64,000 nucleotides of DNA from an uncultured Lactobacillus sp. (GTDB taxonomy: Bacteria; Bacillota; Bacilli; Lactobacillales; Lactobacillaceae), in assembly GCA_947565635.1 (NCBI GenBank), contig CANOGU010000001.1, forward strand, positions 161,167 through 225,166, in the 5' to 3' direction. Shown piece by piece: positions 1-64,000 of this stretch (position 1 is the stretch's first letter; every line of letters begins with the position of its first letter). Under the pieces are notes generated by a model, which was not told the DNA's origin, did no database searches, and worked only from the letters and a program-made list of their open reading frames with translations. The position numbers and the translations under genes were made by a program.

Positions 1-1371
1 TACATTAATGTACTTACATGCTTCTGCTAAAATAGGTACAACATCAGCTCGTACACCAGCCATATGATGGATATATGGTCCATAAACATATTTTGCTTCA
101 AATCTATTCAAATCCTTAAATTGGAACCAGGCATAGGTCCCTTGTTCATATGGTCCATCACAAGTTTTAGCATTACCAATTAACATTGAATACTTACCGT
201 GATCACCATCAAATCGCACTAAGGTATAGGTTCCATCTTTAGCTTCAAAAGCAGCTGAGCCAGGATAGTCAAAAACAAAATGTGAAGGTGGTAAAATTGG
301 CCGATTTTTTGCTGTTTGAAAGGCGAATGTACCTAAGTGCTGTAATAATTCACCATTCTCATTTTCGGGATGGCGACAGTTAACATCCGCAAATATGGCT
401 CGTTCATCACCCAAAGTAGCACTTTCTGCTAATAATTCAGAAATAGCACCATTAATATCTGTCTCACAAGTTACGGGCATGCCTTCGGTTTGAAGTAGTG
501 CTTCAGAAGCATAAGGTAAAATACCGATTTCCCTTTGCAACTCAGTCCAACATTGAATTGTACCTGCATTGCAACCATATTCCTTCATCTTATCTTGCAT
601 AGCAAGTTTCAAAGCAGCTACTTTGGTGAAATCTTCATCTTTAATTTTAATATCAGCCCAATTACGATAGGTTTCTTTTGTTTCCTCAATTCTAGAATCC
701 TTTTTGTCAATTAACTCATACATATAAGAAGTTAACTCTCCTAAAGGAATTGGTGAAAGTTGAATACCAAACTTTTCTAATAACTCTCCTTCATTAACGA
801 TCACTGACCAAAAGTCAAAGGGACGAGTACCAATTTGTAAAATTCTTGTATTCTTAAAAGTTTTAACTACATTACATACTTTGATAAAATCAATCATCCC
901 TCTACTAAAAGCAGGATCGTCAATATCGCTATTTTTAATGTAGGTAAACGGGACATTAAAGTGACGTAAAACTTTTCCAATCGCAAATAATCCACACTGT
1001 GTATCCCTTCTACGTGAGCCGTCGGGAGCTGGAGCTTCATCTTTTGGACCCCAAAGTAATACCGGGACATTAAGTTTAGCAGCTAATCTTGCCACTTCAT
1101 ACTCAGTACCAAAATTCTCATTAGCAATGAACAACCCATCAATTTTTGCTTTCTTGAATTTCTCAGTAATCTTTTCTAATCCATCATCGTCGTACAGAAG
1201 TCCGTCATCATTTACTTCTTTAATGTCAACATAATTGACACCTAGTTCATCTAATTTTTCACGTGTTTTATTTGCAAATTCAATTGCTGCTGTTGCAGAA
1301 AAAATGTTTCTTCTTGTTGGTGCAAAGCCAATCTTAATTTGTTTTAAACTATCATAATTAGTCATACTCAT
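1..1371 (-). CDS. L-fucose isomerase-family sugar isomerase (3' end outside window)
   Basis: An open frame of 457 codons runs without a stop from an ATG at 1371 to the left edge, so the C-terminus is missing. A GAGAGG ribosome binding site lies 3 bases upstream; a second ATG two codons in (1365) is possible. Visible landmarks are GFAPTRRNIF near the N-terminus, LLWGPKDEAPAPDGSRRRDT near residue 100 and the following QCGLFA, which I associate with the L-fucose/L-arabinose isomerase fold. Such enzymes interconvert aldoses and ketoses using a divalent metal. Its neighbours (LacI regulator, split transketolase, FGGY kinase) suggest a pentose or deoxy-sugar route, possibly D-apiose to D-apulose; the substrate is inference. 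It has its own promoter and an operator-like palindrome just upstream. Confidence 0.8.
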   Translation of the reverse strand, partial: MSMTNYDSLKQIKIGFAPTRRNIFSATAAIEFANKTREKLDELGVNYVDIKEVNDDGLLYDDDGLEKITEKFKKAKIDGLFIANENFGTEYEVARLAAKLNVPVLLWGPKDEAPAPDGSRRRDTQCGLFAIGKVLRHFNVPFTYIKNSDIDDPAFSRGMIDFIKVCNVVKTFKNTRILQIGTRPFDFWSVIVNEGELLEKFGIQLSPIPLGELTSYMYELIDKKDSRIEETKETYRNWADIKIKDEDFTKVAALKLAMQDKMKEYGCNAGTIQCWTELQREIGILPYASEALLQTEGMPVTCETDINGAISELLAESATLGDERAIFADVNCRHPENENGELLQHLGTFAFQTAKNRPILPPSHFVFDYPGSAAFEAKDGTYTLVRFDGDHGKYSMLIGNAKTCDGPYEQGTYAWFQFKDLNRFEAKYVYGPYIHHMAGVRADVVPILAEACKYINV

Positions 1372-1386
1372 TACCTCTCAAATTTA

Positions 1387-1400
1387 TGTATTCGCTTACA
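1387..1400 (-). promoter_or_regulatory. LacI/CcpA-type operator before the isomerase
   Basis: Read on the minus strand, TGTAAGCGAATACA is an imperfect palindrome typical of LacI/GalR-family operators. It differs from the cre consensus at two positions. It sits over the predicted transcription start, just upstream of the ribosome binding site, and shares the half-site TGTAAGC and the end TACA/TTACA with the site at 2577-2590. It could bind the local regulator, CcpA, or both. Confidence 0.6.
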
Positions 1401-1406
1401 CAAATT

Positions 1407-1435
1407 ACAATAACTAGTATTTCCTAACACATCAA
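1407..1435 (-). promoter_or_regulatory. Promoter of the isomerase gene
   Basis: On the minus strand, a -35 like TTGATG (1430-1435) is followed after 17 bases by a -10 like TATTGT (1407-1412). Predicted transcription starts near 1400, directly in the operator at 1387-1400, so bound repressor would block it. Confidence 0.45.
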
Positions 1436-1465
1436 TAGTTAATTTACTTAATTAAACTTAACTAG

Positions 1466-2485
1466 CTATTTTAATGATTCTCTTACAATTAGTTTTGTCG
1501 AGATAAAGCTTTTCTGGCTAAGCCAATGCGTATTACTTACTTTTTCTTCTAGTTGATTAATTGCCTGTCTAACGATTTGTTCAATCGGAACGTGAATTGT
1601 TGTTAATTCCGGATTAATCATTGTATCCTCAAAAATATCATCAAAACCCATGATTGCCAATTGGTCAGGGATTTTAATACCAATTTTGGTTAATTCTTTA
1701 ACTAAACGTAGAGCCATATAATCATCTTCACAAAAAATTGCATGCGGATATTTTTTATTCGAATAGAAAAATTTAGGTAATGTTCCCCTCAATTCAACTG
1801 GATTTAAACTAAAGACAAAGTCTGGCGGAATTTCAAGATTTTTTTCTTTTAGAGCAGTTCTAAAACCCTCTCTTCTCTTCAAAAAATTAGTAATTATCCG
1901 ATTTGATGCAACATAACCAATCTGTGTGTAACCTTTTTCTATAATAAACTTTCCAGCATTATATCCTCCTTGAAAGTTATCAATTGAAACAAAGTCTGCA
2001 TCTACATCTTCAAAATAATTATCAATAAAGATAGCATTCTTAATTTTAGAATCTAAGAATAGAATTTGTTTTTTATTTAAATCTGTTGCTAGAACAATCG
2101 CCGCCTTACTTTTCTTTAGAGCAGTACTATTTTCGATGTCTTGTTTCAAATTTCGAATATTTAAAGTAACAATTTGAACTTGTCCACCAGATCCACCAAC
2201 ATTTTGAGAAAGATTAGATACTAATGAATCAAAAAACGGTAAACTTGCATAACTTCGATTCATTAACCCTGTAGTAGTCTTAATAATTACTAAGCTAATG
2301 CTAGTTAATTTTCTCACACCGCCCTTTTTATGCTTTCTTAGTGGTTCATAGCCCATTTCTTCTATTACTTTAAAAATATGCTTCCTCGTTTTTTCACTTA
2401 CTTCTGCTTTTCCATTTAGTGCAAAAGAGACAGCCGCTTTTGATACACCTGCTTTTTCTGCAATATCACTCATCTTTAATTTCAT
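1466..2485 (-). CDS. LacI/GalR-family transcriptional regulator
   Basis: This 339-aa protein has an N-terminal helix-turn-helix with the LacI signature (MSDIAEKAGVSKAAVSFALN, residues 5-24). A hinge helix and a periplasmic-binding-protein-like effector domain follow (FVSIDNFQGGYNAGKFI; IMGFDDIFEDTMINPELTTI near residue 290). The length is normal for the family. The ribosome binding site is weak (AGAAAG). It lies between the isomerase (same strand, 94 bases downstream) and the divergent transketolase-kinase genes, so it is probably their local repressor. The effector is unknown, likely a sugar or sugar phosphate of this pathway. Confidence 0.9.
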   Translation of the reverse strand: MKLKMSDIAEKAGVSKAAVSFALNGKAEVSEKTRKHIFKVIEEMGYEPLRKHKKGGVRKLTSISLVIIKTTTGLMNRSYASLPFFDSLVSNLSQNVGGSGGQVQIVTLNIRNLKQDIENSTALKKSKAAIVLATDLNKKQILFLDSKIKNAIFIDNYFEDVDADFVSIDNFQGGYNAGKFIIEKGYTQIGYVASNRIITNFLKRREGFRTALKEKNLEIPPDFVFSLNPVELRGTLPKFFYSNKKYPHAIFCEDDYMALRLVKELTKIGIKIPDQLAIMGFDDIFEDTMINPELTTIHVPIEQIVRQAINQLEEKVSNTHWLSQKSFISTKLIVRESLK

Positions 2486-2554
2486 TTTTTATTTCTTTCT
2501 TAAATAAATTTACTAATCTAAACTAAACTAATTAAATAATTAATCTATGTTAAC

Positions 2555-2590
2555 TATAAACATGATACCCTCATTTTGTAAGCATTTACA
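2555..2590 (+). promoter_or_regulatory. Promoter and operator/cre site of the transketolase-kinase operon
   Basis: A -10 like TATAAA (2555-2560) has a weak -35 (TTAAAT, 2532-2537) 17 bases upstream. The palindrome TGTAAGCATTTACA at 2577-2590 matches the catabolite-responsive element consensus at all but one position and shares TGTAAGC with the isomerase operator. Repression by CcpA and/or the adjacent LacI protein is inferred. Confidence 0.55.
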
Positions 2591-2618
2591 AGATAATAAA
2601 CAAATTGAGGTGTTTCTA

Positions 2619-3452
2619 ATGGATAGTTTAAGTTTAAAGAAAAAAGCCATTCAATTAAGGAAAAGAACATGGCAACTAATCTATCGTCATCATAACGGTC
2701 ACACAGGTTCAGACCTATCATGTACTGATATTTTAGTTGCTCTCTATTATGGCGTTCTCAACCAAACTCCCGATACTTTTGAAGACAAAAACTCTGATAC
2801 CTATATTCAAAGTAAAGGACATGCAGTAGAAATTTGGTACGAAATTCTTGCTGACAAAGGATATATTGATCAAGAAGATTTAGATAGACGGTACTCCACT
2901 TTTAATAGTCCCTACATTGGTCATCCAACTACTGATGTAAAAGGAATGGAATTTCATACAGGCTCTCTTGGTCATGGACTTGGTTTAGGCGTTGGCGTTG
3001 CTTTAGCTGCAAAAATGGATCATTTAAAGAAACGTACTTTTGTTTTAATGGGTGATGGTGAACAAGCAGAAGGATCTGTTTGGGAAGCTGCTATGGCAGC
3101 AAGTAACTACAGCTTGGACAATTTAACTGCAATTATTGACCACAATGACTTACAAATTACTGGTACAACGGACTCAGTTATGCGTTCTAATCCACTTAGT
3201 AATAAATATGAAGCATTTGGTTGGGATGCGATTGAAGTAAACGGTAACAATATTGATGCTTTAGTAGATGTTTTAAATAAGCCAAATAACACCGGAAAAC
3301 CAAGAGTTATTATTGCTAACACAGTTAAAGGTAAAGGAATTACCGTTGCAGAAAATCGGGCAGATTGGCATCACAAAATACCGACTAAAGAAGAGTATCA
3401 AGAAGGATTACAAGAATTAGATACACAGCTGGAGGGACTTAACAATGACTAA
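2619..3452 (+). CDS. Transketolase, N-terminal (TPP-binding) subunit
   Basis: This 277-aa protein corresponds to the first half of a full-length transketolase. It carries the diphosphate-binding motif starting GDGEQAEGSVWEAAMA (145-160) and ending at the Asn of IIDHNDLQ, plus the cofactor/substrate histidines in NGHTGSD (26-32), SKGHA and TGSLGHG. I chose the ATG at 2619 because GAGG lies 8 bases before it; an upstream in-frame ATG at 2547 overlaps the promoter and operator. The stop overlaps the start of the C-terminal subunit by 8 bases, so the two halves are translationally coupled. Split transketolases occur in specialised sugar and sulfosugar pathways. Here a role on a phosphorylated ketose made by the adjacent kinase is likely. 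Confidence 0.9.
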   Translation: MDSLSLKKKAIQLRKRTWQLIYRHHNGHTGSDLSCTDILVALYYGVLNQTPDTFEDKNSDTYIQSKGHAVEIWYEILADKGYIDQEDLDRRYSTFNSPYIGHPTTDVKGMEFHTGSLGHGLGLGVGVALAAKMDHLKKRTFVLMGDGEQAEGSVWEAAMAASNYSLDNLTAIIDHNDLQITGTTDSVMRSNPLSNKYEAFGWDAIEVNGNNIDALVDVLNKPNNTGKPRVIIANTVKGKGITVAENRADWHHKIPTKEEYQEGLQELDTQLEGLNND

Positions 3453-4386
3453 AGAAGAAAAACTATCTGCCAATACAGTTATCGCTGATACACTAGACAA
3501 AGCAACTAAAGTTGATCCTAATTTGTTAGTTGTAACCTGTGACTCACGTGGCTCTGCAGGGTTAGTTAATTTTACTAATGCTCATCCCGATCGCACTGTT
3601 GAAATGGGAATTGCTGAACAAAATGCAGTTACAGTTGCTGCAGGTATGGCTCATGCCGGAAAGCATCCCTTTGTTTTCTCACCAGCGGCTTTCCTAGCAA
3701 TGAGATCAATTGAACAAGTCAAAGTGGATGTTGCATTTAACCAAACTAATGTTAAATTAATTGGTATTTCTGGTGGCAACTCCTACACTTGGCTCGGAAC
3801 AACATATCATTCTTTAAATGATGTAGCTATTACTCGTGCTATTCCTAATCTTGAAGTCTATCAACCATGTGATCAATATCAGACTAGAGCACTTTTCAAT
3901 TATCTGCTTACCTCACCTCGTCCAGCTTACGTTCGGATCGGTAAAAGAAAACTTGATAATGTTTATCACGAAGATTTTAAGTTTGAACCTGGAAAAGCAA
4001 AAATTATTCGCAAAGGAAAAGATGTTTGTCTAATTTCTGTTGGTGAAATGCTTTATTTCACTCTCCAAGCTGCTGAAAAATTAGCAAAAAATGGTATTGA
4101 TGCTGAAGTTGTTGATTTAGCATCAATTAAACCTTTGGATGCTGAAATGCTTGATAAACTAGCACAGGAATTTAATCAGATAGTTACTGTTGAAGAACAT
4201 GATCTAATCAATGGAATCGGTAGTGCTGTAGCAGTTGAAGTAGCTAAATTTGGACATGCTAAATTAACAATTTTAGGATTTCCTGATGAACCAGCTATTC
4301 AAGGAACACAAGATGAGGTCTTCCACTATTATGGCTTGGATAGTGCAGGTATTGAAAAAGCAGTTGAAGACCTCCTCACGCATTGA
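3445..4386 (+). CDS. Transketolase, C-terminal subunit
   Basis: This 313-aa protein holds the pyrimidine-binding domain with the catalytic glutamate in GIAEQNAV (E58), followed by the C-terminal transketolase domain (VVDLASIKPLDAEML; VTVEEHDLINGIGSAVA). A GGAGGG site precedes ATG 3445. It would form a heteromeric transketolase with the preceding subunit. The TGA stop overlaps the GAGG ribosome binding site of the kinase gene, so all three genes form one operon. Apulose-4-phosphate transketolase (AptA/AptB) is the characterised split enzyme I think fits best. The sulfoquinovose transketolase and a generic pentose-phosphate role are alternatives. Confidence 0.9.
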   Translation: MTKEEKLSANTVIADTLDKATKVDPNLLVVTCDSRGSAGLVNFTNAHPDRTVEMGIAEQNAVTVAAGMAHAGKHPFVFSPAAFLAMRSIEQVKVDVAFNQTNVKLIGISGGNSYTWLGTTYHSLNDVAITRAIPNLEVYQPCDQYQTRALFNYLLTSPRPAYVRIGKRKLDNVYHEDFKFEPGKAKIIRKGKDVCLISVGEMLYFTLQAAEKLAKNGIDAEVVDLASIKPLDAEMLDKLAQEFNQIVTVEEHDLINGIGSAVAVEVAKFGHAKLTILGFPDEPAIQGTQDEVFHYYGLDSAGIEKAVEDLLTH

Positions 4387-4396
4387 GGCATTTCTT

Positions 4397-5848
4397 ATGA
4401 CTGAAAAATATATTTTAGCAATTGATCAAAGCACCCAAGGAACTAAGGTACTTCTAATCAATCATCAGAATCAAATTTTCTTCAAGGCTTCCCTTTCCCA
4501 CCAACAGCTCATTAATGAAAATGGCTGGGTGAGTCATAATTTAAATGAAATAAAAAATAATCTAAAACAGCTATTTAAGCAGATTCTTGAAAAAGTTGAT
4601 TCTAGACAACTTGAAGCCGTCGCTATTACCAACCAACGTGAATCGGCAGCTGCCTGGTCTCGAAGAACTGGTGAACCGCTTTGCTATACTATTGTTTGGC
4701 AAGATAATCGCTCAGAACAATTAATCAATCAAATTACATATCCAGAATTAGCTAGAAAAGTAAAAAACAAAACTGGTTTAGCTCTTTCTCCATATTTTAC
4801 TGGAGCCAAATGGGGTTGGATGCTTTTAAATGAACCCAGAGTGATTCAAGCACATGCTAACAATGACCTCTGCTTAGGAACAATAGACTCTTGGCTAGTT
4901 TATCAACTCACTAATGGCGAATCTTTTAAGACTGAAGTTTCTAATGCTTGTCGAACTGAGCTAATGAATATAAAAACTGGAACATGGGATCAGGATTTAG
5001 GTGAAATTTTTGGTATTGATCTCAATGATCTTCCTAAAATTGTTGATTCAAATGCTAATTTTGGTGAAACTAATTTATTTGGTCTCATTCCTCATAAAAT
5101 TCCTATTCTTAGCGTTTTAGGTGATTCTCAAGCTGCCTTATTTGCTCATGGGTGTTTTAATCCTGGTGACTTTAAAGTTACGTTTGGAACTGGTTCTTCT
5201 GTGATGTTAAATATAGGTAATAATTTACCAAAAAATATTAATAATCAGCTTAATACATCTCTTGCCTGGTCAATTAATGGTAAAAAATCTTACGTTCTTG
5301 AAGGAAATATTAATTATGCAGGAGCTTGCGTTACATGGTTAAAAGACAAGCTACATTTAATTCACGATCCGTCTGATACTACTATGCTGGCCCTAACCGC
5401 TAATCCAAATGATCATACTATTTTAATTCCGGCTTTTGCTGGACTTGGCGCTCCTTATTGGCTCCCTAATATGAAAGCTGCATTTGTTAATATGACAGCT
5501 ACCACTGGTAAAAAAGAATTAGTACGTGCCACTCTAAATTCATTAGTTTATCAAATCAATGATATTCTACAGGCCTTTCATCACTTTTCTTCTCAAGTGA
5601 ACAGTGAAATTCATGCTGATGGTGGAATGATACAAAATAAATATTTAATGCAATATTTAAGTAATATCACTCAAAAAAATGTAAAGATTGCTGAAGTCGC
5701 TGAGTTAAGTGCTCTGGGAACTGCGATGAATTCAATGCAACAATTTGATGGGATGCATTATTCTAAAACTTATATTCCTCGAATGGACAAACATGCAGCA
5801 AATAAGTATTCAAGTGAATGGTCTTCTTGGATAAAAAAATTATCATAA
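4397..5848 (+). CDS. FGGY-family carbohydrate kinase
   Basis: This 483-aa kinase begins with the ATPase-fold phosphate motif AIDQSTQGTK. It contains GDSQAALFAHG and FGTGSSVM (phosphate 2 region), GLGAPYWLPNMKA, and a late HADGGMIQNKYLMQ adenosine motif, in the FGGY order. ATG 4397 is supported by GAGG 8 bases upstream; a longer frame starting at 4286 lies wholly inside the transketolase gene. The sequence feel is close to glycerol/xylulose kinases, but Gly-Gly motifs alone do not give specificity. In this operon it probably phosphorylates the ketose made by the isomerase before the transketolase acts. Confidence 0.9.
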   Translation: MTEKYILAIDQSTQGTKVLLINHQNQIFFKASLSHQQLINENGWVSHNLNEIKNNLKQLFKQILEKVDSRQLEAVAITNQRESAAAWSRRTGEPLCYTIVWQDNRSEQLINQITYPELARKVKNKTGLALSPYFTGAKWGWMLLNEPRVIQAHANNDLCLGTIDSWLVYQLTNGESFKTEVSNACRTELMNIKTGTWDQDLGEIFGIDLNDLPKIVDSNANFGETNLFGLIPHKIPILSVLGDSQAALFAHGCFNPGDFKVTFGTGSSVMLNIGNNLPKNINNQLNTSLAWSINGKKSYVLEGNINYAGACVTWLKDKLHLIHDPSDTTMLALTANPNDHTILIPAFAGLGAPYWLPNMKAAFVNMTATTGKKELVRATLNSLVYQINDILQAFHHFSSQVNSEIHADGGMIQNKYLMQYLSNITQKNVKIAEVAELSALGTAMNSMQQFDGMHYSKTYIPRMDKHAANKYSSEWSSWIKKLS

Positions 5849-5850
5849 TA

Positions 5851-5896
5851 AAAAACCTAGAACTTTCACATAATTGTGTCAGTACTAGGTTTTTTA
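5851..5896. terminator. Bidirectional terminator between kinase and pepO
   Basis: The 10-bp arms 5851-5860 and 5885-5894 (CTAGGTTTTT) pair perfectly, with a smaller CACA/TGTG stem inside. A-rich and T-rich flanks serve the convergent genes on both sides. Confidence 0.85.
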
Positions 5897-5899
5897 TTA

Positions 5900-7834
5900 T
5901 TACCAAATAGTAATTCTATCTTCAGGATCTAGCCACATTCCATCTTCTGGAGTTACATTATAAGCTTCGTAAAACTCATCTTGATTTTGAACAGGAATAT
6001 TAACTCTTGTTGGTTGCGGTGCATGTACGTCTGATTGAACTTCTGCTGTAATTGATTCTGGACGTTGTTTTTGCATCCAGCTCTTCGCATAAGTTTCAAA
6101 GAGATCTTTCATCTCCCCGCCTTCTGCTTTATTAGCAGCAATTGCACAAGAAAGACCACTTAAATCGGCAATGTTTTCAGAAACAACTTGCTTACCATTT
6201 AACTTAGCTGGTCCATACTGTAAGCCATCGAAAATATCGGCAACGGCCTTAGTACGTTTATTGAACTCAGCAAAGTCTTCTTTAGTCCACCAGTTCTTCA
6301 TATTACCCTTTTCATCAAACTGAGCTCCATTATTATCAAAAGCATGAGAAACTTCATGACCAATGGTTGCGCCGATTCCGCCATAGTTAGCTGCACGAGA
6401 TTGTTTTGCATCATAAAATGGCGCTTGCAAAATTCCAGCTGGGAAAGTTAAATCATTCTTTTGTGGGTCATAGCAAGCATTGTTTAGATTACCGGGCATT
6501 GCCCAAACGCTTCGATCAGGAACTTGATTTAGCTTTTGCAAGTTGTCTTTAATCTTTTCTTGATTAATAAGAGCTTGATTCTCATATAGACTCTTATTTA
6601 GATCAACTACTAGTCGGTCAAAAACGGCCTGATTCTTTTCTGGATAACCAATTTTGAGTTTTAAGGCTTGCAATTTAACAATAGCTTGTTTCTTAGTTGA
6701 TTCGGAAAGCCAGTCATTATCTTGAATTCTTTCTTCATAGACCTTCAACATATTCTTAATCATGCTAATTACATCATTTTTAGCATCATCGCCAAAATAA
6801 GCTTTACCGTAATAAATCCCAACAACTTCATCAAAAGCCGCATTTGCTAAACGATATGCATGCTTATCTTGTGCTGGCATTTCAGGCACCCCATAAACAG
6901 CTTGTCTAAATGGAAAAGCTGCTTCTCTAAAGTCTTGAGATAAGTAATTAGCTCCCCCATTAATAAACTTAACAATCATCCAGCTCTTGATTTCGTCAAA
7001 TTCACTATTATTTAAAAATTCATTGATATGATCAAAATAACGTGGCTCTGCTTCAATTACTTGATCAGGTAATTCAGGTAAAAGCTGTTTTAAGAAAGCA
7101 TTGATGTCGAAATTTTCAAATTTAGCTTCAAAATCTGCCAATTTAACTGGATTATAGACAGCTGCATAGTCAGCCCATTCTTCAGTCGACTTTAAAACTT
7201 TGGCAAGTTTTTTATCAAATTCAATACCCTTACTTGCCCAAGTCTTTGCTTGTTCTTCCTCTACTCCAGCCATTACAAGTAACTTAACTGTTTGCTTTTC
7301 CAAAGTAGAAAGCAATTTTTCAGCATCATCACTTTGATATGCAGTAGTATCTGGCAAAAATGTACCTGGTCCTTCTGCATATAAGGCATTATGATCAGTA
7401 TCCTTCATATCTTCCATTACAAAAATATTGAATGGTAAGTCATATCCTTTTGCAAACAAGTCAGCAGCTTGTTTATTAAATTCTTCAAAACTACTCAAAG
7501 AAGTTAATTTTTCTAAATCAGCTTTGATTGGCTCTGCCTGTTCTTTATTTCTTTTATCAAAATCAATTGCTAATTTATAAAGATTAATTGCTTTTGCAAA
7601 ATTAGGTATAGTAGGAATCTTCTTTTTCCCGTCAGCAAAATCCTTCATCAATTGATCTTCAATCCGCATATCTAAAATCAAGTTAATTCCGGTTGAAGTT
7701 CTGTCAGCTGGAATTTTTGCTTTTGAAAGCCATTCTGAGTTAACTGCCAAGTAAAGATTATCTTGTGGTCTAGTATTAATATCAGGCTTAGTTAAATCAC
7801 CTGCACCACCGCGAACGCTAAAGTATTTTCTCAT
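5900..7834 (-). CDS. pepO: Neutral endopeptidase PepO (M13 metallopeptidase)
   Basis: This 644-aa protein is of normal PepO size. It has the zinc motif HEVSH in GATIGHEVSHAFDNNG, the third zinc ligand region ENIADLSGLSCA, and the NAFY-like substrate region NLNNACYDPQKNDLTFPAG. There is no signal peptide or N-terminal membrane anchor, so it is the cytosolic lactic-acid-bacterial form that trims casein-derived oligopeptides. GGAAGG precedes ATG 7834. It is a monocistronic gene bounded by terminators on both sides. Confidence 0.93.
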   Translation of the reverse strand: MRKYFSVRGGAGDLTKPDINTRPQDNLYLAVNSEWLSKAKIPADRTSTGINLILDMRIEDQLMKDFADGKKKIPTIPNFAKAINLYKLAIDFDKRNKEQAEPIKADLEKLTSLSSFEEFNKQAADLFAKGYDLPFNIFVMEDMKDTDHNALYAEGPGTFLPDTTAYQSDDAEKLLSTLEKQTVKLLVMAGVEEEQAKTWASKGIEFDKKLAKVLKSTEEWADYAAVYNPVKLADFEAKFENFDINAFLKQLLPELPDQVIEAEPRYFDHINEFLNNSEFDEIKSWMIVKFINGGANYLSQDFREAAFPFRQAVYGVPEMPAQDKHAYRLANAAFDEVVGIYYGKAYFGDDAKNDVISMIKNMLKVYEERIQDNDWLSESTKKQAIVKLQALKLKIGYPEKNQAVFDRLVVDLNKSLYENQALINQEKIKDNLQKLNQVPDRSVWAMPGNLNNACYDPQKNDLTFPAGILQAPFYDAKQSRAANYGGIGATIGHEVSHAFDNNGAQFDEKGNMKNWWTKEDFAEFNKRTKAVADIFDGLQYGPAKLNGKQVVSENIADLSGLSCAIAANKAEGGEMKDLFETYAKSWMQKQRPESITAEVQSDVHAPQPTRVNIPVQNQDEFYEAYNVTPEDGMWLDPEDRITIW

Positions 7835-7907
7835 TTAATTACCTTCCATTTAATCGTAATATTAATTAAATGATATCATGATTAAATTAAATTTAAAATA
7901 TCGTCCT

Positions 7908-7947
7908 AAAATAAACCGTACGTATCTCTCCGTACGGTTTATTTTTT
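7908..7947. terminator. Terminator of the ABC exporter operon
   Basis: The arms AATAAACCGTACG (about 7909-7922) and CGTACGGTTTATT (7931-7943) form a long perfect stem. T-runs on both sides make it suitable for the minus-strand permease gene ending at 7946. Confidence 0.85.
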
Positions 7948-10516
7948 AATCTACTGATTTCAATGCTTCTAGCATATTAACTTCTTTAATCTTACGATTT
8001 ACGAAAATTGCCATAATACCTGTAATGACTAAGGGAATTAAAGCTGACAATAAATAATTACTAAACAAAATTCCAGGTCTAAACATTGCATTTAGGGGAG
8101 CTAAATTGTCAATAATAAAGCCGTGTAGCCAATTACCAACTAAAAATCCAATTAAAATACCAAAAATTGATAAAATAATCGTCTCTCGATAAATATATAA
8201 GCTGGCCTCATTATTGTAAAAACCTAATACTTTTAAGGTTGCAATTTCTCTCATTCGCTCTTCTAAATTGGTTGTCGTTAAAGTAAAAATCACCACCACT
8301 GCTAATAGTGCAGCTAGCCCAATCAATAGAAATATTACTTTATTCATACTTTGGATCAAACTATCGATAATTTGTTGATTATTAGTATTTAAATTAATTG
8401 CACTAACTGCTCCAGTTTTCATCAAAGAATTCGCAAAGGAATTAGTTTGTTTTTTATTATTTAACTCAATTAATTGGGCATTTGAATTTACTTTTTTATT
8501 AAAGTACTTTTGATAAACATTCGAATTCATTAGGACATAGTGTCCCATATACATTTCACAGATATTACTAATAGGTAATTCTACTTTTTTGCCATTAGTA
8601 GTTACTAAACTTAACTCATCCCCAATACTTAAATTCAGTAACTTAGCCAATTTTTCTGAAATAACTATTCCCCGACTATTTAAGTTGATTTTTTGACCAG
8701 AGGATCTATTTCTCAAACTAATATATTTGCTAATCTCACTACTCTTTTCTGGAACAATTATCGAAAGATCCTGATTAGTACCGGCAATTTTTTTCGAGAC
8801 ATTTTCAAAATATACCGGCAAATATTTATTTACCTGACTAGAGGAAAGCTTTTGATTTAATTTAGTGCTTTGTTCGCTAGACAGAGAATTTTTATCAATC
8901 GCAATTAGATCATACTTAATAATCTCACTGTATTGTTTTTGTCCAATACGCGCTAGTGAATCACGAATCCCAGATCCCATCATTAATAGGCCAGTGCATC
9001 CCGCAATACCTAGAATAGTCATAATCATTTTTACTTTATAGCGAAAAATATTTCTCAAAGTAACTTTATAATTAAAACTTAAATGTTGCCAAAAAGGTTT
9101 AATTTTTTCTAGTAAAATCCGCGAACCATTTTTCGGCGGCTTAGGTAACAATAATTCACTTGTCTTTGCCCGCAAAACAATAAACAATTGAATTACCGCA
9201 GCCCCCGTAGTACAGAGAATAGAAATTAAGAAGGTTAAGAATAAGTATTTCCATGAAAAACCGCTCTGAAAATTTGTTAATGTCAGGTTTGCTGTATAGG
9301 CATTAAAAATTATTCGTGGCAGAATCCAGTACCCACCTATTGCTCCAATGAATACACCTGTTAAAGCAGCAGTTAAGCTGTAGATAACAAATTTTAGACT
9401 TGTATCTAATTTACTGTAACCCAAGGCTCTTAAGACACCAATATTTTGTCGTTCTTCATCAATAAAACGAGTCATCGTTGAAAAACTCACTAAAGCTGCT
9501 ACTGCAAATAGAAAGACTGGAAATATATTAGTGATTAATTCAATTTTTTCTGAATTAGACTGATAAGTATCGTATCCTGAATCATTTTTACGATCATTAA
9601 CATAATATGAAATGCTGCCTAACTGCTTAATTTCTTGCTCCTGTTCATTCAGTTTCTTTTGCTGCTTTTCTAATTTTTCTTTTTCCTTAGTTATCTCTAA
9701 GCCATTATTTTCAGCTAACTGAATCTGCTTTTTAGCCTGCTTAATTTGTTTCTGGGCGTCCTTAAAATTATTATCAACTTCTGTTTTTTTCAACTTACTA
9801 TTCTGCGCCAAAGAATTAGTAAGTCTTTCTTTTTTATTATCGATAAATTTTTGATAAGTACTAGAATACGGATCTAGCTTTTTAGTTTTATTGAATCGAA
9901 TTCGGGCAATACTATAACTTTGAGCCTTAAAGGCACTTTTCTTAACTATAGCAACTCCAGAAAGTTGACCAGTTCCAACATTAGTCTGCCCAAGATTACT
10001 TTTATCGGTATATTCACTTGGCCGTATAAAGCCAACAATTTTAAACCTACTATTTTTTAGATTAGAATGTTCATTTAAAGTAATCCATTCCCCGATATGA
10101 TATTTATTTCTAAGTAAATAACTAAGGACAATTTGATTATCTTTCTTCGGAAAGTTTCCACTAATTAATTGACTAGTAGAAATATTTTTACTCTCTGATA
10201 AAACACGCAGACTAGTCTTTGAATTATTGATAGTTGTATCCTGTAAATATCCAAAGTCAATAGTAGCTTTTTTTGCCTGGTTCTTAATAGTTTGTGTATC
10301 GTTTTTATCTAACCCATAGTTTGAGCTAACTGTTAAATCTGCTAAATTTACATCTTGATAATAAGTCTGAGCAGTATTTCTCATATCTGGACCAGCCATT
10401 TTTAGTCCAATAAAAGCAAAAGCACTAACTGCCATTAGCAGTAGAATTCCGATGAAGCGGCCCCATGAATGATTAAGCGAGCTGAGAGCATCCTTCCATA
10501 AAATTCTTCTGTTCAT
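7946..10516 (-). CDS. FtsX/MacB-like ABC exporter permease with extracytoplasmic coiled coil
   Basis: This is a large permease of about 856 aa. It has a membrane segment near residues 18-38, a long extracytoplasmic region, and a charged coiled coil (around residues 245-300, rich in K, E and Q). A block of three membrane helices follows, then a second FtsX unit (another single helix, extracytoplasmic domain and three helices near the C-terminus). I prefer ATG 10516, preceded by AGGTGA; an in-frame GTG at 10525 also exists. The stop of the ATPase gene is immediately upstream. The substrate is unknown; export of a lipid, peptide or drug, or envelope sensing, are all possible for this architecture. 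Confidence 0.85.
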   Translation of the reverse strand: MNRRILWKDALSSLNHSWGRFIGILLLMAVSAFAFIGLKMAGPDMRNTAQTYYQDVNLADLTVSSNYGLDKNDTQTIKNQAKKATIDFGYLQDTTINNSKTSLRVLSESKNISTSQLISGNFPKKDNQIVLSYLLRNKYHIGEWITLNEHSNLKNSRFKIVGFIRPSEYTDKSNLGQTNVGTGQLSGVAIVKKSAFKAQSYSIARIRFNKTKKLDPYSSTYQKFIDNKKERLTNSLAQNSKLKKTEVDNNFKDAQKQIKQAKKQIQLAENNGLEITKEKEKLEKQQKKLNEQEQEIKQLGSISYYVNDRKNDSGYDTYQSNSEKIELITNIFPVFLFAVAALVSFSTMTRFIDEERQNIGVLRALGYSKLDTSLKFVIYSLTAALTGVFIGAIGGYWILPRIIFNAYTANLTLTNFQSGFSWKYLFLTFLISILCTTGAAVIQLFIVLRAKTSELLLPKPPKNGSRILLEKIKPFWQHLSFNYKVTLRNIFRYKVKMIMTILGIAGCTGLLMMGSGIRDSLARIGQKQYSEIIKYDLIAIDKNSLSSEQSTKLNQKLSSSQVNKYLPVYFENVSKKIAGTNQDLSIIVPEKSSEISKYISLRNRSSGQKINLNSRGIVISEKLAKLLNLSIGDELSLVTTNGKKVELPISNICEMYMGHYVLMNSNVYQKYFNKKVNSNAQLIELNNKKQTNSFANSLMKTGAVSAINLNTNNQQIIDSLIQSMNKVIFLLIGLAALLAVVVIFTLTTTNLEERMREIATLKVLGFYNNEASLYIYRETIILSIFGILIGFLVGNWLHGFIIDNLAPLNAMFRPGILFSNYLLSALIPLVITGIMAIFVNRKIKEVNMLEALKSVD

Positions 10517-10525
10517 CTCACTCAC

Positions 10526-11227
10526 CTACCATTCAATTTGGGCAATATCTTGCGGAGAAGAATTATTTTCAATTTGCTTTACTTTTCCATCTTGAATCCT
10601 AATTACTTTATCAGCAATTGGAGCTAAAGCTGCATTATGAGTAACAATAACCACAGTAGAATTTTTCTTTAAACTTCGATCTTGTAAAATCTTCAGTACT
10701 TTTTTACCGGTCTGATAGTCTAAAGCCCCCGTTGGTTCATCGCAAAGTAATAGCGATGGATTTTTAGCAATGGCACGGGCTATTGCTACTCTTTGCTGCT
10801 CACCACCAGATAATTGGGACGGAAAATTGTTAATCCGCTTTTCAAGTCCCACTTCTTTCAAAGCACCTTCGGCATCAATTGGATTAGTAACCAATTCATT
10901 TGCAAGTTCAACATTTTCTTTCACTGTTAAGTTAGGAATTAAGTTATAAAATTGAAAGACAAATCCAATTTCATTTCTACGATACTTAGTTAATTCCTTA
11001 GCCGAATATTTAGCAATGTTATTACCATTAATAATAACTTCACCTTCAGTAACGTTTTCCATTCCGCCTAAGATATTTAATAATGTTGATTTCCCTGCTC
11101 CGGATGAACCTAAAATAATTACTAGCTCACCTTGCTTAATATCAAAACTAATATTCTTATTTGCCCAGACGACTGTACTACCTGAACCATATTTTTTCGA
11201 GCAATTCTTCAATTCAATAAAAGCCAT
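10526..11227 (-). CDS. ABC transporter ATP-binding protein (LolD/MacB type)
   Basis: This 233-aa ATPase has Walker [10 protein letters not shown], signature [14 protein letters not shown], Walker [13 protein letters not shown] and a switch histidine in VIVTHN. The Thr-Gly-Ala-Leu-Asp after Walker B is typical of the MacB/LolD subfamily that partners FtsX-like permeases. It is the first gene of a two-gene operon with the permease. GGGGAT lies ahead of ATG 11227. No sensor kinase or regulator is adjacent, unlike bacitracin-type modules. Confidence 0.92.
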
Positions 11228-11294
11228 TTTTTCATCCCCTATGTTTAATCTCTTCTAAGTATATTTTATGAAAAATTGACTATTTATATTAATA

Positions 11295-11330
11295 AAAAGC
11301 ACCTTCTTCAATGAAAAAAGGTGCTTTTAA
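11295..11330. terminator. Terminator of alkD
   Basis: AAAAGCACCTT (11295-11305) pairs with AAGGTGCTTTT (11318-11328). The T-run on the minus strand follows the alkD stop by about 15 bases. Confidence 0.8.
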
Positions 11331-11342
11331 TATAAAAAATTA

Positions 11343-12011
11343 TTATAGATATTTGCTTCCCTCTTTAATCGAAAGAGGTGCCATATCAGAAACATGGTTT
11401 TCAATAAATTCTCTTACCCACTCAGGATTAGTCTTAGAATAATCACGTAATGCCCAACCAATTGCCTTATTAATAAAAAATTCCGAACTATTTAAGTTAT
11501 TTTCTAGAATCTTTTCTAATAATTCAATATTCATCTTATCTTTACGTAAAAGTTGGTGCTCTATTGCTACCCTTCTTACCCAAAAATCATTATCTTTTGA
11601 CCAGGTTAGCATTAAGTCATTTACTTTTTCATCCCTTAAGCCGATTTTACCAATTGGTTTTATCAAACTATCAATTGTATCCCACCATTGCTTTGATTTT
11701 ATATAATTAAAAATCTGATCAATATCTTCAAAGGTTAAATACTTTTCTAATGAAATTAAATAGTCACAAACAAAATATTGGGCCTCTCGATGCGAATCAG
11801 ACCAAGCTTGGTCAAGAAGCTTCCAATCAATTTTTTTATTTTTCTTCTCTGCTTTGATTAGATCATGGTAACTCTTGCGCCTTTCTGGCGATTTTAAACC
11901 GTAAAATTTAAATTTATTTCGTAAATACTTTTCCATTTGTTTTGCTAAATCTGGATTACTGTTTTCAATTAAATTTTGTTTTAATTCTTGATACTTATCT
12001 ATTTCTTTCAC
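11343..12011 (-). CDS. DNA alkylation repair protein, AlkD-like
   Basis: A 222-aa all-helical HEAT-like repeat protein with the AlkD landmarks YGLKSPERRK, SDSHREAQYFVCDYL, WWDTIDSLI, WVRRVAIEHQL and FINKAIGWALRDYSKTNP. The family excises N3/N7-alkylated bases. A longer frame reaches 12068 but overlaps the divergent glycosyltransferase start. I chose GTG 12011 because AAGGA lies 7 bases upstream and the protein then has normal length. The intergenic space to the divergent gene is about 55 bases. Confidence 0.87.
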   Translation of the reverse strand: MKEIDKYQELKQNLIENSNPDLAKQMEKYLRNKFKFYGLKSPERRKSYHDLIKAEKKNKKIDWKLLDQAWSDSHREAQYFVCDYLISLEKYLTFEDIDQIFNYIKSKQWWDTIDSLIKPIGKIGLRDEKVNDLMLTWSKDNDFWVRRVAIEHQLLRKDKMNIELLEKILENNLNSSEFFINKAIGWALRDYSKTNPEWVREFIENHVSDMAPLSIKEGSKYL

Positions 12012-12066
12012 TTCAGTTTCCTTACTTGTTAAAATACATGTAGTAATTACTAGAGGGAGAATAATC

Positions 12067-13191
12067 ATGAAAATTTTAATTGTTATCGATGATTATTTCA
12101 ATAAAAGCAATGGCATGTCAATCTCAACGCAGCGCTTTGTTCGCGAATTTAAAAAAATGGATCAAGATGTTCGTATCCTTTCTTCCATTGCAGGCGGAGA
12201 ACCAGATTATCCTCTTCCAATAATGACCATCCCAGTTTTTAAAAATATTATTGCCAAAGAAGGTTTTCATTTTGCTAAACCTAAAAAAGAAATAATTAAA
12301 GAAGCTATTAGATGGGCAGATTTAGTCCACTTGGAAGACCCTTTCCCGGTTTGCTGGACTGCGGCTAAAATTGCCAAACAAATGAGAAAGCCAATTACAG
12401 GTACTTTTCATCTTTATCCTGAAAATCTGACTGCTTCAGTTCCAATTCTAGACCATGCTAGCATCAACTCTGCTTTTATGAGATTATTTCGTGATACTAC
12501 TTTTAATTACTGTAGCTATTTACAATGTCCAACTTTGAAAGTTGAACAGCGTTTAAAAAAATATAACTTCAAATCCAAGTTAATAGTTATTTCTAATGGC
12601 ATTAGTGACTATTATTTACAGAGTAATCAACGAACAACAACGACTGATCCCTTTACAATACTTTCAATCGGCCGTTTTTCAAATGAAAAGGATCAAAAGA
12701 CCTTAATTAAAGCTATCGGACGTAGTAAATACAAAGATAGAATCAAATTAATTTTAGCTGGGAAAGGGCCATTAAAGAATGAATATATCTCCCTTTGTCA
12801 ACGACTAAAGATTAATGCTCAGCTTGACTTTTATTCTAGAAATGACTTAAAACAGATCATGGATCAATCCAATATTGTTGTTCATTGTGCTAACGTGGAA
12901 GTTGAAGGGATGGCTTGCATGGAAGCTTTTGCGACTGGGTGTGTACCCATAATTGCCCAAAGTCCTCTCTCTTCTACCAGTTCATATGCTTTAAGTCCTA
13001 ACAATCTTTTTCCAGCTGGTAGCAGCGAAATTTTAGCTCAAAGAATTGATTATTGGATTAATCATCCTAAAGATTTAAAAATGATGAGTGCAAATTACCA
13101 AAATTATGCTAAATCTCTTACAGTTCAATTTTCTGCTAAAAAGCTCCTAACAATGATGAAAAACGCTCAAAAAAATTATCTTTCAAACTAA
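12067..13191 (+). CDS. GT4-family glycosyltransferase
   Basis: This 374-aa protein has a Rossmann N-domain (MKILIVIDDYFNKSNGMSIS) and the GT-B C-domain signature LSIGRFSNEKDQKTLIKAI. The ends of the nucleotide-sugar site are EVEGMACMEAFATGCVPII, with the family E-x7-E spacing. It has no signal peptide or membrane helix. GAGGGAG precedes the ATG. Related lactobacillus enzymes glycosylate diacylglycerol or envelope polymers, but nothing here identifies the acceptor. It stands alone, divergent from alkD and upstream of ppc. Confidence 0.85.
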   Translation: MKILIVIDDYFNKSNGMSISTQRFVREFKKMDQDVRILSSIAGGEPDYPLPIMTIPVFKNIIAKEGFHFAKPKKEIIKEAIRWADLVHLEDPFPVCWTAAKIAKQMRKPITGTFHLYPENLTASVPILDHASINSAFMRLFRDTTFNYCSYLQCPTLKVEQRLKKYNFKSKLIVISNGISDYYLQSNQRTTTTDPFTILSIGRFSNEKDQKTLIKAIGRSKYKDRIKLILAGKGPLKNEYISLCQRLKINAQLDFYSRNDLKQIMDQSNIVVHCANVEVEGMACMEAFATGCVPIIAQSPLSSTSSYALSPNNLFPAGSSEILAQRIDYWINHPKDLKMMSANYQNYAKSLTVQFSAKKLLTMMKNAQKNYLSN

Positions 13192-13258
13192 TATTCAAAC
13201 ATAAAAATATGTGTTATTCTTATGTTAAATCTTTCACAAAAAGGAGGAAACTTTTTTA

Positions 13259-15997
13259 ATGTCCATCAAGAAGTTAGAAAATAGCAGCGATCATGCAATG
13301 GTAGCTGAAGAAGTTAAAATTTTGACCAACTTACTTAACGAAAGTACACGTCAATTAAGTGGGGATGTGATTTTTAATAAAATTCAAGATTTAATTAAGA
13401 TCTCTGCCCAAAAAGACTACGATGCTCTTGAAAAGCAAATTGCTAGCCTTACTAATCAAGAAATGATTGTCGTTGCACGTTATTTTGCAACTTTACCTTT
13501 ATTAGTTAATATTTCTGAAGATGTAGAGTTAGCTAGTGAAGTTAACTTACTCAATAATACGGATCAAGACTATCTTGGTAAACTTGAAGATACGATTGAC
13601 TTAGTTTCTCAAAAAGAAAATGCCAGTGAAATTCTTAAGCATGTTAATGTAGTTCCAGTTTTAACTGCTCACCCTACTCAAGTTCAAAGAAAAACTGTCC
13701 TTGAATTAACCGATCAAATCCATGGTCTATTACGTAGTTACCGTGAAGTTAAAAACGGAACTATTAACCAAGCTGAATGGACTGAAAAACTCCGCGCTTA
13801 CATTGAGATTTTAATGCAAACCGATATTATTCGTAGCCACAAACTACAGGTTTCTAATGAAATTACAAACGTTTTAGCATACTATCCTAAGGCTTTGATT
13901 CCGGCTATTACTAAATTTACAGCTCGCTATCAAGAATTAGCTAAAAAACATAATTTAAATCTATCTGGTGCCACCCCAATTACCATGGGAATGTGGATCG
14001 GAGGCGATCGTGATGGAAATCCATACGTTACTGCCGAAACATTAAAGCTGAGTGCCACTTTGCAAAGCCAAGTAATTTTTGAATACTATATTAAACAGCT
14101 AAACAAGCTCTACCGCACGATCTCAATGTCTACTTCTTATATGAAGCCTTCATCCGCTGTTGAAAAATTATCAGAGCTCTCAAATGATGATTCCCCATTC
14201 AGAACAAATGAACCATATCGTCGGGCTTTCTACTATATTGAGAGCCGTTTACTTCATACTGAATATACTCTTTTAGGAACAGCTGATAAAAATAGTTTTG
14301 TTAAAAAACGCGATCTGGAAAACTTAGACAAAATTCCTGTTTACAAGAATCCACAAGATTTTAAAGCTGATTTAATTACAATTAAAGAATCGCTCGAAGA
14401 AGATCATGACCAAGCTGTAGTTAGAATTTTCTTTACTGAGCTATTAGAAGCAATTGATATCTTTGGTTTCCATTTGGCAACAATTGATATGCGTCAAGAT
14501 TCTAGTGTAAACGAAGCTTGTGTTGCTGAATTACTCAAGAGTGCCGGAATTTGTGATGATTATAGTGACTTACCAGAAAAAGATAAGGTTAAAGTTTTAC
14601 TTAATGAGTTAAACAATGATCCACGTAATCTTCACGCTAACAACAAGCCAAAATCTGAATTGCTCCAAAAGGAATTAAATATCTACAAGACTGCTCGTCA
14701 ACTCAAGGATTGTATTGGTGAAGATGTAATTAAACAACACATTATTTCTCATACTGAAAGTGTCTCTGATCTTCTTGAACAAGCAATCATGCTTAAAGAA
14801 TACGATCTTTTAAATAATCAAGGAGCTCGCATTCAAGTTGTACCATTATTTGAAACAGTCGAAGACTTAGAAAACTCTCGTGAAATTATGAAAGAATTTC
14901 TAAATCTTGACATTGTTAAAAGATGGCTTGCTTCTCAAAATAATTACCAAGAAATTATGCTGGGCTACTCTGACTCAAATAAAGATGGTGGCTACTTAGC
15001 TTCTTGCTGGAATCTTTATAAGGCTCAGAAAGACTTAACTGCAATGGGCAAGAAATTGGGTGTTAACATTACTTTCATGCACGGCCGTGGGGGAACTGTG
15101 GGTCGTGGTGGTGGTCCTTCTTATGAAGCTATTACTGCTCAACCTTTTGGCTCAATTAATGACCGGATTCGAATGACTGAACAAGGTGAAATCATTCAAA
15201 ACAAGTATGGTAATCAAGATACTGCTTACTACAATTTGGAAATGCTGGCCTCAGCTACTATCGACCGTATTGTTTCTAAACAAATTGTAAGTGAAGATGA
15301 TATTGGCGGATTCCGTTCCTCAATGGATGAAATTGTTTTAGACAGTAATAAAGTTTACCGTAAGCTTGTTTTTGAAACACCAGCTTTTCTTGACTACTTC
15401 TTGCAAGCTACACCAATTAAGCAAATTTCCAACTTAAATATTGGTTCTCGTCCAGCAGCAAGAAAGAAGATTACTGATTTTTCAGGCTTAAGAGCTATTC
15501 CTTGGGTATTTTCATGGTCACAAAGTCGAATTATGTTCCCTGGTTGGTATGGTGTTGGTTCTGCCTTCAAGCACTTCATTGATGCCAATCCTAATAACCT
15601 CCACACCTTACAAAAAATGTATCAAGGATGGCCTTTCTTCCACTCCCTACTTTCAAATGTTGACATGGTTCTTTCCAAATCCAACATGGATATTGCTAAA
15701 CAATATGCAGACCTCTGTGAAGATGAAGATACTAAAAAAGTCTTTGATACTATCTATCAAGAATGGAAACTTACTAAAGAAGTAATCCTTCAAATTGAAG
15801 GTAACAAAGAATTACTTGCAGATAACCCAAGTTTAAAGATGAGCTTAAATTACCGGATGCCATACTTCAATATTCTTAACTACATTCAAATTGAAATGAT
15901 TAAACGAGACCGCGTCGATGAGATTGCCGGCGTTTATGAAAGTATTTTACCGATTACCATTAATGGGGTAACCTCTGGCTTACGTAATTCGGGATAG
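13259..15997 (+). CDS. ppc: Phosphoenolpyruvate carboxylase
   Basis: This 912-aa enzyme forms oxaloacetate from PEP and bicarbonate. Both PROSITE-type signatures are visible: [14 protein letters not shown] with the catalytic His, and [14 protein letters not shown]. So are [11 protein letters not shown], the glycine-rich [12 protein letters not shown] loop, and a C-terminal Gly after RNS as in the family. AAAGGAGG precedes the ATG. In lactobacilli, which lack a full TCA cycle, it mainly supplies aspartate. It lies close to the pyr genes that use aspartate and bicarbonate. Confidence 0.97.
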
Positions 15998-16019
15998 TTT
16001 TAATTTTTAAGGACAAAAT

Positions 16020-16568
16020 ATGAAAAAAGCACTATTAATTATTGACTACACTAATGACTTCATTGCAGACAATGGTTCTCTTACCTGTGGAAAGCCAGCT
16101 CAAGCTTTAGAAGATTATTTAATCGAATTAGCAAATAAATTTTATGATAATGGAGATTATGTAATTTTTCCAACTGATGGACATACCGGTGATACATTTA
16201 GTCCAGAATATAAGCTCTTTCCACCACATAATATTGTTGGTACACCAGGACAAGAGTTACACGGTAAGTTAAAAGATTGGTATGAAGCGCATAAGTCTAG
16301 TGACCGAGTATATAAATTTAACAAAAATCGCTATTCTTCTTTCCAAAATACTAATCTTGATAACTACTTACGCGAACGTAAAATTAACGACCTATGGTTA
16401 ACGGGAGTATGTACAGACATTTGTGTTCTTCATACGGCTATGACTGCCTATAATTTAAACTATGATTTAACTATTCCAAGTAAAGGTGTTACTACCTTTA
16501 CTGAACATGGTCAAGAATGGGCCTTGGATCATTTTAAAAATGCCTTAGGCGCAAAAGTAATAGAATAA
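16020..16568 (+). CDS. pncA: Nicotinamidase (isochorismatase fold)
   Basis: This 182-aa cysteine hydrolase has the Asp of IIDYTNDF near the N-terminus, the metal-site FPTDGHTGDTF region, Lys in YKFNKNRYSSF, and the nucleophile Cys in LTGVCTDICVLHTA. This is the D-K-C triad of nicotinamidases. It deamidates nicotinamide to nicotinate for NAD salvage. It starts 22 bases after ppc and may be cotranscribed; a weak AAGGA precedes it. The pairing with ppc looks positional rather than functional. Confidence 0.88.
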   Translation: MKKALLIIDYTNDFIADNGSLTCGKPAQALEDYLIELANKFYDNGDYVIFPTDGHTGDTFSPEYKLFPPHNIVGTPGQELHGKLKDWYEAHKSSDRVYKFNKNRYSSFQNTNLDNYLRERKINDLWLTGVCTDICVLHTAMTAYNLNYDLTIPSKGVTTFTEHGQEWALDHFKNALGAKVIE

Positions 16569-16574
16569 TAGAGC

Positions 16575-16619
16575 AAAAAAAACTGTATCATCTGATTTTT
16601 CAGAATGATACAGTTTTTT

Positions 16620-16620
<1 letters not shown>
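16575..16620. terminator. Bidirectional terminator between pncA and the pyr operon end
   Basis: AAAAAAAACTGTATCA (16575-16590) pairs with TGATACAGTTTTTTT (16606-16620), with an inner TCTG/CAGA stem. It serves the convergent pncA and second pyrR genes and its last base touches the pyrR stop. Confidence 0.9.
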
Positions 16621-17168
<548 letters not shown>

Positions 17169-17186
17169 TCAAACCGGGATTATTTA

Positions 17187-20100
17187 CTATTTTAAAGCGT
17201 CGGTCGCAAATGATCTATTTTCAAGAGATGTTAAGAGTGCGTCAGCTGTGTCCAGTGCTGTCAATAATGGGACATTCTGTTGTATAGCCATTTGTCTAAT
17301 AATGAAGCCGTCAGAATTCTTTTCAATATCATGCCCCATGGTATTAATCACTAAATCAATTCTTCCCTCTCTTAATTCATTTAAGATGTTGTCATCTGCG
17401 TTTTTGTTTTCATGAACTTTAGTTACAAGATCAACATGTAACCCATCATTCTTTAAGAAGTCTGCTGTACCCTTAGTAGCAAAAATCCGATAACCAATTC
17501 TTGCAAATCTCTTTGCAATTGGAAGAATCTTTTCTTTATCCTTGTCTTCAATTGTTAACAAAACATTTCCATTTTCAGGTAACTGCATTTTAGCTCCGGC
17601 AAAAGCCTTATAAAGAGCTTTCGCAAAAGTATGGTCGCTTCCCATTACTTCACCTGTTGATTTCATTTCTGGCCCAAGATATGAGTCTACATCAGCTAAC
17701 TTGCTAAAACTAAAAACGGGAGCCTTAACACTAATCATTTCTGGTTCAGGTGCTAGACCATCACTGTAGCCCTGCTGCGCTAGGCTTTCGCCCATAATTA
17801 CCCGGGTGGCAACTTGTGCCATTTCAATTCCAGTTATCTTACTTAAAAATGGAACTGTTCTACTTGCACGAGGATTTACTTCAATTACATAAACTTCACC
17901 ATTTCTCACAATAAATTGAATGTTCATAATTCCCACACAATTCAAAGTAAGAGCAAGCTTACGCGTAACATCCATAATCTTATCTTTAACTTCATCCGTA
18001 AAGTTCTGTGGTGGGTAAACCGCCATTGAATCTCCAGAGTGAACACCAGCATGTTCAATGTGTTCCATAATTCCGGGTAGTAAAACATCCTGCCCATCAC
18101 AAATTGCATCGACATCACACTCACGACCGTCTAAATAGTCATCTACTAAAATTGGATGATCAGCTGCAATGTCTACGTGATCATGCAAGTATTCTTCAAG
18201 CTCACTCTTGTTGTAAACAATTTCCATTGCCTTTCCACCCAGCACATAACTTGGACGAACTAAAACCGGATACCCTAACTCTTCAGCTGCTTTAATGACG
18301 CCTTCATGTGTTGTTGCAGTTAAGCCCTTTGGTTGATTTAATTTAAGTTTCTTAATTATCTGATCGAATAGTTCACGATCTTCTGCACGGTTAAGATCTT
18401 TAACACTGGTTCCCAAGATTTTAATCCCGTGATCTTTCAACCCAGCAGCCAAATTAATTGAAGTCTGTCCTCCAAACTGGACAATTACACCTTCGGTCTT
18501 TTCCAAATCACAAACATTCAATACATCTTCTAAGGTTAATGGTTCAAAATATAATTTATCAGAAATTGAAAAGTCCGTTGAAACAGTTTCTGGATTCGAA
18601 TTAATAACGATTGCTTCATAGCCCATCTTTTGAAGTGCTTTTACACAGTGAACAGTTGCATAATCAAACTCGACACCCTGTCCAATTCTAATTGGACCAG
18701 AACCAATAACAATTACTGATTTTTTACCAGACTTATGTGATTCATTTTCACCATCATAAGTTGAGTAAAAGTATGGCGTCTTTGATTCAAATTCTGCTGC
18801 GCAAGTATCAACCATCTTGTAGACTGGAATGATCCCATTCTTTTTACGCAAGTCTCTAACCTGATCAATACTTTCATTCCATAAAGTAGCAATGGTTGCA
18901 TCACTAAAACCATATTTCTTAGCTAAACGTAAAGTTTCAAGATTATCTTTATTTTCTTGGATATTTTTCTCCATCTCCACCATGTGACTAACAATATCTA
19001 AGAAATAAAAGTTGATCTTGGTTAATTCATGAACATCTTCAAGACTATAACCTCTGCGAAAGGCTTCTGCCAAATAAAAGAGCCGATCATCTTGTGCTTT
19101 AACTAGCTTTTGTTCTATCTCTTCATCACTTGCATGATGAGCTGTTTCAGAATAGAGATCTTTTTCGTCAATTTCAAGAGACCTTACCGCTTTTTGCATT
19201 GCCTCTTCAGCTGTTCGGCCAATTGCCATTACTTCACCCGTAGCCTTCATTTGGGTACTTAAAGTGCGATCGGCCTTAGAAAACTTATCAAATGGCCAGC
19301 GAGGAATTTTGCAGACGACATAATCTAATGCTGGTTCAAATTCTGCATAAGTTGTTCCAGTTACTGGATTTTTAATTTCATCTAATGTCATACCAATTGC
19401 AATTTTTGCAGCCATTTTTGCAATAGGATAACCGGTTGCTTTTGAAGCCAATGCACTTGATCTTGAAACTCGAGGATTCACTTCAATGACATCATAGTCA
19501 AAGCTATTAGGATCTAAGGCTAGCTGAACATTACAACCTCCCTCAATTTTAAGAGCCCTAATTAAACGTAAAGAGCAATCACGAAGCATTTGGTATTCTT
19601 TATCACTCAAGGTCTGACTAGGTGAAAAAACAATCGAATCCCCAGTGTGAATTCCAACCGGATCAAAATTCTCCATGCAACACACAATCATTGCATTATC
19701 ATCATGATCACGCATTACTTCAAATTCAATTTCTTTATAGCCCGCAATTGATTTCTCAATTAAACATTCAGTAACAGGTGACAGTTCTAATCCGTTCTTG
19801 GCAATTTTTGCTAACTCTTCATGATTATTACAAATACCACCACCAGTTCCGCCCATAGTAAAGGCTGGACGAACGATAATTGGATAGCCAATTCTATCGC
19901 CAAACTCTAAAGCTTCTTCAACAGTATTAACAGTTGTTGATGGTGGAACGGGCTCACCCAATTCTTTACATAACTCTTTAAATTTCTCTCTATCTTCTGC
20001 TTGTTCAATCGAAGAAAGTCTTGTTCCTAATAATTCAATATTTAACTCATCCAAAATTCCTGTTTTAGCTAATGAAAGAGCCATATTTAATCCAACTTGC

Positions 20101-20375
20101 CCACCAAGCGTTGGTAAAATTGCATCAGGATACTCTTGTCTAATGATTCTTGAGATTGATTCCACAGTTAGGGGTTCAATATAAACCTTGTCTGCAATAG
20201 TAGTGTCAGTCATGATCGTAGCAGGGTTTGAATTAACTAATACTACTTCATAGCCTTCTTCGCGAAGAGCTAAGCAAGCCTGAGTTCCTGAATAATCAAA
20301 TTCTGCAGCTTGACCAATAATAATTGGACCAGAACCAATTACCATAATCTTATGAATATCTGTTCTCTTAGGCAT
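17187..20375 (-). CDS. carB: Carbamoyl-phosphate synthase large subunit
   Basis: At 1062 aa it shows the duplicated ATP-grasp halves: N-half [20 protein letters not shown] and [15 protein letters not shown], then C-half [20 protein letters not shown] and [17 protein letters not shown]-terminal allosteric domain ends in [15 protein letters not shown]. It makes carbamoyl phosphate from bicarbonate, ATP and ammonia channelled from CarA. I chose ATG 20375 (AAAGGAAG upstream), which overlaps the carA stop by 8 bases; an in-frame start 27 bases earlier is inside carA. It is part of the pyrimidine operon and so PyrR-regulated. Confidence 0.96.
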
Positions 20376-21456
20376 GACGCTCTTCTTCCTTTCTTTGGTC
20401 AATCATTGACATAAAATCATCAAACAATGAGTCTTCATCATGAGGGCCTGGGGTTGCATCAGGGTGAAATTGGACTGAAAAGGCAGGATATTTTTTATGA
20501 CGTAATCCTTCAACTGTGCCATCATTTACTTCAACGTGAGTAATCATCAAATTTTCTTTATCAATAGATTTAGGATCTACCGCATAACCGTGATTTTGCG
20601 AAGTAAAACCAATATTACCAGTGGCAATTTCTCTTACCGGATGATTAAAGCCGCGGTGTCCAAACTTCATTTTGTAGGTACTAGCCCCATTTGCGAGAGC
20701 AAAGACTTGATGACCCATACAAATTCCAAATAGTGGAACATGTTTTTCAACTTCTTGTACCATTTTTGCAGCCGTAAGCATTTCTTCTGGATTTCCAGGC
20801 CCATTTGATAAAAGCACTCCGTCTGGATTAAGATTTAAAATTTCTTCGGCTGTTGCAGTGTAAGGTAAGACAATACAGTTACAGTCTCTCTCCGCTAATT
20901 CTCGTAAAATACTATGCTTAATACCAAAGTCAACAACAACTATATTTCTTTTCGAGCCAGGTACTGGATAAGAGTTCTTCGTTGAAACACGGCTGATTAC
21001 ACCTTGGGTAATGTTTCTTTGCTTTAATTCTTGAGCAATACTTGCTGCATTTTCTTTTGAATCAGTAATTTTTCCTTTTAGGGTACCGTGAATTCTTAAT
21101 TTCTTAACCAATTCACGAGTATCGATTCCCTGCAGGCCAGGGATGCTCAATTGTTTTAAAAATTTTGGCAAGGTTGTTTGCATACGCCAATTGTCTGGGC
21201 GTCGCGCTACTTGGTGGCAAATTACACCCTTAATTTGTGGCTCAAGTGATTCATAATCTGCCAAAGTAATTCCATAGTTTCCAATTAAAGGATTAGTAAA
21301 AACTAAAATCTGATCGGCATAACTTTGGTCAGTAATTGCTTCTTGATAGCCCGTCATCCCTGTTGTAAAAACAACCTCACCGCTACTTTCACAATCAGCT
21401 CCAAAGCCTTCGCCTTCATAAATGCTACCATCTTCTAAAATTAAATAGCGTTTCAT
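20368..21456 (-). CDS. carA: Carbamoyl-phosphate synthase small subunit
   Basis: This 362-aa glutamine amidotransferase subunit has the CarA N-domain ([26 protein letters not shown]). The class I amidotransferase domain has nucleophile Cys in [15 protein letters not shown] and catalytic His in [12 protein letters not shown]. It hydrolyses glutamine and passes ammonia to CarB. The start overlaps the pyrC stop by 4 bases (ATGA), showing tight coupling. Confidence 0.96.
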
Positions 21457-22730
21457 TTTGTTCCCCTTTGATATACAACTTTACCATCAACAAATGTCAT
21501 CACTGTCTCGCCATATACTTTCTGACCAGTAAATGGTGTATTTACTCCTTTAGACTTAAAATCTTCTTCTTTAATTTCTTTTTGATGCTCAATATCAAAA
21601 ATCGCAATATCTGCATTCTCACCAGGTGCAAGAAGACCTGCGCTTTTTATCCCAAATACTGTAGCCGGCTTATCAGTAAGAAGAGATAGTAATTGTTCAA
21701 GCGTGAAAACTTTCTCTTCCTTTACAAATTTAGTATAAAGAGTACTAAATGCTGTCTCACTTCCTGTAATTCCAAAAGCGGCTTCTCGCATACTACCTTG
21801 TTTTTCCGCTTTAGCATGGGGAGCATGATCAGTAGCAATTAAATCAATTGTTCCATCTAGCATCCCAACTAAAAGAGCTGCTTGATCTTCTTTACTTCTT
21901 AGTGGTGGATTCATTTTAAAGTAAGGATCGTCTTCTGGAATATCGCTATCCGTCAATAAAATATGGTGTGGTGCAACCTCACACGTTACCTTAATTCCTC
22001 GTGCTTTTGCTAAACGAACTAATTCTACACCGGTTTTTGTAGAAACATGACAAATATGGTAATGGACTCCTGTTTTTTGTGCTAAAAGGAGATCACGAGC
22101 AATTTGCGTAGTCTCAGCAAGTTCTGTAACTGGTGGTAAGTCTAATTTTTCAGCTGCTATTCCTTCATTAACAATTCCTTTATTAAAAAGTGAATCATCT
22201 TGGGCATGGGCTGCAATAATTAAGTTGTTTTCTTTAGCCTTTTGCATAGCTAGATACATTGTCTGCGCACTTTGAACTCCATGTCCGTCATTACTTAATG
22301 CAAATGCGCCTGCTTTCTTAAGTTCCGCATAGTCAGGAATAATATCAGTTGTTTCATCCTTAGTGACAGGACCATACTGGAGAATATGAACTAACCCCTT
22401 TTTTTGATTTTCTCTAACCATTTTCTCCATTAATTCAGCTGTATTAGGAACCGGAGTGACATTAGGCATGGCACCAACGGTTGTAAAACCCCCACGTGCT
22501 GCCGCTTGACTACCAGTTTTGATATCCTCCTTATAGGTTTGGCCAGGATCACGATAATGCACATGAACATCCACTAAGCCTGGGCTAACTATCATCCCGC
22601 TAGCATCAATTGTTTCTTCCCCTTCTAGGTCAGTTCCAATAGCCTTAATTTTTTGACCATCGATTAAAACATCAGCTTTGATTAGGTGGCCGTTTTGATA
22701 CACAGTTCCATTTTTAATTACAGTAGTCAT
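21453..22730 (-). CDS. pyrC: Dihydroorotase
   Basis: This 425-aa zinc amidohydrolase cyclises carbamoyl-aspartate. It has metal ligands in [16 protein letters not shown], further His residues in IIAAHAQDD and [12 protein letters not shown], and the catalytic Asp in [15 protein letters not shown]. This is the class I (long) type found in Gram-positives. It overlaps carA by 4 bases and pyrB by 1 base (TAATG). Confidence 0.96.
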
Positions 22731-23686
22731 TACTTGAGTCCTCCTAATTTTCTTCCTCGTAAGACTGCTTCAATCATTGCCATTCTCATAAACACACCAT
22801 TTTGCATTTGACGAGTAAACATACACTTGTCGCTTTCCACCAAATCTGCACTTAATTCAACATCGTGGTTAATTGGGCCTGGGTGCATAATAATTGCATT
22901 CGGCTTTAATGCTTTATAGCGCCCCTTATTAATTCCGTATTTTTCATGATATGCTTTTGCATCAAAATTCTTTTCATTAGGATCATCACTGTGTCTTTCG
23001 TGTTGAACTCTTAAGAGCATCATCACATCCATCTCGGGAATTAGCTTATCTAGTTCTTCATATTTTCCATACTTATCAAATTCCTTCGAGTACCAATATT
23101 CAGGTCCTGAAAAGTAAACTTCAGCTCCTAACCGGTGGAGTAATTCCATATTACTTTTAGCAACTCGTGAATTAGTAATATCGCCAACAATAGCTACTTT
23201 TAGACCTTTAAATTGCTTAAAATGTTCATGAATTGTCATCATGTCTAACAAACATTGACTTGGATGTTGTCCACTGCCATCTCCGGCATTAATTATTCCA
23301 ATATCTAAATGTTGATGATTTTGAGGGCGGATTAAATTTTGATAGTATTCATTTTGTGAGTGACGAATTACTTCAATATTCACTCCCACAGCTTCCATAA
23401 TCAGGGATGTATCATATAATGTTTCTCCCTTATTAACTGAAGAATGAGCAGGATCAAATGGGATTACGGTTAAACCTAATTTTCTTTCAGCCATTTCAAA
23501 ACTAGTATGCGTTCTACTTGAATCTTCAAAAAACATATTAGTAATACAGATGGGCTCTGTTAGATTAGGCGTCGCTCCGCCATTTTTAAAATATTCTGCT
23601 CGATTAATTAAAGCTTCAACTTCTTCAACACTCAGATTTTCTACACTAACAAAATGTGGTAAACTAACAAGATTTAAATTTTCCAT
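22730..23686 (-). CDS. pyrB: Aspartate carbamoyltransferase catalytic subunit
   Basis: This 318-aa enzyme has the carbamoyl-phosphate loop [19 protein letters not shown], with Ser-Ser replacing the usual Ser-Thr. It also has the [11 protein letters not shown] motif, [12 protein letters not shown] and LLRVQHERH. It joins carbamoyl phosphate and aspartate. No pyrI regulatory subunit is present, as usual in Gram-positives. Expression is controlled by the attenuator at 23701-23806 directly upstream. Confidence 0.96.
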
Positions 23687-23700
23687 TTTTTATTCTTTCT

Positions 23701-23806
23701 AAAGCAAAAAGGCCTGAAGCATTTAATTACTCCAGGCCTATTTTTCATATTCTTGTATACGAAAAATATAGCAACCCTTCTGGCCCTCTCTGGAGTCAAT
23801 TAAATG
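23701..23806 (-). promoter_or_regulatory. PyrR-dependent attenuator upstream of pyrB
   Basis: On the minus strand the leader has a PyrR-loop segment (23782-23797) with hexaloop CAGAGA closed by C-G. The terminator hairpin uses arms 23730-23739 and 23710-23719 followed by TTTTTGCTTT. The antiterminator arm is visible: 23790-23806 is complementary to 23720-23735 with one bulged base, and each arm overlaps the PyrR loop or the terminator stem. PyrR-UMP bound to the loop would block antiterminator formation and stop transcription. Confidence 0.88.
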
Positions 23807-23833
23807 GTTGACTATTAAATCAATATTTCTCAA

Positions 23834-24376
23834 CTATTTTGATAGAGATTTCAGTTCAACTGAATCCTTACCATCTTTTTCTACCATGTTAACAGCAACT
23901 TGTTCGTTAGCTGCAGTTGGGATGTTCTTACCAACAAAGTCAGCTCTAATTGGTAATTCGCGGTGACCACGATCTACCAAAACTGCAACTTTAATTGAAC
24001 TAGGGCGTCCATCATCCATCAAAGCATCCATTGCTGCTCTAATTGTTCGACCAGTATAAATTACATCGTCAATCAAAATTACTTTCTTATCGGTAATATC
24101 AACATCAATTTGGTTAGAGTTGACTATTGGATCTTGTTTTAATGAAGCATCATGACGATCATCACGATAAAGCGTAATATCTAACTCATCGATTGGCACA
24201 TCGACATTTTCTAATTTTTGAATTCGGTCATGAATTCTCTTAGCTAAGTAAACTCCTCTTGTCTTGATTCCAATTAAAACAAGATTATCAGTACCCTTAT
24301 TTTGCTCAATAATTTCATAAGTAATTCGAGTTAATGCACGCTTCATTGCGAGTGCATCCCAAATTTTCTTTGCCAT
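23834..24376 (-). CDS. pyrR: Pyrimidine operon attenuation protein/uracil phosphoribosyltransferase
   Basis: This 180-aa canonical PyrR has PRPP loop [13 protein letters not shown] (99-111) with both acidic residues, the RNA-binding [12 protein letters not shown] segment, and a [21 protein letters not shown]-terminal region. ATG 24376 follows AGGAGG; an in-frame ATG 24 bases earlier lies in the attenuator terminator. First gene of pyrR-B-C-carA-carB-pyrR2. It has attenuators both before and after it, so it is autoregulated. Confidence 0.95.
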
Positions 24377-24400
24377 ATTTTTCCTCCTGATTTTGCCCAT

Positions 24401-24482
24401 AAAAAAGCTCCTAGTTCTTGAGACTAGGAGCTTATAGTAAAGTCATACTTATTTAAGCCTGCCTTGCTAGCCTCACGGGACT
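24401..24482 (-). promoter_or_regulatory. PyrR-dependent attenuator upstream of pyrR
   Basis: The minus-strand leader contains AGTCCCGTGAGGCT (24469-24482), an exact match to the PyrR loop consensus ARUCCNGNGAGGYU. It is followed by a terminator (AAGCTCCTAGT 24405-24415 with ACTAGGAGCTT 24423-24433, then a T-run). The loop segment TGAGGCTAG (24467-24475) can pair with CTAGTCTCA (24419-24427) of the terminator stem as the antiterminator, with one G-U pair. Confidence 0.92.
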
Positions 24483-24508
24483 AATTTTAAAGGACATTTA
24501 TTGTTTTA

Positions 24509-24537
24509 AAATTACTGTACTTCATGATTTTTGTCAA
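24509..24537 (-). promoter_or_regulatory. Promoter of the pyrR-pyrB-pyrC-carAB operon
   Basis: A perfect -35 TTGACA (24532-24537, minus strand) is followed after 17 bases by a weaker -10 TAATTT (24509-24514). It lies just past the pyrD stop, so pyrD is probably a separate upstream unit that can also read into this leader. Confidence 0.55.
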
Positions 24538-24542
24538 GTCAT

Positions 24543-25466
24543 TTAATTAAAATTGACTTTATTCACCAATTGATTAATATCTGTAATCCCTAACTTTTCT
24601 AATTCCTTTGGTAAGTCATCAGCAATATGCTTTGAAGCAAGACTATCCTTAAAATGAGCCGTTCCAACAGCAACTGCATTAGCACCAGCTAAGATAAATT
24701 CAATTACATCTTTAGCAGAACTGATTCCACCCATCCCAATAATCGGTAAAGTTGTACTTTCTCGAACTTGGTGAACCATTCTAATAGCAATTGGTTTTAC
24801 GGCTTCTCCCGAAAGACCACCAATATTGTGACCTAAAACAGGCTTTCTAGTTTCAACATCAATCTCCATTCCCAAAAGAGTATTGATTAAGGATAATCCA
24901 TCTGCGCCACCATTTTCAGCTGCTTTCGCAATCTGCGTAATATCAGTGACATTAGGGGTTAATTTTACATAAATTGGAATTTTTACGACTGACTTAATTT
25001 TTTTAGTCAATTCTTCCACTACATCAGGATGAACGCCAAAGCTCATTCCGCCCTGATTCACATTCGGACAAGAAACATTAATCTCTAAGGCATTTACTAG
25101 TCCAGAATCAGATAGCTTCTTAGCTACTTCAAGATATCCTGCTTCATCTTCTCCACCAACGCTAGCCATAATTGGCAAGTCAGGATATTCATTACGCAAC
25201 GGAGTTAATTTATCTTTGATCACCGCATCCACACCGGGATTAGTTAATCCAACTGAATTCAAAACTCCAGTATTTAAAACAGCTATTTTGGGTTGCGGAT
25301 TACCTGTTGTACTATGAGGAGTAGTCGTCTTTATTACCATTGCTCCCAAATCATTTAAATCAAATTTCTTGGCTGCCGGTACATCCCCAAAACCAAAGGT
25401 ACCACTTGCTGGCATAATTGGATTTTTTAAATCTAATCCTGGTAATTTTACGTGTGTATTAATCAT
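24543..25466 (-). CDS. pyrD: Dihydroorotate dehydrogenase, class 1B-like catalytic subunit
   Basis: This 307-aa FMN enzyme has [12 protein letters not shown] (catalytic Cys region), [22 protein letters not shown] and [11 protein letters not shown]. The overall sequence resembles the Bacillus PyrD of class 1B ([24 protein letters not shown]). Class 1B enzymes normally work with PyrK, an FAD/2Fe-2S subunit that passes electrons to NAD. No pyrK is in this window. ATG 25466 follows GGAGG. A hairpin with a PyrR-type hexaloop sits just upstream of that site. Confidence 0.93.
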
Positions 25467-25480
25467 ATTTTCCTCCAAAA

Positions 25481-25500
25481 TGAATGCTCTCTGTCATTCA
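25481..25500 (-). promoter_or_regulatory. Hairpin with PyrR-type hexaloop at the pyrD ribosome binding site
   Basis: On the minus strand, arms TGAATG and CATTCA enclose ACAGAGAG. The hexaloop CAGAGA (25488-25493) is the same as in the pyrF and pyrB leaders, and its A-G closing context matches the pyrF leader. It begins about 12 bases after the predicted transcription start and ends 4 bases before GGAGG. No terminator follows, so PyrR binding here would block translation rather than transcription. This is an inference. Confidence 0.6.
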
Positions 25501-25518
25501 ATTATTTTTCAAGAATTG

Positions 25519-25546
25519 ATTGTACACGCTTTTTTATTTTTTTCAA
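25519..25546 (-). promoter_or_regulatory. pyrD promoter
   Basis: On the minus strand, -35 TTGAAA (25541-25546), a 16-base spacer and -10 TACAAT (25519-25524). The predicted leader is only about 45 bases. It is divergent from the pyrF promoter; the two -35 boxes are 15 bases apart. Confidence 0.65.
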
Positions 25547-25561
25547 AGTCAAAAATTTTAT

Positions 25562-25590
25562 TTGTAATTCTTTCTCGAAGATGCTAAACT
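25562..25590 (+). promoter_or_regulatory. pyrFE promoter
   Basis: -35 TTGTAA (25562-25567), 17-base spacer, -10 TAAACT (25585-25590) with an extended TGC in front. Transcription would start near 25597, just upstream of the PyrR loop. Confidence 0.6.
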
Positions 25591-25610
25591 TCATTTTGAT
25601 TAAACTTTAA

Positions 25611-25705
25611 ACGGTACAGAGAGACCGCAAGTTAGAATTATTGGCTTAAATTATCTGGGAAAGTCTATACCTAGTGTCTCTCTGCGCTCGGTGTAGACTT
25701 TTTTT
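25611..25705 (+). promoter_or_regulatory. PyrR-dependent attenuator upstream of pyrFE
   Basis: The leader contains CAGAGAGAC (25617-25625) in a PyrR-loop context followed by GCAAG. Its exact complement GTCTCTCTG (25676-25684) lies inside the terminator loop region, giving a 9-bp antiterminator. The terminator pairs 25661-25671 with 25690-25700, followed by a T-run. This is the expected three-way PyrR switch. Confidence 0.85.
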
Positions 25706-25716
25706 ATGGAGGAAAA

Positions 25717-26424
25717 ATGAGTAGACCTGTTATCGTTGCCTTAGATTTAGACAATGAAAAGAAATTAAATGAACTATTACCGAAACTAGGTAAACCTGAA
25801 AATGTTTTTATTAAGATCGGGATGGAACTCTTCTTTAACGAAGGCCCTAAAATCGTAAAACAATTATCAGAACAGGGTTATCAAATCTTTTTAGACTTAA
25901 AAATGAACGATATTCCTAATACAGTCTATAACGGTGCAAAGGCATTAGCTCGTTTGGGTATTACCTACACCACGGTTCACGCACTTGGTGGCAGTCAAAT
26001 GATTAAGGCAGCAAAAGATGGGTTAATTGCGGGAACTCCGATTGATAAAAATGTTCCCGAATTACTAGCTGTAACTGAATTAACTTCTATTTCAGACGAA
26101 ATTCTATATTATGAGCAAAATTGCAATTTATCGATGAATGATCAAGTATTAAGCTTAGCTACAACAGCTAAAAAAGCAGGTGCAGACGGTGTGATTTGTT
26201 CTCCACTCGAAGTTAAAAATTTACGTCAAAAAGTTGGAGAAGACTTTTTGTACGTAACTCCTGGAATTAGACCAGCTGGTAATGCTAAAGATGACCAATC
26301 ACGCGTAGCTACTCCACTTCAAGCAAAAGAATGGGGTTCAACAGCAATTGTTGTTGGTCGGCCAATTACTTTAGCCACTGATCCAGAAGCCGCATATGAA
26401 GCAATTAAAAAGGAGTTCAACTAA
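25717..26424 (+). CDS. pyrF: Orotidine 5'-phosphate decarboxylase
   Basis: This 235-aa TIM-barrel enzyme converts OMP to UMP. It has the catalytic segment FLDLKMNDIPNTV (Lys-Asp pair), VALDLDNEKK at the N-terminus and TPGIRPAGNAKDDQ with VVGRPIT for phosphate binding. GGAGG precedes ATG 25717, overlapping the end of the attenuator T-run. It is cotranscribed with pyrE (one base between stop and start). Confidence 0.96.
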   Translation: MSRPVIVALDLDNEKKLNELLPKLGKPENVFIKIGMELFFNEGPKIVKQLSEQGYQIFLDLKMNDIPNTVYNGAKALARLGITYTTVHALGGSQMIKAAKDGLIAGTPIDKNVPELLAVTELTSISDEILYYEQNCNLSMNDQVLSLATTAKKAGADGVICSPLEVKNLRQKVGEDFLYVTPGIRPAGNAKDDQSRVATPLQAKEWGSTAIVVGRPITLATDPEAAYEAIKKEFN

Positions 26425-26425
26425 C

Positions 26426-27064
26426 ATGCATAAAGATCAAATTATTAGTCAATTAATCAAAGAAAAAATTATTACTATTTCTCCTGACAAACCTTTCACT
26501 TATGCAAGTGGAATGCTTTCACCAATCTATACCGATCTTCGGCTAACTGTTTCTTACCCAGACCTGCGTGATATGATTGCTAGTGATCTATCCAACCTAA
26601 TTGCGGCAGAATTTCCTCAAGCAACTATTATTGGCGGAGTTGCAACTGCTGGTATTCCTCATGCTGCTTTAGTTGCCGAAAAATTACATTTACCAATGAT
26701 TTATGTTCGTCCAAAACCTAAAGATCACGGTAAAGGCCGTCAAATTGAAGGTCGTTTTTCAGAAAATGATCAAATTGTCTTAATTGACGATCTAATTACC
26801 ACTGGTGGATCAGTTTTAAACGCAGTTAAAGCTACTGAAAAAGATGGCGGAAAAGTAGCTGGGGTTGCTTCAATCTTCACTTATTATTTGCCAGATGCAA
26901 AAGAAAACTTTAAAGAGGCAAATGTAAAATATACTCCCCTTCTTTCTTATCCTGAATTACTTAAAAAAGAAAATGAATCCGGTCATATTACCAGTGACCA
27001 ATATGATATTTTAAAAACCTGGCATGAAGATCCATGGGCTTGGGGTAAAAAATTTAACAGTTAA
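26426..27064 (+). CDS. pyrE: Orotate phosphoribosyltransferase
   Basis: This 212-aa enzyme makes OMP from orotate and PRPP. It has PRPP loop IVLIDDLITTGGS, the mobile loop RPKPKDHGKGRQIEG and FTYASGMLSPIYTDLR. ATG 26426 has AAGGAG upstream in the end of pyrF; a longer in-frame start lies inside pyrF and is not needed. The pathway in this window is thus complete to UMP. Confidence 0.96.
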   Translation: MHKDQIISQLIKEKIITISPDKPFTYASGMLSPIYTDLRLTVSYPDLRDMIASDLSNLIAAEFPQATIIGGVATAGIPHAALVAEKLHLPMIYVRPKPKDHGKGRQIEGRFSENDQIVLIDDLITTGGSVLNAVKATEKDGGKVAGVASIFTYYLPDAKENFKEANVKYTPLLSYPELLKKENESGHITSDQYDILKTWHEDPWAWGKKFNS

Positions 27065-27090
27065 ATCTAAATAAGATTATCATCATATAG

Positions 27091-27120
27091 TTAATTTAAA
27101 AAGAGTTAATTTAAAAAGAG
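27091..27120. repeat. 15-bp perfect tandem duplication
   Basis: TTAATTTAAAAAGAG occurs twice back to back (27091-27105 and 27106-27120) directly after pyrE. The second copy supplies the 5' arm of the terminator. It looks like a recent slippage duplication. Confidence 0.9.
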
Positions 27121-27150
27121 ACTGATTTTTTATTTTCAGTCTCTTTATTT
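27114..27150 (+). terminator. pyrFE terminator
   Basis: AAAGAGACTGA (27115-27125) pairs with TCAGTCTCTTT (27136-27146), followed by TATTTATTT. In the rest of the gap to 27360 I see only a -10-like TATAAT (27322-27327) that probably serves the next gene. Confidence 0.8.
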
Positions 27151-27360
27151 ATTTCCAGCTATTTTATTAATAAAATTTTCTTTAATTTCAAACTGGCTAC
27201 AAATATTTATCAATACTGCAAGTTACTTAATCGCCTTATTTACCATGTGGTAGACTTAAGGAGAGTAAGTGATTTTCTTTTTTATTAGCAATTCGTTAAT
27301 AAAAAATACAACATTTATCTATATAATGAAATTACAATTGGCAGAAAGGATGGATGAAAT

Positions 27361-28956
27361 ATGGATACAAATAATATTTTGTCTTACATAAAATGGCGTG
27401 GCGATATTTCCCTTTCTGTACGACCCTTTGACGAAGTTGATGCATTAGTAATTGCCACGTTTTCTTATATTCATCTTGATGGAATTGTCCCTGATTCTAA
27501 TAAAGAAATTTCAATAAAAGAAGCCGCTGAGAAATATTTTAATTCTTCAAATCAACATCTCGACCATTATAAGTATCAATATCTACTAAAATTAATGGCA
27601 AATTCTGTTCGTTTTGGGGATGCAAAATTATCTTACTTTGTGGATGTTCTTACTGATCGGATACAATTTTCTGCAATCAAAATTAGTCTTGATAATGATA
27701 CTAATTTTATTTCCTTTCGAGGAACAGATGACAGCTTAGTTGGCTGGAAAGAAGATTTTGAAATTAGTTTTAGAACAACCGGTGCACAAAAATATGCCCT
27801 AAAGTATCTGACAAATATTTTAAAGACTACCAAGCAAGTCTACAGTTTAGCTGGTCACTCCAAAGGCGGTAATCTTGCTGAATATGCAGCAGTTAACCTA
27901 CCTGATGACTTAAAAAATCAGATCAAGACTATTTACACTTTTGATAGTCCGGGGCTTAGTACTCAAGTTGATGGGGTAACTGATAAACTAAAACGTTATG
28001 TGCCTGAATTTAGTATCATTGGCCGGCTTTTTGAGCCAGAAAACATTACCCCAACAATTTTAGTTAGTGATCGGCCAAAACTAGCTCAACATGATCCAAT
28101 GAGCTGGGAAGTATCGGGTTCTCACTTTATTACTAGAGCTCATCGCAATCCAACTTCTAAAATATATAATCAAATCATAAATCAATGGATTGGTGAAGCA
28201 AATCTTCAAGAACGTGAAGCCCTAACAAATGATCTATTTAATGCTTTTGCAGCTAGTGGAGCAACCAAAATTACAGAACTTAATAAAAATGGTTTTGGTG
28301 GTTTTGGCGCTATTCTTTTCTCTCTTACTAATTCATCTAGAAGAACGCGATTTGTTCTCGGAAGTTTATGGGAAACCATCTGGCGCAGTATGAAAGCAAC
28401 TCATCTAGAGAAATTATTTATAAATCCCAATTCAATTATTGGATGGGTATTAATTATTCTTGGTATTGTAAACCTGATGATTCCTGATTATGCCTATCGA
28501 GCATTTGGAGGAATAGTTGGCGTCTTTTGTATTGGATGGAGTGGTTATCATATTGTTACAGCTGCTAACTCCCATTTAGTGCCCAAGTCAAAGCAATTCT
28601 TTATTATTACTTATCTCATTGTTTTTGGCTTAGCTGTTGCAATTATTTCTAATAACCGTTTATTGGCTTTCTTAGCTCACTATGTTCTAGGGATCTTCTT
28701 GATCGGTTTTGCATATGTCAGATTACGTAATGTAATCGTTAAAAATAAGAAAAATGGAATTTTCAAAAATATCATTGATGTGGTTGAAAGTTTAATTGCT
28801 TTCGCAGCTGGCATTATTGTAATTGTCAATCCTAACTACTTCAGTCGCCAAGCAGTCATTATTTTAGGAATTTTACTGATTATTTATGGCCTCTTCCAAT
28901 TAATAATGGAATTATTTAAACAAAGAAAATCAAAGATTCCGCCTAAACATCGTTAA
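27361..28956 (+). CDS. DUF2974 (Mbeg1-like) alpha/beta-hydrolase with C-terminal membrane domain
   Basis: This 531-aa protein starts NILSYIKWRGDISLSVRPFDEVDALV, the characteristic Mbeg1-like N-terminus. It has a lipase nucleophile elbow LAGHSKGGNLAEYAA (GxSxG) near residue 165 and FISFRGTDDS before it. After residue about 345 come roughly six hydrophobic helices (WVLIILGIVNLMIP, FIITYLIVFGLAVAII, GILLIIYGLFQLIM and others), like the DUF308/HdeD type. So a cytosolic lipase-like domain seems anchored to a membrane bundle. GAAAGGATG precedes the ATG. Substrate unknown; lipid or ester hydrolysis at the membrane is inferred. Confidence 0.8.
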   Translation: MDTNNILSYIKWRGDISLSVRPFDEVDALVIATFSYIHLDGIVPDSNKEISIKEAAEKYFNSSNQHLDHYKYQYLLKLMANSVRFGDAKLSYFVDVLTDRIQFSAIKISLDNDTNFISFRGTDDSLVGWKEDFEISFRTTGAQKYALKYLTNILKTTKQVYSLAGHSKGGNLAEYAAVNLPDDLKNQIKTIYTFDSPGLSTQVDGVTDKLKRYVPEFSIIGRLFEPENITPTILVSDRPKLAQHDPMSWEVSGSHFITRAHRNPTSKIYNQIINQWIGEANLQEREALTNDLFNAFAASGATKITELNKNGFGGFGAILFSLTNSSRRTRFVLGSLWETIWRSMKATHLEKLFINPNSIIGWVLIILGIVNLMIPDYAYRAFGGIVGVFCIGWSGYHIVTAANSHLVPKSKQFFIITYLIVFGLAVAIISNNRLLAFLAHYVLGIFLIGFAYVRLRNVIVKNKKNGIFKNIIDVVESLIAFAAGIIVIVNPNYFSRQAVIILGILLIIYGLFQLIMELFKQRKSKIPPKHR

Positions 28957-28963
28957 CAAATTA

Positions 28964-28999
28964 AATAAGGCTTTTGGAACTTAATCCAAAAGCCTTATT
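28964..28999. terminator. Bidirectional terminator
   Basis: AATAAGGCTTTTGGA (28964-28978) pairs perfectly with TCCAAAAGCCTTATT (28985-28999) between convergent genes. Confidence 0.9.
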
Positions 29000-29005
29000 A
29001 TTTGC

Positions 29006-29818
29006 TTATAAAATTTTTTCAATTGCCTCGGCTACACCATCATGATCACAATCACTTGTTACTCTTTGAGCTGCTTCTTTCACAGCAGGCATTGCATTAC
29101 CCATTGCTACACCAATACCTGCAAGTTTAATCATGCTTAGATCATTTTCTTCATCTCCAATAGCCATCAAATTCTCACTACTTAAATTCAATTTGTGACA
29201 AAGAAATTTTAAAGCATTTCCTTTAGAAACACCTTTAGGATTGGCTTCATAATAAAATGGTGCTGTTTTAGTAAAAGTAATTTTATCATCTAGATGGGCA
29301 AAAGGCTTATGATCAGCAATTTTTTGATCTAACAAATCTTTCTCATCTACATACATGCACTTAATAATTGGAATATCCTTCATTTCAGCTGGTGTACGAT
29401 ACGAAATACCTAAATTAACTAAGTTCGCCTCATATAAAGTGTAGTCGCCAATATCTCGATCTGCGGTATAAATTCTATCTGGTGCTGATGCATGGAAGTG
29501 TAAACCTAATTTTAAGGAAATTGTCTCTAAATCTAGATAATTGTCATAGGTTAATTTTTTCTCAAATAAGACATTTCCCGCAGTTGTTTCTACTACTCCG
29601 CCTCCAAAACAAACGACGTATTGATCTTCTTGATCATTTAAACCTAACTCAGTCAGAATCTTTTCTACTCCGCTCAATGGTCGACCTGTAGCAATAACAA
29701 TTTTTATCCCTGCACTTTTTGCTTTTAAAATTGCATTTCTTACTTTTGGAGTCAGTTCTTTTTTAGAATTTAATAATGTACCATCAACATCAATTGCGAT
29801 TATTTTTATATTTTTCAT
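29006..29818 (-). CDS. Cof-type HAD-superfamily phosphatase
   Basis: This 270-aa protein has HAD motif I IIAIDVDGTLLNSKK, motif II VIATGRP, Lys in PKGVSKGNALK and motif IV MAIGDEENDLSMIKLAGIGVAMGNA. This marks the Cof/YidA class IIB phosphatases that act on sugar or nucleotide phosphates. ATG 29818 overlaps the stop of the upstream ydcF-like gene (ATGA); a longer frame runs inside that gene and is rejected. Substrate not predictable. Confidence 0.92.
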   Translation of the reverse strand: MKNIKIIAIDVDGTLLNSKKELTPKVRNAILKAKSAGIKIVIATGRPLSGVEKILTELGLNDQEDQYVVCFGGGVVETTAGNVLFEKKLTYDNYLDLETISLKLGLHFHASAPDRIYTADRDIGDYTLYEANLVNLGISYRTPAEMKDIPIIKCMYVDEKDLLDQKIADHKPFAHLDDKITFTKTAPFYYEANPKGVSKGNALKFLCHKLNLSSENLMAIGDEENDLSMIKLAGIGVAMGNAMPAVKEAAQRVTSDCDHDGVAEAIEKIL

Positions 29819-30855
29819 CTTATAATTTGCCTCAATATTGCTAATCCTACAACTCCTAATCCAATGCATCCCACAACGCTTAATTGCAAGCGCCAAGTAA
29901 TTGTTAAGTAGGCAATAAATTCACGTACAAAGGCATTTAAGGTAAAGTACCACTTTGTTTTTGCACCATAACCTATACACTGTAGGCCTAATCTTTTTGC
30001 TAAAACTAGGGCACGATATACATGGTAAGAATTAGTTACGATGGCAAAACGAGAATCTGGTTTCATCAATCTATGTGAAAAAATCAAATTTTCTCTGGTT
30101 GTCTTTGACTTATCTTCAACAATAATATCTTGCTTCGAAATACCTTTTTCTTCGGCATATTTTGCCATTGCCACTGCTTCAGGAATTTCTTCACCTGGTC
30201 CTTGTCCACCTGACATAATGATTTTTGAGCCAGGATTACGACGATATACCTCTATTCCGCGATTGATTCTTGCAGCAAGAAGTGGTGTTACCTTTTTTCC
30301 CATTAAACCTGCTCCAAGTACAACCACGTAGTCCAACTTCTTAGTCTTAATATTCACTAGATTAATCCAAGAAGTTAAAGTATACATCATCATAATAAAA
30401 ATTAGATAAATTATTACGAGGTTAATAAACAAATATATGTAAGTTCCAAAATTATTATGGGTTAATTTTCCGACTAATGGAAAGAGAAATAAGTAAGCAA
30501 TAATTCCGATACCCATTGCTAACGATAAGAAGTTGGTCCAGCGATTACCTTCGCGAATTAAAATCTTAATCCCATCGTAAATAAACATAATGATCAAAGT
30601 CGCAATAAAGGCCACAACGGAAAACATTATTGCCAGTAAAATTAGCACAAAAATAAGCAAAATAACTTGATGAGTAATAGGAAAAACTTCAGCAGCAATT
30701 AGTAAACTAACAGCTGTGAATAAGCCAAAAGTAATTATTGTCCATACTAAAGTCATTCCTGACCATAAACTCCGCCTCTCGTGGGTTAAAACCCAGAGAA
30801 ATGTTCCTAATGCCAGTAAAAATAAAACTAATACAATTGAAAATGATAAGATCAC
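29815..30855 (-). CDS. YdcF/SanA-like DUF218 membrane protein
   Basis: This 346-aa protein has about five N-terminal membrane helices (residues 1-150). The DUF218 domain follows with YVVVLGAGLMGKKVTPLLAARI, IIMSGGQGPGEEIPEA, SKTTRENLIFS and VTNSYHVYRA, and a short hydrophobic C-terminus ends it. The start is GTG at 30855 with AGGTGG upstream. The family is linked to envelope integrity and cell-wall precursor handling, but its reaction is unknown. Operon with the HAD phosphatase. Confidence 0.87.
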   Translation of the reverse strand: MILSFSIVLVLFLLALGTFLWVLTHERRSLWSGMTLVWTIITFGLFTAVSLLIAAEVFPITHQVILLIFVLILLAIMFSVVAFIATLIIMFIYDGIKILIREGNRWTNFLSLAMGIGIIAYLFLFPLVGKLTHNNFGTYIYLFINLVIIYLIFIMMMYTLTSWINLVNIKTKKLDYVVVLGAGLMGKKVTPLLAARINRGIEVYRRNPGSKIIMSGGQGPGEEIPEAVAMAKYAEEKGISKQDIIVEDKSKTTRENLIFSHRLMKPDSRFAIVTNSYHVYRALVLAKRLGLQCIGYGAKTKWYFTLNAFVREFIAYLTITWRLQLSVVGCIGLGVVGLAILRQIIR

Positions 30856-30986
30856 TTATCATTTCACCACCTTAATCTATTGCACACATTCCTTGTGTTT
30901 AGTCTTTTCTTAAATTATACAAAAATAATTGTCTTCATGTTTTTGATTCAGTATAATTAAGAAAATATTTTTAGGAGGACAAAGAA

Positions 30987-31313
30987 ATGGCAGACCAAAT
31001 TTTAGTAACAACTACTGAAAATATTCCGGGCAGAAAATATGAAATTATCGGTGAAGTTTTTGGTGTTACAACTCAATCAAAAAATGCAATTCGAGATTTT
31101 GGTGCTGGCTTAAAAAGTATTGTCGGTGGTGAAATTAAGGCTTATACCTCAATGTTAACTGAATCAAGAGATCAATCAATTGATCGTCTTCAACAAAATG
31201 CTTCCAAAATGGGTGCTGATGCCGTAGTTATGATGCGTTTTGATTCAGGCTCAATTGCTGGCGATATGCAATCTGTCGTTGCTTACGGAACCGCCGTTAA
31301 ATTTATTGATTAA
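30987..31313 (+). CDS. YbjQ/UPF0145 family protein
   Basis: This 108-aa protein has the family core [21 protein letters not shown] and a C-terminal [12 protein letters not shown] segment. YbjQ proteins form pentamers or decamers and are called heavy-metal-binding domains by similarity only. AGGAGG precedes the ATG. Single gene, divergent from the ydcF-like gene and followed by a terminator. Confidence 0.9.
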
Positions 31314-31320
31314 TCTAAAA

Positions 31321-31346
31321 AAACTGGCTTCTCAGCCAGTTTTTTA
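31321..31346. terminator. Bidirectional terminator
   Basis: AAACTGGCT (31321-31329) pairs with AGCCAGTTT (31334-31342), then a T-run. It lies between the convergent ybjQ-like and rsmF genes. Confidence 0.85.
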
Positions 31347-32735
31347 TTTTCTTAAACCTTTTGGATAGAAGTTCTTTAAAATTTGATCATTTCCAATTTT
31401 TCCGAAACTGAAGATATGGTCTTGATAAGCAACCAAAACAAAGCCGCGCAAATTGCTATCTACCTTAATCGTTTCTCCATGTATATAGCGCTCATAATCC
31501 GCCTTATCTTCAAAATTAATGAGCTGTTTTTGTTCTTTTTGTCCCAATACCTCAGCTAGTTGATGGCTTGGCTCAAAACGCTTTTTCTTAAGTAAACCTA
31601 ATTCAACACCATTATTTAGAACATGTAGTTCCGTTAGCAGGTCTGGGTCAAGAGCTGGGACAAAGACGTGACCATTACTTTGCAAAACCGCATTTTGCCA
31701 ATTTTCTAAACTAGATGGTAAAGCAAAATTATCTAATACTTTTGCAACCACACTAATCTCATCTTTATTTAAACGTGTAATTGTGCTCTTTTTCTGGCGT
31801 TTGTTCTTTCTCTTTTTAGCCTTAGTTAAAATTTCTTGATTCTCTTCAATATTTTTCAGATGAGCAACAAACTGGCCTTCACCCACTCCATTTTGAAACC
31901 AGAGTCTAACCGTTTCCTTTAATTCTGGCATGTTAGACTTTGACCAATCTGGTCTACCAGCCGACATTCCAGGATAAAGCTTAAGAGGTTCAATTTCTAA
32001 TGGATAGTTCTCAACTAGCCACGCTACTATTTCTTCATCTTCTTCTGGAGAATATGTACAAGTAGAATAGACGATCTCTCCGCCCGGCTTTAGCATCTTC
32101 ATTGCTTCACTCAGAATTTCTTTTTGTCTAGTTTGGCATGTTAATACATAGTCAGGAGACCAATATTGTGTGGCTGCAGGATCTTTTCTAAACATCCCTT
32201 CTCCAGAACACGGTGCATCAACTAAAATCTTATCAAAAAAGTGGGGTAATTTTTTCGATAAGCGATCTGGACTTTCGTTAGTGACTACAACATTTGTAGC
32301 TCCCCATCTTTCGAGATTTTCTCTTAAATCCTTTGCTCTACTTTTCGAAATTTCATTTACTACTAAGAGGCCACTATTATCTAGTGAACTCGCTAATGCA
32401 GTGGATTTTCCCCCTGGAGCAGCACACAAATCAAGTACCTTGTCGCCAGGTTTTACATTAAGAGAAACTGCTGGATACATTGCGGATGGATCTTGAGAGT
32501 AGACATAGCCACCTGTCCACTCACTATCACGTCCTGAAATTTCTCCATAATATCCATCTTTAGTAAATTCAATTGGTTCTTTAAGACTATATTGAACATC
32601 TTGATAATTATTCTTTAGTGGGTTTAAACGAAATCCCTTTTTACTTGGACTATTAATTGCAGTAAAAAATTTACTACTTTCTTCTTCTCCCAATAAGTTC
32701 TTATATTTCTCAACAAATTCAATTGGCAATGACAT
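31344..32735 (-). CDS. 16S rRNA m5C methyltransferase RsmF-like
   Basis: This 463-aa SAM enzyme of the NOL1/NOP2/sun family has the SAM motif DKVLDLCAAPGGKSTALAS, catalytic cysteine motifs VDAPCSGEGMFRKDP and YSTCTYSPEEDEE, and a C-terminal RNA-binding region. The two-cysteine set shows an RNA m5C methyltransferase; which rRNA position it methylates is inferred from family. Its start overlaps the stop of the membrane protein gene upstream by one base. It ends a three-gene operon. Confidence 0.9.
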   Translation of the reverse strand: MSLPIEFVEKYKNLLGEEESSKFFTAINSPSKKGFRLNPLKNNYQDVQYSLKEPIEFTKDGYYGEISGRDSEWTGGYVYSQDPSAMYPAVSLNVKPGDKVLDLCAAPGGKSTALASSLDNSGLLVVNEISKSRAKDLRENLERWGATNVVVTNESPDRLSKKLPHFFDKILVDAPCSGEGMFRKDPAATQYWSPDYVLTCQTRQKEILSEAMKMLKPGGEIVYSTCTYSPEEDEEIVAWLVENYPLEIEPLKLYPGMSAGRPDWSKSNMPELKETVRLWFQNGVGEGQFVAHLKNIEENQEILTKAKKRKNKRQKKSTITRLNKDEISVVAKVLDNFALPSSLENWQNAVLQSNGHVFVPALDPDLLTELHVLNNGVELGLLKKKRFEPSHQLAEVLGQKEQKQLINFEDKADYERYIHGETIKVDSNLRGFVLVAYQDHIFSFGKIGNDQILKNFYPKGLRK

Positions 32736-33712
32736 TATTTTTCCTTCTTAATTTTTATTAAAAGCAGCATTAATACATAAGTAATAATCTGCATTGCAAA
32801 AACGATTAAAAATAGGACATATAACTGACTGTGATTAGAGTAAAAACTCCACGTTTGTAAACCCAAACTAGTCAAAATAACAATTATTCCATTGGCTAAA
32901 AAGAAACGTAAACCAGAATCAGCTAATAAATGAGCCCAGATTTTGCCAGGAACATATTTTAAGTTTACCGGATTTTCAGCTAGGACTGCTGCAATTGCTG
33001 CAACTATCAGTGCAATTACAACACAGAAAATTGCACCGATTAATTTTTTAGTTGGACTGATCCCATGCTGCCTATTGTAGGTTTTACTAAAGTCCTTAAT
33101 CTGCATACTTCCCCGGAGATAATGTTGTAAGGCATTCGCCTCGTTTTTATTCAACCCATCTACTACTACCTTATAGTTGGTAATTGATTCTTTTGCAGTT
33201 GGTTGGTTAATTCCAGTTGAAAGATAATAAACAGCCTGCCCATTTTGACTCTCATTGTTTTTCTTTAATTCACCAATAATTGTGACATAATCATTATTTT
33301 CTTTTAGATAGTGATTATTCTGTAAGGTTACAACTCGATCTTTAGTATCGGATGAGATAACTGCAAAAGGAATTGTTCCATCAAAGTCATTTTTACTAAA
33401 GTACCTAGAACTTCCTTTAGCAAGCGGTTGACTTTTCAAATTATAGTTAGCCCAAATTAAAACGCGGTCTGGGATATAGTCCGATTCAAAGTGAATCTGC
33501 ACCTTATCATGAGAGAAATTTTTATTAACATAAGTTAGGAACTGTTTAATATTGTGTTTTTTCTTAGGATTAAAAACATAATATGTGCTTGATAAACCGT
33601 TATTACTTAAAACTTGATCAGCTCTCTGAGACTGCTGCCGTGACAAAATTAAGCCCAGTCCTAAGAAAGCTAAAAAAGAAATTATTAAAAGAATAAGTCG
33701 TTTTATTTTCAT
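32735..33712 (-). CDS. Membrane protein of unknown function
   Basis: This 325-aa protein has an N-terminal helix (LILLIISFLAFLGLGLIL), then about 195 extracytoplasmic residues rich in polar and lysine residues. At the C-terminus are three helices (LIGAIFCVVIALIVAAIAAV; FFLANGIIVILTSLGL; LYVLFLIVFAMQIITYVLML). I recognise no family. It sits between a methyltransferase-like gene and rsmF with one-base overlaps at both ends, so it is translated as part of that operon. Confidence 0.75.
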   Translation of the reverse strand: MKIKRLILLIISFLAFLGLGLILSRQQSQRADQVLSNNGLSSTYYVFNPKKKHNIKQFLTYVNKNFSHDKVQIHFESDYIPDRVLIWANYNLKSQPLAKGSSRYFSKNDFDGTIPFAVISSDTKDRVVTLQNNHYLKENNDYVTIIGELKKNNESQNGQAVYYLSTGINQPTAKESITNYKVVVDGLNKNEANALQHYLRGSMQIKDFSKTYNRQHGISPTKKLIGAIFCVVIALIVAAIAAVLAENPVNLKYVPGKIWAHLLADSGLRFFLANGIIVILTSLGLQTWSFYSNHSQLYVLFLIVFAMQIITYVLMLLLIKIKKEK

Positions 33713-34440
33713 TATTTTATCTCAAACACCTTTTCATTAATGAAATAAAAGCTTCTAAAACTCCGATTAACCTTTTTATTAGTCGTAGTTTTTGCCTCTT
33801 GCCAAAAAGTAGTAGAATTGGTTGCTCCAAATTTTTCACCAATAAATAATAAAACTGGCTGATAATCAAGCTGACGATAAAGATTGAGAATATTTACGTC
33901 ATCTTCCCCAAAATTGGGCGCCCAAGAGCAAATAATTAGATCAACTTCGGGATGCTTCTTAATCGCACTTAGGGCATCCAAATTTTCTGTTTCAAAAATC
34001 GGAGATTCACCTGTTGTTGAGCTTTTCGCCCAAGCAAAAGAATCACTCGCTATCGCTTTTATACCAACCTCACTTAAGGCTTTTGACCAGTATGCATTTC
34101 CCGCCATAATTTCTAAGCTTGATTTAACATTATATTCTTGCTTGATTAACTTAGCAGTTTCCAAATTTGGCAAAGACCAGATTCCGTATTCTCTTGAAAG
34201 AAAGCTACGAAAATTATTCAGTAAATTATTTACTTCTTGGGCCTTCTCGCTGCTTGCCGTATTCTCTATCATTATATCTAAGCTATCGGGTAAAAAGCCA
34301 AGTGAATTAGGTGATTTTTGTAAAATTTTTCCCTTCTCTAGGTGAGTAATTATATTATTAATGGCAATCACTTGCTCATGAAGTGGTAAATAATTGAGTT
34401 CTTTATCTAATTTGTTAAGTTTATTTTGATATTTCTTCAT
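33712..34440 (-). CDS. Possible SAM-dependent methyltransferase-like protein
   Basis: This 242-aa soluble protein. Residues about 110-175 read like a Rossmann methyltransferase core (SSLEIMAGNAYWSKALSEVG, then IKAIASDSFAW and VDLIICSWAPNFGEDD). The glycine-rich SAM loop is weak (MAGNAYW), so it may bind another cofactor or be a degenerate member. GGAAG precedes the ATG. First gene of the operon ending in rsmF, and divergent from signal peptidase by about 90 bases. Confidence 0.65.
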   Translation of the reverse strand: MKKYQNKLNKLDKELNYLPLHEQVIAINNIITHLEKGKILQKSPNSLGFLPDSLDIMIENTASSEKAQEVNNLLNNFRSFLSREYGIWSLPNLETAKLIKQEYNVKSSLEIMAGNAYWSKALSEVGIKAIASDSFAWAKSSTTGESPIFETENLDALSAIKKHPEVDLIICSWAPNFGEDDVNILNLYRQLDYQPVLLFIGEKFGATNSTTFWQEAKTTTNKKVNRSFRSFYFINEKVFEIK

Positions 34441-34529
34441 TTTATATCTTCCTTATGCAATGATTTTACCATTCAAAAGAAATAAAAACAGGTATAATAA
34501 AAGTGATGCAAAAATTAAGGAGCAAAAAT

Positions 34530-35099
34530 ATGGCAAAACATAAAACTGAATCGGCTGAATCTTTTGGTCACTGGCTCCTACAAGTATTTATTTTAGCAAT
34601 TATAATTATTGGATTATATTTAGTTGTATTTCGATTTTTACTTGCTAATGAAACTATCAGTGGACCATCGATGCAGCCAACTTTTGAAAATAATGACCGA
34701 GTTATTGCAGTACGACATTCTAAACTTTCTCGGGGCGATATTGTAATATTAAAAGCCCCAGATGAACCAGGTGCCCTATATATTAAAAGAATTATTGGAG
34801 TGCCTGGAGACAGCATTAAATCAAAAAATGATGTAATGTATATTAATGGGAAGCCAATTAAAGAACCATATTTGACTGAGTACAAGAAAAAGCTTTCCAA
34901 AGGTCAGCTTTACACTAACAATTTTAGTTTAGAACAACTTTATCATGTAAAACGCGTTCCTAAAAATTGTTACTTTGTAATGGGTGATCACCGCAATGTC
35001 TCTAAAGATTCCCGAATGATTGGATTTATCAAGAGACAAGATATTATTGGTGAGGTAAAATTACGGTATTTCCCATTTAATCAAATAAATTGGTACTAA
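34530..35099 (+). CDS. lepB: Signal peptidase I
   Basis: This 189-aa protein has a single N-terminal membrane helix (VFILAIIIIGLYLVVFRFLL). It has the catalytic Ser in ISGPSMQPTF, Lys in YIKRIIGVPGDS and box E GDHRNVSKDSR. It removes signal peptides from exported proteins, with its active site outside. ATG 34530 follows AAGGAG; an in-frame start 27 bases upstream lacks a good site. Followed 15 bases later by a small gene. Confidence 0.93.
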   Translation: MAKHKTESAESFGHWLLQVFILAIIIIGLYLVVFRFLLANETISGPSMQPTFENNDRVIAVRHSKLSRGDIVILKAPDEPGALYIKRIIGVPGDSIKSKNDVMYINGKPIKEPYLTEYKKKLSKGQLYTNNFSLEQLYHVKRVPKNCYFVMGDHRNVSKDSRMIGFIKRQDIIGEVKLRYFPFNQINWY

Positions 35100-35114
35100 T
35101 ATATTTTAGAAAGT

Positions 35115-35312
35115 GTGAAGAAGAGAATGAGTCCTGAAGAATTATCCGATGCAATTATTGAATTTGAAGTTAAGAATAATGTCAATGACACTGCTCTTGC
35201 TTTTTCAAGTCATCTTTCCGTTGAAAAACTCCATGCAATGAAAACTGGAGAAGCTAAATATACCGTAGAAGAAGCTGAACAAGTTTTAGATTATATTCAA
35301 GCTAACTCTTAA
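35115..35312 (+). CDS. Small protein of unknown function
   Basis: A 65-aa acidic helical protein starting at GTG 35115 (AGAAAG upstream), or a 61-aa form from ATG 35127 (MSPEELSDAI). It contains ENNV-type helix-turn-helix-like spacing (LSVEKLHAMKTGEAKYTVEEAEQVL). This resembles small lactobacillus proteins with an HTH-like fold, but I cannot name a family. Probably cotranscribed with lepB; a terminator follows. Confidence 0.6.
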   Translation: MKKRMSPEELSDAIIEFEVKNNVNDTALAFSSHLSVEKLHAMKTGEAKYTVEEAEQVLDYIQANS

Positions 35313-35333
35313 TTTAATTATTCAATAATAGAC

Positions 35334-35389
35334 AAAAAGGAATAAGGTTTTGGTAAAAATGATATGAACCCAAAATCTTATTCCTTTTT
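35334..35389. terminator. Bidirectional terminator
   Basis: A 20-bp stem pairs 35334-35353 with 35370-35389 with one G-U pair, flanked by A and T runs. It separates the lepB pair from the convergent ABC transporter operon. Confidence 0.88.
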
Positions 35390-35390
35390 C

Positions 35391-36227
35391 TTATATCCGT
35401 GCTTCATGATACTTATTCAGTAGAATAATATTCACTAAAACTAAAATTATATCTACACCCAGAACTATCAATAAAGTTAAGTAATTACTCGTTAGGTCTG
35501 ATCTTACATCACTGGCATCCTTACTTAAAGTAGTTAAAAACATTCCATTTTGTAAAAAGCCAGTTAGTGAGGTCAAAATAAAATCGTAAGTATTAATCAA
35601 AAATATTAATCCAATACAACCTAATAAAACCACTACTAAGAAATAAACTAATTTACTTATTCTTTCAGGAAGAAAATCACTAACTATTTTTCCCGTAAAA
35701 TTAATGAGACTTACAGCAAGATAAATGAATATACCAATTAGAACTATCAAAGCAATACTAGATAACAAATCCATTACGTGCATCTCTTGCCATAACTTTC
35801 CTTCACCGATTGAACCAAAGTTTTTAAAAGTAGTCTTCCAAAATTCATTTGTTCCCATTACAGGTATTCCTGCAGCGAGAATCATACCTATTTGCAAAAC
35901 CACTAAATAAAGACCATTAACAACAGCTGATAAAAGATTTGCAAATAGTAAAGAACTTTCTTTAATTGGAGCTAATCGCCAAGTTTGAGACAAATAGACT
36001 TCCTCATTTTTTCGACTCGAAAGAGCTAAGTAGGCTATATCAAATAGTGGTGTGATCATCAGAAAAGCTACTAAGAAATAAGCCTTACTCTCACCCTCAA
36101 AAGCTGAATTAAAGAGTGCCCAAAAACCTAAAAGAATTCCAACAATCACTTGTAAAATTGCTAGTCGGCGGACAAGGCGTACTTTGCTTTTAGTCAATTC
36201 TTTAAATATTGATGAAAAAGTTGCCAT
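35391..36227 (-). CDS. ABC-2-like permease (second of two paralogues)
   Basis: This 278-aa protein has about six hydrophobic helices. It parallels the preceding gene product: MATFSSIFKELTKSKVRLVRRL versus MTTFKALFNQMGKKKRRSVYLL, SQTWRLAPI versus SQTWRLVPI, and FTGKIVSDFLPERISK versus [16 protein letters not shown]. Both probably arose by duplication and form a heterodimeric channel with the ATPase. Last gene of the gntR operon. Confidence 0.82.
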   Translation of the reverse strand: MATFSSIFKELTKSKVRLVRRLAILQVIVGILLGFWALFNSAFEGESKAYFLVAFLMITPLFDIAYLALSSRKNEEVYLSQTWRLAPIKESSLLFANLLSAVVNGLYLVVLQIGMILAAGIPVMGTNEFWKTTFKNFGSIGEGKLWQEMHVMDLLSSIALIVLIGIFIYLAVSLINFTGKIVSDFLPERISKLVYFLVVVLLGCIGLIFLINTYDFILTSLTGFLQNGMFLTTLSKDASDVRSDLTSNYLTLLIVLGVDIILVLVNIILLNKYHEARI

Positions 36228-36233
36228 ATACTC

Positions 36234-37046
36234 TTACTTCCCTTCGTGGAAGTTCTTCAAAAGCCAAACATTAATTGAACCTAAAACAATATCAATAAAT
36301 GCCAAGACTAAATTGTTTTCTATAAATGACATTAGACCATTAGTAGTGTCACCCCAACGGACTTGATTTAATAAACTTCCTAGATTATTTGTCAAAACAA
36401 TAAAGATAAAGATCAAAATAATCATAATGACAAAACGAATTAATTTACTATGTTTATCAGGAAGAAAGTCAGTAATGGTTCTACTTGATAGATTGAGCAA
36501 AGTCACAATGCTATAAACCAAAATTGCAAATAATATAAAGGCTAAAAATGCACTTAGTATTTCTCCAATTGGAAAAGCATCAGAAAATTTTTGCCAAAAG
36601 TCGCCCGCATGAGTTTCTTTAGCAAGGGCCCGGTTAATTTTCCAAATATTAGTTCTAACATCTTTACTTAAGAATGCTGGTAAAAACGTAACAATTCCCA
36701 TTCCAATTTGAATTAATACCAAGTAAAGCCCATTAACAATAGCAGAAGAAATATTTGCTAAGTAAAATTTACTTGAGGAAATTGGAACTAAACGCCAAGT
36801 CTGGGAGCTATACTCTTTTTCGTTTTGCCAAGCAGAGAGAACTACATAGGCCATATCAGCTAATGGAGCAAAAGTACATACCATGACAAACCACGCAATC
36901 GGTTTATCTGAATTTGAAGATCCACCATTATAAAAAAGTCCCCAAAGTGCAAAAGTAGATGCTACTAATTGCAACAAGGCTAATAGATAAACACTCCGAC
37001 GCTTCTTTTTACCCATTTGATTAAATAGTGCTTTAAACGTAGTCAT
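36234..37046 (-). CDS. ABC-2-like permease (first of two paralogues)
   Basis: A 270-aa protein with about six membrane helices. Shared motifs with the next gene (SQTWRL, NISSAIVNGLYLVLIQIGM, DFLPDKHSKLIRF) show they are paralogues. AAGGAT precedes the ATG. It sits 2 bases after the ATPase gene. YtrA-type clusters in Firmicutes typically encode such transporters and respond to cell-wall antibiotics; the substrate here is not shown. Confidence 0.82.
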   Translation of the reverse strand: MTTFKALFNQMGKKKRRSVYLLALLQLVASTFALWGLFYNGGSSNSDKPIAWFVMVCTFAPLADMAYVVLSAWQNEKEYSSQTWRLVPISSSKFYLANISSAIVNGLYLVLIQIGMGIVTFLPAFLSKDVRTNIWKINRALAKETHAGDFWQKFSDAFPIGEILSAFLAFILFAILVYSIVTLLNLSSRTITDFLPDKHSKLIRFVIMIILIFIFIVLTNNLGSLLNQVRWGDTTNGLMSFIENNLVLAFIDIVLGSINVWLLKNFHEGK

Positions 37047-37048
37047 CC

Positions 37049-37756
37049 TTATTCAGCTCCTTCATCTGCGTATAAGGTTTCATAATACTCTTCAATACTT
37101 TTTCCGTGTGCTCTTATATCATCTGCTGAAAGATGACTGGCAATTTTTTTATCTTTCACAATTACTACTTCATCTAAAATTGTTGTAATTTCATTTACAA
37201 AATGGTCAGAAATAATAATTGTACTGTCTGGATTCTTCCAAAGCAAGATTGAATTAATGATTCTCTTTCGAGCCATTGGATCAATTCCAGAGAATGGTTC
37301 ATCCAGTAAATACAACTTAGCTTCTCTACTTAAAGTAACAGCAATTTCAAGTTTTTCACGCATTCCTCGTGATAATTGCCCTAACTTCATATCATTGTTA
37401 AGTTTCATAAATGAACGTAATTGCTCAAATTTACTACTGTCAAAATCTGAAAATAATTTTTGATAGAATTCTTCTACTTCCCCAATTTTAGTAGAATCAC
37501 TCAATCCCTTTAAATTATCAGTCATGGCAATATTAGCTTTACGGTAAACTTCACTACCATCCCCATTAAGCAGTACGTCACCTTGATAATGCTTAGCAAT
37601 ACCCACAATTACTCTCATTAAAGTTGTCTTACCAGCACCATTTTCACCCAGCAAGGCAATAATCTTTCCTGAATCAACATCTAAGTTCACATTATCAAGA
37701 ATAGTTTTTAAGTTTTTTCGATATGTTAATTCTTTTACTTCAAGTAGTTTATTCAT
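37049..37756 (-). CDS. ABC transporter ATP-binding protein (YtrB/BcrA-like)
   Basis: A 235-aa ATPase with Walker A LLGENGAGKTTLMRV, signature LSRGMREKLEIA, Walker B LYLLDEPFSGIDP and His in IIISDHF. The signature has SRGM in place of SGGQ, common in the ABC-2 export subfamily. ATG 37756 follows GGAGAAGAAGGGAG; an in-frame start 24 bases upstream overlaps gntR. Partner of the two paralogous permeases. Confidence 0.9.
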   Translation of the reverse strand: MNKLLEVKELTYRKNLKTILDNVNLDVDSGKIIALLGENGAGKTTLMRVIVGIAKHYQGDVLLNGDGSEVYRKANIAMTDNLKGLSDSTKIGEVEEFYQKLFSDFDSSKFEQLRSFMKLNNDMKLGQLSRGMREKLEIAVTLSREAKLYLLDEPFSGIDPMARKRIINSILLWKNPDSTIIISDHFVNEITTILDEVVIVKDKKIASHLSADDIRAHGKSIEEYYETLYADEGAE

Positions 37757-37757
37757 T

Positions 37758-38126
37758 TTAATCTCCCTTCTTCTCCTCAATAAACTTTTTTAGCTCTTCA
37801 AGCGTCTTTTCTGGAGTTAAGCCTAATTGTGCAGTACTTTCTAAAAATTCACTCATTGTATCCTTAATTAGCTCTCTACGCTTTTGTAAAATCAACTCTG
37901 TATCTGTTGTTACAAAGGAACCAAGTCCGCGCCTAACCTCTAAAATTCCCTCGGTATTCATTTGATTCAAAGCACGTTGAACCGTATTGACATTTACTGT
38001 TAGATCAACAGCTAATTGGCGAACTGATGGAACTTTTTCTCCTGGCTTAATTTTCCCTAAAGCGATTTGTCGATAAAGATACTTTTCAATTTGAACATAA
38101 ATTGGAATATTATCTTGAAATTGCAA
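37758..38126 (-). CDS. GntR-family repressor, YtrA subfamily
   Basis: A 122-aa protein with the winged HTH (YIQIEKYLYRQIALGKIKPG, VPSVRQLAVDLTVNVNTVQR, LEVRRGLGSFVTTD) and only a short C-terminal helix region. This size is diagnostic of the YtrA subfamily without an effector domain. The start codon is TTG at 38126 with GAGGTG upstream. It heads an operon with its ABC transporter and probably represses it through the operator at 38144-38169. Confidence 0.9.
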   Translation of the reverse strand: MQFQDNIPIYVQIEKYLYRQIALGKIKPGEKVPSVRQLAVDLTVNVNTVQRALNQMNTEGILEVRRGLGSFVTTDTELILQKRRELIKDTMSEFLESTAQLGLTPEKTLEELKKFIEEKKGD

Positions 38127-38143
38127 TCTTTACACCTCTTTAC

Positions 38144-38174
38144 TAGTGTACGGTTTATCTATTACACTATTATA
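38144..38174 (-). promoter_or_regulatory. Promoter and YtrA-type operator of the gntR-ABC operon
   Basis: A perfect inverted repeat TAGTGTA-N12-TACACTA (38144-38150 and 38163-38169) abuts a consensus -10 TATAAT (38169-38174, minus strand). It covers the expected transcription start and precedes the GAGGTG site. The layout fits autorepression by the GntR protein. Confidence 0.7.
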
Positions 38175-38245
38175 ATACCAAGATACCTTTTCAAATACAA
38201 GCCATAATTTTGTTTCACAATTTAGAAAATATATTTTTTAATAAA

Positions 38246-38293
38246 AAATAGTAGATAAAAATGCTATTATTTCAAGCATTTTATCTACTATTT
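38246..38293. terminator. Long hairpin, probable terminator after pepT
   Basis: Arms 38246-38265 and 38275-38293 pair over about 19 bp with one bulged A, flanked by A and T runs. It is 143 bases past the pepT stop. Between 38294 and 38435 I see no gene, other hairpin or repeat. Confidence 0.7.
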
Positions 38294-38435
38294 AGCAGAT
38301 TAATAGTATCAGTGTAAAACTATTTTTAATTTTTAATTAATTTAAGATCATTGATAAATAAGTGTTTTTAGCCATTCAAACAATCATAGAAAATAGAGAA
38401 TTTAATCAGAATCACTTGAAAATTGTTTCACTTAT

Positions 38436-39683
38436 TTACTTCTTATTTCTCTCAACGTTTAATTGATTAATCTTACGCAAGACGTCTACTGCTTTCCACA
38501 TACTCTCGAGTACAGTGTATTCGTAGCGTCCATGCATATTTTCTTCACCAGCAAAAAGATTTGGACAAGGTAGACCCATATAAGTTAATTGAGAACCATC
38601 TGTTCCCCCACGAACTGGATCTTCATTAACAGTAAGCCCTTCAGCCTTGTAAGCATCCCTAGCTAAATCAACAATCTCCATGTGCTTTTCTAATTCATCA
38701 GCCATGTTGTAATATTGATCCCACATTTTCAGCTTAATTCTTTCAGTACCAAACTCGTCATTCATCTTCTTAACGATGTCTTTAACTAGATTCTTTCTCT
38801 TTTCAAGACCATCACGTTCAAAGTCACGAATGATGTAGTCCATATGTGCTGAATCAACTGTTCCATCAAAATTCATCAAGTGGAAGAACCCTTCACGACC
38901 TTCAGTATGTTCTGGACGATCATGTTCAGGCAATTGATTATGGAAATCAATCCCCACTTGAATAGCATTAATCATTTGGCCCTTAGCAACCGCTGGGTGT
39001 ACATTAACACCTTGAATATCTAAGCCAAATTGCGCTGCTGAAAAAGTACCCCAGTCGAGTTTTCCTGGTGCTTCACCATCAACAGTATAAGCAAAATCTG
39101 CACCAAATTCTTCAACATCAAAGTGCTCTGCACCAGTACCAATTTCTTCATCGGGAGTAAATGCCAACTTAATTTCGCCGTGCTTTTCTTCGGGATGCTC
39201 CATCAAGTATTCTGCAAAAGTCATTAATTCAGAAATACCACACTTATCGTCTCCACCAAGTAAAGTATCACCAGAAGCAGAAATAATAGTTTGGCCCTTA
39301 TAGTTCTTTAAATGAGGGAAAACTTCTGGGTCTAAATAAAATTCAGTATCTCCCAATTGAATCTTAGATTCACCATCATAGTTTTCAGTAATTTGCGGTT
39401 TAACATCAACCGAATTAAAGTCTGCTGTATCACAGTGAGCTAACAAACCAAAAGTAGGTACTTCATAATCAATATTTGAAGGAATAGTTGCAATTACACA
39501 TCCACTTTTTTGATTATAGTGAACATCTTTAAGACCTAGTTCTTCTAAGTCTTTCATGATTACATTTTTTTGAAAGTTTTCTTCTCTTTCAGTTGATGGG
39601 AAACGATCTGAATGTTCGTCAGAGCGTGAATTCACCTTAACGTATTTTAAAAATCTAGGTAGTAAATTTGGATATTCTGCCAT
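38436..39683 (-). CDS. pepT: Tripeptidase T
   Basis: This 415-aa M20B zinc aminotripeptidase has LAHCDTADFNS (zinc His-Asp), LLGGDDKCGISELMT, FTPDEEIGTGAEHFD (catalytic Glu-Glu) and VRGGTDGSQLTYMGLPCPN near the end. It removes N-terminal residues from tripeptides inside the cell. AGGAGG precedes ATG 39683. The NIF3-like gene lies 11 bases upstream and may be cotranscribed. Confidence 0.96.
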   Translation of the reverse strand: MAEYPNLLPRFLKYVKVNSRSDEHSDRFPSTEREENFQKNVIMKDLEELGLKDVHYNQKSGCVIATIPSNIDYEVPTFGLLAHCDTADFNSVDVKPQITENYDGESKIQLGDTEFYLDPEVFPHLKNYKGQTIISASGDTLLGGDDKCGISELMTFAEYLMEHPEEKHGEIKLAFTPDEEIGTGAEHFDVEEFGADFAYTVDGEAPGKLDWGTFSAAQFGLDIQGVNVHPAVAKGQMINAIQVGIDFHNQLPEHDRPEHTEGREGFFHLMNFDGTVDSAHMDYIIRDFERDGLEKRKNLVKDIVKKMNDEFGTERIKLKMWDQYYNMADELEKHMEIVDLARDAYKAEGLTVNEDPVRGGTDGSQLTYMGLPCPNLFAGEENMHGRYEYTVLESMWKAVDVLRKINQLNVERNKK

Positions 39684-39694
39684 TTTTAATCCTC

Positions 39695-40492
39695 CTAAAA
39701 TAAATCTTGAAATGGGTTAGTTGATACCTCTGAAATTACTACAGGTACATTCCAATTATAATCCTGATTCCACTTTTCAAGTCGATCTCCAACCTTATAT
39801 TTAAAAAGTTTCTCCGTATAGTGTCCTGGATCAACTACTGTTAAGCCTGAAGAGATCATATCATGACCAACGTGATAGTATACATCTCCGGTTATAAATG
39901 CATCAACTCCATCAACTAGAGCTTGACGCCAGAACTTACCGCCGTCTCCGCAAATAAAGGCTACAGTTGAGATTAACCTATCATTATCAGCAGTAATCAG
40001 TCTTGCCATTGAAATTTGCATCTTGTCTTTAACATAATAAGCAAATTCCTTAGCTGTCATTCTCTTAGGTAGTTTACCTTTTCTACCAATCGCAATTCCA
40101 TCAGTATCTAAGGCAAAAGGCTCAACCTTTTCTAAGCCTAATTCTTCAGCTTGCCAATCTGCTGAACCATTTTCAGCCTTATCAGAATTAGTATGAATTG
40201 AATAGACAGTAATTCCATTAGCAATTAACTTACCGTACATTGCATTTTGAGGATCAGCAAAATCAAGATTCTTAGCTGGTCTAAACATCACTGGATGGTG
40301 GCTAATGATGAGGTCAACACCCTTTTCAATTGCTTCATTTACTACTTGCGGTCGAACGTCTAAGGTAGTCATTACCTTGGTAACATCTGCATCCATTGAT
40401 CCGATTTGCATCCCAACTGGATCACCTTCAGAAGCAATTTCTTCGGGAAAGTCTTTTTTTAAGCGAGCTACAATATCTGCTACTTTTGTCAT
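39695..40492 (-). CDS. NIF3/DUF34 family protein
   Basis: This 265-aa protein has the dinuclear metal-site motifs of the family: DLIISHHPVMFRP, YSIHTNSDKAENG, and late GHDMISSGLTVVDPGHYTEK. Often labelled GTP cyclohydrolase I type 2 homologue, but the real reaction is unsettled. Its stop side and the trmK gene overlap by 4 bases, the conserved trmK-nif3 pair seen across Firmicutes. Confidence 0.92.
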   Translation of the reverse strand: MTKVADIVARLKKDFPEEIASEGDPVGMQIGSMDADVTKVMTTLDVRPQVVNEAIEKGVDLIISHHPVMFRPAKNLDFADPQNAMYGKLIANGITVYSIHTNSDKAENGSADWQAEELGLEKVEPFALDTDGIAIGRKGKLPKRMTAKEFAYYVKDKMQISMARLITADNDRLISTVAFICGDGGKFWRQALVDGVDAFITGDVYYHVGHDMISSGLTVVDPGHYTEKLFKYKVGDRLEKWNQDYNWNVPVVISEVSTNPFQDLF

Positions 40493-41172
40493 TTTAGTAC
40501 TTCCTCAATCATTTCAATCAAATCATCTATCTGACTAATTTTAGCTTCATCTTTATTTTTAGCCTTATTTAAATTAGCTTTGAGATTTTCATAGTAATTA
40601 AGTTGCTTAGTCCATTTTTTAATAAAAACTGGATTTTTTTCTTTTAATAAAAATGGACCAAATTCTAATTCTTGATCAGATAAATTATGTTTATCCTCAG
40701 TTAACTTAGCCTTGATTATTTCATAAATGTGGCCAGCTACTTCGATAATCTTTTCTTCTACTATCTCATACTGATGATCAACGAGCCATTTTCTGACTAA
40801 AGGCTCACCTATATTAGCTTCTAAAATTAAAGTAGGATAGATCTTTCCCTCTTGATGAGCAGTTTCTAGCAAATTAGTCATGAGCTTTCCACCCATTCCA
40901 GCGATTACGACTGTATCAATTTGATCGCTGCTCTTTAAAGTTTCTAATCCAGAGCCTAATCGTGTCTCAATCTTATCTTCTAGGCCTGCTTGTTCAATAT
41001 CTTGTTTCGCATTATCTAATGGGCCAGCTGCAACATCACTTGCAATTGCAAAATCTATTTTTCCTTCTTCTACTAATGCAATTGGTAAATATGCATGGTC
41101 AGTTCCAATATCTGCTACTCGACTTTGTGGATCAACCATTTTACCAATTTGAGCTAGTCTTTCTTCTAACAC
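40489..41172 (-). CDS. trmK: tRNA (adenine-22-N1)-methyltransferase TrmK
   Basis: This 227-aa SAM enzyme has RVADIGTDHAYLPIALV, IASDVAAGPLDNAKQDI, VVIAGMGGKLM and LILEANIGEPLVRKWL, as in Bacillus TrmK (YqfN), and a C-terminal coiled coil (ANLNKAKNKDEAKISQID). GTG 41172 with GAGG 7 bases upstream is the preferred start over a longer frame to 41202. It methylates A22 in tRNA. Confidence 0.92.
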   Translation of the reverse strand: MLEERLAQIGKMVDPQSRVADIGTDHAYLPIALVEEGKIDFAIASDVAAGPLDNAKQDIEQAGLEDKIETRLGSGLETLKSSDQIDTVVIAGMGGKLMTNLLETAHQEGKIYPTLILEANIGEPLVRKWLVDHQYEIVEEKIIEVAGHIYEIIKAKLTEDKHNLSDQELEFGPFLLKEKNPVFIKKWTKQLNYYENLKANLNKAKNKDEAKISQIDDLIEMIEEVLK

Positions 41173-41246
41173 ACTCTCACCTCTTATTAAAAATTTTAGC
41201 ATAGATAATCCAAAACTTACTTGAAAAAATTTTTAATCATAAAAAA

Positions 41247-41278
41247 AGCAATAAAGGCTAAATCAATCCTTTATTGCT
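41247..41278 (-). terminator. Terminator of the amino-acid ABC operon
   Basis: AGCAATAAAGG (41247-41257) pairs with CCTTTATTGCT (41268-41278). The minus strand continues into a T-run (41240-41246). Confidence 0.85.
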
Positions 41279-41294
41279 AAAAATTCAATTATAT

Positions 41295-42149
41295 TTACTT
41301 GTTAATAATGATATCTGATGGCTTAACATCATCACCAAAGTAAGGCTTTAATTCTTGGTTGTAGTCATTAACAAAGAAGCCATCCTTGTTAAGCTTATTA
41401 ATGTGCTTATTGGTCCAGTCAAGAAGTGACTTATTGCCCTTCTTAACAGCAGGTGCAATGTATGAATTTGGTCCTAAGTGCTTGATACCAACAGTGTACT
41501 TAGGATTGTTCTTTACCCAAGCATATAAGTAAGAGTTGTCATCAGCTAAAGCTGCGGCACGACCATTCTTCATTGCGTTAAATTGTTGAGTCTTAGAATC
41601 AAATTTCAAAAGATCAACATCTGGTTGCTTACTGGTAAAGTAATTTTCAGCAGTAGTACCCTTAGTTACGATCACCTTTTTACCCTTCAATTGGTTTACA
41701 TTAGTAATTGGCTTAGACTTAGGTGAAACAACACCAACTGATACTTTCATATATGGCTTAGCAAAATCTACGACTTGCTTTCTTTCTGGAGTAACAGTGA
41801 AGTTGGCTAAAACAATATCAGCCTTGTTTGCATTCAAGGTATCAACACGGTTATTAGCGTTTACTTGAACAAACTTAACTTTAACGCCCATTTCTTTAGC
41901 TAATTCACGAGCTAAGCGAACATCATATCCAACACGCTTGCCATCTTTATTAACCCAACCATATGGTGGTAAATCGCCAAATACGGCAACCTTTAAAGTA
42001 CCACGTTTCTTAATTGCAGCAACTGAGCTAGGGTTGTTGCTGGATGAACTACTGCTTGAATTATTTGAGCAAGCAGTTAAAGTTACAGCTCCAACAGCTA
42101 AAATTCCAACAGCAGCAATTAACTTTTTAATAAATTTATGTTTCTTCAT
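41295..42149 (-). CDS. Amino-acid ABC transporter substrate-binding lipoprotein
   Basis: A 284-aa protein with a signal peptide and lipobox LTACSNN (Cys27). A Ser/Asn linker follows, then the family 3 binding fold: GTLKVAVFGDLPPYGWVNKDG, GYDVRLARELAKEMG, DIVLANFTVTPERKQVVDFAKPY, KVIVTKGTTAENYF. The order and length are normal. It likely binds a polar amino acid such as glutamine or cystine; residues do not settle which. Four-gene operon with the ATPase and two permeases. Confidence 0.92.
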   Translation of the reverse strand: MKKHKFIKKLIAAVGILAVGAVTLTACSNNSSSSSSSNNPSSVAAIKKRGTLKVAVFGDLPPYGWVNKDGKRVGYDVRLARELAKEMGVKVKFVQVNANNRVDTLNANKADIVLANFTVTPERKQVVDFAKPYMKVSVGVVSPKSKPITNVNQLKGKKVIVTKGTTAENYFTSKQPDVDLLKFDSKTQQFNAMKNGRAAALADDNSYLYAWVKNNPKYTVGIKHLGPNSYIAPAVKKGNKSLLDWTNKHINKLNKDGFFVNDYNQELKPYFGDDVKPSDIIINK

Positions 42150-42161
42150 TTTCTACTCTCC

Positions 42162-42902
42162 CTAAAATTCCATACTTTCTAAAAATTCTTCTGCTCTCTT
42201 TGTTTTGGGATGCTCAAAGAATTCTTTCCCAGGTGTATCTTCTACAATTGTTCCATTTTCTAAGAATAAGACTTGATCAGCAATCTGCTTGGCAAAGTTC
42301 ATCTCGTGAGTAACGATAATCATGGTCATATGATCTTCATCAGATAACTGTTTGATTAATTCTAGTACTCCTCTAACCATTTCTGGATCAAGTGAAGCAG
42401 TAACTTCATCAAAAAGCATTAAATCGGGATGTAGAGCTAGGGCACGAACAATTGCAATTCTCTGCTTTTGTCCACCTGATAATTGTCGTGGATATGAATT
42501 TGCATACTGCTCTAAATGCACTCTTTTTAATAGAGCTTTTGCTTCTTTTTCAACCTCAGCCTTAGGTCTCTTTTGTACTTTTACCGGCCCTAGTAAGATA
42601 TTTTCCAATACCGTCATATTTGGGAAAAGATCATAACTCTGAAAAACCATTCCAATTTTTTGGCGAAGTTGCTGCCAATTCTTGGCAGTTGGAATTACTT
42701 TCTTTCCTTCAAAAATAATCGTCCCGCTCTTAAATTCTTCTAAACCATTTAAACAGCGAAGTAAGGTACTTTTACCAGATCCAGACGGTCCAAGTAATGT
42801 TAACACCTCTCCCTTATTTAGAGAAAAAGAAATATCATGTAGTACTTGCTTATTTCCATAAAACTTGTTTAAATCTTCAACTTCTAATATTTTTTCAGTC
42901 AT
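42162..42902 (-). CDS. Polar amino-acid ABC transporter ATP-binding protein
   Basis: A 246-aa ATPase with Walker A GPSGSGKSTLLRCLNGLE, Q-loop MVFQSYDLFPNMTV, signature LSGGQKQRIAIVRAL, Walker B LMLFDEVTASLDPEMV and His in IIVTHEMNFA. This is the GlnQ-like PAAT subfamily. It sits between the permease pair and the binding protein. Confidence 0.95.
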   Translation of the reverse strand: MTEKILEVEDLNKFYGNKQVLHDISFSLNKGEVLTLLGPSGSGKSTLLRCLNGLEEFKSGTIIFEGKKVIPTAKNWQQLRQKIGMVFQSYDLFPNMTVLENILLGPVKVQKRPKAEVEKEAKALLKRVHLEQYANSYPRQLSGGQKQRIAIVRALALHPDLMLFDEVTASLDPEMVRGVLELIKQLSDEDHMTMIIVTHEMNFAKQIADQVLFLENGTIVEDTPGKEFFEHPKTKRAEEFLESMEF

Positions 42903-42905
42903 CCC

Positions 42906-43583
42906 TTACGCCTCGTTTCTCTTACTCAATCGTTTTGCCCAAAGTGATAAAGGATAATCAACGATGAAGTATAAGAAGAAAATCAATCCATATACCCAAA
43001 AAACACCGTTAGGATTAGTTTGATTATTTGCTTCAACAATTTGTTGTCCAACATTGATAACATCCATAACACTGATCATCATCAATAAAGAGGTTGTTTT
43101 AATTACTCTTGTAGCTAAATTAATTGTTGCAGGTAATTCTAATTGAAAAGCTTGCGGCAATAAGACATAGATAAATAATTGCCATTTATTCAATCCAAGA
43201 GCTAAGCCGGATTCTCGTTGAATTTTTGGTACCGAGATCAACGCTCCACGAACAATATCACTAAATTCAGCTGAAACCCATAAAGCAAATGCAATCACTG
43301 CCATCACAGATGCCGGCCAACTCAAGTTAAATTGTCTAGGCAAAATATAATAGAACAAGAACAATAAAACTACGGTTGGCACTATTCTGAAGAATTCTAG
43401 ATATATTCTAAAAATCACTTTTACTAAGCGACTTTTCGATGTTCTTAAAACACCAAATAATGCTCCTAGTGCCAAGCCAATTATTAAAGAAAGAACTGCA
43501 ATCCAAACACTTGTCCAGAGACCACCCAGCAAACGGGTAAAGTTTCTTCCTTCGAATAAAACATTAATCCCCGAATGTCCCAT
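42906..43583 (-). CDS. Polar amino-acid ABC transporter permease (second)
   Basis: A 225-aa HisM/GlnP-type permease. The EAA loop is visible as ESGLALGLNKWQLFIYVLLPQAF. ATG 43583 with AAGGAGAG upstream is chosen over a longer frame. It overlaps the end of the first permease by 20 bases in another frame, with the start inside the sequence that encodes the last residues of that gene. Confidence 0.93.
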   Translation of the reverse strand: MGHSGINVLFEGRNFTRLLGGLWTSVWIAVLSLIIGLALGALFGVLRTSKSRLVKVIFRIYLEFFRIVPTVVLLFLFYYILPRQFNLSWPASVMAVIAFALWVSAEFSDIVRGALISVPKIQRESGLALGLNKWQLFIYVLLPQAFQLELPATINLATRVIKTTSLLMMISVMDVINVGQQIVEANNQTNPNGVFWVYGLIFFLYFIVDYPLSLWAKRLSKRNEA

Positions 43584-44223
43584 AGCGAACTCTCCTTTCA
43601 AGCCAAGTTAATAATAAAGATAGTGGAATTAAAATTATTGCATACGCAATTACTAAGACAAATAGATATTCATTTGAATGGTAGTACAAGCCAATCAAAT
43701 CTAATGCTGTATTAGTTAATTCCGGAATAGCAATTACTGAAAAAATTGATGTTTCCTTGATTAAGAAAATAATATTTGCGGCAATTGCTGGAACACTTAA
43801 GGCAAAGCCTTGTGGAAAGACCACATAACGAGCTAATTGCCATTTTGACATTCCAATTGCTTCACCAGATTCAATTTGATTTTTGCTAATTCCATCAAAT
43901 CCACCAGTGAAAGCTTCGGCCATATAAGCTCCACCTAAAAATATCAAACCAATTAAACCACAAGTAATGGCGCTCATCTTTAATCCAATTACCGGAAAAG
44001 CATAATATAAGAAGAAAAGCTGAATTAATAACGGTGTATTTCTTGCAAGCTCAACATATGCACTGACGATCTTATCAATTACAGGAACATGAAAATATTG
44101 AATCAAGCTACAACAGAGCCCAACCACCATCGCTCCAATAATTCCAACAAAGGACATCCAGACTGTTACCTGAAAGCCTTTGACAAATTGTGGCAAACTT
44201 TGCTGAATAATTGCCCAACTCAT
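43564..44223 (-). CDS. Polar amino-acid ABC transporter permease (first)
   Basis: A 219-aa permease with five or so helices and EAA loop ESGEAIGMSKWQLARYVVFPQGF. ATG 44223 follows GAAGGG. First gene of the operon: permease, permease, ATPase, binding protein. Confidence 0.93.
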   Translation of the reverse strand: MSWAIIQQSLPQFVKGFQVTVWMSFVGIIGAMVVGLCCSLIQYFHVPVIDKIVSAYVELARNTPLLIQLFFLYYAFPVIGLKMSAITCGLIGLIFLGGAYMAEAFTGGFDGISKNQIESGEAIGMSKWQLARYVVFPQGFALSVPAIAANIIFLIKETSIFSVIAIPELTNTALDLIGLYYHSNEYLFVLVIAYAIILIPLSLLLTWLERRVRYGTFGD

Positions 44224-44259
44224 ATTTTCCCTTCTTTCCAAAAATAAGTAACTGTTAAC

Positions 44260-44288
44260 ATTATAGACTTACTTTAAATCAGTTACAA
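44260..44288 (-). promoter_or_regulatory. Promoter of the amino-acid ABC operon
   Basis: -35 TTGTAA (44283-44288), exactly 17 bases, then a consensus -10 TATAAT (44260-44265), all on the minus strand. The leader to ATG 44223 is about 30 bases. Confidence 0.75.
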
Positions 44289-44339
44289 TAGGTAAGTATA
44301 TTACTTTCTTATATACTAGTATTCATTTTTGTTATAGTA

Positions 44340-44413
44340 AAAAAGACATACGTTTTCTCTCTTCATCTTTAGATTCTTCTCTAAAAACGAATTGGATTTA
44401 CGTATGTCTTTTT
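44340..44413. terminator. Terminator of the endonuclease gene
   Basis: AAAAAGACATACG (44340-44352) pairs with CGTATGTCTTTTT (44401-44413) around a 48-base loop, with T-runs on both strands. Confidence 0.7.
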
Positions 44414-44436
44414 AATTGCTGATACTATAAACTACT

Positions 44437-45279
44437 TTATTTATTCTTAGATATATTCTGATATGAATACCATTTGGATATACTTTCTATATCTCCTGCA
44501 TAGAACATTCTAAAATCTTTTGCAATCTCTGAAACTTTTAATCCTTTTTCTATTTCATAATCTTCGATATAGTTAGGAATAAAAACATGATAAGGAAGAG
44601 TTATTTTAAATTCATCTTTTTTCTTACTTTGGCTTATAAAGTTATTAACTTGGTCACTTGTGTCAGTTTCTCTAAAAGCAAAAATTCTAGTTCCAATTGG
44701 GATTTTATCCCCACTTTTGCGAAAGATAGGTTCAACTTCGTAATAAACTATTACTTTCTTAGATTCACTATCCGTATCATTAGCTTTTTGGAACCAATTC
44801 ATGACTGCTTGTTCAAACTGGTGTTGTCCTCGTTCCTTACCATTACCACGATTTTTATCACAAAATTGATAAGCTATGTTTGAACTTACATTTTTACAGA
44901 AAAAATTGTCGGTTGGTTCATTTTGTCCGCAAATATATTTTTGAAACTCCCGTGCCACTAAATGACCTTTGTCTAAAAAAGATGATTTAGGATCCCTATT
45001 ACCTCTATAAAATTTTCCGATTAATCCTTTAGCTGATCGTGTTTCACACTTATTAGATAGGAGTACATCCCATTTTATAGGCTTATCTATATCTGAAAGA
45101 CTCTTATTATCAGATAAGTATGGAAACATTGGCTTTTTCTCAGAAACTTTACTTTTAATTTCTTGCATAAGATCTGAAGTTTGAGAATTTATAGTATAAA
45201 AATATTCATCTTGATATTCTTTTATCTCGCCATACTTCGTGATAAAGTCTAAATTTTTTATAAATTCACTGAACTTCAT
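44437..45279 (-). CDS. DNA/RNA non-specific endonuclease-like protein without signal peptide
   Basis: This 280-aa protein has the nuclease core DKGHLVAREF (103-112; Asp-Arg/Lys-Gly-His motif with the catalytic His) followed by SSNIAYQFCDKNRGN (132-146) and HQFEQ. The spacing is that of the beta-beta-alpha-metal NUC family (metal Asn, then Gln and Glu). Unlike secreted family members it lacks a signal peptide or lipobox, and it carries about 100 unique N-terminal and 100 C-terminal residues. TAGGAT precedes the ATG. It stands alone between terminators with a strong TATAAT upstream. An intracellular nuclease could be a defence effector, toxin or DNA-uptake helper; none is shown. Confidence 0.72.
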   Translation of the reverse strand: MKFSEFIKNLDFITKYGEIKEYQDEYFYTINSQTSDLMQEIKSKVSEKKPMFPYLSDNKSLSDIDKPIKWDVLLSNKCETRSAKGLIGKFYRGNRDPKSSFLDKGHLVAREFQKYICGQNEPTDNFFCKNVSSNIAYQFCDKNRGNGKERGQHQFEQAVMNWFQKANDTDSESKKVIVYYEVEPIFRKSGDKIPIGTRIFAFRETDTSDQVNNFISQSKKKDEFKITLPYHVFIPNYIEDYEIEKGLKVSEIAKDFRMFYAGDIESISKWYSYQNISKNK

Positions 45280-45355
45280 AATTTAATATCCTACCTTCAA
45301 ATATTTCTATTTATATCGTATTATACATATCTACCATGACAAACTTTGATAAAAA

Positions 45356-45384
45356 AATAAACCGATATAATTATCGGTTTATTG
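45356..45384. terminator. Terminator after the SLAP-repeat surface protein
   Basis: AATAAACCGATA (45356-45367) pairs perfectly with TATCGGTTTATT (45372-45383) and has T-rich flanks. It serves the gene ending at 45389. Confidence 0.85.
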
Positions 45385-45388
45385 GATT

Positions 45389-46852
45389 TTAATTGTACCA
45401 AAGAGCGTCCATACGAATGTCGTCTGGAGAAGATTGAGTCACACGAATTGAAGCTTTTTGGTACTTTTGACCATCGGTATTTTGACCATTGCTTATCATA
45501 TTATTCCATCCATATTGATCAGCAGTTTCTTTAGTGTCTTGCAAGAATTCATTTTTACTAGTGCTCGTATTTACATAATGGTAGTTATGCAAAGTCATAT
45601 ATGCACTTTGATTGTCCCAATTTGTTTCATTTAAGACATGCTCATCTGGTTCACCAGTTTTTACTTGATAATCTGAAACTGGAATATTACCTTTTTGGTA
45701 GCCAGCTGGTGCCATGTATTTATCCCAGAAGATTTGTTCCATTTGACTGGTAGTTAATGCTTGTTTGCTATTGTCAGTTGGAGTAGTTGGTTCTACTGGT
45801 TTAGAAGGTTGAGTAGGTTGTACGGGTTTACTTGATTCAGTTGGTTTAGCTGGAGTAGTAGGAGTTGTTGGTACAACTGGTTTACTTGGGGTTGTAGGTT
45901 CAGCAGGCTTATTTGGAGTAGTTGGCTTGCTTGGTTCTGTTGGTTTAGTAGGGGCTACTGGTTCAACTGGCTTAGTGTCAACAGGCTTTGATGGAGTTAC
46001 TGGCTTAGCTGGTTTTGTTTCAGCAGGCTTAGTTGGTGTTACAGGCTTAGCAGGCACAGTATTATGAGCAGTATTACCAGTACTGTTACCGTTAGTGCCC
46101 CCATTGACATTCCCTTGAAGTACTCCCTTACTCGTATGATCAGAGTTATTTACAGGTCTTTGAGCAGACTCATGAGTAGTAGCACTGGCAGGCTTACTAG
46201 TGTTGTTACCCAAAACGCTAACGTGATGAACTTCATTAGTTTGTAAGCTTTTAGTATTATTTGAATTTACTGATACGTATTTTGCAGGAACCCATTGACT
46301 TTGGTTACCGACACGGTACATTGGTTCATGATTAATATCAGCTTTTTCCCAAACTTTCCAAGTTGAGTTCTTTGGTAAGTATTGACTAGTGTAACTGCCT
46401 TGGCTGTTAACTAAGCGAACGTTACCAGAGCCTTGGTAGTTAATAGTAGCAGTACCAACGTAGTTTTCACGATTATAAGCTGCGTTAGTTGCTTTACTTG
46501 CTACAGCAACATTTTGACCTAACTTAGCATCTTTCCAGTCAGTGTACTTAGCTGGGATCCATTGTTTGTCGGTACCGATACGATACATTAATTCATCGTT
46601 AATATAAGCTTTTTCCCAAACCTTGTACTTCTTGCCGTTCTTGACAGTTTGCTTCATTACGTGACCATCTCTATCAAATAAGTGAACTTCACCGTGATTT
46701 TCATGGTCAACTACCTTTAAAACGCCGCGAACTTGTTCAGCGTGAGTTGCAGGAGTAGCAGCTTGTGCTTGAGTGGTATTTGCAAAAAGTCCAGCTCCTG
46801 AAAGAATAGCAGCTGAAACTAATGCAGTTTTTAACAATGACTTTTTATTCAT
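45389..46852 (-). CDS. Secreted SLAP-repeat protein with Pro/Thr/Lys-rich repeat region
   Basis: This 487-aa protein has a Sec signal peptide ending near ANTTQAQA (31). Two SLAP-type (S-layer-associated wall-binding) units follow, each with W-E-K-A-x-I-N: KVWEKAYINDELMYRIG and KVWEKADINHEPMYRVG followed by WIPAKY/WVPAKY. Then come a linker, a low-complexity stretch of roughly 100 residues built from KPx-TP units (about residues 265-365), and a C-terminal domain of about 120 residues with many aromatic and Asn residues that I do not recognise. AAGGAGAT precedes the ATG. SLAP units bind wall polymers, so it should be held non-covalently on the cell wall and display the C-terminal domain. Confidence 0.85.
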   Translation of the reverse strand: MNKKSLLKTALVSAAILSGAGLFANTTQAQAATPATHAEQVRGVLKVVDHENHGEVHLFDRDGHVMKQTVKNGKKYKVWEKAYINDELMYRIGTDKQWIPAKYTDWKDAKLGQNVAVASKATNAAYNRENYVGTATINYQGSGNVRLVNSQGSYTSQYLPKNSTWKVWEKADINHEPMYRVGNQSQWVPAKYVSVNSNNTKSLQTNEVHHVSVLGNNTSKPASATTHESAQRPVNNSDHTSKGVLQGNVNGGTNGNSTGNTAHNTVPAKPVTPTKPAETKPAKPVTPSKPVDTKPVEPVAPTKPTEPSKPTTPNKPAEPTTPSKPVVPTTPTTPAKPTESSKPVQPTQPSKPVEPTTPTDNSKQALTTSQMEQIFWDKYMAPAGYQKGNIPVSDYQVKTGEPDEHVLNETNWDNQSAYMTLHNYHYVNTSTSKNEFLQDTKETADQYGWNNMISNGQNTDGQKYQKASIRVTQSSPDDIRMDALWYN

Positions 46853-46932
46853 AATTTTAAGATCTCCTTATCTAACTTATAATTTTGATTTTCGATTCTT
46901 TAAAATGACTAAATAGAATTTATCACCACCTT

Positions 46933-47538
46933 TTAATTAGAAACATTATTAGAATCTTTAATATCTCCTTCTTGATACTTATTTTTCAAGTATCCGTATT
47001 CATCAGCTCTCTTAAAGGCCTTATTAAATACAAAGAAAATAATAATAAAGCCAAAAAATAAAATTAGCATGTCTTCTACTACATACTTTACAAATCCCAC
47101 CATCATATACCGAGCATAATCAGTGGAAAACTTATTTCTCTCTCTAAAACTCGCGTCTTTTTTAGGTGAATCATCATAGCTAGTCCAATAAGTAACGGTA
47201 TTATTTTCAGGATTATACTGAGCACTAGTTACCATTTTTCCAGGCGTACGATCATAAGCTTTCTTAGCATCCCTATTACGTTTAACATAAGCTTTCCCAA
47301 AACTTTTTAGCCACCACATCGTGAAATGTCCAAAACGTCCATGCCATGCTAATTGAATCCACGGAAAGGTAATAACACCAGAACTTAAGATAAACAATAA
47401 TAAAATTGTACTGGGGAGACGATATGGATTTAAAATCGTAGGGAACATGATTATTAAGGAGAGAATTGCATATACGGTCTCTAACGTAAATACATAGAAA
47501 TACCACTTTAAACTAAGTAATCTTTCAAAAAAACTCAC
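46933..47538 (-). CDS. Membrane protein of unknown function (envelope cluster)
   Basis: A protein of about 201 aa from GTG 47538, with AGGTGG 5 bases upstream; an in-frame GTG at 47547 has no site. Two helices occur near the N-terminus (WYFYVFTLETVYAILSLII; ILLLFILSSGVITFPWI). A basic cytosolic segment follows, then a C-terminal helix (MLILFFGFIIIFFVF). I recognise no family. Same strand and close spacing (18 bases) to the preceding single-helix protein gene. Confidence 0.65.
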   Translation of the reverse strand: MSFFERLLSLKWYFYVFTLETVYAILSLIIMFPTILNPYRLPSTILLLFILSSGVITFPWIQLAWHGRFGHFTMWWLKSFGKAYVKRNRDAKKAYDRTPGKMVTSAQYNPENNTVTYWTSYDDSPKKDASFRERNKFSTDYARYMMVGFVKYVVEDMLILFFGFIIIFFVFNKAFKRADEYGYLKNKYQEGDIKDSNNVSN

Positions 47539-47556
47539 ACTTACCACCTATAAAAT

Positions 47557-48069
47557 TTAATTGCTACCAAACTCATGATTAACTAATCTAATACCATCTT
47601 TACGCGCCCTATCATTCGGCATATCAATTTTTAAGACCATTTTATTTCCATTTTCATGAGAAAGGTCAAGCCTAGACTTCACATAATTAAGCTCATTAAT
47701 CGCTTTATCTAATTTGCTTTCACCAATATCGGATTTAACTGGCCGATAGTCATCTGAATCGTATTCCCACTTTGGATTGTCTTCGACATACTTAATAGTT
47801 TGACTACTTGCGCCATACTTTTTTAATATGGATGCTCTAATTTTACTGGCAATCCGATCTCGGTCTTTATCTGGAACAACCCAAGAACCCGTATACGAAT
47901 TCCATGCCACTTGTTGAACACCATCTAGTGGATCAACCAGACTAACCTCTCTAATTCCAAATAAACATATCAGAACCAAGAAGCCACCTAGAACTGAAAC
48001 AATGATCTTATGCTTAGACCAAATCTTTTTAGCTTTAACAACAAATTTATTTTCTTTTATTTTATCCAT
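47557..48069 (-). CDS. Single-helix membrane protein of unknown function
   Basis: This 170-aa protein has a short basic N-terminus, one helix (KIIVSVLGGFLVLICLFGI, about residues 20-38) and an acidic extracytoplasmic domain with DRDRIASKIRASILKKYG and KMVLKIDMPNDRARKDGIRL. I recognise no family. It lies 12 bases from the lipoprotein gene and is probably cotranscribed with it. Confidence 0.65.
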   Translation of the reverse strand: MDKIKENKFVVKAKKIWSKHKIIVSVLGGFLVLICLFGIREVSLVDPLDGVQQVAWNSYTGSWVVPDKDRDRIASKIRASILKKYGASSQTIKYVEDNPKWEYDSDDYRPVKSDIGESKLDKAINELNYVKSRLDLSHENGNKMVLKIDMPNDRARKDGIRLVNHEFGSN

Positions 48070-48081
48070 CTATTTTCGACC

Positions 48082-48963
48082 CTATTCATCGTCACTATTA
48101 TCATCATTGTTATTATCAATAGAGTCAGAATTCTTGGCTGCTGCTTGAATTACATCATTTGGAACTGCAATTTTTTGTTGATTGATATTAGTATAAGAAG
48201 CTGTCCCCTTATTTGAACCAGCGGTCCAATCATAATGAATCTCAGTTAACTGTTTTTGTTTATTAAAGCTATAAGTTAGAGTAGCTGATGTAAAGTCTTG
48301 GTCTCCAAATGGATTCCATTTGTTTTCATTTGAAACCCAAACAATATAATGTTCCATTAATTCCTTAGCTTCAGCGGAGTTTCCTTCATATTTTGCTTGA
48401 TAACCATCACTAGTTTTTGAAACTTTCATTTGATTAATAAGAGTAGATGGAAGGCTAATCATCGGATCAAATCTTCCAATCTTATAAGTTTGCCCAATCT
48501 TAGTCCATTTATCACCAGATAAACTGTAGACAAATTGATCAGTTGCCCAAACTTCTGAATCCATTCCACCATTAAATTTATAATGTACTACTCGCGGATT
48601 TTCTTGAATTATTCCCGTGTCATAACCTTTAACAGTTGCATAATTAAGCCGAATATCAAAATTACCTTCATTAAAGGTCGAAACATTATTCATCAATTCA
48701 GTAGCTGTCGGTACTTTTTCTCCATCTTTCTTCGAACTACTTGCCTTATTAACATTCTCACTGCTCTGTTTTTTCACTTCACCTTCTTGCTTTTCTGATT
48801 TGCTACTCTTAGATTTACTTTTCTTTTCAATCTTAACTATTGAAGATTTCGACTTGGCATTAGATGTACCTGACTGTTTTTCATTACTTTGACAACCAGC
48901 TAATGCTAAGGCACTTACACCTACTAAAGTAGCAATCCCATACTTATAAAATTTACTTTTCAC
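48082..48963 (-). CDS. Lipoprotein (DUF6612-like)
   Basis: A 293-aa protein with a lipoprotein signal LALAGCQSNE (Cys23). A Lys/Ser/Glu-rich linker of about 65 residues follows, then a beta-rich domain (NYATVKGYDTG, GGMDSEVWATDQFVYSLSG, LTYSFNKQKQLTEIHYDW) like the LolA-like DUF6612 lipoproteins of Firmicutes. The tail is very acidic (poly Asn/Asp). The start is GTG 48963 after GGAGG. First gene after the small peptide's terminator. Role unknown; binding of a hydrophobic ligand is possible for this fold. Confidence 0.75.
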   Translation of the reverse strand: MKSKFYKYGIATLVGVSALALAGCQSNEKQSGTSNAKSKSSIVKIEKKSKSKSSKSEKQEGEVKKQSSENVNKASSSKKDGEKVPTATELMNNVSTFNEGNFDIRLNYATVKGYDTGIIQENPRVVHYKFNGGMDSEVWATDQFVYSLSGDKWTKIGQTYKIGRFDPMISLPSTLINQMKVSKTSDGYQAKYEGNSAEAKELMEHYIVWVSNENKWNPFGDQDFTSATLTYSFNKQKQLTEIHYDWTAGSNKGTASYTNINQQKIAVPNDVIQAAAKNSDSIDNNNDDNSDDE

Positions 48964-49013
48964 TCCATTTCCTCCTATACTCGAGCTATTAGCATTAAAA
49001 TAATTGAAGACGC

Positions 49014-49068
49014 AAAAAAGCCAAGCTAAAGAATGACTCTATTAAAGTCATCTTTAACTTGGCTTTTT
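49014..49068 (-). terminator. Terminator or attenuator after the 24-aa peptide gene
   Basis: AAAAAAGCCAAG (49014-49025) pairs with CTTGGCTTTTT (49058-49068), and inner arms extend the stem (ATGACT/AGTCAT). It ends the peptide transcript. Some readthrough could enter the lipoprotein gene, which starts only 50 bases further. Confidence 0.8.
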
Positions 49069-49110
49069 ATGTACTGTACAAGAAAACAAGGATTTAAAGT
49101 ATAAAACCCC

Positions 49111-49185
49111 TTAGAAACGTTGACAGAATGGCTTTCTACCCCCCCCATTTAGAGAAATGAGAGTATCGTTTCTTAATTCTTGCAT
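49111..49185 (-). CDS. 24-aa peptide with Gly-Gly motif and 8-G tract
   Basis: ATG 49185 is preceded by GGAGG with a 7-base gap and ends with TAA at 49111-49113, encoding 24 residues. The first part is MQELRNDTLISLNGG, like a short double-glycine leader (Leu-Asn-Gly-Gly-Gly, residues 12-16), and the tail is RKPFCQRF, basic with one Cys. Gly14-16 are encoded by an uninterrupted run of eight G. It has an extended -10 promoter and its own terminator. It could be an exported signalling or RiPP-like peptide, or a leader peptide. Too short for routine gene finders. No GG-processing ABC transporter is adjacent. Confidence 0.6.
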   Translation of the reverse strand: MQELRNDTLISLNGGGRKPFCQRF

Positions 49186-49210
49186 AGTAACACCTCCAAC
49201 TTATGAATTT

Positions 49211-49219
49211 ATTGTAGCA
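49211..49219 (-). promoter_or_regulatory. Extended -10 promoter of the small peptide gene
   Basis: On the minus strand TGCTACAAT (TGn plus TACAAT, 49211-49219) with no good -35. Transcription would begin about 28 bases before the start codon region, upstream of GGAGG. Confidence 0.6.
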
Positions 49220-49262
49220 TATTTTTTGTTATTTTAAAGCATATATAATTCAATTTTATAGC

Positions 49263-49303
49263 AAAAAACCTTGCGGCAATATTGCTATTACCACAAGGTT
49301 TTT
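49263..49303 (-). terminator. rpoD terminator
   Basis: On the minus strand, AAAAACCTTGTGG pairs with CCGCAAGGTTTTT (49264-49303 overall), then a T-run. It is 17 bases past the rpoD stop. Confidence 0.85.
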
Positions 49304-49319
49304 GCTGTTAACTCTTATC

Positions 49320-50438
49320 CTAATCTAAGAAGTCTTTTAATTGATTTGAACGACTTGGGTGACGTAATTTACGCAAAGCCTTAGCTTCAATCTGTCTGAT
49401 ACGTTCACGGGTTACTCCAAATACTTTACCAACTTCTTCTAGAGTACGAGTACGTCCGTCATCAAGACCAAAACGTAAACGTAAAACATTCTCTTCACGA
49501 TCGGTTAAAGTATCAAGTACTTCTTCAAGTTGTTCTTTTAACAATTCATATGAAGCATGTTGTTCAGGACTAGTTGCATCCTTATCTTCGATAAAGTCAC
49601 CTAGATGAGAATCATCTTCTTCACCAATTGGTGTTTCAAGAGAAACTGGTTCTTGTGCAATCTTCAAGATTTCACGAACTTTGTCAGTTGGCATATCCAT
49701 TTCGGCACCAATTTCTTCTGGAGTTGGTTCTCTTCCTAGATCTTGCAAAAGTTGTCTTTGAATTCTGATCAACTTATTAATTGTTTCAACCATGTGAACT
49801 GGAATACGAATTGTTCTAGCTTGGTCGGCAATTGCACGAGTAATTGCTTGTCTAATCCACCAAGTTGCATAAGTTGAAAACTTAAATCCTAAGCGATAGT
49901 CGAATTTGTCAACGGCCTTCATCAAGCCCATGTTACCTTCTTGAATTAAGTCTAAGAAAGACATCCCACGACCAACATAACGTTTAGCAATAGAAACTAC
50001 CAAACGTAAGTTAGCTTCGGCCAATTCTTGCTTAGCTTCTTCATCGCCTGATTCAATTCTCTTAGCTAAGGCAATTTCTTGGTCGGCATTTAATAATGAA
50101 ACGCGTCCGATTTCCTTCAAATACATTCGGACTGGATCATTCATTCTTACGCTTGAAGGTGCTGACATATCTTTTAATTCAGCCTTCTCAACGTCTTTTT
50201 GCTTCTTTAAAGCTAATTTTGAAGGTTCACCATTTTCATCAACAATACTAATTCCATTGTCTTCAAATTCTTGAACTAGTTGATCTACCGCTTTTCCTTG
50301 AAGATCATATGGCTTAATTAGTTGAGCAGTAAATTCTTTTTCAGTAATTTGTTTGTCTTTTTTAACTTCCTTAACAACTTCCTTGACCTTTTTATCAAGT
50401 GTCATTGTTGTTTCTTTGGTAGTCTTACTCTCTGCCAT
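49320..50438 (-). CDS. rpoD: RNA polymerase primary sigma factor
   Basis: This 372-aa sigma-70 has region 1.2/2 ([34 protein letters not shown]), region 2.4 ([20 protein letters not shown]), region 3 ([13 protein letters not shown]) and region 4 ([20 protein letters not shown] with the helix-turn-helix [17 protein letters not shown]). A Lys-rich N-terminus replaces the long acidic region of enteric RpoD. AGAGGGGG precedes the ATG. Downstream of dnaG by 15 bases. Confidence 0.97.
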
Positions 50439-50453
50439 GTAAAAAAGCCCCCT

Positions 50454-52265
50454 CTAAAACTTCTTTCTTCTTAACGCAATTACTTTTTGCGCTATTTCAA
50501 GCTCTAAACTATTATCTTGTTTTCTTTGAGCATCCTTCAATTGATTAAGCAAATCATTTAATTGCTGATCAATCTTACTTTTTTCCAATGCCCGCAATTG
50601 ATCATCTAATTCACGCTTAGAATAATCTGGAGGCATTGAAATCATCTCCATATTAATAATTATACCTTGAAGTTCTTCAGGAATAAAATCAATGAAGCCA
50701 GTAACCTCTGCCTCTTCATGGGTCTGGTGATACTTTAACCAAAATTCTGCTAATTTTGCATAACGTTCATCTGGAAACAAGAATTGCTGACTCAATAAGT
50801 AATCCCTTGCTTCATCACTGTGTATGAATAGGTAAAGCAAGCGATCAAGAGCAGGATTCCTTGTCTCAAGGTCAGTGCCTGCTTGCTCTTCTTTCGGCTC
50901 ACTAGGCCGATCTATTGGAAGTGATTTAGGAGCTTGATAAGCTTGCTGATGATTCTTTGCACGCTGTAATTTACGTCTTTCACGCACAAAAGTTACTTTT
51001 AATGACTCACGAGTAACTCCAGTTTGGCGTGCTAATTTATCAAGATACAAATCTGCCGCAACTGGATCATTCAGGCCAGCAATCATTTGTACACTAGCCG
51101 TAATATATCCTAGCTTCTCTCGATCATTATGTAAATTATATTGATTAGCTAATCTTTCAAGTAGAAAATCCATCGAGCTAAGTGCACCAGCAACCTCTGC
51201 TTGATACTTTTCGACTCCATATTTCTTTACATACTCATCTGGATCGAGATTTTCGGGTAAAACAATTATTCCTAAATTGAATCCCTGTACTTGCCCAAAT
51301 AACTTCGTTGCTCTTTCAGCAGCATGAATGCCGGGCGGATCTCCATCATAGTTAATTAAGACATTGGGAGTGATTCGTCTCAGCATATATACTTGTTCTG
51401 TGGTTAAGCTTGTTCCCATCGAAGCAACACCAGACTTAATACCAGCCTTATAAGCAGCAATTACATCCATATATCCTTCGTAAAGAATTAAATGTTTTTC
51501 ACTTCTTGCCGCTTTTTTTGCTTCAGCAAAGTGAAACAGTAATTTAGATTTATTAAAAATTTTGGTTTCTGGGCTATTCATATATTTAGCAATAGTTTTA
51601 TCATTACTAATTCGTCGACCAGAAAATCCTACTGTATAACCTGATTCATCCCCTAGCGGAAACATTAATCGATCACGGAAACGATCAAATAATTGTCCAT
51701 CTTGCGACTCTACAAATAACCCACTTTCTCGCAGTTCATCATCTGTATAACCTTCTTGGCGAAGATAAGTCAACAAAATCGTATCATTATCAGGTGCATA
51801 GCCCACCTTAAAATGCTCTAATAAATCATTAGTTAATTCACGTTTTTGAGCATATTCAAGTGCTCTTTCACCAACTTTAGTGGTTAGCAAAATATGTTGG
51901 TAAAATTCTGTTGCTTGCCGATACATCTTCTTTAACGGGCTAAGTGGCTTTACCGTTTCGCCGTAGCCTTCTGGCATATGAAGATGGGCCAATTCAGCAA
52001 CTTTTCTTACACTTTCAGGAAAAGTTAGATGATCCTGATACATTAAGAATTTAAATACGTTTCCGCCTTTACCACATCCAAAGCACTTAAAAAACTGTTT
52101 TCCTTCATTAACAGTAAAAGAAGGTGTTTTTTCTTGATGGAAGGGGCAAAGTCCTAAATAATCTTTACCTTTTTTTTCTAAAGAGACATATTGACTTATT
52201 ACATCCACAATATCGACAGAGTTTCTAACTTCATCGATAAATTGTTCAGGAATACGTCCTGCCAT
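50454..52265 (-). CDS. dnaG: DNA primase
   Basis: This 603-aa protein has the zinc ribbon CPFHQEKTPSFTV...CFGCGKGGN (residues 40-70), the TOPRIM LILYEGYMDVIAAYKAG with NYDGDPPG, and a C-terminal DnaB-binding helical region. ATG 52265 follows GGATGAT; a TTG one codon upstream is ignored. It makes RNA primers for replication and sits in the conserved dnaG-rpoD operon. Confidence 0.97.
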   Translation of the reverse strand: MAGRIPEQFIDEVRNSVDIVDVISQYVSLEKKGKDYLGLCPFHQEKTPSFTVNEGKQFFKCFGCGKGGNVFKFLMYQDHLTFPESVRKVAELAHLHMPEGYGETVKPLSPLKKMYRQATEFYQHILLTTKVGERALEYAQKRELTNDLLEHFKVGYAPDNDTILLTYLRQEGYTDDELRESGLFVESQDGQLFDRFRDRLMFPLGDESGYTVGFSGRRISNDKTIAKYMNSPETKIFNKSKLLFHFAEAKKAARSEKHLILYEGYMDVIAAYKAGIKSGVASMGTSLTTEQVYMLRRITPNVLINYDGDPPGIHAAERATKLFGQVQGFNLGIIVLPENLDPDEYVKKYGVEKYQAEVAGALSSMDFLLERLANQYNLHNDREKLGYITASVQMIAGLNDPVAADLYLDKLARQTGVTRESLKVTFVRERRKLQRAKNHQQAYQAPKSLPIDRPSEPKEEQAGTDLETRNPALDRLLYLFIHSDEARDYLLSQQFLFPDERYAKLAEFWLKYHQTHEEAEVTGFIDFIPEELQGIIINMEMISMPPDYSKRELDDQLRALEKSKIDQQLNDLLNQLKDAQRKQDNSLELEIAQKVIALRRKKF

Positions 52266-52288
52266 CAATGGATCATCCCAATCAACTA

Positions 52289-54361
52289 TTATTTAATTAC
52301 TAATTTACTTAAGTCGCCCATTCGATCAGCTAAGTTATTAACCTTTAATAATTGAGCCAAACGATTATTCTTTATCTTTTCATCCTTATCAAGAATCATA
52401 TTACTTTCAAAGTAATTATTAATTACCGGTTGTAATTCTACAAAGCCTTTGTAAAGATCGGCAATACTTAAATCAGTATTTGCTTCTAATGCATTTACAC
52501 CAGCATACAATTCTTCTTCACTAACATCTTGGAAAAGACTTTCATCAATGTCATTAGCATTTCTATATTTTGCTTTCTTCAAAATATTAGTAATTCTAGT
52601 CAAACTTTCAACTACTGGCTTAAAGTCAGCATCATCATGGTGCATTTGCAAGGTCTTAGCAGCAGCCAAAATTTGAATTGGATCTTGTTGACTAGACGCA
52701 AGAACAGCGTCAATTACATCATAGTCGTACTTTTCAACTTGTAATTGTTGCTTTACACGATCACGAATAAAGTCGGCAATTTCATTTTCAGCTTCAGCAT
52801 CCTTAGGTAACTTAGCTGCGGTCTTACCTGATAGTAATTGAATCAATTCTGGTAAAACATCCTTAATAGGAAGTGACCAACCTTCGTTCAATAAGATTCT
52901 TACAATTCCGTATGCGTTCCTTCTTAATGCATATGGGTCATTAGATGAGGATGGAATCATACCTGCGCCGAAGAAGGAAATGATTGTATCAAGTTTATCT
53001 GCAATTGAAAGTAATGAACCGACAGTAGTACTTGGTAATTCACCTTCAGCACTAGTTGGCATATAGCTTTCTTTAATTGCTACACTAACATTTTCATCTT
53101 CACCAATTAAGCGTGCATAGTGCATTCCCATGACACCTTGTAATTCAGCAAATTCACCGACCATTGAAGTAACAAGGTCAAATTTGTAGATATCACTAAC
53201 TCGGTCAAAGTCTTTCATTTCAGTATCTGAAACATTAAACTTCTTACCAAGGTAATCACCAATAATTTGAACACGTGCCATATGTTCAGCTACTGAACCA
53301 ATCTTATCATGGAAAGAAACATTCTTAAGCTTATCAACGAAGTGAGCTAGTGGGTACTTCTTATCTTCATCATAGAAGAATTGAGCATCATCTAAACGAG
53401 CAACAAGAACTTTTTCATTACCAGCGATGACATTGTCTAAGTATTCACTATTTCCATTTCTAACTGAAATGAAGTGGTTAATTAATTTGCCGTTTTCATC
53501 ATAGACTTCAAAATATCTTTGATTATCTTTCATTGAAGTAATTAATACTTCATCAGGGATGTTCAAGTACTTTTCATCAAAAGAACCAGCAAATACAGTT
53601 GGATATTCAACCAAATTAGTAACTTCTTCAAGTAAGCCCTTATCAATATTAACTTTCCAGTTATGTTGAGCAACAAGTTCTTGAATTTGGTTAAGAATCA
53701 TACCCTTACGTTCATCAGCATTAGCAATTACGTATTGGCTCTTTAATGCTTCTTCATAATCATCAGCGTTAGCTAATACTACACTGTCGCCTAAGAAACG
53801 ATGACCTTGAGTTTTACGACCAGCTACTACATCTAGTAACTTAACTGGCACTACTTCACTACCAAGTAAAGAAACCATCCAATGAATTGGACGAACAAAT
53901 TCGAAGTCGTAGCTACCCCAGCGCATCTTAGTTGGGAAGGTCATTGCTTTAACAATATCACTCATTCCCATTAAGATATCAGAAGCTTTTTTACCTTCTT
54001 TTTGAACATGAACATAAGCATATTCAGTGCCCTTAAGCTCTTCAAAGTAAATGTCATCAGTAGTCATTCCTTGACCACGGACAAATCCTTGAGCAGCTTT
54101 TGTCCAATTGCCATCTTTATCTTGAGCAATCTTCTTAGCTGGGCCCTTTTTCACTTCATCAATATCTTCTTGTTTTTCAGCTAAATCTTCAACTAAAATC
54201 GTTAAACGACGTGGAGTTGAATAAGTCTTAATATCTTTAAAGGATAAACCATTTTCCTTTAAATACTTTTTAGTACGATCAGCTAATTGCTTAACACTTT
54301 TAGAAACAACGTGAGCTGGCATTTCTTCAGTGCCAATTTCAAATAAATAATCTTTAGTCAT
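52289..54361 (-). CDS. glyS: Glycyl-tRNA synthetase beta subunit
   Basis: A 690-aa subunit starting [14 protein letters not shown] and containing the HD-like domain and [22 protein letters not shown]. The anticodon-binding C-terminus ends in [20 protein letters not shown]. It forms the alpha2beta2 synthetase with GlyQ. It overlaps the glyQ stop by 8 bases. Confidence 0.97.
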
Positions 54362-55271
54362 TGTTTTGCCCCGCTTTCTTAGTTTCTTCTTGGTGCTTTA
54401 ATAATGGGAAGCCACGTTTTTCACGCTCTTCAACAAATCCCTTAGCAGCAAGATGAGCTAAGTTTCTAATTCTTGATAAGTAACCCGCTCTTTCAGTAAC
54501 TGAAACTGCACCGCGTGCATCAAGCAAGTTAAAGGTATGACTACATTTTAAGATGTAATCATAAGCTGGATGAATTAGATTTTGACTCAACAAACGCTTA
54601 GCAGTAGCTTCGTAAATATCAAAGAACTTAAGTAATTGTTCTTGATCACTTTCTTCAAAAGCATACTTAGAATGTTCATATTCTGGTTGCTTGAAGATAT
54701 CACGATACTTAACTCCATCGCCCCATTCAAGATCAAAGACTGAGTTTACATCTTGAATGTAAGAAGCAAGACGTTCTACACCATAAGTAATTTCACTCAT
54801 AGTTGGTTTAACATCAAGTTCCCCAACTACTTGGAAGTAAGTAAATTGAGAAACTTCCATTCCATCAAGCCATACTTCCCAACCAACACCAGCACAACCC
54901 ATAGATGGGTTTGCCCAGTTATCTTCAACAAATCGAATATCGTGTTCAAGAGGTTCAATACCTAATACTCTTAAACTATCTAAATAGTATTGTTGAATGT
55001 CCTTTGGTGCAGGCTTAATAACTACTTGGAATTGGTGGTGTTGGTATAAACGATTAGGGTTATCACCATATCGACCATCGGCAGGTCTTCTTGAAGGTTC
55101 AACATAACAAGCTGCCCAAGGTTCTGGTCCAACAGCACGTAAAAATGTATATGGACTCATTGTCCCGGCACCTTTTTGTTCATCATATGAAGGCATAATC
55201 ATACAACCTTTAGAGGCCCAGAACTGTTCCAATTTAAAAATCATATCCTGGATATTCAGTTTTTCTGACAT
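54354..55271 (-). CDS. glyQ: Glycyl-tRNA synthetase alpha subunit
   Basis: A 305-aa class II catalytic subunit with [40 protein letters not shown] and [17 protein letters not shown]. It charges tRNA-Gly. The start at 55271 follows GAGGAGAGAG. It is preceded by a T-box leader, so expression rises when glycine charging falls. Confidence 0.97.
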
Positions 55272-55297
55272 CTATCTCTCTCCTCACAACATAGGCA

Positions 55298-55480
55298 TAA
55301 AAAAAGCCTATGCAAAAATTGCATAGGGACGATTTACTTCGCGGTTCCACCCTAATTCAGGAAAATATTCTTCCTGCCCTTAATTAACAACTTTGACTAA
55401 AAGGTGCCTTTTCCCAAATGCACTTCCACCATTCTGCACTCGCTGTATTGGTACTTTTCTATTCCTTTATAGTTGTCAAA
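55298..55480 (-). promoter_or_regulatory. T-box leader of glyQS
   Basis: The minus strand has the T-box core AGGGTGGAACCGCG (55340-55353). It is followed by a terminator (GTCCCTATGC with GCATAGG, T-run near 55300). Upstream is a long Stem I region (about 55370-55480) containing a GGC glycine codon in the context AAAAGGCACC that may be the specifier. Uncharged tRNA-Gly would stabilise the antiterminator. Confidence 0.85.
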
Positions 55481-55511
55481 ATACGTATCTATTCTATCAT
55501 CTTTTATAAAA

Positions 55512-55545
55512 AAAGACTAGTAAGAAAACCTCACTAGTCTTTAAA
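55512..55545 (-). terminator. recO terminator
   Basis: AAAGACTAGT (55512-55521) pairs with ACTAGTCTTT (55533-55542). The minus strand has a T-run beyond the second arm, 20 bases after the recO stop. Confidence 0.8.
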
Positions 55546-55565
55546 CGAATATAAAAAGTCAACAG

Positions 55566-56318
55566 CTAAAAAAGCGCCAATTCATCAAGAAATTTTTTAG
55601 TTTTTAAATTAAGATCCAGATAGTTAACGTACATCCGATCGATCACCTTGCCAGAGTCCTTTTTTAATTGCGGATTAATTTTTATTTTCCCTAAACGATC
55701 AATATCAACTAAAGCTAGAGTACGAATCAAGGCTACTACTTTAGGATCTAGATGCATCCTTTGACTGACACTATTAAAGTGATCACTACAAATAATTCCA
55801 CCTAATTCCATCGAGTAGTCAAACACACCTTGTACTTTACCACAAATTAGACAACGATCTAATTGTGGCGCTACTCCATATGCATTAAGCAACTTCAGTT
55901 GTACCATCTGGGTAATAATTGCCGCATCTTCTCCTGAATTTATCTTCAGCAGCGCTTTCATAATCAAATCATAAAAACTTCCAATATCTTTATACTCAAC
56001 AAAAGCATGGTCAAGTAAGTCTAAAACATAACTCGAATACGCATTCTTAGTTAAATCTAAATATAACTGGTCCAGCTGCTTTACATCCTTGAAAGTCCGC
56101 AGCGTACTGATTCCTTTCCAATTTGTGTTTACAATATACTTTCCATAAGAGAAGTTAAGGGTTGCAGCTCCTAACCTGGACTTTGGTCTCAGTGCTCCTC
56201 TTACATCAATTGTAAAAATACCATGATCTTTAGTCATGATCTTGGTTAGAACATCAGCTTCTTTATATTTTTTTCTTTTAAAAATTAATCCTTGAACTTC
56301 ACAAAGTTCACGTGCCAT
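55566..56318 (-). CDS. recO: DNA repair protein RecO
   Basis: A 250-aa protein with an N-terminal OB fold ([26 protein letters not shown]) and a zinc site [11 protein letters not shown] with CSDH in the C-terminal domain. RecO loads RecA with RecR. It directly follows era (stop/start adjacent). Confidence 0.93.
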
Positions 56319-57230
56319 CTATCTTAATTCCTTAACGTTGTAGCCAATAGATTTAAGAAAGGCAGGATCAGAACGCCAATTCTTTTGAACCTTAACCCAT
56401 AGGCGTAAATTAACCTTTTCACCTAATAAAGCTTCAATTTCCTGACGTGCAGCAATTCCAATCTGCTTCAACATTTGACCTTTCTTGCCGATAATAATGC
56501 CCTTTTGACCGGGACGCTCAACATAAATTGTAGCCTCAACTTGAAGCTTGCCACCTTCATGATCCCGCATTCGGTCAACTACCACGGCCGTAGCATGCGG
56601 AACTTCTTCATGAGTGAGCTTCAAAACCTGCTCGCGAATTAATTCAGCTACAATAAAATATTCTGGACGGTCAGTCAATTGGTCTGCATCATAAAATTGC
56701 GGACCTTCTGGCAAATATTTAGCAATTGTTTTAATCAACTCGGAAACATTATTTCCTTGTGAAGCAGAAATTGGAACAATTTCAGCAAAATCGCCTAGAT
56801 TCTTATATGAATCTATAATAGATAATAACTCATCTGGGTGGACTTTATCAATCTTATTTATCACTAAAAATACAGGCTTTTTAATTTTCTTAAGAAGTTC
56901 AGCAATATATTGGTCTCCCTTACCTGCTGGTTCAGGTTCAACCATAAATAAAACCACATCTACTTCATCTAAAGCAGAGTAACTTGACTTATCCATAAAG
57001 TCATCTAATTTATTTTTTGGCTTATGAATCCCAGGAGTATCAATAAAAACTATTTGCTCCTGATCATCAGTATAAATACCTGAAATTTTATTTCTAGTGG
57101 TTTGTGGTTGTGGTGACATAATTGCCACTTTTTGACCTACTAAATAATTCAAGAGAGTCGATTTACCCACGTTAGGTCGACCAATTAAAGCCACAAAACC
57201 TGATTTAAAGTCTTTTTTTTCATCCATCAT
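56319..57230 (-). CDS. era: GTPase Era
   Basis: A 303-aa GTPase with G1 [13 protein letters not shown]2 TTRNKISG, G3 [13 protein letters not shown]4 VINKIDKV and a C-terminal KH domain ([24 protein letters not shown]). It matures the 30S subunit by binding the 3' end of 16S rRNA. Upstream ybeY and downstream recO are the standard neighbours. Confidence 0.96.
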
Positions 57231-57254
57231 TGTTACATCCTTTTTATTTAAGTT

Positions 57255-57782
57255 TTAGTGAATTTGCTTTCCATGATTTTCTTGATCAGGATGAAGCGGA
57301 AGTCCATATTCACGTAAAACTTTACCTTGGATACCAAACATAATCTTGGCTTCATCATCTTCGATATGATCATAACCATTTAAGTGAAGGTATCCATGAA
57401 CTAGTGTATAACCAAACTCCCGATTAAACCCAGTTTCATACTCTACACTATGTCTTTTGATAACTTCAGGGCAAAGAAATAAATCCCCAATATCTTCTAC
57501 AAAATCAGGATCGTCACTAAAAGCACTCATAAAGTCTTCATCTAATCCATCTTCAATTGCAAAAGAGATTACATCAGTTGGACGATCTTTGCCGCGGTAT
57601 TTCTTATTAATTTCATGGATTTTTTTGGAAGAAACAAAGTTAATACTCATTTCTTGAGTATTCTCTTTATGAATCTCTTTTTTTGCTGATAATAATAAGT
57701 TGCTAATCCATGTAATCCAATCTTTATCGCTATCTTTTAAGAAATTAACTTCATCATTAAAAGAAATATCTAAATTATTCAA
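57255..57782 (-). CDS. ybeY: Endoribonuclease YbeY
   Basis: A 175-aa protein with the zinc motif LVHGYLHLNGYDH (three His) and YRGKDRPTDVISFAI. Function in 16S rRNA processing and quality control. The start is TTG at 57782, adjacent to the phoH stop; no better ATG keeps the family's N-terminus. Confidence 0.93.
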   Translation of the reverse strand: MNNLDISFNDEVNFLKDSDKDWITWISNLLLSAKKEIHKENTQEMSINFVSSKKIHEINKKYRGKDRPTDVISFAIEDGLDEDFMSAFSDDPDFVEDIGDLFLCPEVIKRHSVEYETGFNREFGYTLVHGYLHLNGYDHIEDDEAKIMFGIQGKVLREYGLPLHPDQENHGKQIH

Positions 57783-57785
57783 CTC

Positions 57786-58748
57786 TTAGTGTCCCTCTTC
57801 TTCATATGCTCTAACAATTTTGGCCACAACGGGATGACGAACAACATCATTAAAAGTAAAGTTAATAAATTTTACTTGCTCAATATTCTGTAAAATATGT
57901 TCAGCTTGTAATAATCCACTCTTTGCTTTTCCTGGTAAGTCAATTTGGGTCTGGTCCCCATTGACAACCATTTTAGAATTAAATCCTAATCTTGTTAAAA
58001 ACATCTTCATTTGTGCCTGTGTTGTATTTTGTGCTTCGTCTAGAATTACAAAAGCATCATCCAAAGTTCTACCACGCATATATGCTAGAGGAGCTACTTC
58101 AATAACCCCACGTTCCATTAAACGGTTGGTTGGCTCTACACCTAAAATAGCATATAAAGAATCATAGATTGGTCTTAAATATGGATCAACTTTTTCTTTT
58201 AAATCACCTGGAAGAAATCCTAATGATTCGCCTGCTTCTACCGCTGGTCTAGTCAAAATAATCCGGGACACTTCTCCTTTTTTAAAGGCCGCAATCGCCA
58301 TAACTACGGCTAGAAAAGTCTTTCCTGTACCAGCTGGCCCAATTCCAAAAACGACATCATATTTTTGAATAGCTTCAATATAGCGTTTTTGTCCCATATT
58401 CTTAACGCGAACTGGACGACCTTTAGCATCCCTAATTAGAATTTTATTATATAATTCTCCAAAAAATTCTAAAGTTCCCTTATCTGCCATCTTAATTGCG
58501 CTAACAACATCAGTTGCAGTAATAGTAACTCCACGGGTAACAACCTTATCCAAAGCAGTAAAAATTTGCATAATTTTCTTAACAATGCTTTCTTCTCCGG
58601 TTACTTCGATTTCACTACCAGTATCAGTTACCTGCACATCATAAGATTCTTCAATTAAACGCAAATTTGCATCGTTAATTCCAACTAAATTCATGATTGT
58701 TTCTGGTTTAGTTGGTGTAAATGTTGCTTCTATAGTAGTTTGTCCCAC
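57786..58748 (-). CDS. PhoH-family ATPase
   Basis: A 320-aa protein with Walker A GPAGTGKTFLAVVMA, Walker B FVILDEAQNTT, NGDQTQIDLPG and an N-terminal KH-like domain. This is the PhoH (YbeZ) form that partners YbeY. The start is GTG 58748 with GGAGGAT upstream. Confidence 0.94.
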   Translation of the reverse strand: MGQTTIEATFTPTKPETIMNLVGINDANLRLIEESYDVQVTDTGSEIEVTGEESIVKKIMQIFTALDKVVTRGVTITATDVVSAIKMADKGTLEFFGELYNKILIRDAKGRPVRVKNMGQKRYIEAIQKYDVVFGIGPAGTGKTFLAVVMAIAAFKKGEVSRIILTRPAVEAGESLGFLPGDLKEKVDPYLRPIYDSLYAILGVEPTNRLMERGVIEVAPLAYMRGRTLDDAFVILDEAQNTTQAQMKMFLTRLGFNSKMVVNGDQTQIDLPGKAKSGLLQAEHILQNIEQVKFINFTFNDVVRHPVVAKIVRAYEEEGH

Positions 58749-58775
58749 TTAAAATCCTCCGTTTAATAAAAGCTA

Positions 58776-59219
58776 TTAGTTAAGCTTTTTACCAACAATT
58801 GAAGAAGCTGCTTTACCATCAGCCTTACCCTTAATTTTTGGCATTAAAGCTTGCATAACTTTACCAAAGTCTTTTTTAGAACTTGCTCCAACTTCTTTAA
58901 TTGTTTCTTCAACAGTTTCTTCAAGTTCTTCCTTAGACATTTGCTTTGGCATGTATTTTTCAATTAATTTCATTTCATTCTTTGTTTGATTAATTAAATC
59001 ATCTCTGCCAGCCTTAGTAAATTCTTCTAAAGATTCTTTTCGTTGTTTAAGAGCACTAGACAAAACTGTTAATTCATCATCACTAGTTAGATCATGTCCC
59101 ACTTTAATTTTATAATTCATTACTGCAGCCTTAAGCGAGCGAATTGTAGTTAAAGCTTCCTTATCTTTGGCTTTCATAGCTGTTTTCATATCTTGCATTA
59201 AAGTATCATTTAGTGACAT
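58776..59219 (-). CDS. GatB/YqeY domain protein
   Basis: A 147-aa YqeY protein resembling the tRNA-binding tail of GatB (LMPKIKGKADGKAASSIVGKKL at the end). The function of stand-alone YqeY is not settled. It lies between rpsU and phoH as in other Firmicutes. GAGGAG precedes the ATG. Confidence 0.93.
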   Translation of the reverse strand: MSLNDTLMQDMKTAMKAKDKEALTTIRSLKAAVMNYKIKVGHDLTSDDELTVLSSALKQRKESLEEFTKAGRDDLINQTKNEMKLIEKYMPKQMSKEELEETVEETIKEVGASSKKDFGKVMQALMPKIKGKADGKAASSIVGKKLN

Positions 59220-59278
59220 TGTATTTAATTCTCCTCTTTAATCAAAACTTACACAGTCTATTTTAAACTTTTTATATA

Positions 59279-59320
59279 AAAAAAGCTCTTGATAGAAGAA
59301 TTTTCTACCAGGAGCTTTTT
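59279..59320 (-). terminator. rpsU terminator
   Basis: A long hairpin (AAAAAGCTC at 59280 pairing with GAGCTTTTT ending at 59320, inner arms TAGAA/TTCTA) lies just after rpsU. Readthrough to yqeY is likely. Confidence 0.75.
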
Positions 59321-59325
59321 CTATA

Positions 59326-59502
59326 TTAATAATGTCTACGCTTACGAGCAGCTTCGGATTTTAACTTTCTCTTAACGCTTGGTTTTTCGTAGAATTCACG
59401 CTTGCGGTATTCTTGCAAGGTACCACTTCTAGAAACGGAACGTTTGAAACGACGAAGAGCATCATCAATAGACTCGTTTTCGTGAACGATTGTCTTAGCC
59501 AT
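59326..59502 (-). CDS. rpsU: 30S ribosomal protein S21
   Basis: A 58-aa basic protein, full length for the family, with [20 protein letters not shown] and [23 protein letters not shown] 59502 has GGAGGG upstream. A longer frame starts 33 bases earlier but crosses the ribosome binding site and is rejected. Confidence 0.97.
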
Positions 59503-59652
59503 GTGAGATCCCTCCTTCCATTTCTTGGCACACAAATATGTGCCACAACAATATAGTTAAATTATAGCTAAACGAGAAAAAACGGTCAATAGTCGATTAA
59601 CATTTTTCTTACTTATTTTGGTATAATTTAGATAATTAATGAGGTGAAATAT

Positions 59653-60495
59653 ATGACTGAAGAAAAAAAAGAAAATCAAAAAATTGTTAATTTAATTATT
59701 ATCTCGGACTCTGTTGGTGATACAGCTTTCAATATGGTACAAGCTGGTGCGGTGCAATATCCAAATGTTAAGTTTAACTACCGCCGCTATCCTTTTATTA
59801 CCAATAAGGAAAAACTAGAAAAAGTTTTTAGTGAAATCACAGAATTTGAAAATGTATTAATTGCCTTTACCTTGATTCACGAAGATGAACAATTGGCTGT
59901 AATTAAATTTGCACGTGAACATAATATGAAATACGTCGACTTACTTTCTGGCGTAATTGACAACATTCATGCTTTAACTGGTGAAGAACCTAAACATGAA
60001 ATCGGTGCTGTTCACCACATGGGTCAAAATTACTTTGATAGAATTTCTGCAATGGAATTTGCTGTTATGTATGATGACGGAAAAGATCCAAAAGGTTTCT
60101 TAGAAGCTGACGTTGTTTTACTTGGTGTTTCTAGAACTTCTAAGACTCCACTTTCTTTATTCTTAGCTAACAAGAATCTTAAGGTCGCTAATTTACCACT
60201 TGTACCTCAAACCCATATTCCAGATGAGATCTATAAGATTAATCCTAAGAAAATCATTGGTTTAACAAATGATCCATCCGTTTTAAATGAAATCAGACGT
60301 CAAAGAATGATAGCCTATGGCTTAAATCCAGATACAACTTATTCTAATATGGATTCTATCAATGCAGAACTTGAGGCAGCTAATAAACTTTATAAGAAAC
60401 TTGGCTGCTATGTAATTAACGTTGCTCATCGTTCAATTGAAGAAACAGCAGCACTAATTTTAGAACACCTCGGTATTGATGACTACGCTAAGTAA
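59653..60495 (+). CDS. PEP synthase/PPDK regulatory protein homologue (DUF299)
   Basis: A 280-aa protein with the P-loop LGVSRTSKTPLSLFLAN and the early ISDSVGDTAFNMVQAG motif of the PpsR/PDRP family. These kinase/pyrophosphorylases inactivate and reactivate PEP synthase or pyruvate phosphate dikinase. ATG 59653 follows GAGGTGA; a GTG within that site is ignored. No dikinase gene is in the window. Lactobacilli keep this gene; its target there is unclear. Confidence 0.88.
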   Translation: MTEEKKENQKIVNLIIISDSVGDTAFNMVQAGAVQYPNVKFNYRRYPFITNKEKLEKVFSEITEFENVLIAFTLIHEDEQLAVIKFAREHNMKYVDLLSGVIDNIHALTGEEPKHEIGAVHHMGQNYFDRISAMEFAVMYDDGKDPKGFLEADVVLLGVSRTSKTPLSLFLANKNLKVANLPLVPQTHIPDEIYKINPKKIIGLTNDPSVLNEIRRQRMIAYGLNPDTTYSNMDSINAELEAANKLYKKLGCYVINVAHRSIEETAALILEHLGIDDYAK

Positions 60496-60515
60496 CAAAT
60501 AAAATTAAACATTTT

Positions 60516-60551
60516 AAAAAGATCTTTCATTAAATTTTGAAAGATCTTTTT
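60516..60551. terminator. Bidirectional terminator
   Basis: AAAAAGATCTTTCA (60516-60529) pairs with TGAAAGATCTTTTT (60538-60551), between convergent genes. Confidence 0.85.
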
Positions 60552-60563
60552 TTATGCCTCTAT

Positions 60564-60884
60564 TTATTTTTCGTCATATCCAAAATATTTTTTAGCTTGA
60601 TCACTCATCTTTTCTGGACTCCAAACTGGATACCAAACAAACTCAACATCAACATTTTTAACTTCAGGAACCTTCATAACTGCTGCAGTAACCAATTCAA
60701 TTAATACTTCTGTTAAAGGACAAGCTGGAGTGGTTAAAGTCATATTAATCAGACAAACTCCATCTTCATCTAAATCAATCTCGTAGACTAGTCCTAGATT
60801 AACAATATCCACCCCTAACTCCGGGTCTATGACAGTTGCTAGTTGATTGATAATATTTTGCTTAATTTCTTCACTAGTCCGCAT
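60564..60884 (-). CDS. DUF59 (MIP18/PaaD-like) Fe-S assembly protein
   Basis: A 106-aa protein with VIDPELGVDIVNLGLVYEI and the Cys of MTLTTPACPLTEVLI, the DUF59 hallmark (SufT-like). ATG 60884 is preferred; another ATG at 60893 is inside the sdaAA end and its site is too close. Only one base lies between the sdaAA stop and this start. SufT-type proteins help mature [4Fe-4S] enzymes, and L-serine dehydratase is one, so a dedicated role is plausible. Confidence 0.85.
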   Translation of the reverse strand: MRTSEEIKQNIINQLATVIDPELGVDIVNLGLVYEIDLDEDGVCLINMTLTTPACPLTEVLIELVTAAVMKVPEVKNVDVEFVWYPVWSPEKMSDQAKKYFGYDEK

Positions 60885-60885
60885 T

Positions 60886-61767
60886 TTAAACATCTTTTCC
60901 AAAAATTTTAGCCTTAATAGCCTGTCCTGTTGGAGTGCCTGCTAATCCACCAATACCAGTTTCTCTTAAGGATACTGGCATTTGATGACCAACTTTTTTC
61001 ATAGCATCAATACACTCATCAGCCGGGATAACACTGGTACATCCAGCTAGTGCCATATCAGCCGCAATTAGTGCGTTGCCTGCTCCAATAGCATTTCTTT
61101 TTACGCAGGGTACTTCTACTAGTCCTGCTATTGGATCACATACTAGTCCCAATAAATTAGACATCGCAATCGCTAAAGCTTGAGAGCTTTGCGCGGGGGT
61201 GCCACCGGCTATTTCTACAGCCGCTGCTGCCCCCATTGCGGAAGCCGACCCCACTTCTGCTTGGCATCCGCCGGTTGCGCCAGCAATTTCCGCATTATTT
61301 CCAATAATCAATCCCATTCCTCCTGCAGTAAAGAGAAAGCGAATCATTTGCTCTTCATTTAAGTCGAGCTTTTTTTCAAGCATAAATAAAATACCTGGAA
61401 GTGTGCCAGAAGAGCCAGCTGTTGGGGTTGCACAAATGACGCCCATCGCAGCATTTACTTCATTTGTCGCTACGGCATTTTGCACAGCTTCCATCATAAA
61501 ATCACCAGAAAGAGTATGCCCTTTTTCACGATAATTCTTTATTTTAATCGCTTCACCGCCCGTTAAGCCAGTATGAGAAAATACTCCTTTACCAGTACTT
61601 CCCTTACTAACCGCAGCACGCATGGTTTCAAGATTATATTTCATTTTATTCCATACTTTTTCTCTGGATAGACCTGATAATTTGCATTCTTGTTCAATTA
61701 TTAATTCTGAAATAGGTTTTTCTGTTTTTTCAGCATCTGCAACAATTTCTTTAATATGATTGTACAT
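60886..61767 (-). CDS. sdaAA: L-serine dehydratase alpha subunit (iron-sulfur)
   Basis: A 293-aa subunit with the [4Fe-4S] cysteines in VICATPTAGSSGTLPG, CDPIAGLVEVPCVKRNAIG and AGCTSVIPADECID, plus GGCQAEVGSASAMGAAAA. It deaminates serine to pyruvate together with the beta subunit. Confidence 0.95.
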   Translation of the reverse strand: MYNHIKEIVADAEKTEKPISELIIEQECKLSGLSREKVWNKMKYNLETMRAAVSKGSTGKGVFSHTGLTGGEAIKIKNYREKGHTLSGDFMMEAVQNAVATNEVNAAMGVICATPTAGSSGTLPGILFMLEKKLDLNEEQMIRFLFTAGGMGLIIGNNAEIAGATGGCQAEVGSASAMGAAAAVEIAGGTPAQSSQALAIAMSNLLGLVCDPIAGLVEVPCVKRNAIGAGNALIAADMALAGCTSVIPADECIDAMKKVGHQMPVSLRETGIGGLAGTPTGQAIKAKIFGKDV

Positions 61768-61779
61768 TAGTTTCTCATT

Positions 61780-62442
61780 TCATAAACAAACAATGTTTTT
61801 ATATTTTTTCTTGAGTTCTCCAATTAAAGAAGGCTTAAAATAGTTTTGAATATCATATTCATAGATGTAATAGTCAGGACTTTTATATATTCTGCTCTCA
61901 TTAAAGGGTGCCTTTTGTTGTAAAAAGGAAGTTAAGGATCTTTGATTTTTTATTTTTCTTTCTGGGTCAATCAATAAAACAATTGGTAACGTACCGCTTG
62001 GCTCAACCACAATATCATGGATTACTAGGCGTCGAATTTCGATTGCTCCACCACCAATAGAACAGCCTGCCAACTGAACTTTTTTATGACCATCAGTCAT
62101 ATCCAAAATCGCTGTATTGGGGTGATGAATCGGGCTTTCTCCCTTTTCCTCTACAAATCTAATATCAATACCCCGCTTACGTGCAATTTCTGGAGCTTTT
62201 GGTACTCGTAAGTCAGAAGTAGTAAAGCCCAAAATCCCGGCTGCAATTGCATAATCAGTACCATGGCCACGATGAGTCTGAGCAAAAGAACCATAATAAT
62301 GAACAGTAACCTTTTTAGGAATTCCTCCAAAAAGCTTATTTCCTTCTCTGCCAATTGCTACTGCACCAGCTGTATGTGAACTAGAGGGTCCAATCATAAC
62401 TGGACCAATGATATCAAAAACACTTTTAAAACGATTTTCCAT
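61780..62442 (-). CDS. sdaAB: L-serine dehydratase beta subunit
   Basis: A 220-aa subunit starting SVFDIIGPVMIGPSSSHTAGAVAIG, the family hallmark, followed by GSFAQTHRGHGTDYAIAAG. GGGAAT precedes ATG 62442. A longer frame reaches 62529 but contains the yitT terminator and is rejected. No clear C-terminal ACT motif was read. Confidence 0.93.
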   Translation of the reverse strand: MENRFKSVFDIIGPVMIGPSSSHTAGAVAIGREGNKLFGGIPKKVTVHYYGSFAQTHRGHGTDYAIAAGILGFTTSDLRVPKAPEIARKRGIDIRFVEEKGESPIHHPNTAILDMTDGHKKVQLAGCSIGGGAIEIRRLVIHDIVVEPSGTLPIVLLIDPERKIKNQRSLTSFLQQKAPFNESRIYKSPDYYIYEYDIQNYFKPSLIGELKKKYKNIVCL

Positions 62443-62475
62443 CTTAGATTCCCTACATAAAAATATTTTTAAAGA

Positions 62476-62519
62476 AAAACGACCATTTCCTTTGTTATAT
62501 AAAGTGAAATAATCGTTTT
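62476..62519 (-). terminator. Terminator after the yitT-like gene
   Basis: AAAACGATTATTTC (62506-62519, minus strand) pairs with GAAATGGTCGTTTT (62476-62489) over 14 bp with two G-U pairs, then a T-rich run. It lies in the 87-base gap before sdaAB, so sdaAB probably has a promoter within or after it, or depends on readthrough. Confidence 0.65.
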
Positions 62520-62529
62520 CTAGTAACAT

Positions 62530-63408
62530 CTAAACTGGCGTCTGTTCCTTGAATCTTCCATATACCTTCGAAACTTCGCTTAAACTCATGAAGGCATAAG
62601 GATCATTGTTTAAGACAATATTATAAATGTCATACATATCATATTTATCAATTACCATTAATAAGACTGTCTTTTCAGTATGACTATACGCACCTTCGGC
62701 ATCATGCAGAATCGTAATCCCACGATGCATCTTAGCCTGAATTCCATCAATAATATGTTTAGGATGTTCTGTTACGATTAATACCTGCATCTTTTGATGT
62801 TGATTATAGACAGCATCTATTACCTTACCATTGACAAAGATGTTCAAAGCCGTATATAGAGCTCGAGTCCATCCAAATACAAAACCAGCACATATTACGA
62901 TAATTAGGTTAAAAAAGATATTTATTTGACCAAAACTTTTACCAGTTTTCTTTCGTAAAATAATCCCTAAGACATCTAGTCCACCAGTAGAGATACCTGA
63001 TTTTAAAGCTATCCCAGTACCAACACCATTAATTACCCCACCAAAAATTGCACAAATAATTGGATCATAGCTCATCTTAATTGGAGCAATAATTTTCATC
63101 ATGATAGATGCCAATAAAACTGCAACTAAAGTAAAAATCGTAAAACGGTGGCCAATTTTAAACCATCCTAAAATAAATAATGGGATATTTAGTACAAAAT
63201 ACATTACCGATGTCGCTAATGTAAATGGCAAATATCGTTCTGATACAGACTGTAAAATTTGGGCAAAACCAGTAATTCCAGAAGCATAAATTTTACCAGG
63301 TTGCCAGAAAAAATTTAAGGCGATAGCAACGGCTAAAGCATAAAATAAAGCTGCTGATAACTTCGAAATTAAGATATGACGCCGCGAAAGCCTTTCTAAT
63401 GTACTCAT
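62530..63408 (-). CDS. YitT/YvjA-family membrane protein
   Basis: A 292-aa protein with five to six N-terminal helices (ALFYALAVAIALNFF; LATSVMYFVLNIPLFILGW; FTLVAVLLASIMMKII; INIFFNLIIVICAGFVFGW) and the motif SGISTGGLDVLGIILRKKTGKSFG. The C-terminal DUF2179 domain follows (GRGITIL-like HRGITILHDAEGAYS). Function unknown. AAGAGG precedes the ATG. Confidence 0.92.
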   Translation of the reverse strand: MSTLERLSRRHILISKLSAALFYALAVAIALNFFWQPGKIYASGITGFAQILQSVSERYLPFTLATSVMYFVLNIPLFILGWFKIGHRFTIFTLVAVLLASIMMKIIAPIKMSYDPIICAIFGGVINGVGTGIALKSGISTGGLDVLGIILRKKTGKSFGQINIFFNLIIVICAGFVFGWTRALYTALNIFVNGKVIDAVYNQHQKMQVLIVTEHPKHIIDGIQAKMHRGITILHDAEGAYSHTEKTVLLMVIDKYDMYDIYNIVLNNDPYAFMSLSEVSKVYGRFKEQTPV

Positions 63409-63473
63409 AATTTTCCTCTTTTACTATGTTCATAACGTATCTAGTGTAAAGATATTTATAGTTAAAAACAAGT

Positions 63474-64000
63474 CTATTTTTTCCAATGTTTTTTGATAAA
63501 TTGTTCTCTCCCTCCGGCCTCTTCTAAAGCATACCGAGCTGGATCTTTTTTATAAAAATCTTGATGGTAATCTTCAGCCAAATAGAAAGGCTTTGCTGAT
63601 TCAATACGGGTTACAATTGGATCTGAAAACTTATTTGAATCTGCTAAAGATTTACGTGATTGTTCAGCAATTTCTTTTTGTTCAAGTGAATTATAGTAAA
63701 TAACTGGTTGATATTGACTGCCGCGATCTTGAAACTGTCCCATAGCATCAGTTGGATCAGTAACTTGCCAATAAATATTAACTAAATCCTCATAAGATAG
63801 TTTATTTGGATCATAGGTAATGCGAACCGCCTCAGTATGCCCAGTTAATCCCGTACAAACTTGTTCGTAAGTAGGGTTAGGTACTACTCCACCGGTATAG
63901 CCTGATTCTACCTTTATGACACCGGGATACGTATCAAAAGGAGCAACCATGCACCAGAAACATCCGCCAGCAAAGATAGCTGTGTCATAGTGCGATTCTT
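63474..64000 (-). CDS. msrA: Peptide methionine sulfoxide reductase A (5' end outside window)
   Basis: The frame continues to the right edge. The catalytic motif AGGCFWC (about 63952-63972) is present upstream of a spurious internal ATG at 63950, so the true start lies beyond the window. Other hallmarks are [50 protein letters not shown] and AEDYHQDF. It reduces methionine-S-sulfoxide in proteins. Confidence 0.95.

Follow-up and report, generated by a model that had tools for sequence, protein, structure and literature searches.

Genes at the locus and in its left flank

The window, by which we mean the whole 64-kb stretch of DNA analysed, begins with five genes. All five were present, on the strands given in the original prediction. 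The features of the cluster and of its left flank are listed below; coordinates beginning with C1 are those of the contig, the others those of the window.

1..1371 (full gene C1:161071-162537, 488 aa), minus strand: predicted D-apiose isomerase (fucose/arabinose/sulfoquinovose-isomerase-like)
1387..1400, no strand: putative LacI-type operator TGTATTCGCTTACA, upstream of the isomerase gene
1466..2485, minus strand: LacI-family regulator of the divergon
2577..2590, no strand: putative LacI-type operator TGTAAGCATTTACA, upstream of the transketolase genes
2619..3452, plus strand: ThDP-binding N subunit of a split transketolase (TkN), predicted apulose-4-phosphate transketolase
3445..4386, plus strand: pyrimidine-binding and C-terminal subunit of the split transketolase (TkC), from domain matches
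4397..5848, plus strand: FGGY kinase, predicted apulose kinase with AplK-like pocket letters
C1:159744-161093, minus strand: GH140-like candidate apiosidase (PF13204), overlapping the isomerase gene
About C1:159674-159599, minus strand: RAT-like site and terminator hairpin, ahead of the BglG/LicT gene
C1:158737-159579, minus strand: BglG/LicT antiterminator, left of the isomerase and apiosidase genes
C1:156539-158731, minus strand: PTS IIABC permease, of predicted beta-glucoside specificity by family
C1:155521-156477, plus strand: LacI2, second divergon
C1:154128-155354, minus strand: MFS transporter, second divergon
C1:152581-154113, minus strand: DUF5060-apiosidase, second divergon

The domains Transketolase_N, Transket_pyr plus Transketolase_C, FGGY_N/C and LacI each scored above their own Pfam cut-off. 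The isomerase gene extends 96 bases beyond the left edge of the window, and the TkN and TkC genes overlap by 8 nt. The starts in the ORF list for TkN (2547) and the kinase (4286) are too early; most likely, TkN starts at 2619, where its relatives start and just downstream of a GAGGTG, and the kinase at 4397. The putative operator upstream of the isomerase gene was also found before the isomerase genes of loci L024, L025, L026 and L030, and with one letter changed in L032. Of 80 loci from other genomes, 71 had the same gene order (isomerase, TkN, TkC, kinase), which indicates that the set did not come together by chance, and 75 had an FGGY kinase of the present type.

The guess that a transporter or glycosidase lies left of position 1 was right: both a PTS and an apiosidase-family glycosidase are encoded there, with the second divergon (LacI2, MFS transporter and DUF5060-apiosidase) further left. 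An Rfam search of locus L003 gave no match. A phosphoketolase is encoded in the same genome.

Relationships of the transketolase, kinase and isomerase

The original prediction, which likened the two subunits to AptA and AptB, would be refuted if they clustered with ordinary pentose-phosphate transketolases. They did not. In unrooted trees, 26/26 control split transketolases formed a group of their own without the window subunit (support 100/100 for TkC and 96/89 for TkN), and three separate groups met at one fork: that of the window, enterobacterial AptB with a Rhizobium protein, and the housekeeping group. TkN is 45% identical to E. coli AptA over 268 columns and TkC 36% identical to E. coli AptB, but the BLAST scores (236 bits for AptA vs 158-234 for the controls; 193 bits for AptB vs 160-205, median 180) show that both subunits are no more similar to these proteins than to housekeeping controls. 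The trees rule out a housekeeping transketolase but do not show Apt membership.

The controls were the best-scoring split-transketolase matches of a phylum sample, and the tree rows were a selection from the loci. There were 29 controls at the start; after inspection of a quick tree, three of them (L121, L122 and L123) were regrouped with the Apt side. L123 has an adjoining isomerase and kinase, while L121 and L122 were moved by tree position alone; the genomes of both carry PF13204. From the TkC tree we left out a very long outgroup row, the long row L093_second and the near-copy L024. A quick TkC tree that included this outgroup row was set aside as untrustworthy.

Across the kinase rows compared, two pocket letters told candidate apulose kinases and glycerol kinases apart: the motifs D-S and GTGxS were present in 34/34 candidate rows (33 distinct) and in 0/14 GlpK rows, which had D-Q and GTGxF in 14/14. 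The window kinase has D-S and GTGSS, the same letters as E. coli AplK and unlike glycerol kinase. Its scores against two GlpK models (461 and 437 bits) were under the cut-offs of 590 and 498. BLAST, computed on the identical copy L024, gave a higher score for GlpK (306 bits) than for AplK (276). In a tree rooted by XylB-type rows, the Firmicute kinases joined GlpK (97/92); a single apulose-kinase clade was not rejected by the AU test (p 0.238). RhaB and LyxK were kept out of this careful tree as long branches. The length criterion removed the kinase rows of L026, where the kinase is spread over two ORFs, and of L003, where the locus ends within the gene; L032 and several further rows were left unselected, and the E. 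coli regions L150 and L151 contained no wanted kinase.

The isomerase scored 24.4 bits against Fucose_iso_C, below the cut-off of 29.3, and 95.8 bits against the sulfoquinovose-isomerase (SftI) model, nearly over its full length and short of the curated cut-off of 700. It is related to the isomerase of the Klebsiella apt cluster (26% identity over 469 columns, E 1e-38); we take the Rahnella/Klebsiella gene to be apsI. Neither the sequence nor a profile of the isomerase matched any solved structure. The predicted model had a mean pLDDT of 85.3 and a pTM of 0.89, and the fold family is assigned provisionally, from the amino acid sequence.

The glycosidase and its distribution

The glycosidase adjoining the isomerase gene scored 261 bits against PF13204 (cut-off 26.5), a family broader than GH140, and only about 37-48 bits against solved relatives. 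Like the GH140 apiosidase BT_1012 of Bacteroides, whose residue roles are as proposed in PMC4032388, it belongs to PF13204 and, in a weak alignment, retains the proposed catalytic pair (Asp187 and Glu284, here D180 and E271) and three aromatic residues (Trp63, Trp149 and Tyr287). Unlike BT_1012, it has no visible signal peptide, and a domain scan of the window genome's glycosidase did not find the C-terminal domain PF12904. The lack of a visible signal peptide suggests that the enzyme is probably cytoplasmic. We infer a GH140-like glycosidase that would free apiose.

PF13204 occurred in 12/75 and the transketolase in 13/75 genomes of the genus, all 12 within the 13 (Fisher p 5e-13, relatedness ignored). 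Among 50 isomerase-bearing genomes scanned, out of 80 sent, 33 had PF13204 over cut-off (17 did not), vs 8/149 in the phylum sample, the window's own genome included. The window genome has a PTS at the locus, and an rbs-type ABC set was present in 21 of the 80 other loci; 45/80 had neither apiosidase genes nor this set within the flanking sequence retrieved, which was limited at some loci by a short contig. The type of uptake differs between loci and is not counted as defining for the Apt pathway. In 5/13 Lactobacillus loci, a ribose-type set (ribokinase-like gene, RbsD-size gene and rbs ABC) lies inside the isomerase operon.

A candidate pathway for apiose-bearing glycosides

Apiose, a rare branched sugar, is a constituent of pectin RG-II and of numerous flavonoid and aroma glycosides. 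The Apt pathway, reportedly worked out by Carter and colleagues, is said to convert it by an isomerase, an apulose kinase and a two-subunit transketolase to DHAP and xylulose-5-phosphate. The proposal of a D-apiose route gains support, as an inference from genes, from the apiosidase-family neighbour, the PF13204 co-occurrence, the AplK pocket letters, the separation of the transketolase from the housekeeping group, and the enterobacterial and Listeria parallels given below. Counting against it are the BLAST scores, which do not favour AptA and AptB over the controls, the low identity of the isomerase to the enterobacterial one, the closeness of the kinase to GlpK, the isomerase-bearing genomes that lack PF13204 and the loci with neither apiosidase genes nor an rbs-type ABC set. 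Taken together, our data suggest, with a probability of roughly three in four, a regulon for the use of apiose-bearing plant glycosides, a Gram-positive variant of a pathway described in plant-associated and gut bacteria. That the sugar is apiose seems to us probable, and uptake of an apiosyl-glucoside by the PTS somewhat favoured.

The beta-glucoside-type PTS, under the BglG/LicT antiterminator, would bring in and phosphorylate the glycoside, and the GH140-like enzyme would free D-apiose inside the cell. The fucose-isomerase-like enzyme may then convert D-apiose to D-apulose and the FGGY kinase apulose to apulose-4-phosphate. The two-subunit transketolase would transfer a two-carbon unit to glyceraldehyde-3-phosphate, yielding DHAP and xylulose-5-phosphate, and the latter could feed phosphoketolase. 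The sugar is probably sensed by the LacI repressor encoded between the two arms. Retention of the kinase suggests that phosphorylation by the PTS falls on the glucose moiety rather than on apiose.

The same enzymes might act on another sugar (D-arabinose, D-ribose or a different branched ketose), with the apiosidase-family gene a mere neighbour or directed at another substrate. The breadth of the isomerase family, the failure of the trees to place the transketolase and kinase with AptAB and AplK, and the ribose-type set at some Lactobacillus loci fit such a use, which we nevertheless rejected as unlikely on the pocket letters common to AplK, the co-occurrence of PF13204 with the transketolase and the enterobacterial parallel. 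Moreover, arabinose or ribose use by established pathways needs, to our knowledge, no dedicated transketolase pair.

We also rejected, as very improbable, an accidental pairing of a two-subunit pentose-phosphate transketolase with a glycerol kinase. In its favour, split-transketolase-like matches occurred in 145/149 phylum-sample genomes, the kinase of the Listeria operon carries a glycerol kinase annotation, and TkC resembles the controls no less than AptB. Against it stand the separate tree group, the kinase pocket with both letters changed as in E. coli AplK, the kinase scores under both GlpK cut-offs and the patchy distribution in the genus. The near full-length match to SftI recalls the sulfoquinovose (sulfo-transketolase) pathway, which likewise has an SftI-like isomerase and a split transketolase. 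We rejected this pathway, the least probable of all, on the low SftI score and the kinase found at most loci, since that route is not known to have a sugar kinase; no sulfoquinovosidase was found among the neighbour genes scanned at the locus.

The preferred D-apiose route resembles the enterobacterial Apt pathway (aptA, aptB, aplK, apsI) in its two-subunit transketolase, FGGY kinase with D-S and GTGxS, fucose-isomerase-like gene and adjoining regulator. It differs in having a LacI regulator instead of a sugar-binding (SorC-type) one, a PTS and a probably intracellular apiosidase where the enterobacteria have an rbs-type ABC importer, a distant isomerase, and a transketolase and kinase that trees do not place with AptAB and AplK. 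Rahnella and Klebsiella keep ABC importer, TkN, TkC, isomerase and kinase genes together. Growth on D-apiose is reported for E. coli strains having the aptA/aptB/aplK cluster (PMC13001218).

In Listeria monocytogenes, EL207_RS12260-12290 contains LacI, isomerase, TkN, TkC, kinase, beta-glucoside PTS and DUF4038 genes in a row (identity to our proteins: isomerase 58%, TkN 56%, TkC 51%, PTS 53%, glycosidase 37%, kinase 36%), but there the genes from isomerase to DUF4038 are on a single strand and a BglG gene is absent from the stretch. These are presumably lmo1030-lmo1036, matched by annotation. Published names are glycerol kinase for lmo1034 and PTS and beta-glucosidase for lmo1035-1036. The variant part is the front end of PTS, antiterminator and intracellular apiosidase; Listeria has the PTS and glycosidase too. 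By gene lists only, a Lactobacillus jensenii glycan cluster (PMC10711310) is also similar, with rhamnosidase, DUF4038, DUF5060, fucose isomerase, MFS and alpha/beta hydrolase genes; as far as the main text goes, it is interpreted as GH13/GH14-like glycan use, and the words transketolase and PTS are absent.

We tentatively consider, at clearly less than even odds, that lactobacilli and Listeria have a phospho-apioside pathway coupled to the PTS. On import, the glucose of an apiosyl-glucoside would be phosphorylated, and an intracellular GH140 enzyme able to use the phosphorylated glycoside would release apiose into an Apt-type route. The transketolase pair and the apulose kinase of Firmicutes would have arisen apart from enterobacterial AptAB/AplK, the kinase close to glycerol kinase and with both pocket letters changed in the same way, so that the pathway would have been assembled more than once, and DUF5060-DUF4038-DUF5605 would be a second class of apioside hydrolase.

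For apioside use in Lactobacillus, the cluster provides a set of genes that can be tested. It also offers an alternative reading of the L. jensenii cluster, published as one for glycan use, and of the Listeria genes that carry glycerol kinase and beta-glucosidase annotations.

Gene content and control sites of the locus

All five genes of the original prediction (isomerase, LacI regulator, transketolase subunits N and C, and FGGY kinase) were present, with the starts of the N subunit and the kinase moved to 2619 and 4397, respectively. The window forms the end of a 225-kb contig, and the genome is 79.6 % complete. Locus L003, the window's own locus plus its left flank, contains these further features, the genes being assigned by domain search:

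Left of the window, isomerase strand: apiosidase-family protein, 449 aa (PF13204, E 2e-77)
Left of the window, isomerase strand, next after the apiosidase gene: LicT/BglG-type antiterminator
Left of the window, isomerase strand, next after the antiterminator: beta-glucoside PTS IIABC
Still further left than the PTS: second LacI gene
Divergent from the second LacI gene: MFS gene and DUF5060-Apiosidase-DUF5605 protein
Upstream of each of the isomerase gene, the transketolase pair and the MFS gene: putative operators, TGTAN6TACA

The apiosidase-family and isomerase genes overlap by 23 nt. Our main reading is a regulon for uptake and breakdown of apiose-bearing plant glycosides. In BT_1012, a Bacteroides GH140 apiosidase, Asp187 and Glu284 are the proposed catalytic residues, with aromatic Trp63, Trp149 and Tyr287 (excerpts of PMC4032388). 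D180, E271, W41, W132 and Y274 of the 449-aa protein aligned with these in the same order, as matched by a weak HMMER alignment to chain 3kzs (E 7e-10) and a hand count with an offset of 20. Inspection by eye revealed no signal-peptide-like stretch at its N-terminus. Judged by motif, both catalytic places are occupied by Glu in the DUF5060 protein.

Upstream of the antiterminator gene lie a RAT-like sequence, judged by the RAT consensus, and a strong terminator hairpin (z −5.4; 0/200 shuffles equally stable). L003 contains three TGTAN6TACA sites versus 0.39 expected, three being reached in 2/200 shuffles. The window alone also has three (1.3 expected; reached in 15/100 shuffles), one of which, at 12511, lies outside the locus. 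The 13 Lactobacillus loci, several of them close kin, together hold 30 sites versus about 9 expected from base composition; two of them, L034 and L035, have none. At the level of sequence, we regard the gene set, gene order, domain families and terminator hairpin as established, together with the catalytic residues on their weak alignment.

The MFS gene (L003 7629–8855; contig C1:154128–155354) is split into two ORFs in the window's genome. It is one ORF in the near-identical genome G059, from which a single substitution separates the 1.3-kb stretch. With a 24-kb window piece as query, the plasmid collection gave one near match, a Lactobacillus intestinalis record (77 % identity over 11 % of the query).

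Placement of the transketolase and kinase

The D-apiose (Apt) pathway was reportedly described by Carter and colleagues (2018). Our references for its transketolase (aptA, aptB) and apulose kinase (aplK) came from E. coli strain SE15 via locus tags; growth on D-apiose was demonstrated in other strains (PMC13001218). In the unrooted C-subunit tree (68 rows), 26 ordinary split transketolases formed one group (100/100), the window fell in a second with Firmicute and spirochaete rows (100/99), and enterobacterial AptB and a Rhizobium protein formed a third (97/72). The unrooted N-subunit tree (68 rows) separated the controls from all others (96/89). As the three groups join at one rootless fork, the window's subunits lie outside the housekeeping group and are not placed closer to AptA/AptB. 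BLAST agrees: the C subunit scored 193 bits against E. coli AptB, 207 against the Rahnella protein, 224 against the Rhizobium one and 160–205 against the 26 controls, and the N subunit 236 against AptA and 158–234 against the controls. The predicted separation from housekeeping enzymes thus stood, and the predicted grouping with AptA/AptB found no preference in trees or BLAST.

In the kinase tree (59 rows), glycerol kinase (GlpK) formed a single clade (100/100). Rooted on XylB-type rows, the tree placed Firmicute kinases with GlpK (97/92) and AplK and the Rhizobium kinase outside, and an AU test did not reject a single apulose-kinase clade (p 0.238). At the pocket places of GlpK Gln246 and Phe270, all 34 candidate rows (33 distinct) carried Ser and Ser versus Gln and Phe in 14/14 GlpK rows. 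Both E. coli AplK (495 bits) and the window kinase (461) scored below the GlpK model cut-off of 590.

In the Rhizobium plasmid locus (L021), which lacks an isomerase, tpiA and two dehydrogenase-type genes accompany a split transketolase, an FGGY kinase and an ABC transporter. Its kinase pocket letters are identical to those of the candidates, and its C subunit is the window's nearest among non-Firmicute references.

Distribution

Of 75 Lactobacillus genomes, 13 contained the C subunit (E up to 1e-50), and all 12 with PF13204 were among them (G017 and G064 with the DUF5060 type only); the thirteenth, G040, is 69 % complete. Phosphoketolase was found in 72/75. A GH140-type gene was present in 10 of the 13 loci (one truncated at a contig end), including all eight with BglG and PTS; the fetched stretches of the three loci lacking it contained no PTS. 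Five loci (L027, L031, L033, L034, L035) have a ribose-type set after the isomerase. Besides a ribokinase-like gene (a second kinase), this set has a gene of RbsD size and ABC genes of the rbs type; Pfam was run on the ribokinase-like genes of L027, L031 and L034 and on RbsD of L031. GH78 rhamnosidase (L026, L029) and BD-FAE-like esterase (L026, L028) neighbours are consistent with plant glycosides as substrates. The kinase gene of L026 (G021) is split into two ORFs, and an IS605 OrfB/Cas12f-like transposon protein gene (L027 6054–7211) lies between LacI and isomerase.

In a named-genome scan, the best 80 of 577 relatives were, by title, chiefly Lachnospiraceae and other Clostridia, with Selenomonadaceae, spirochaetes, one Anaerolineaceae and Vagococcus. 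The one-strand order isomerase, N subunit, C subunit, kinase occurred in 71 of these 80 loci, the kinase came first in three more, and a few had ABC genes between C subunit and kinase. Their flanks held rbs-type ABC genes (21), the DUF5060 type (10), GH140 (4) or none of these (45). PF13204 exceeded the cut-off in 33 of the 50 genomes scanned out of these 80 versus 8/149 phylum-sample genomes, a ratio that is no more than indicative because the two sets differ in make-up; the isomerase occurred in 4/149 (the window's genome counted in both). A cluster in L183 (G136; 4237–18503), which lacks the isomerase, combines two pairs of split transketolase genes with a GH140 gene bearing a PF12904 domain and, named by eye, four-carbon-acid-kinase-like, PdxA-like and DHDPS-like genes.

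Proposed pathway

E. coli strains bearing the apiose cluster grow on D-apiose (PMC13001218); apsI, the isomerase gene, is missing from these E. coli, where two oxidoreductase genes take its place. Excerpts of PMC10711310 describe a similar Lactobacillus jensenii cluster as glycan use, and Listeria counterpart genes are named in parts of PMC8079631 and PMC2996996. The open-literature matches listed, which mostly leave out subscription papers, included none that describes a PTS-linked route for apiose or the use of this sugar in Lactobacillus or Listeria; Carter and colleagues (2018) may treat part of this.

We infer the substrates, uptake and step order of the pathway. Phosphorylation of apiose by the PTS would make the kinase superfluous, and the phosphate therefore more likely goes on the glucose part of the glycoside. 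The leftover glucoside phosphate could be processed by GH1 genes elsewhere in the genome, where contig C8 has three long matches.
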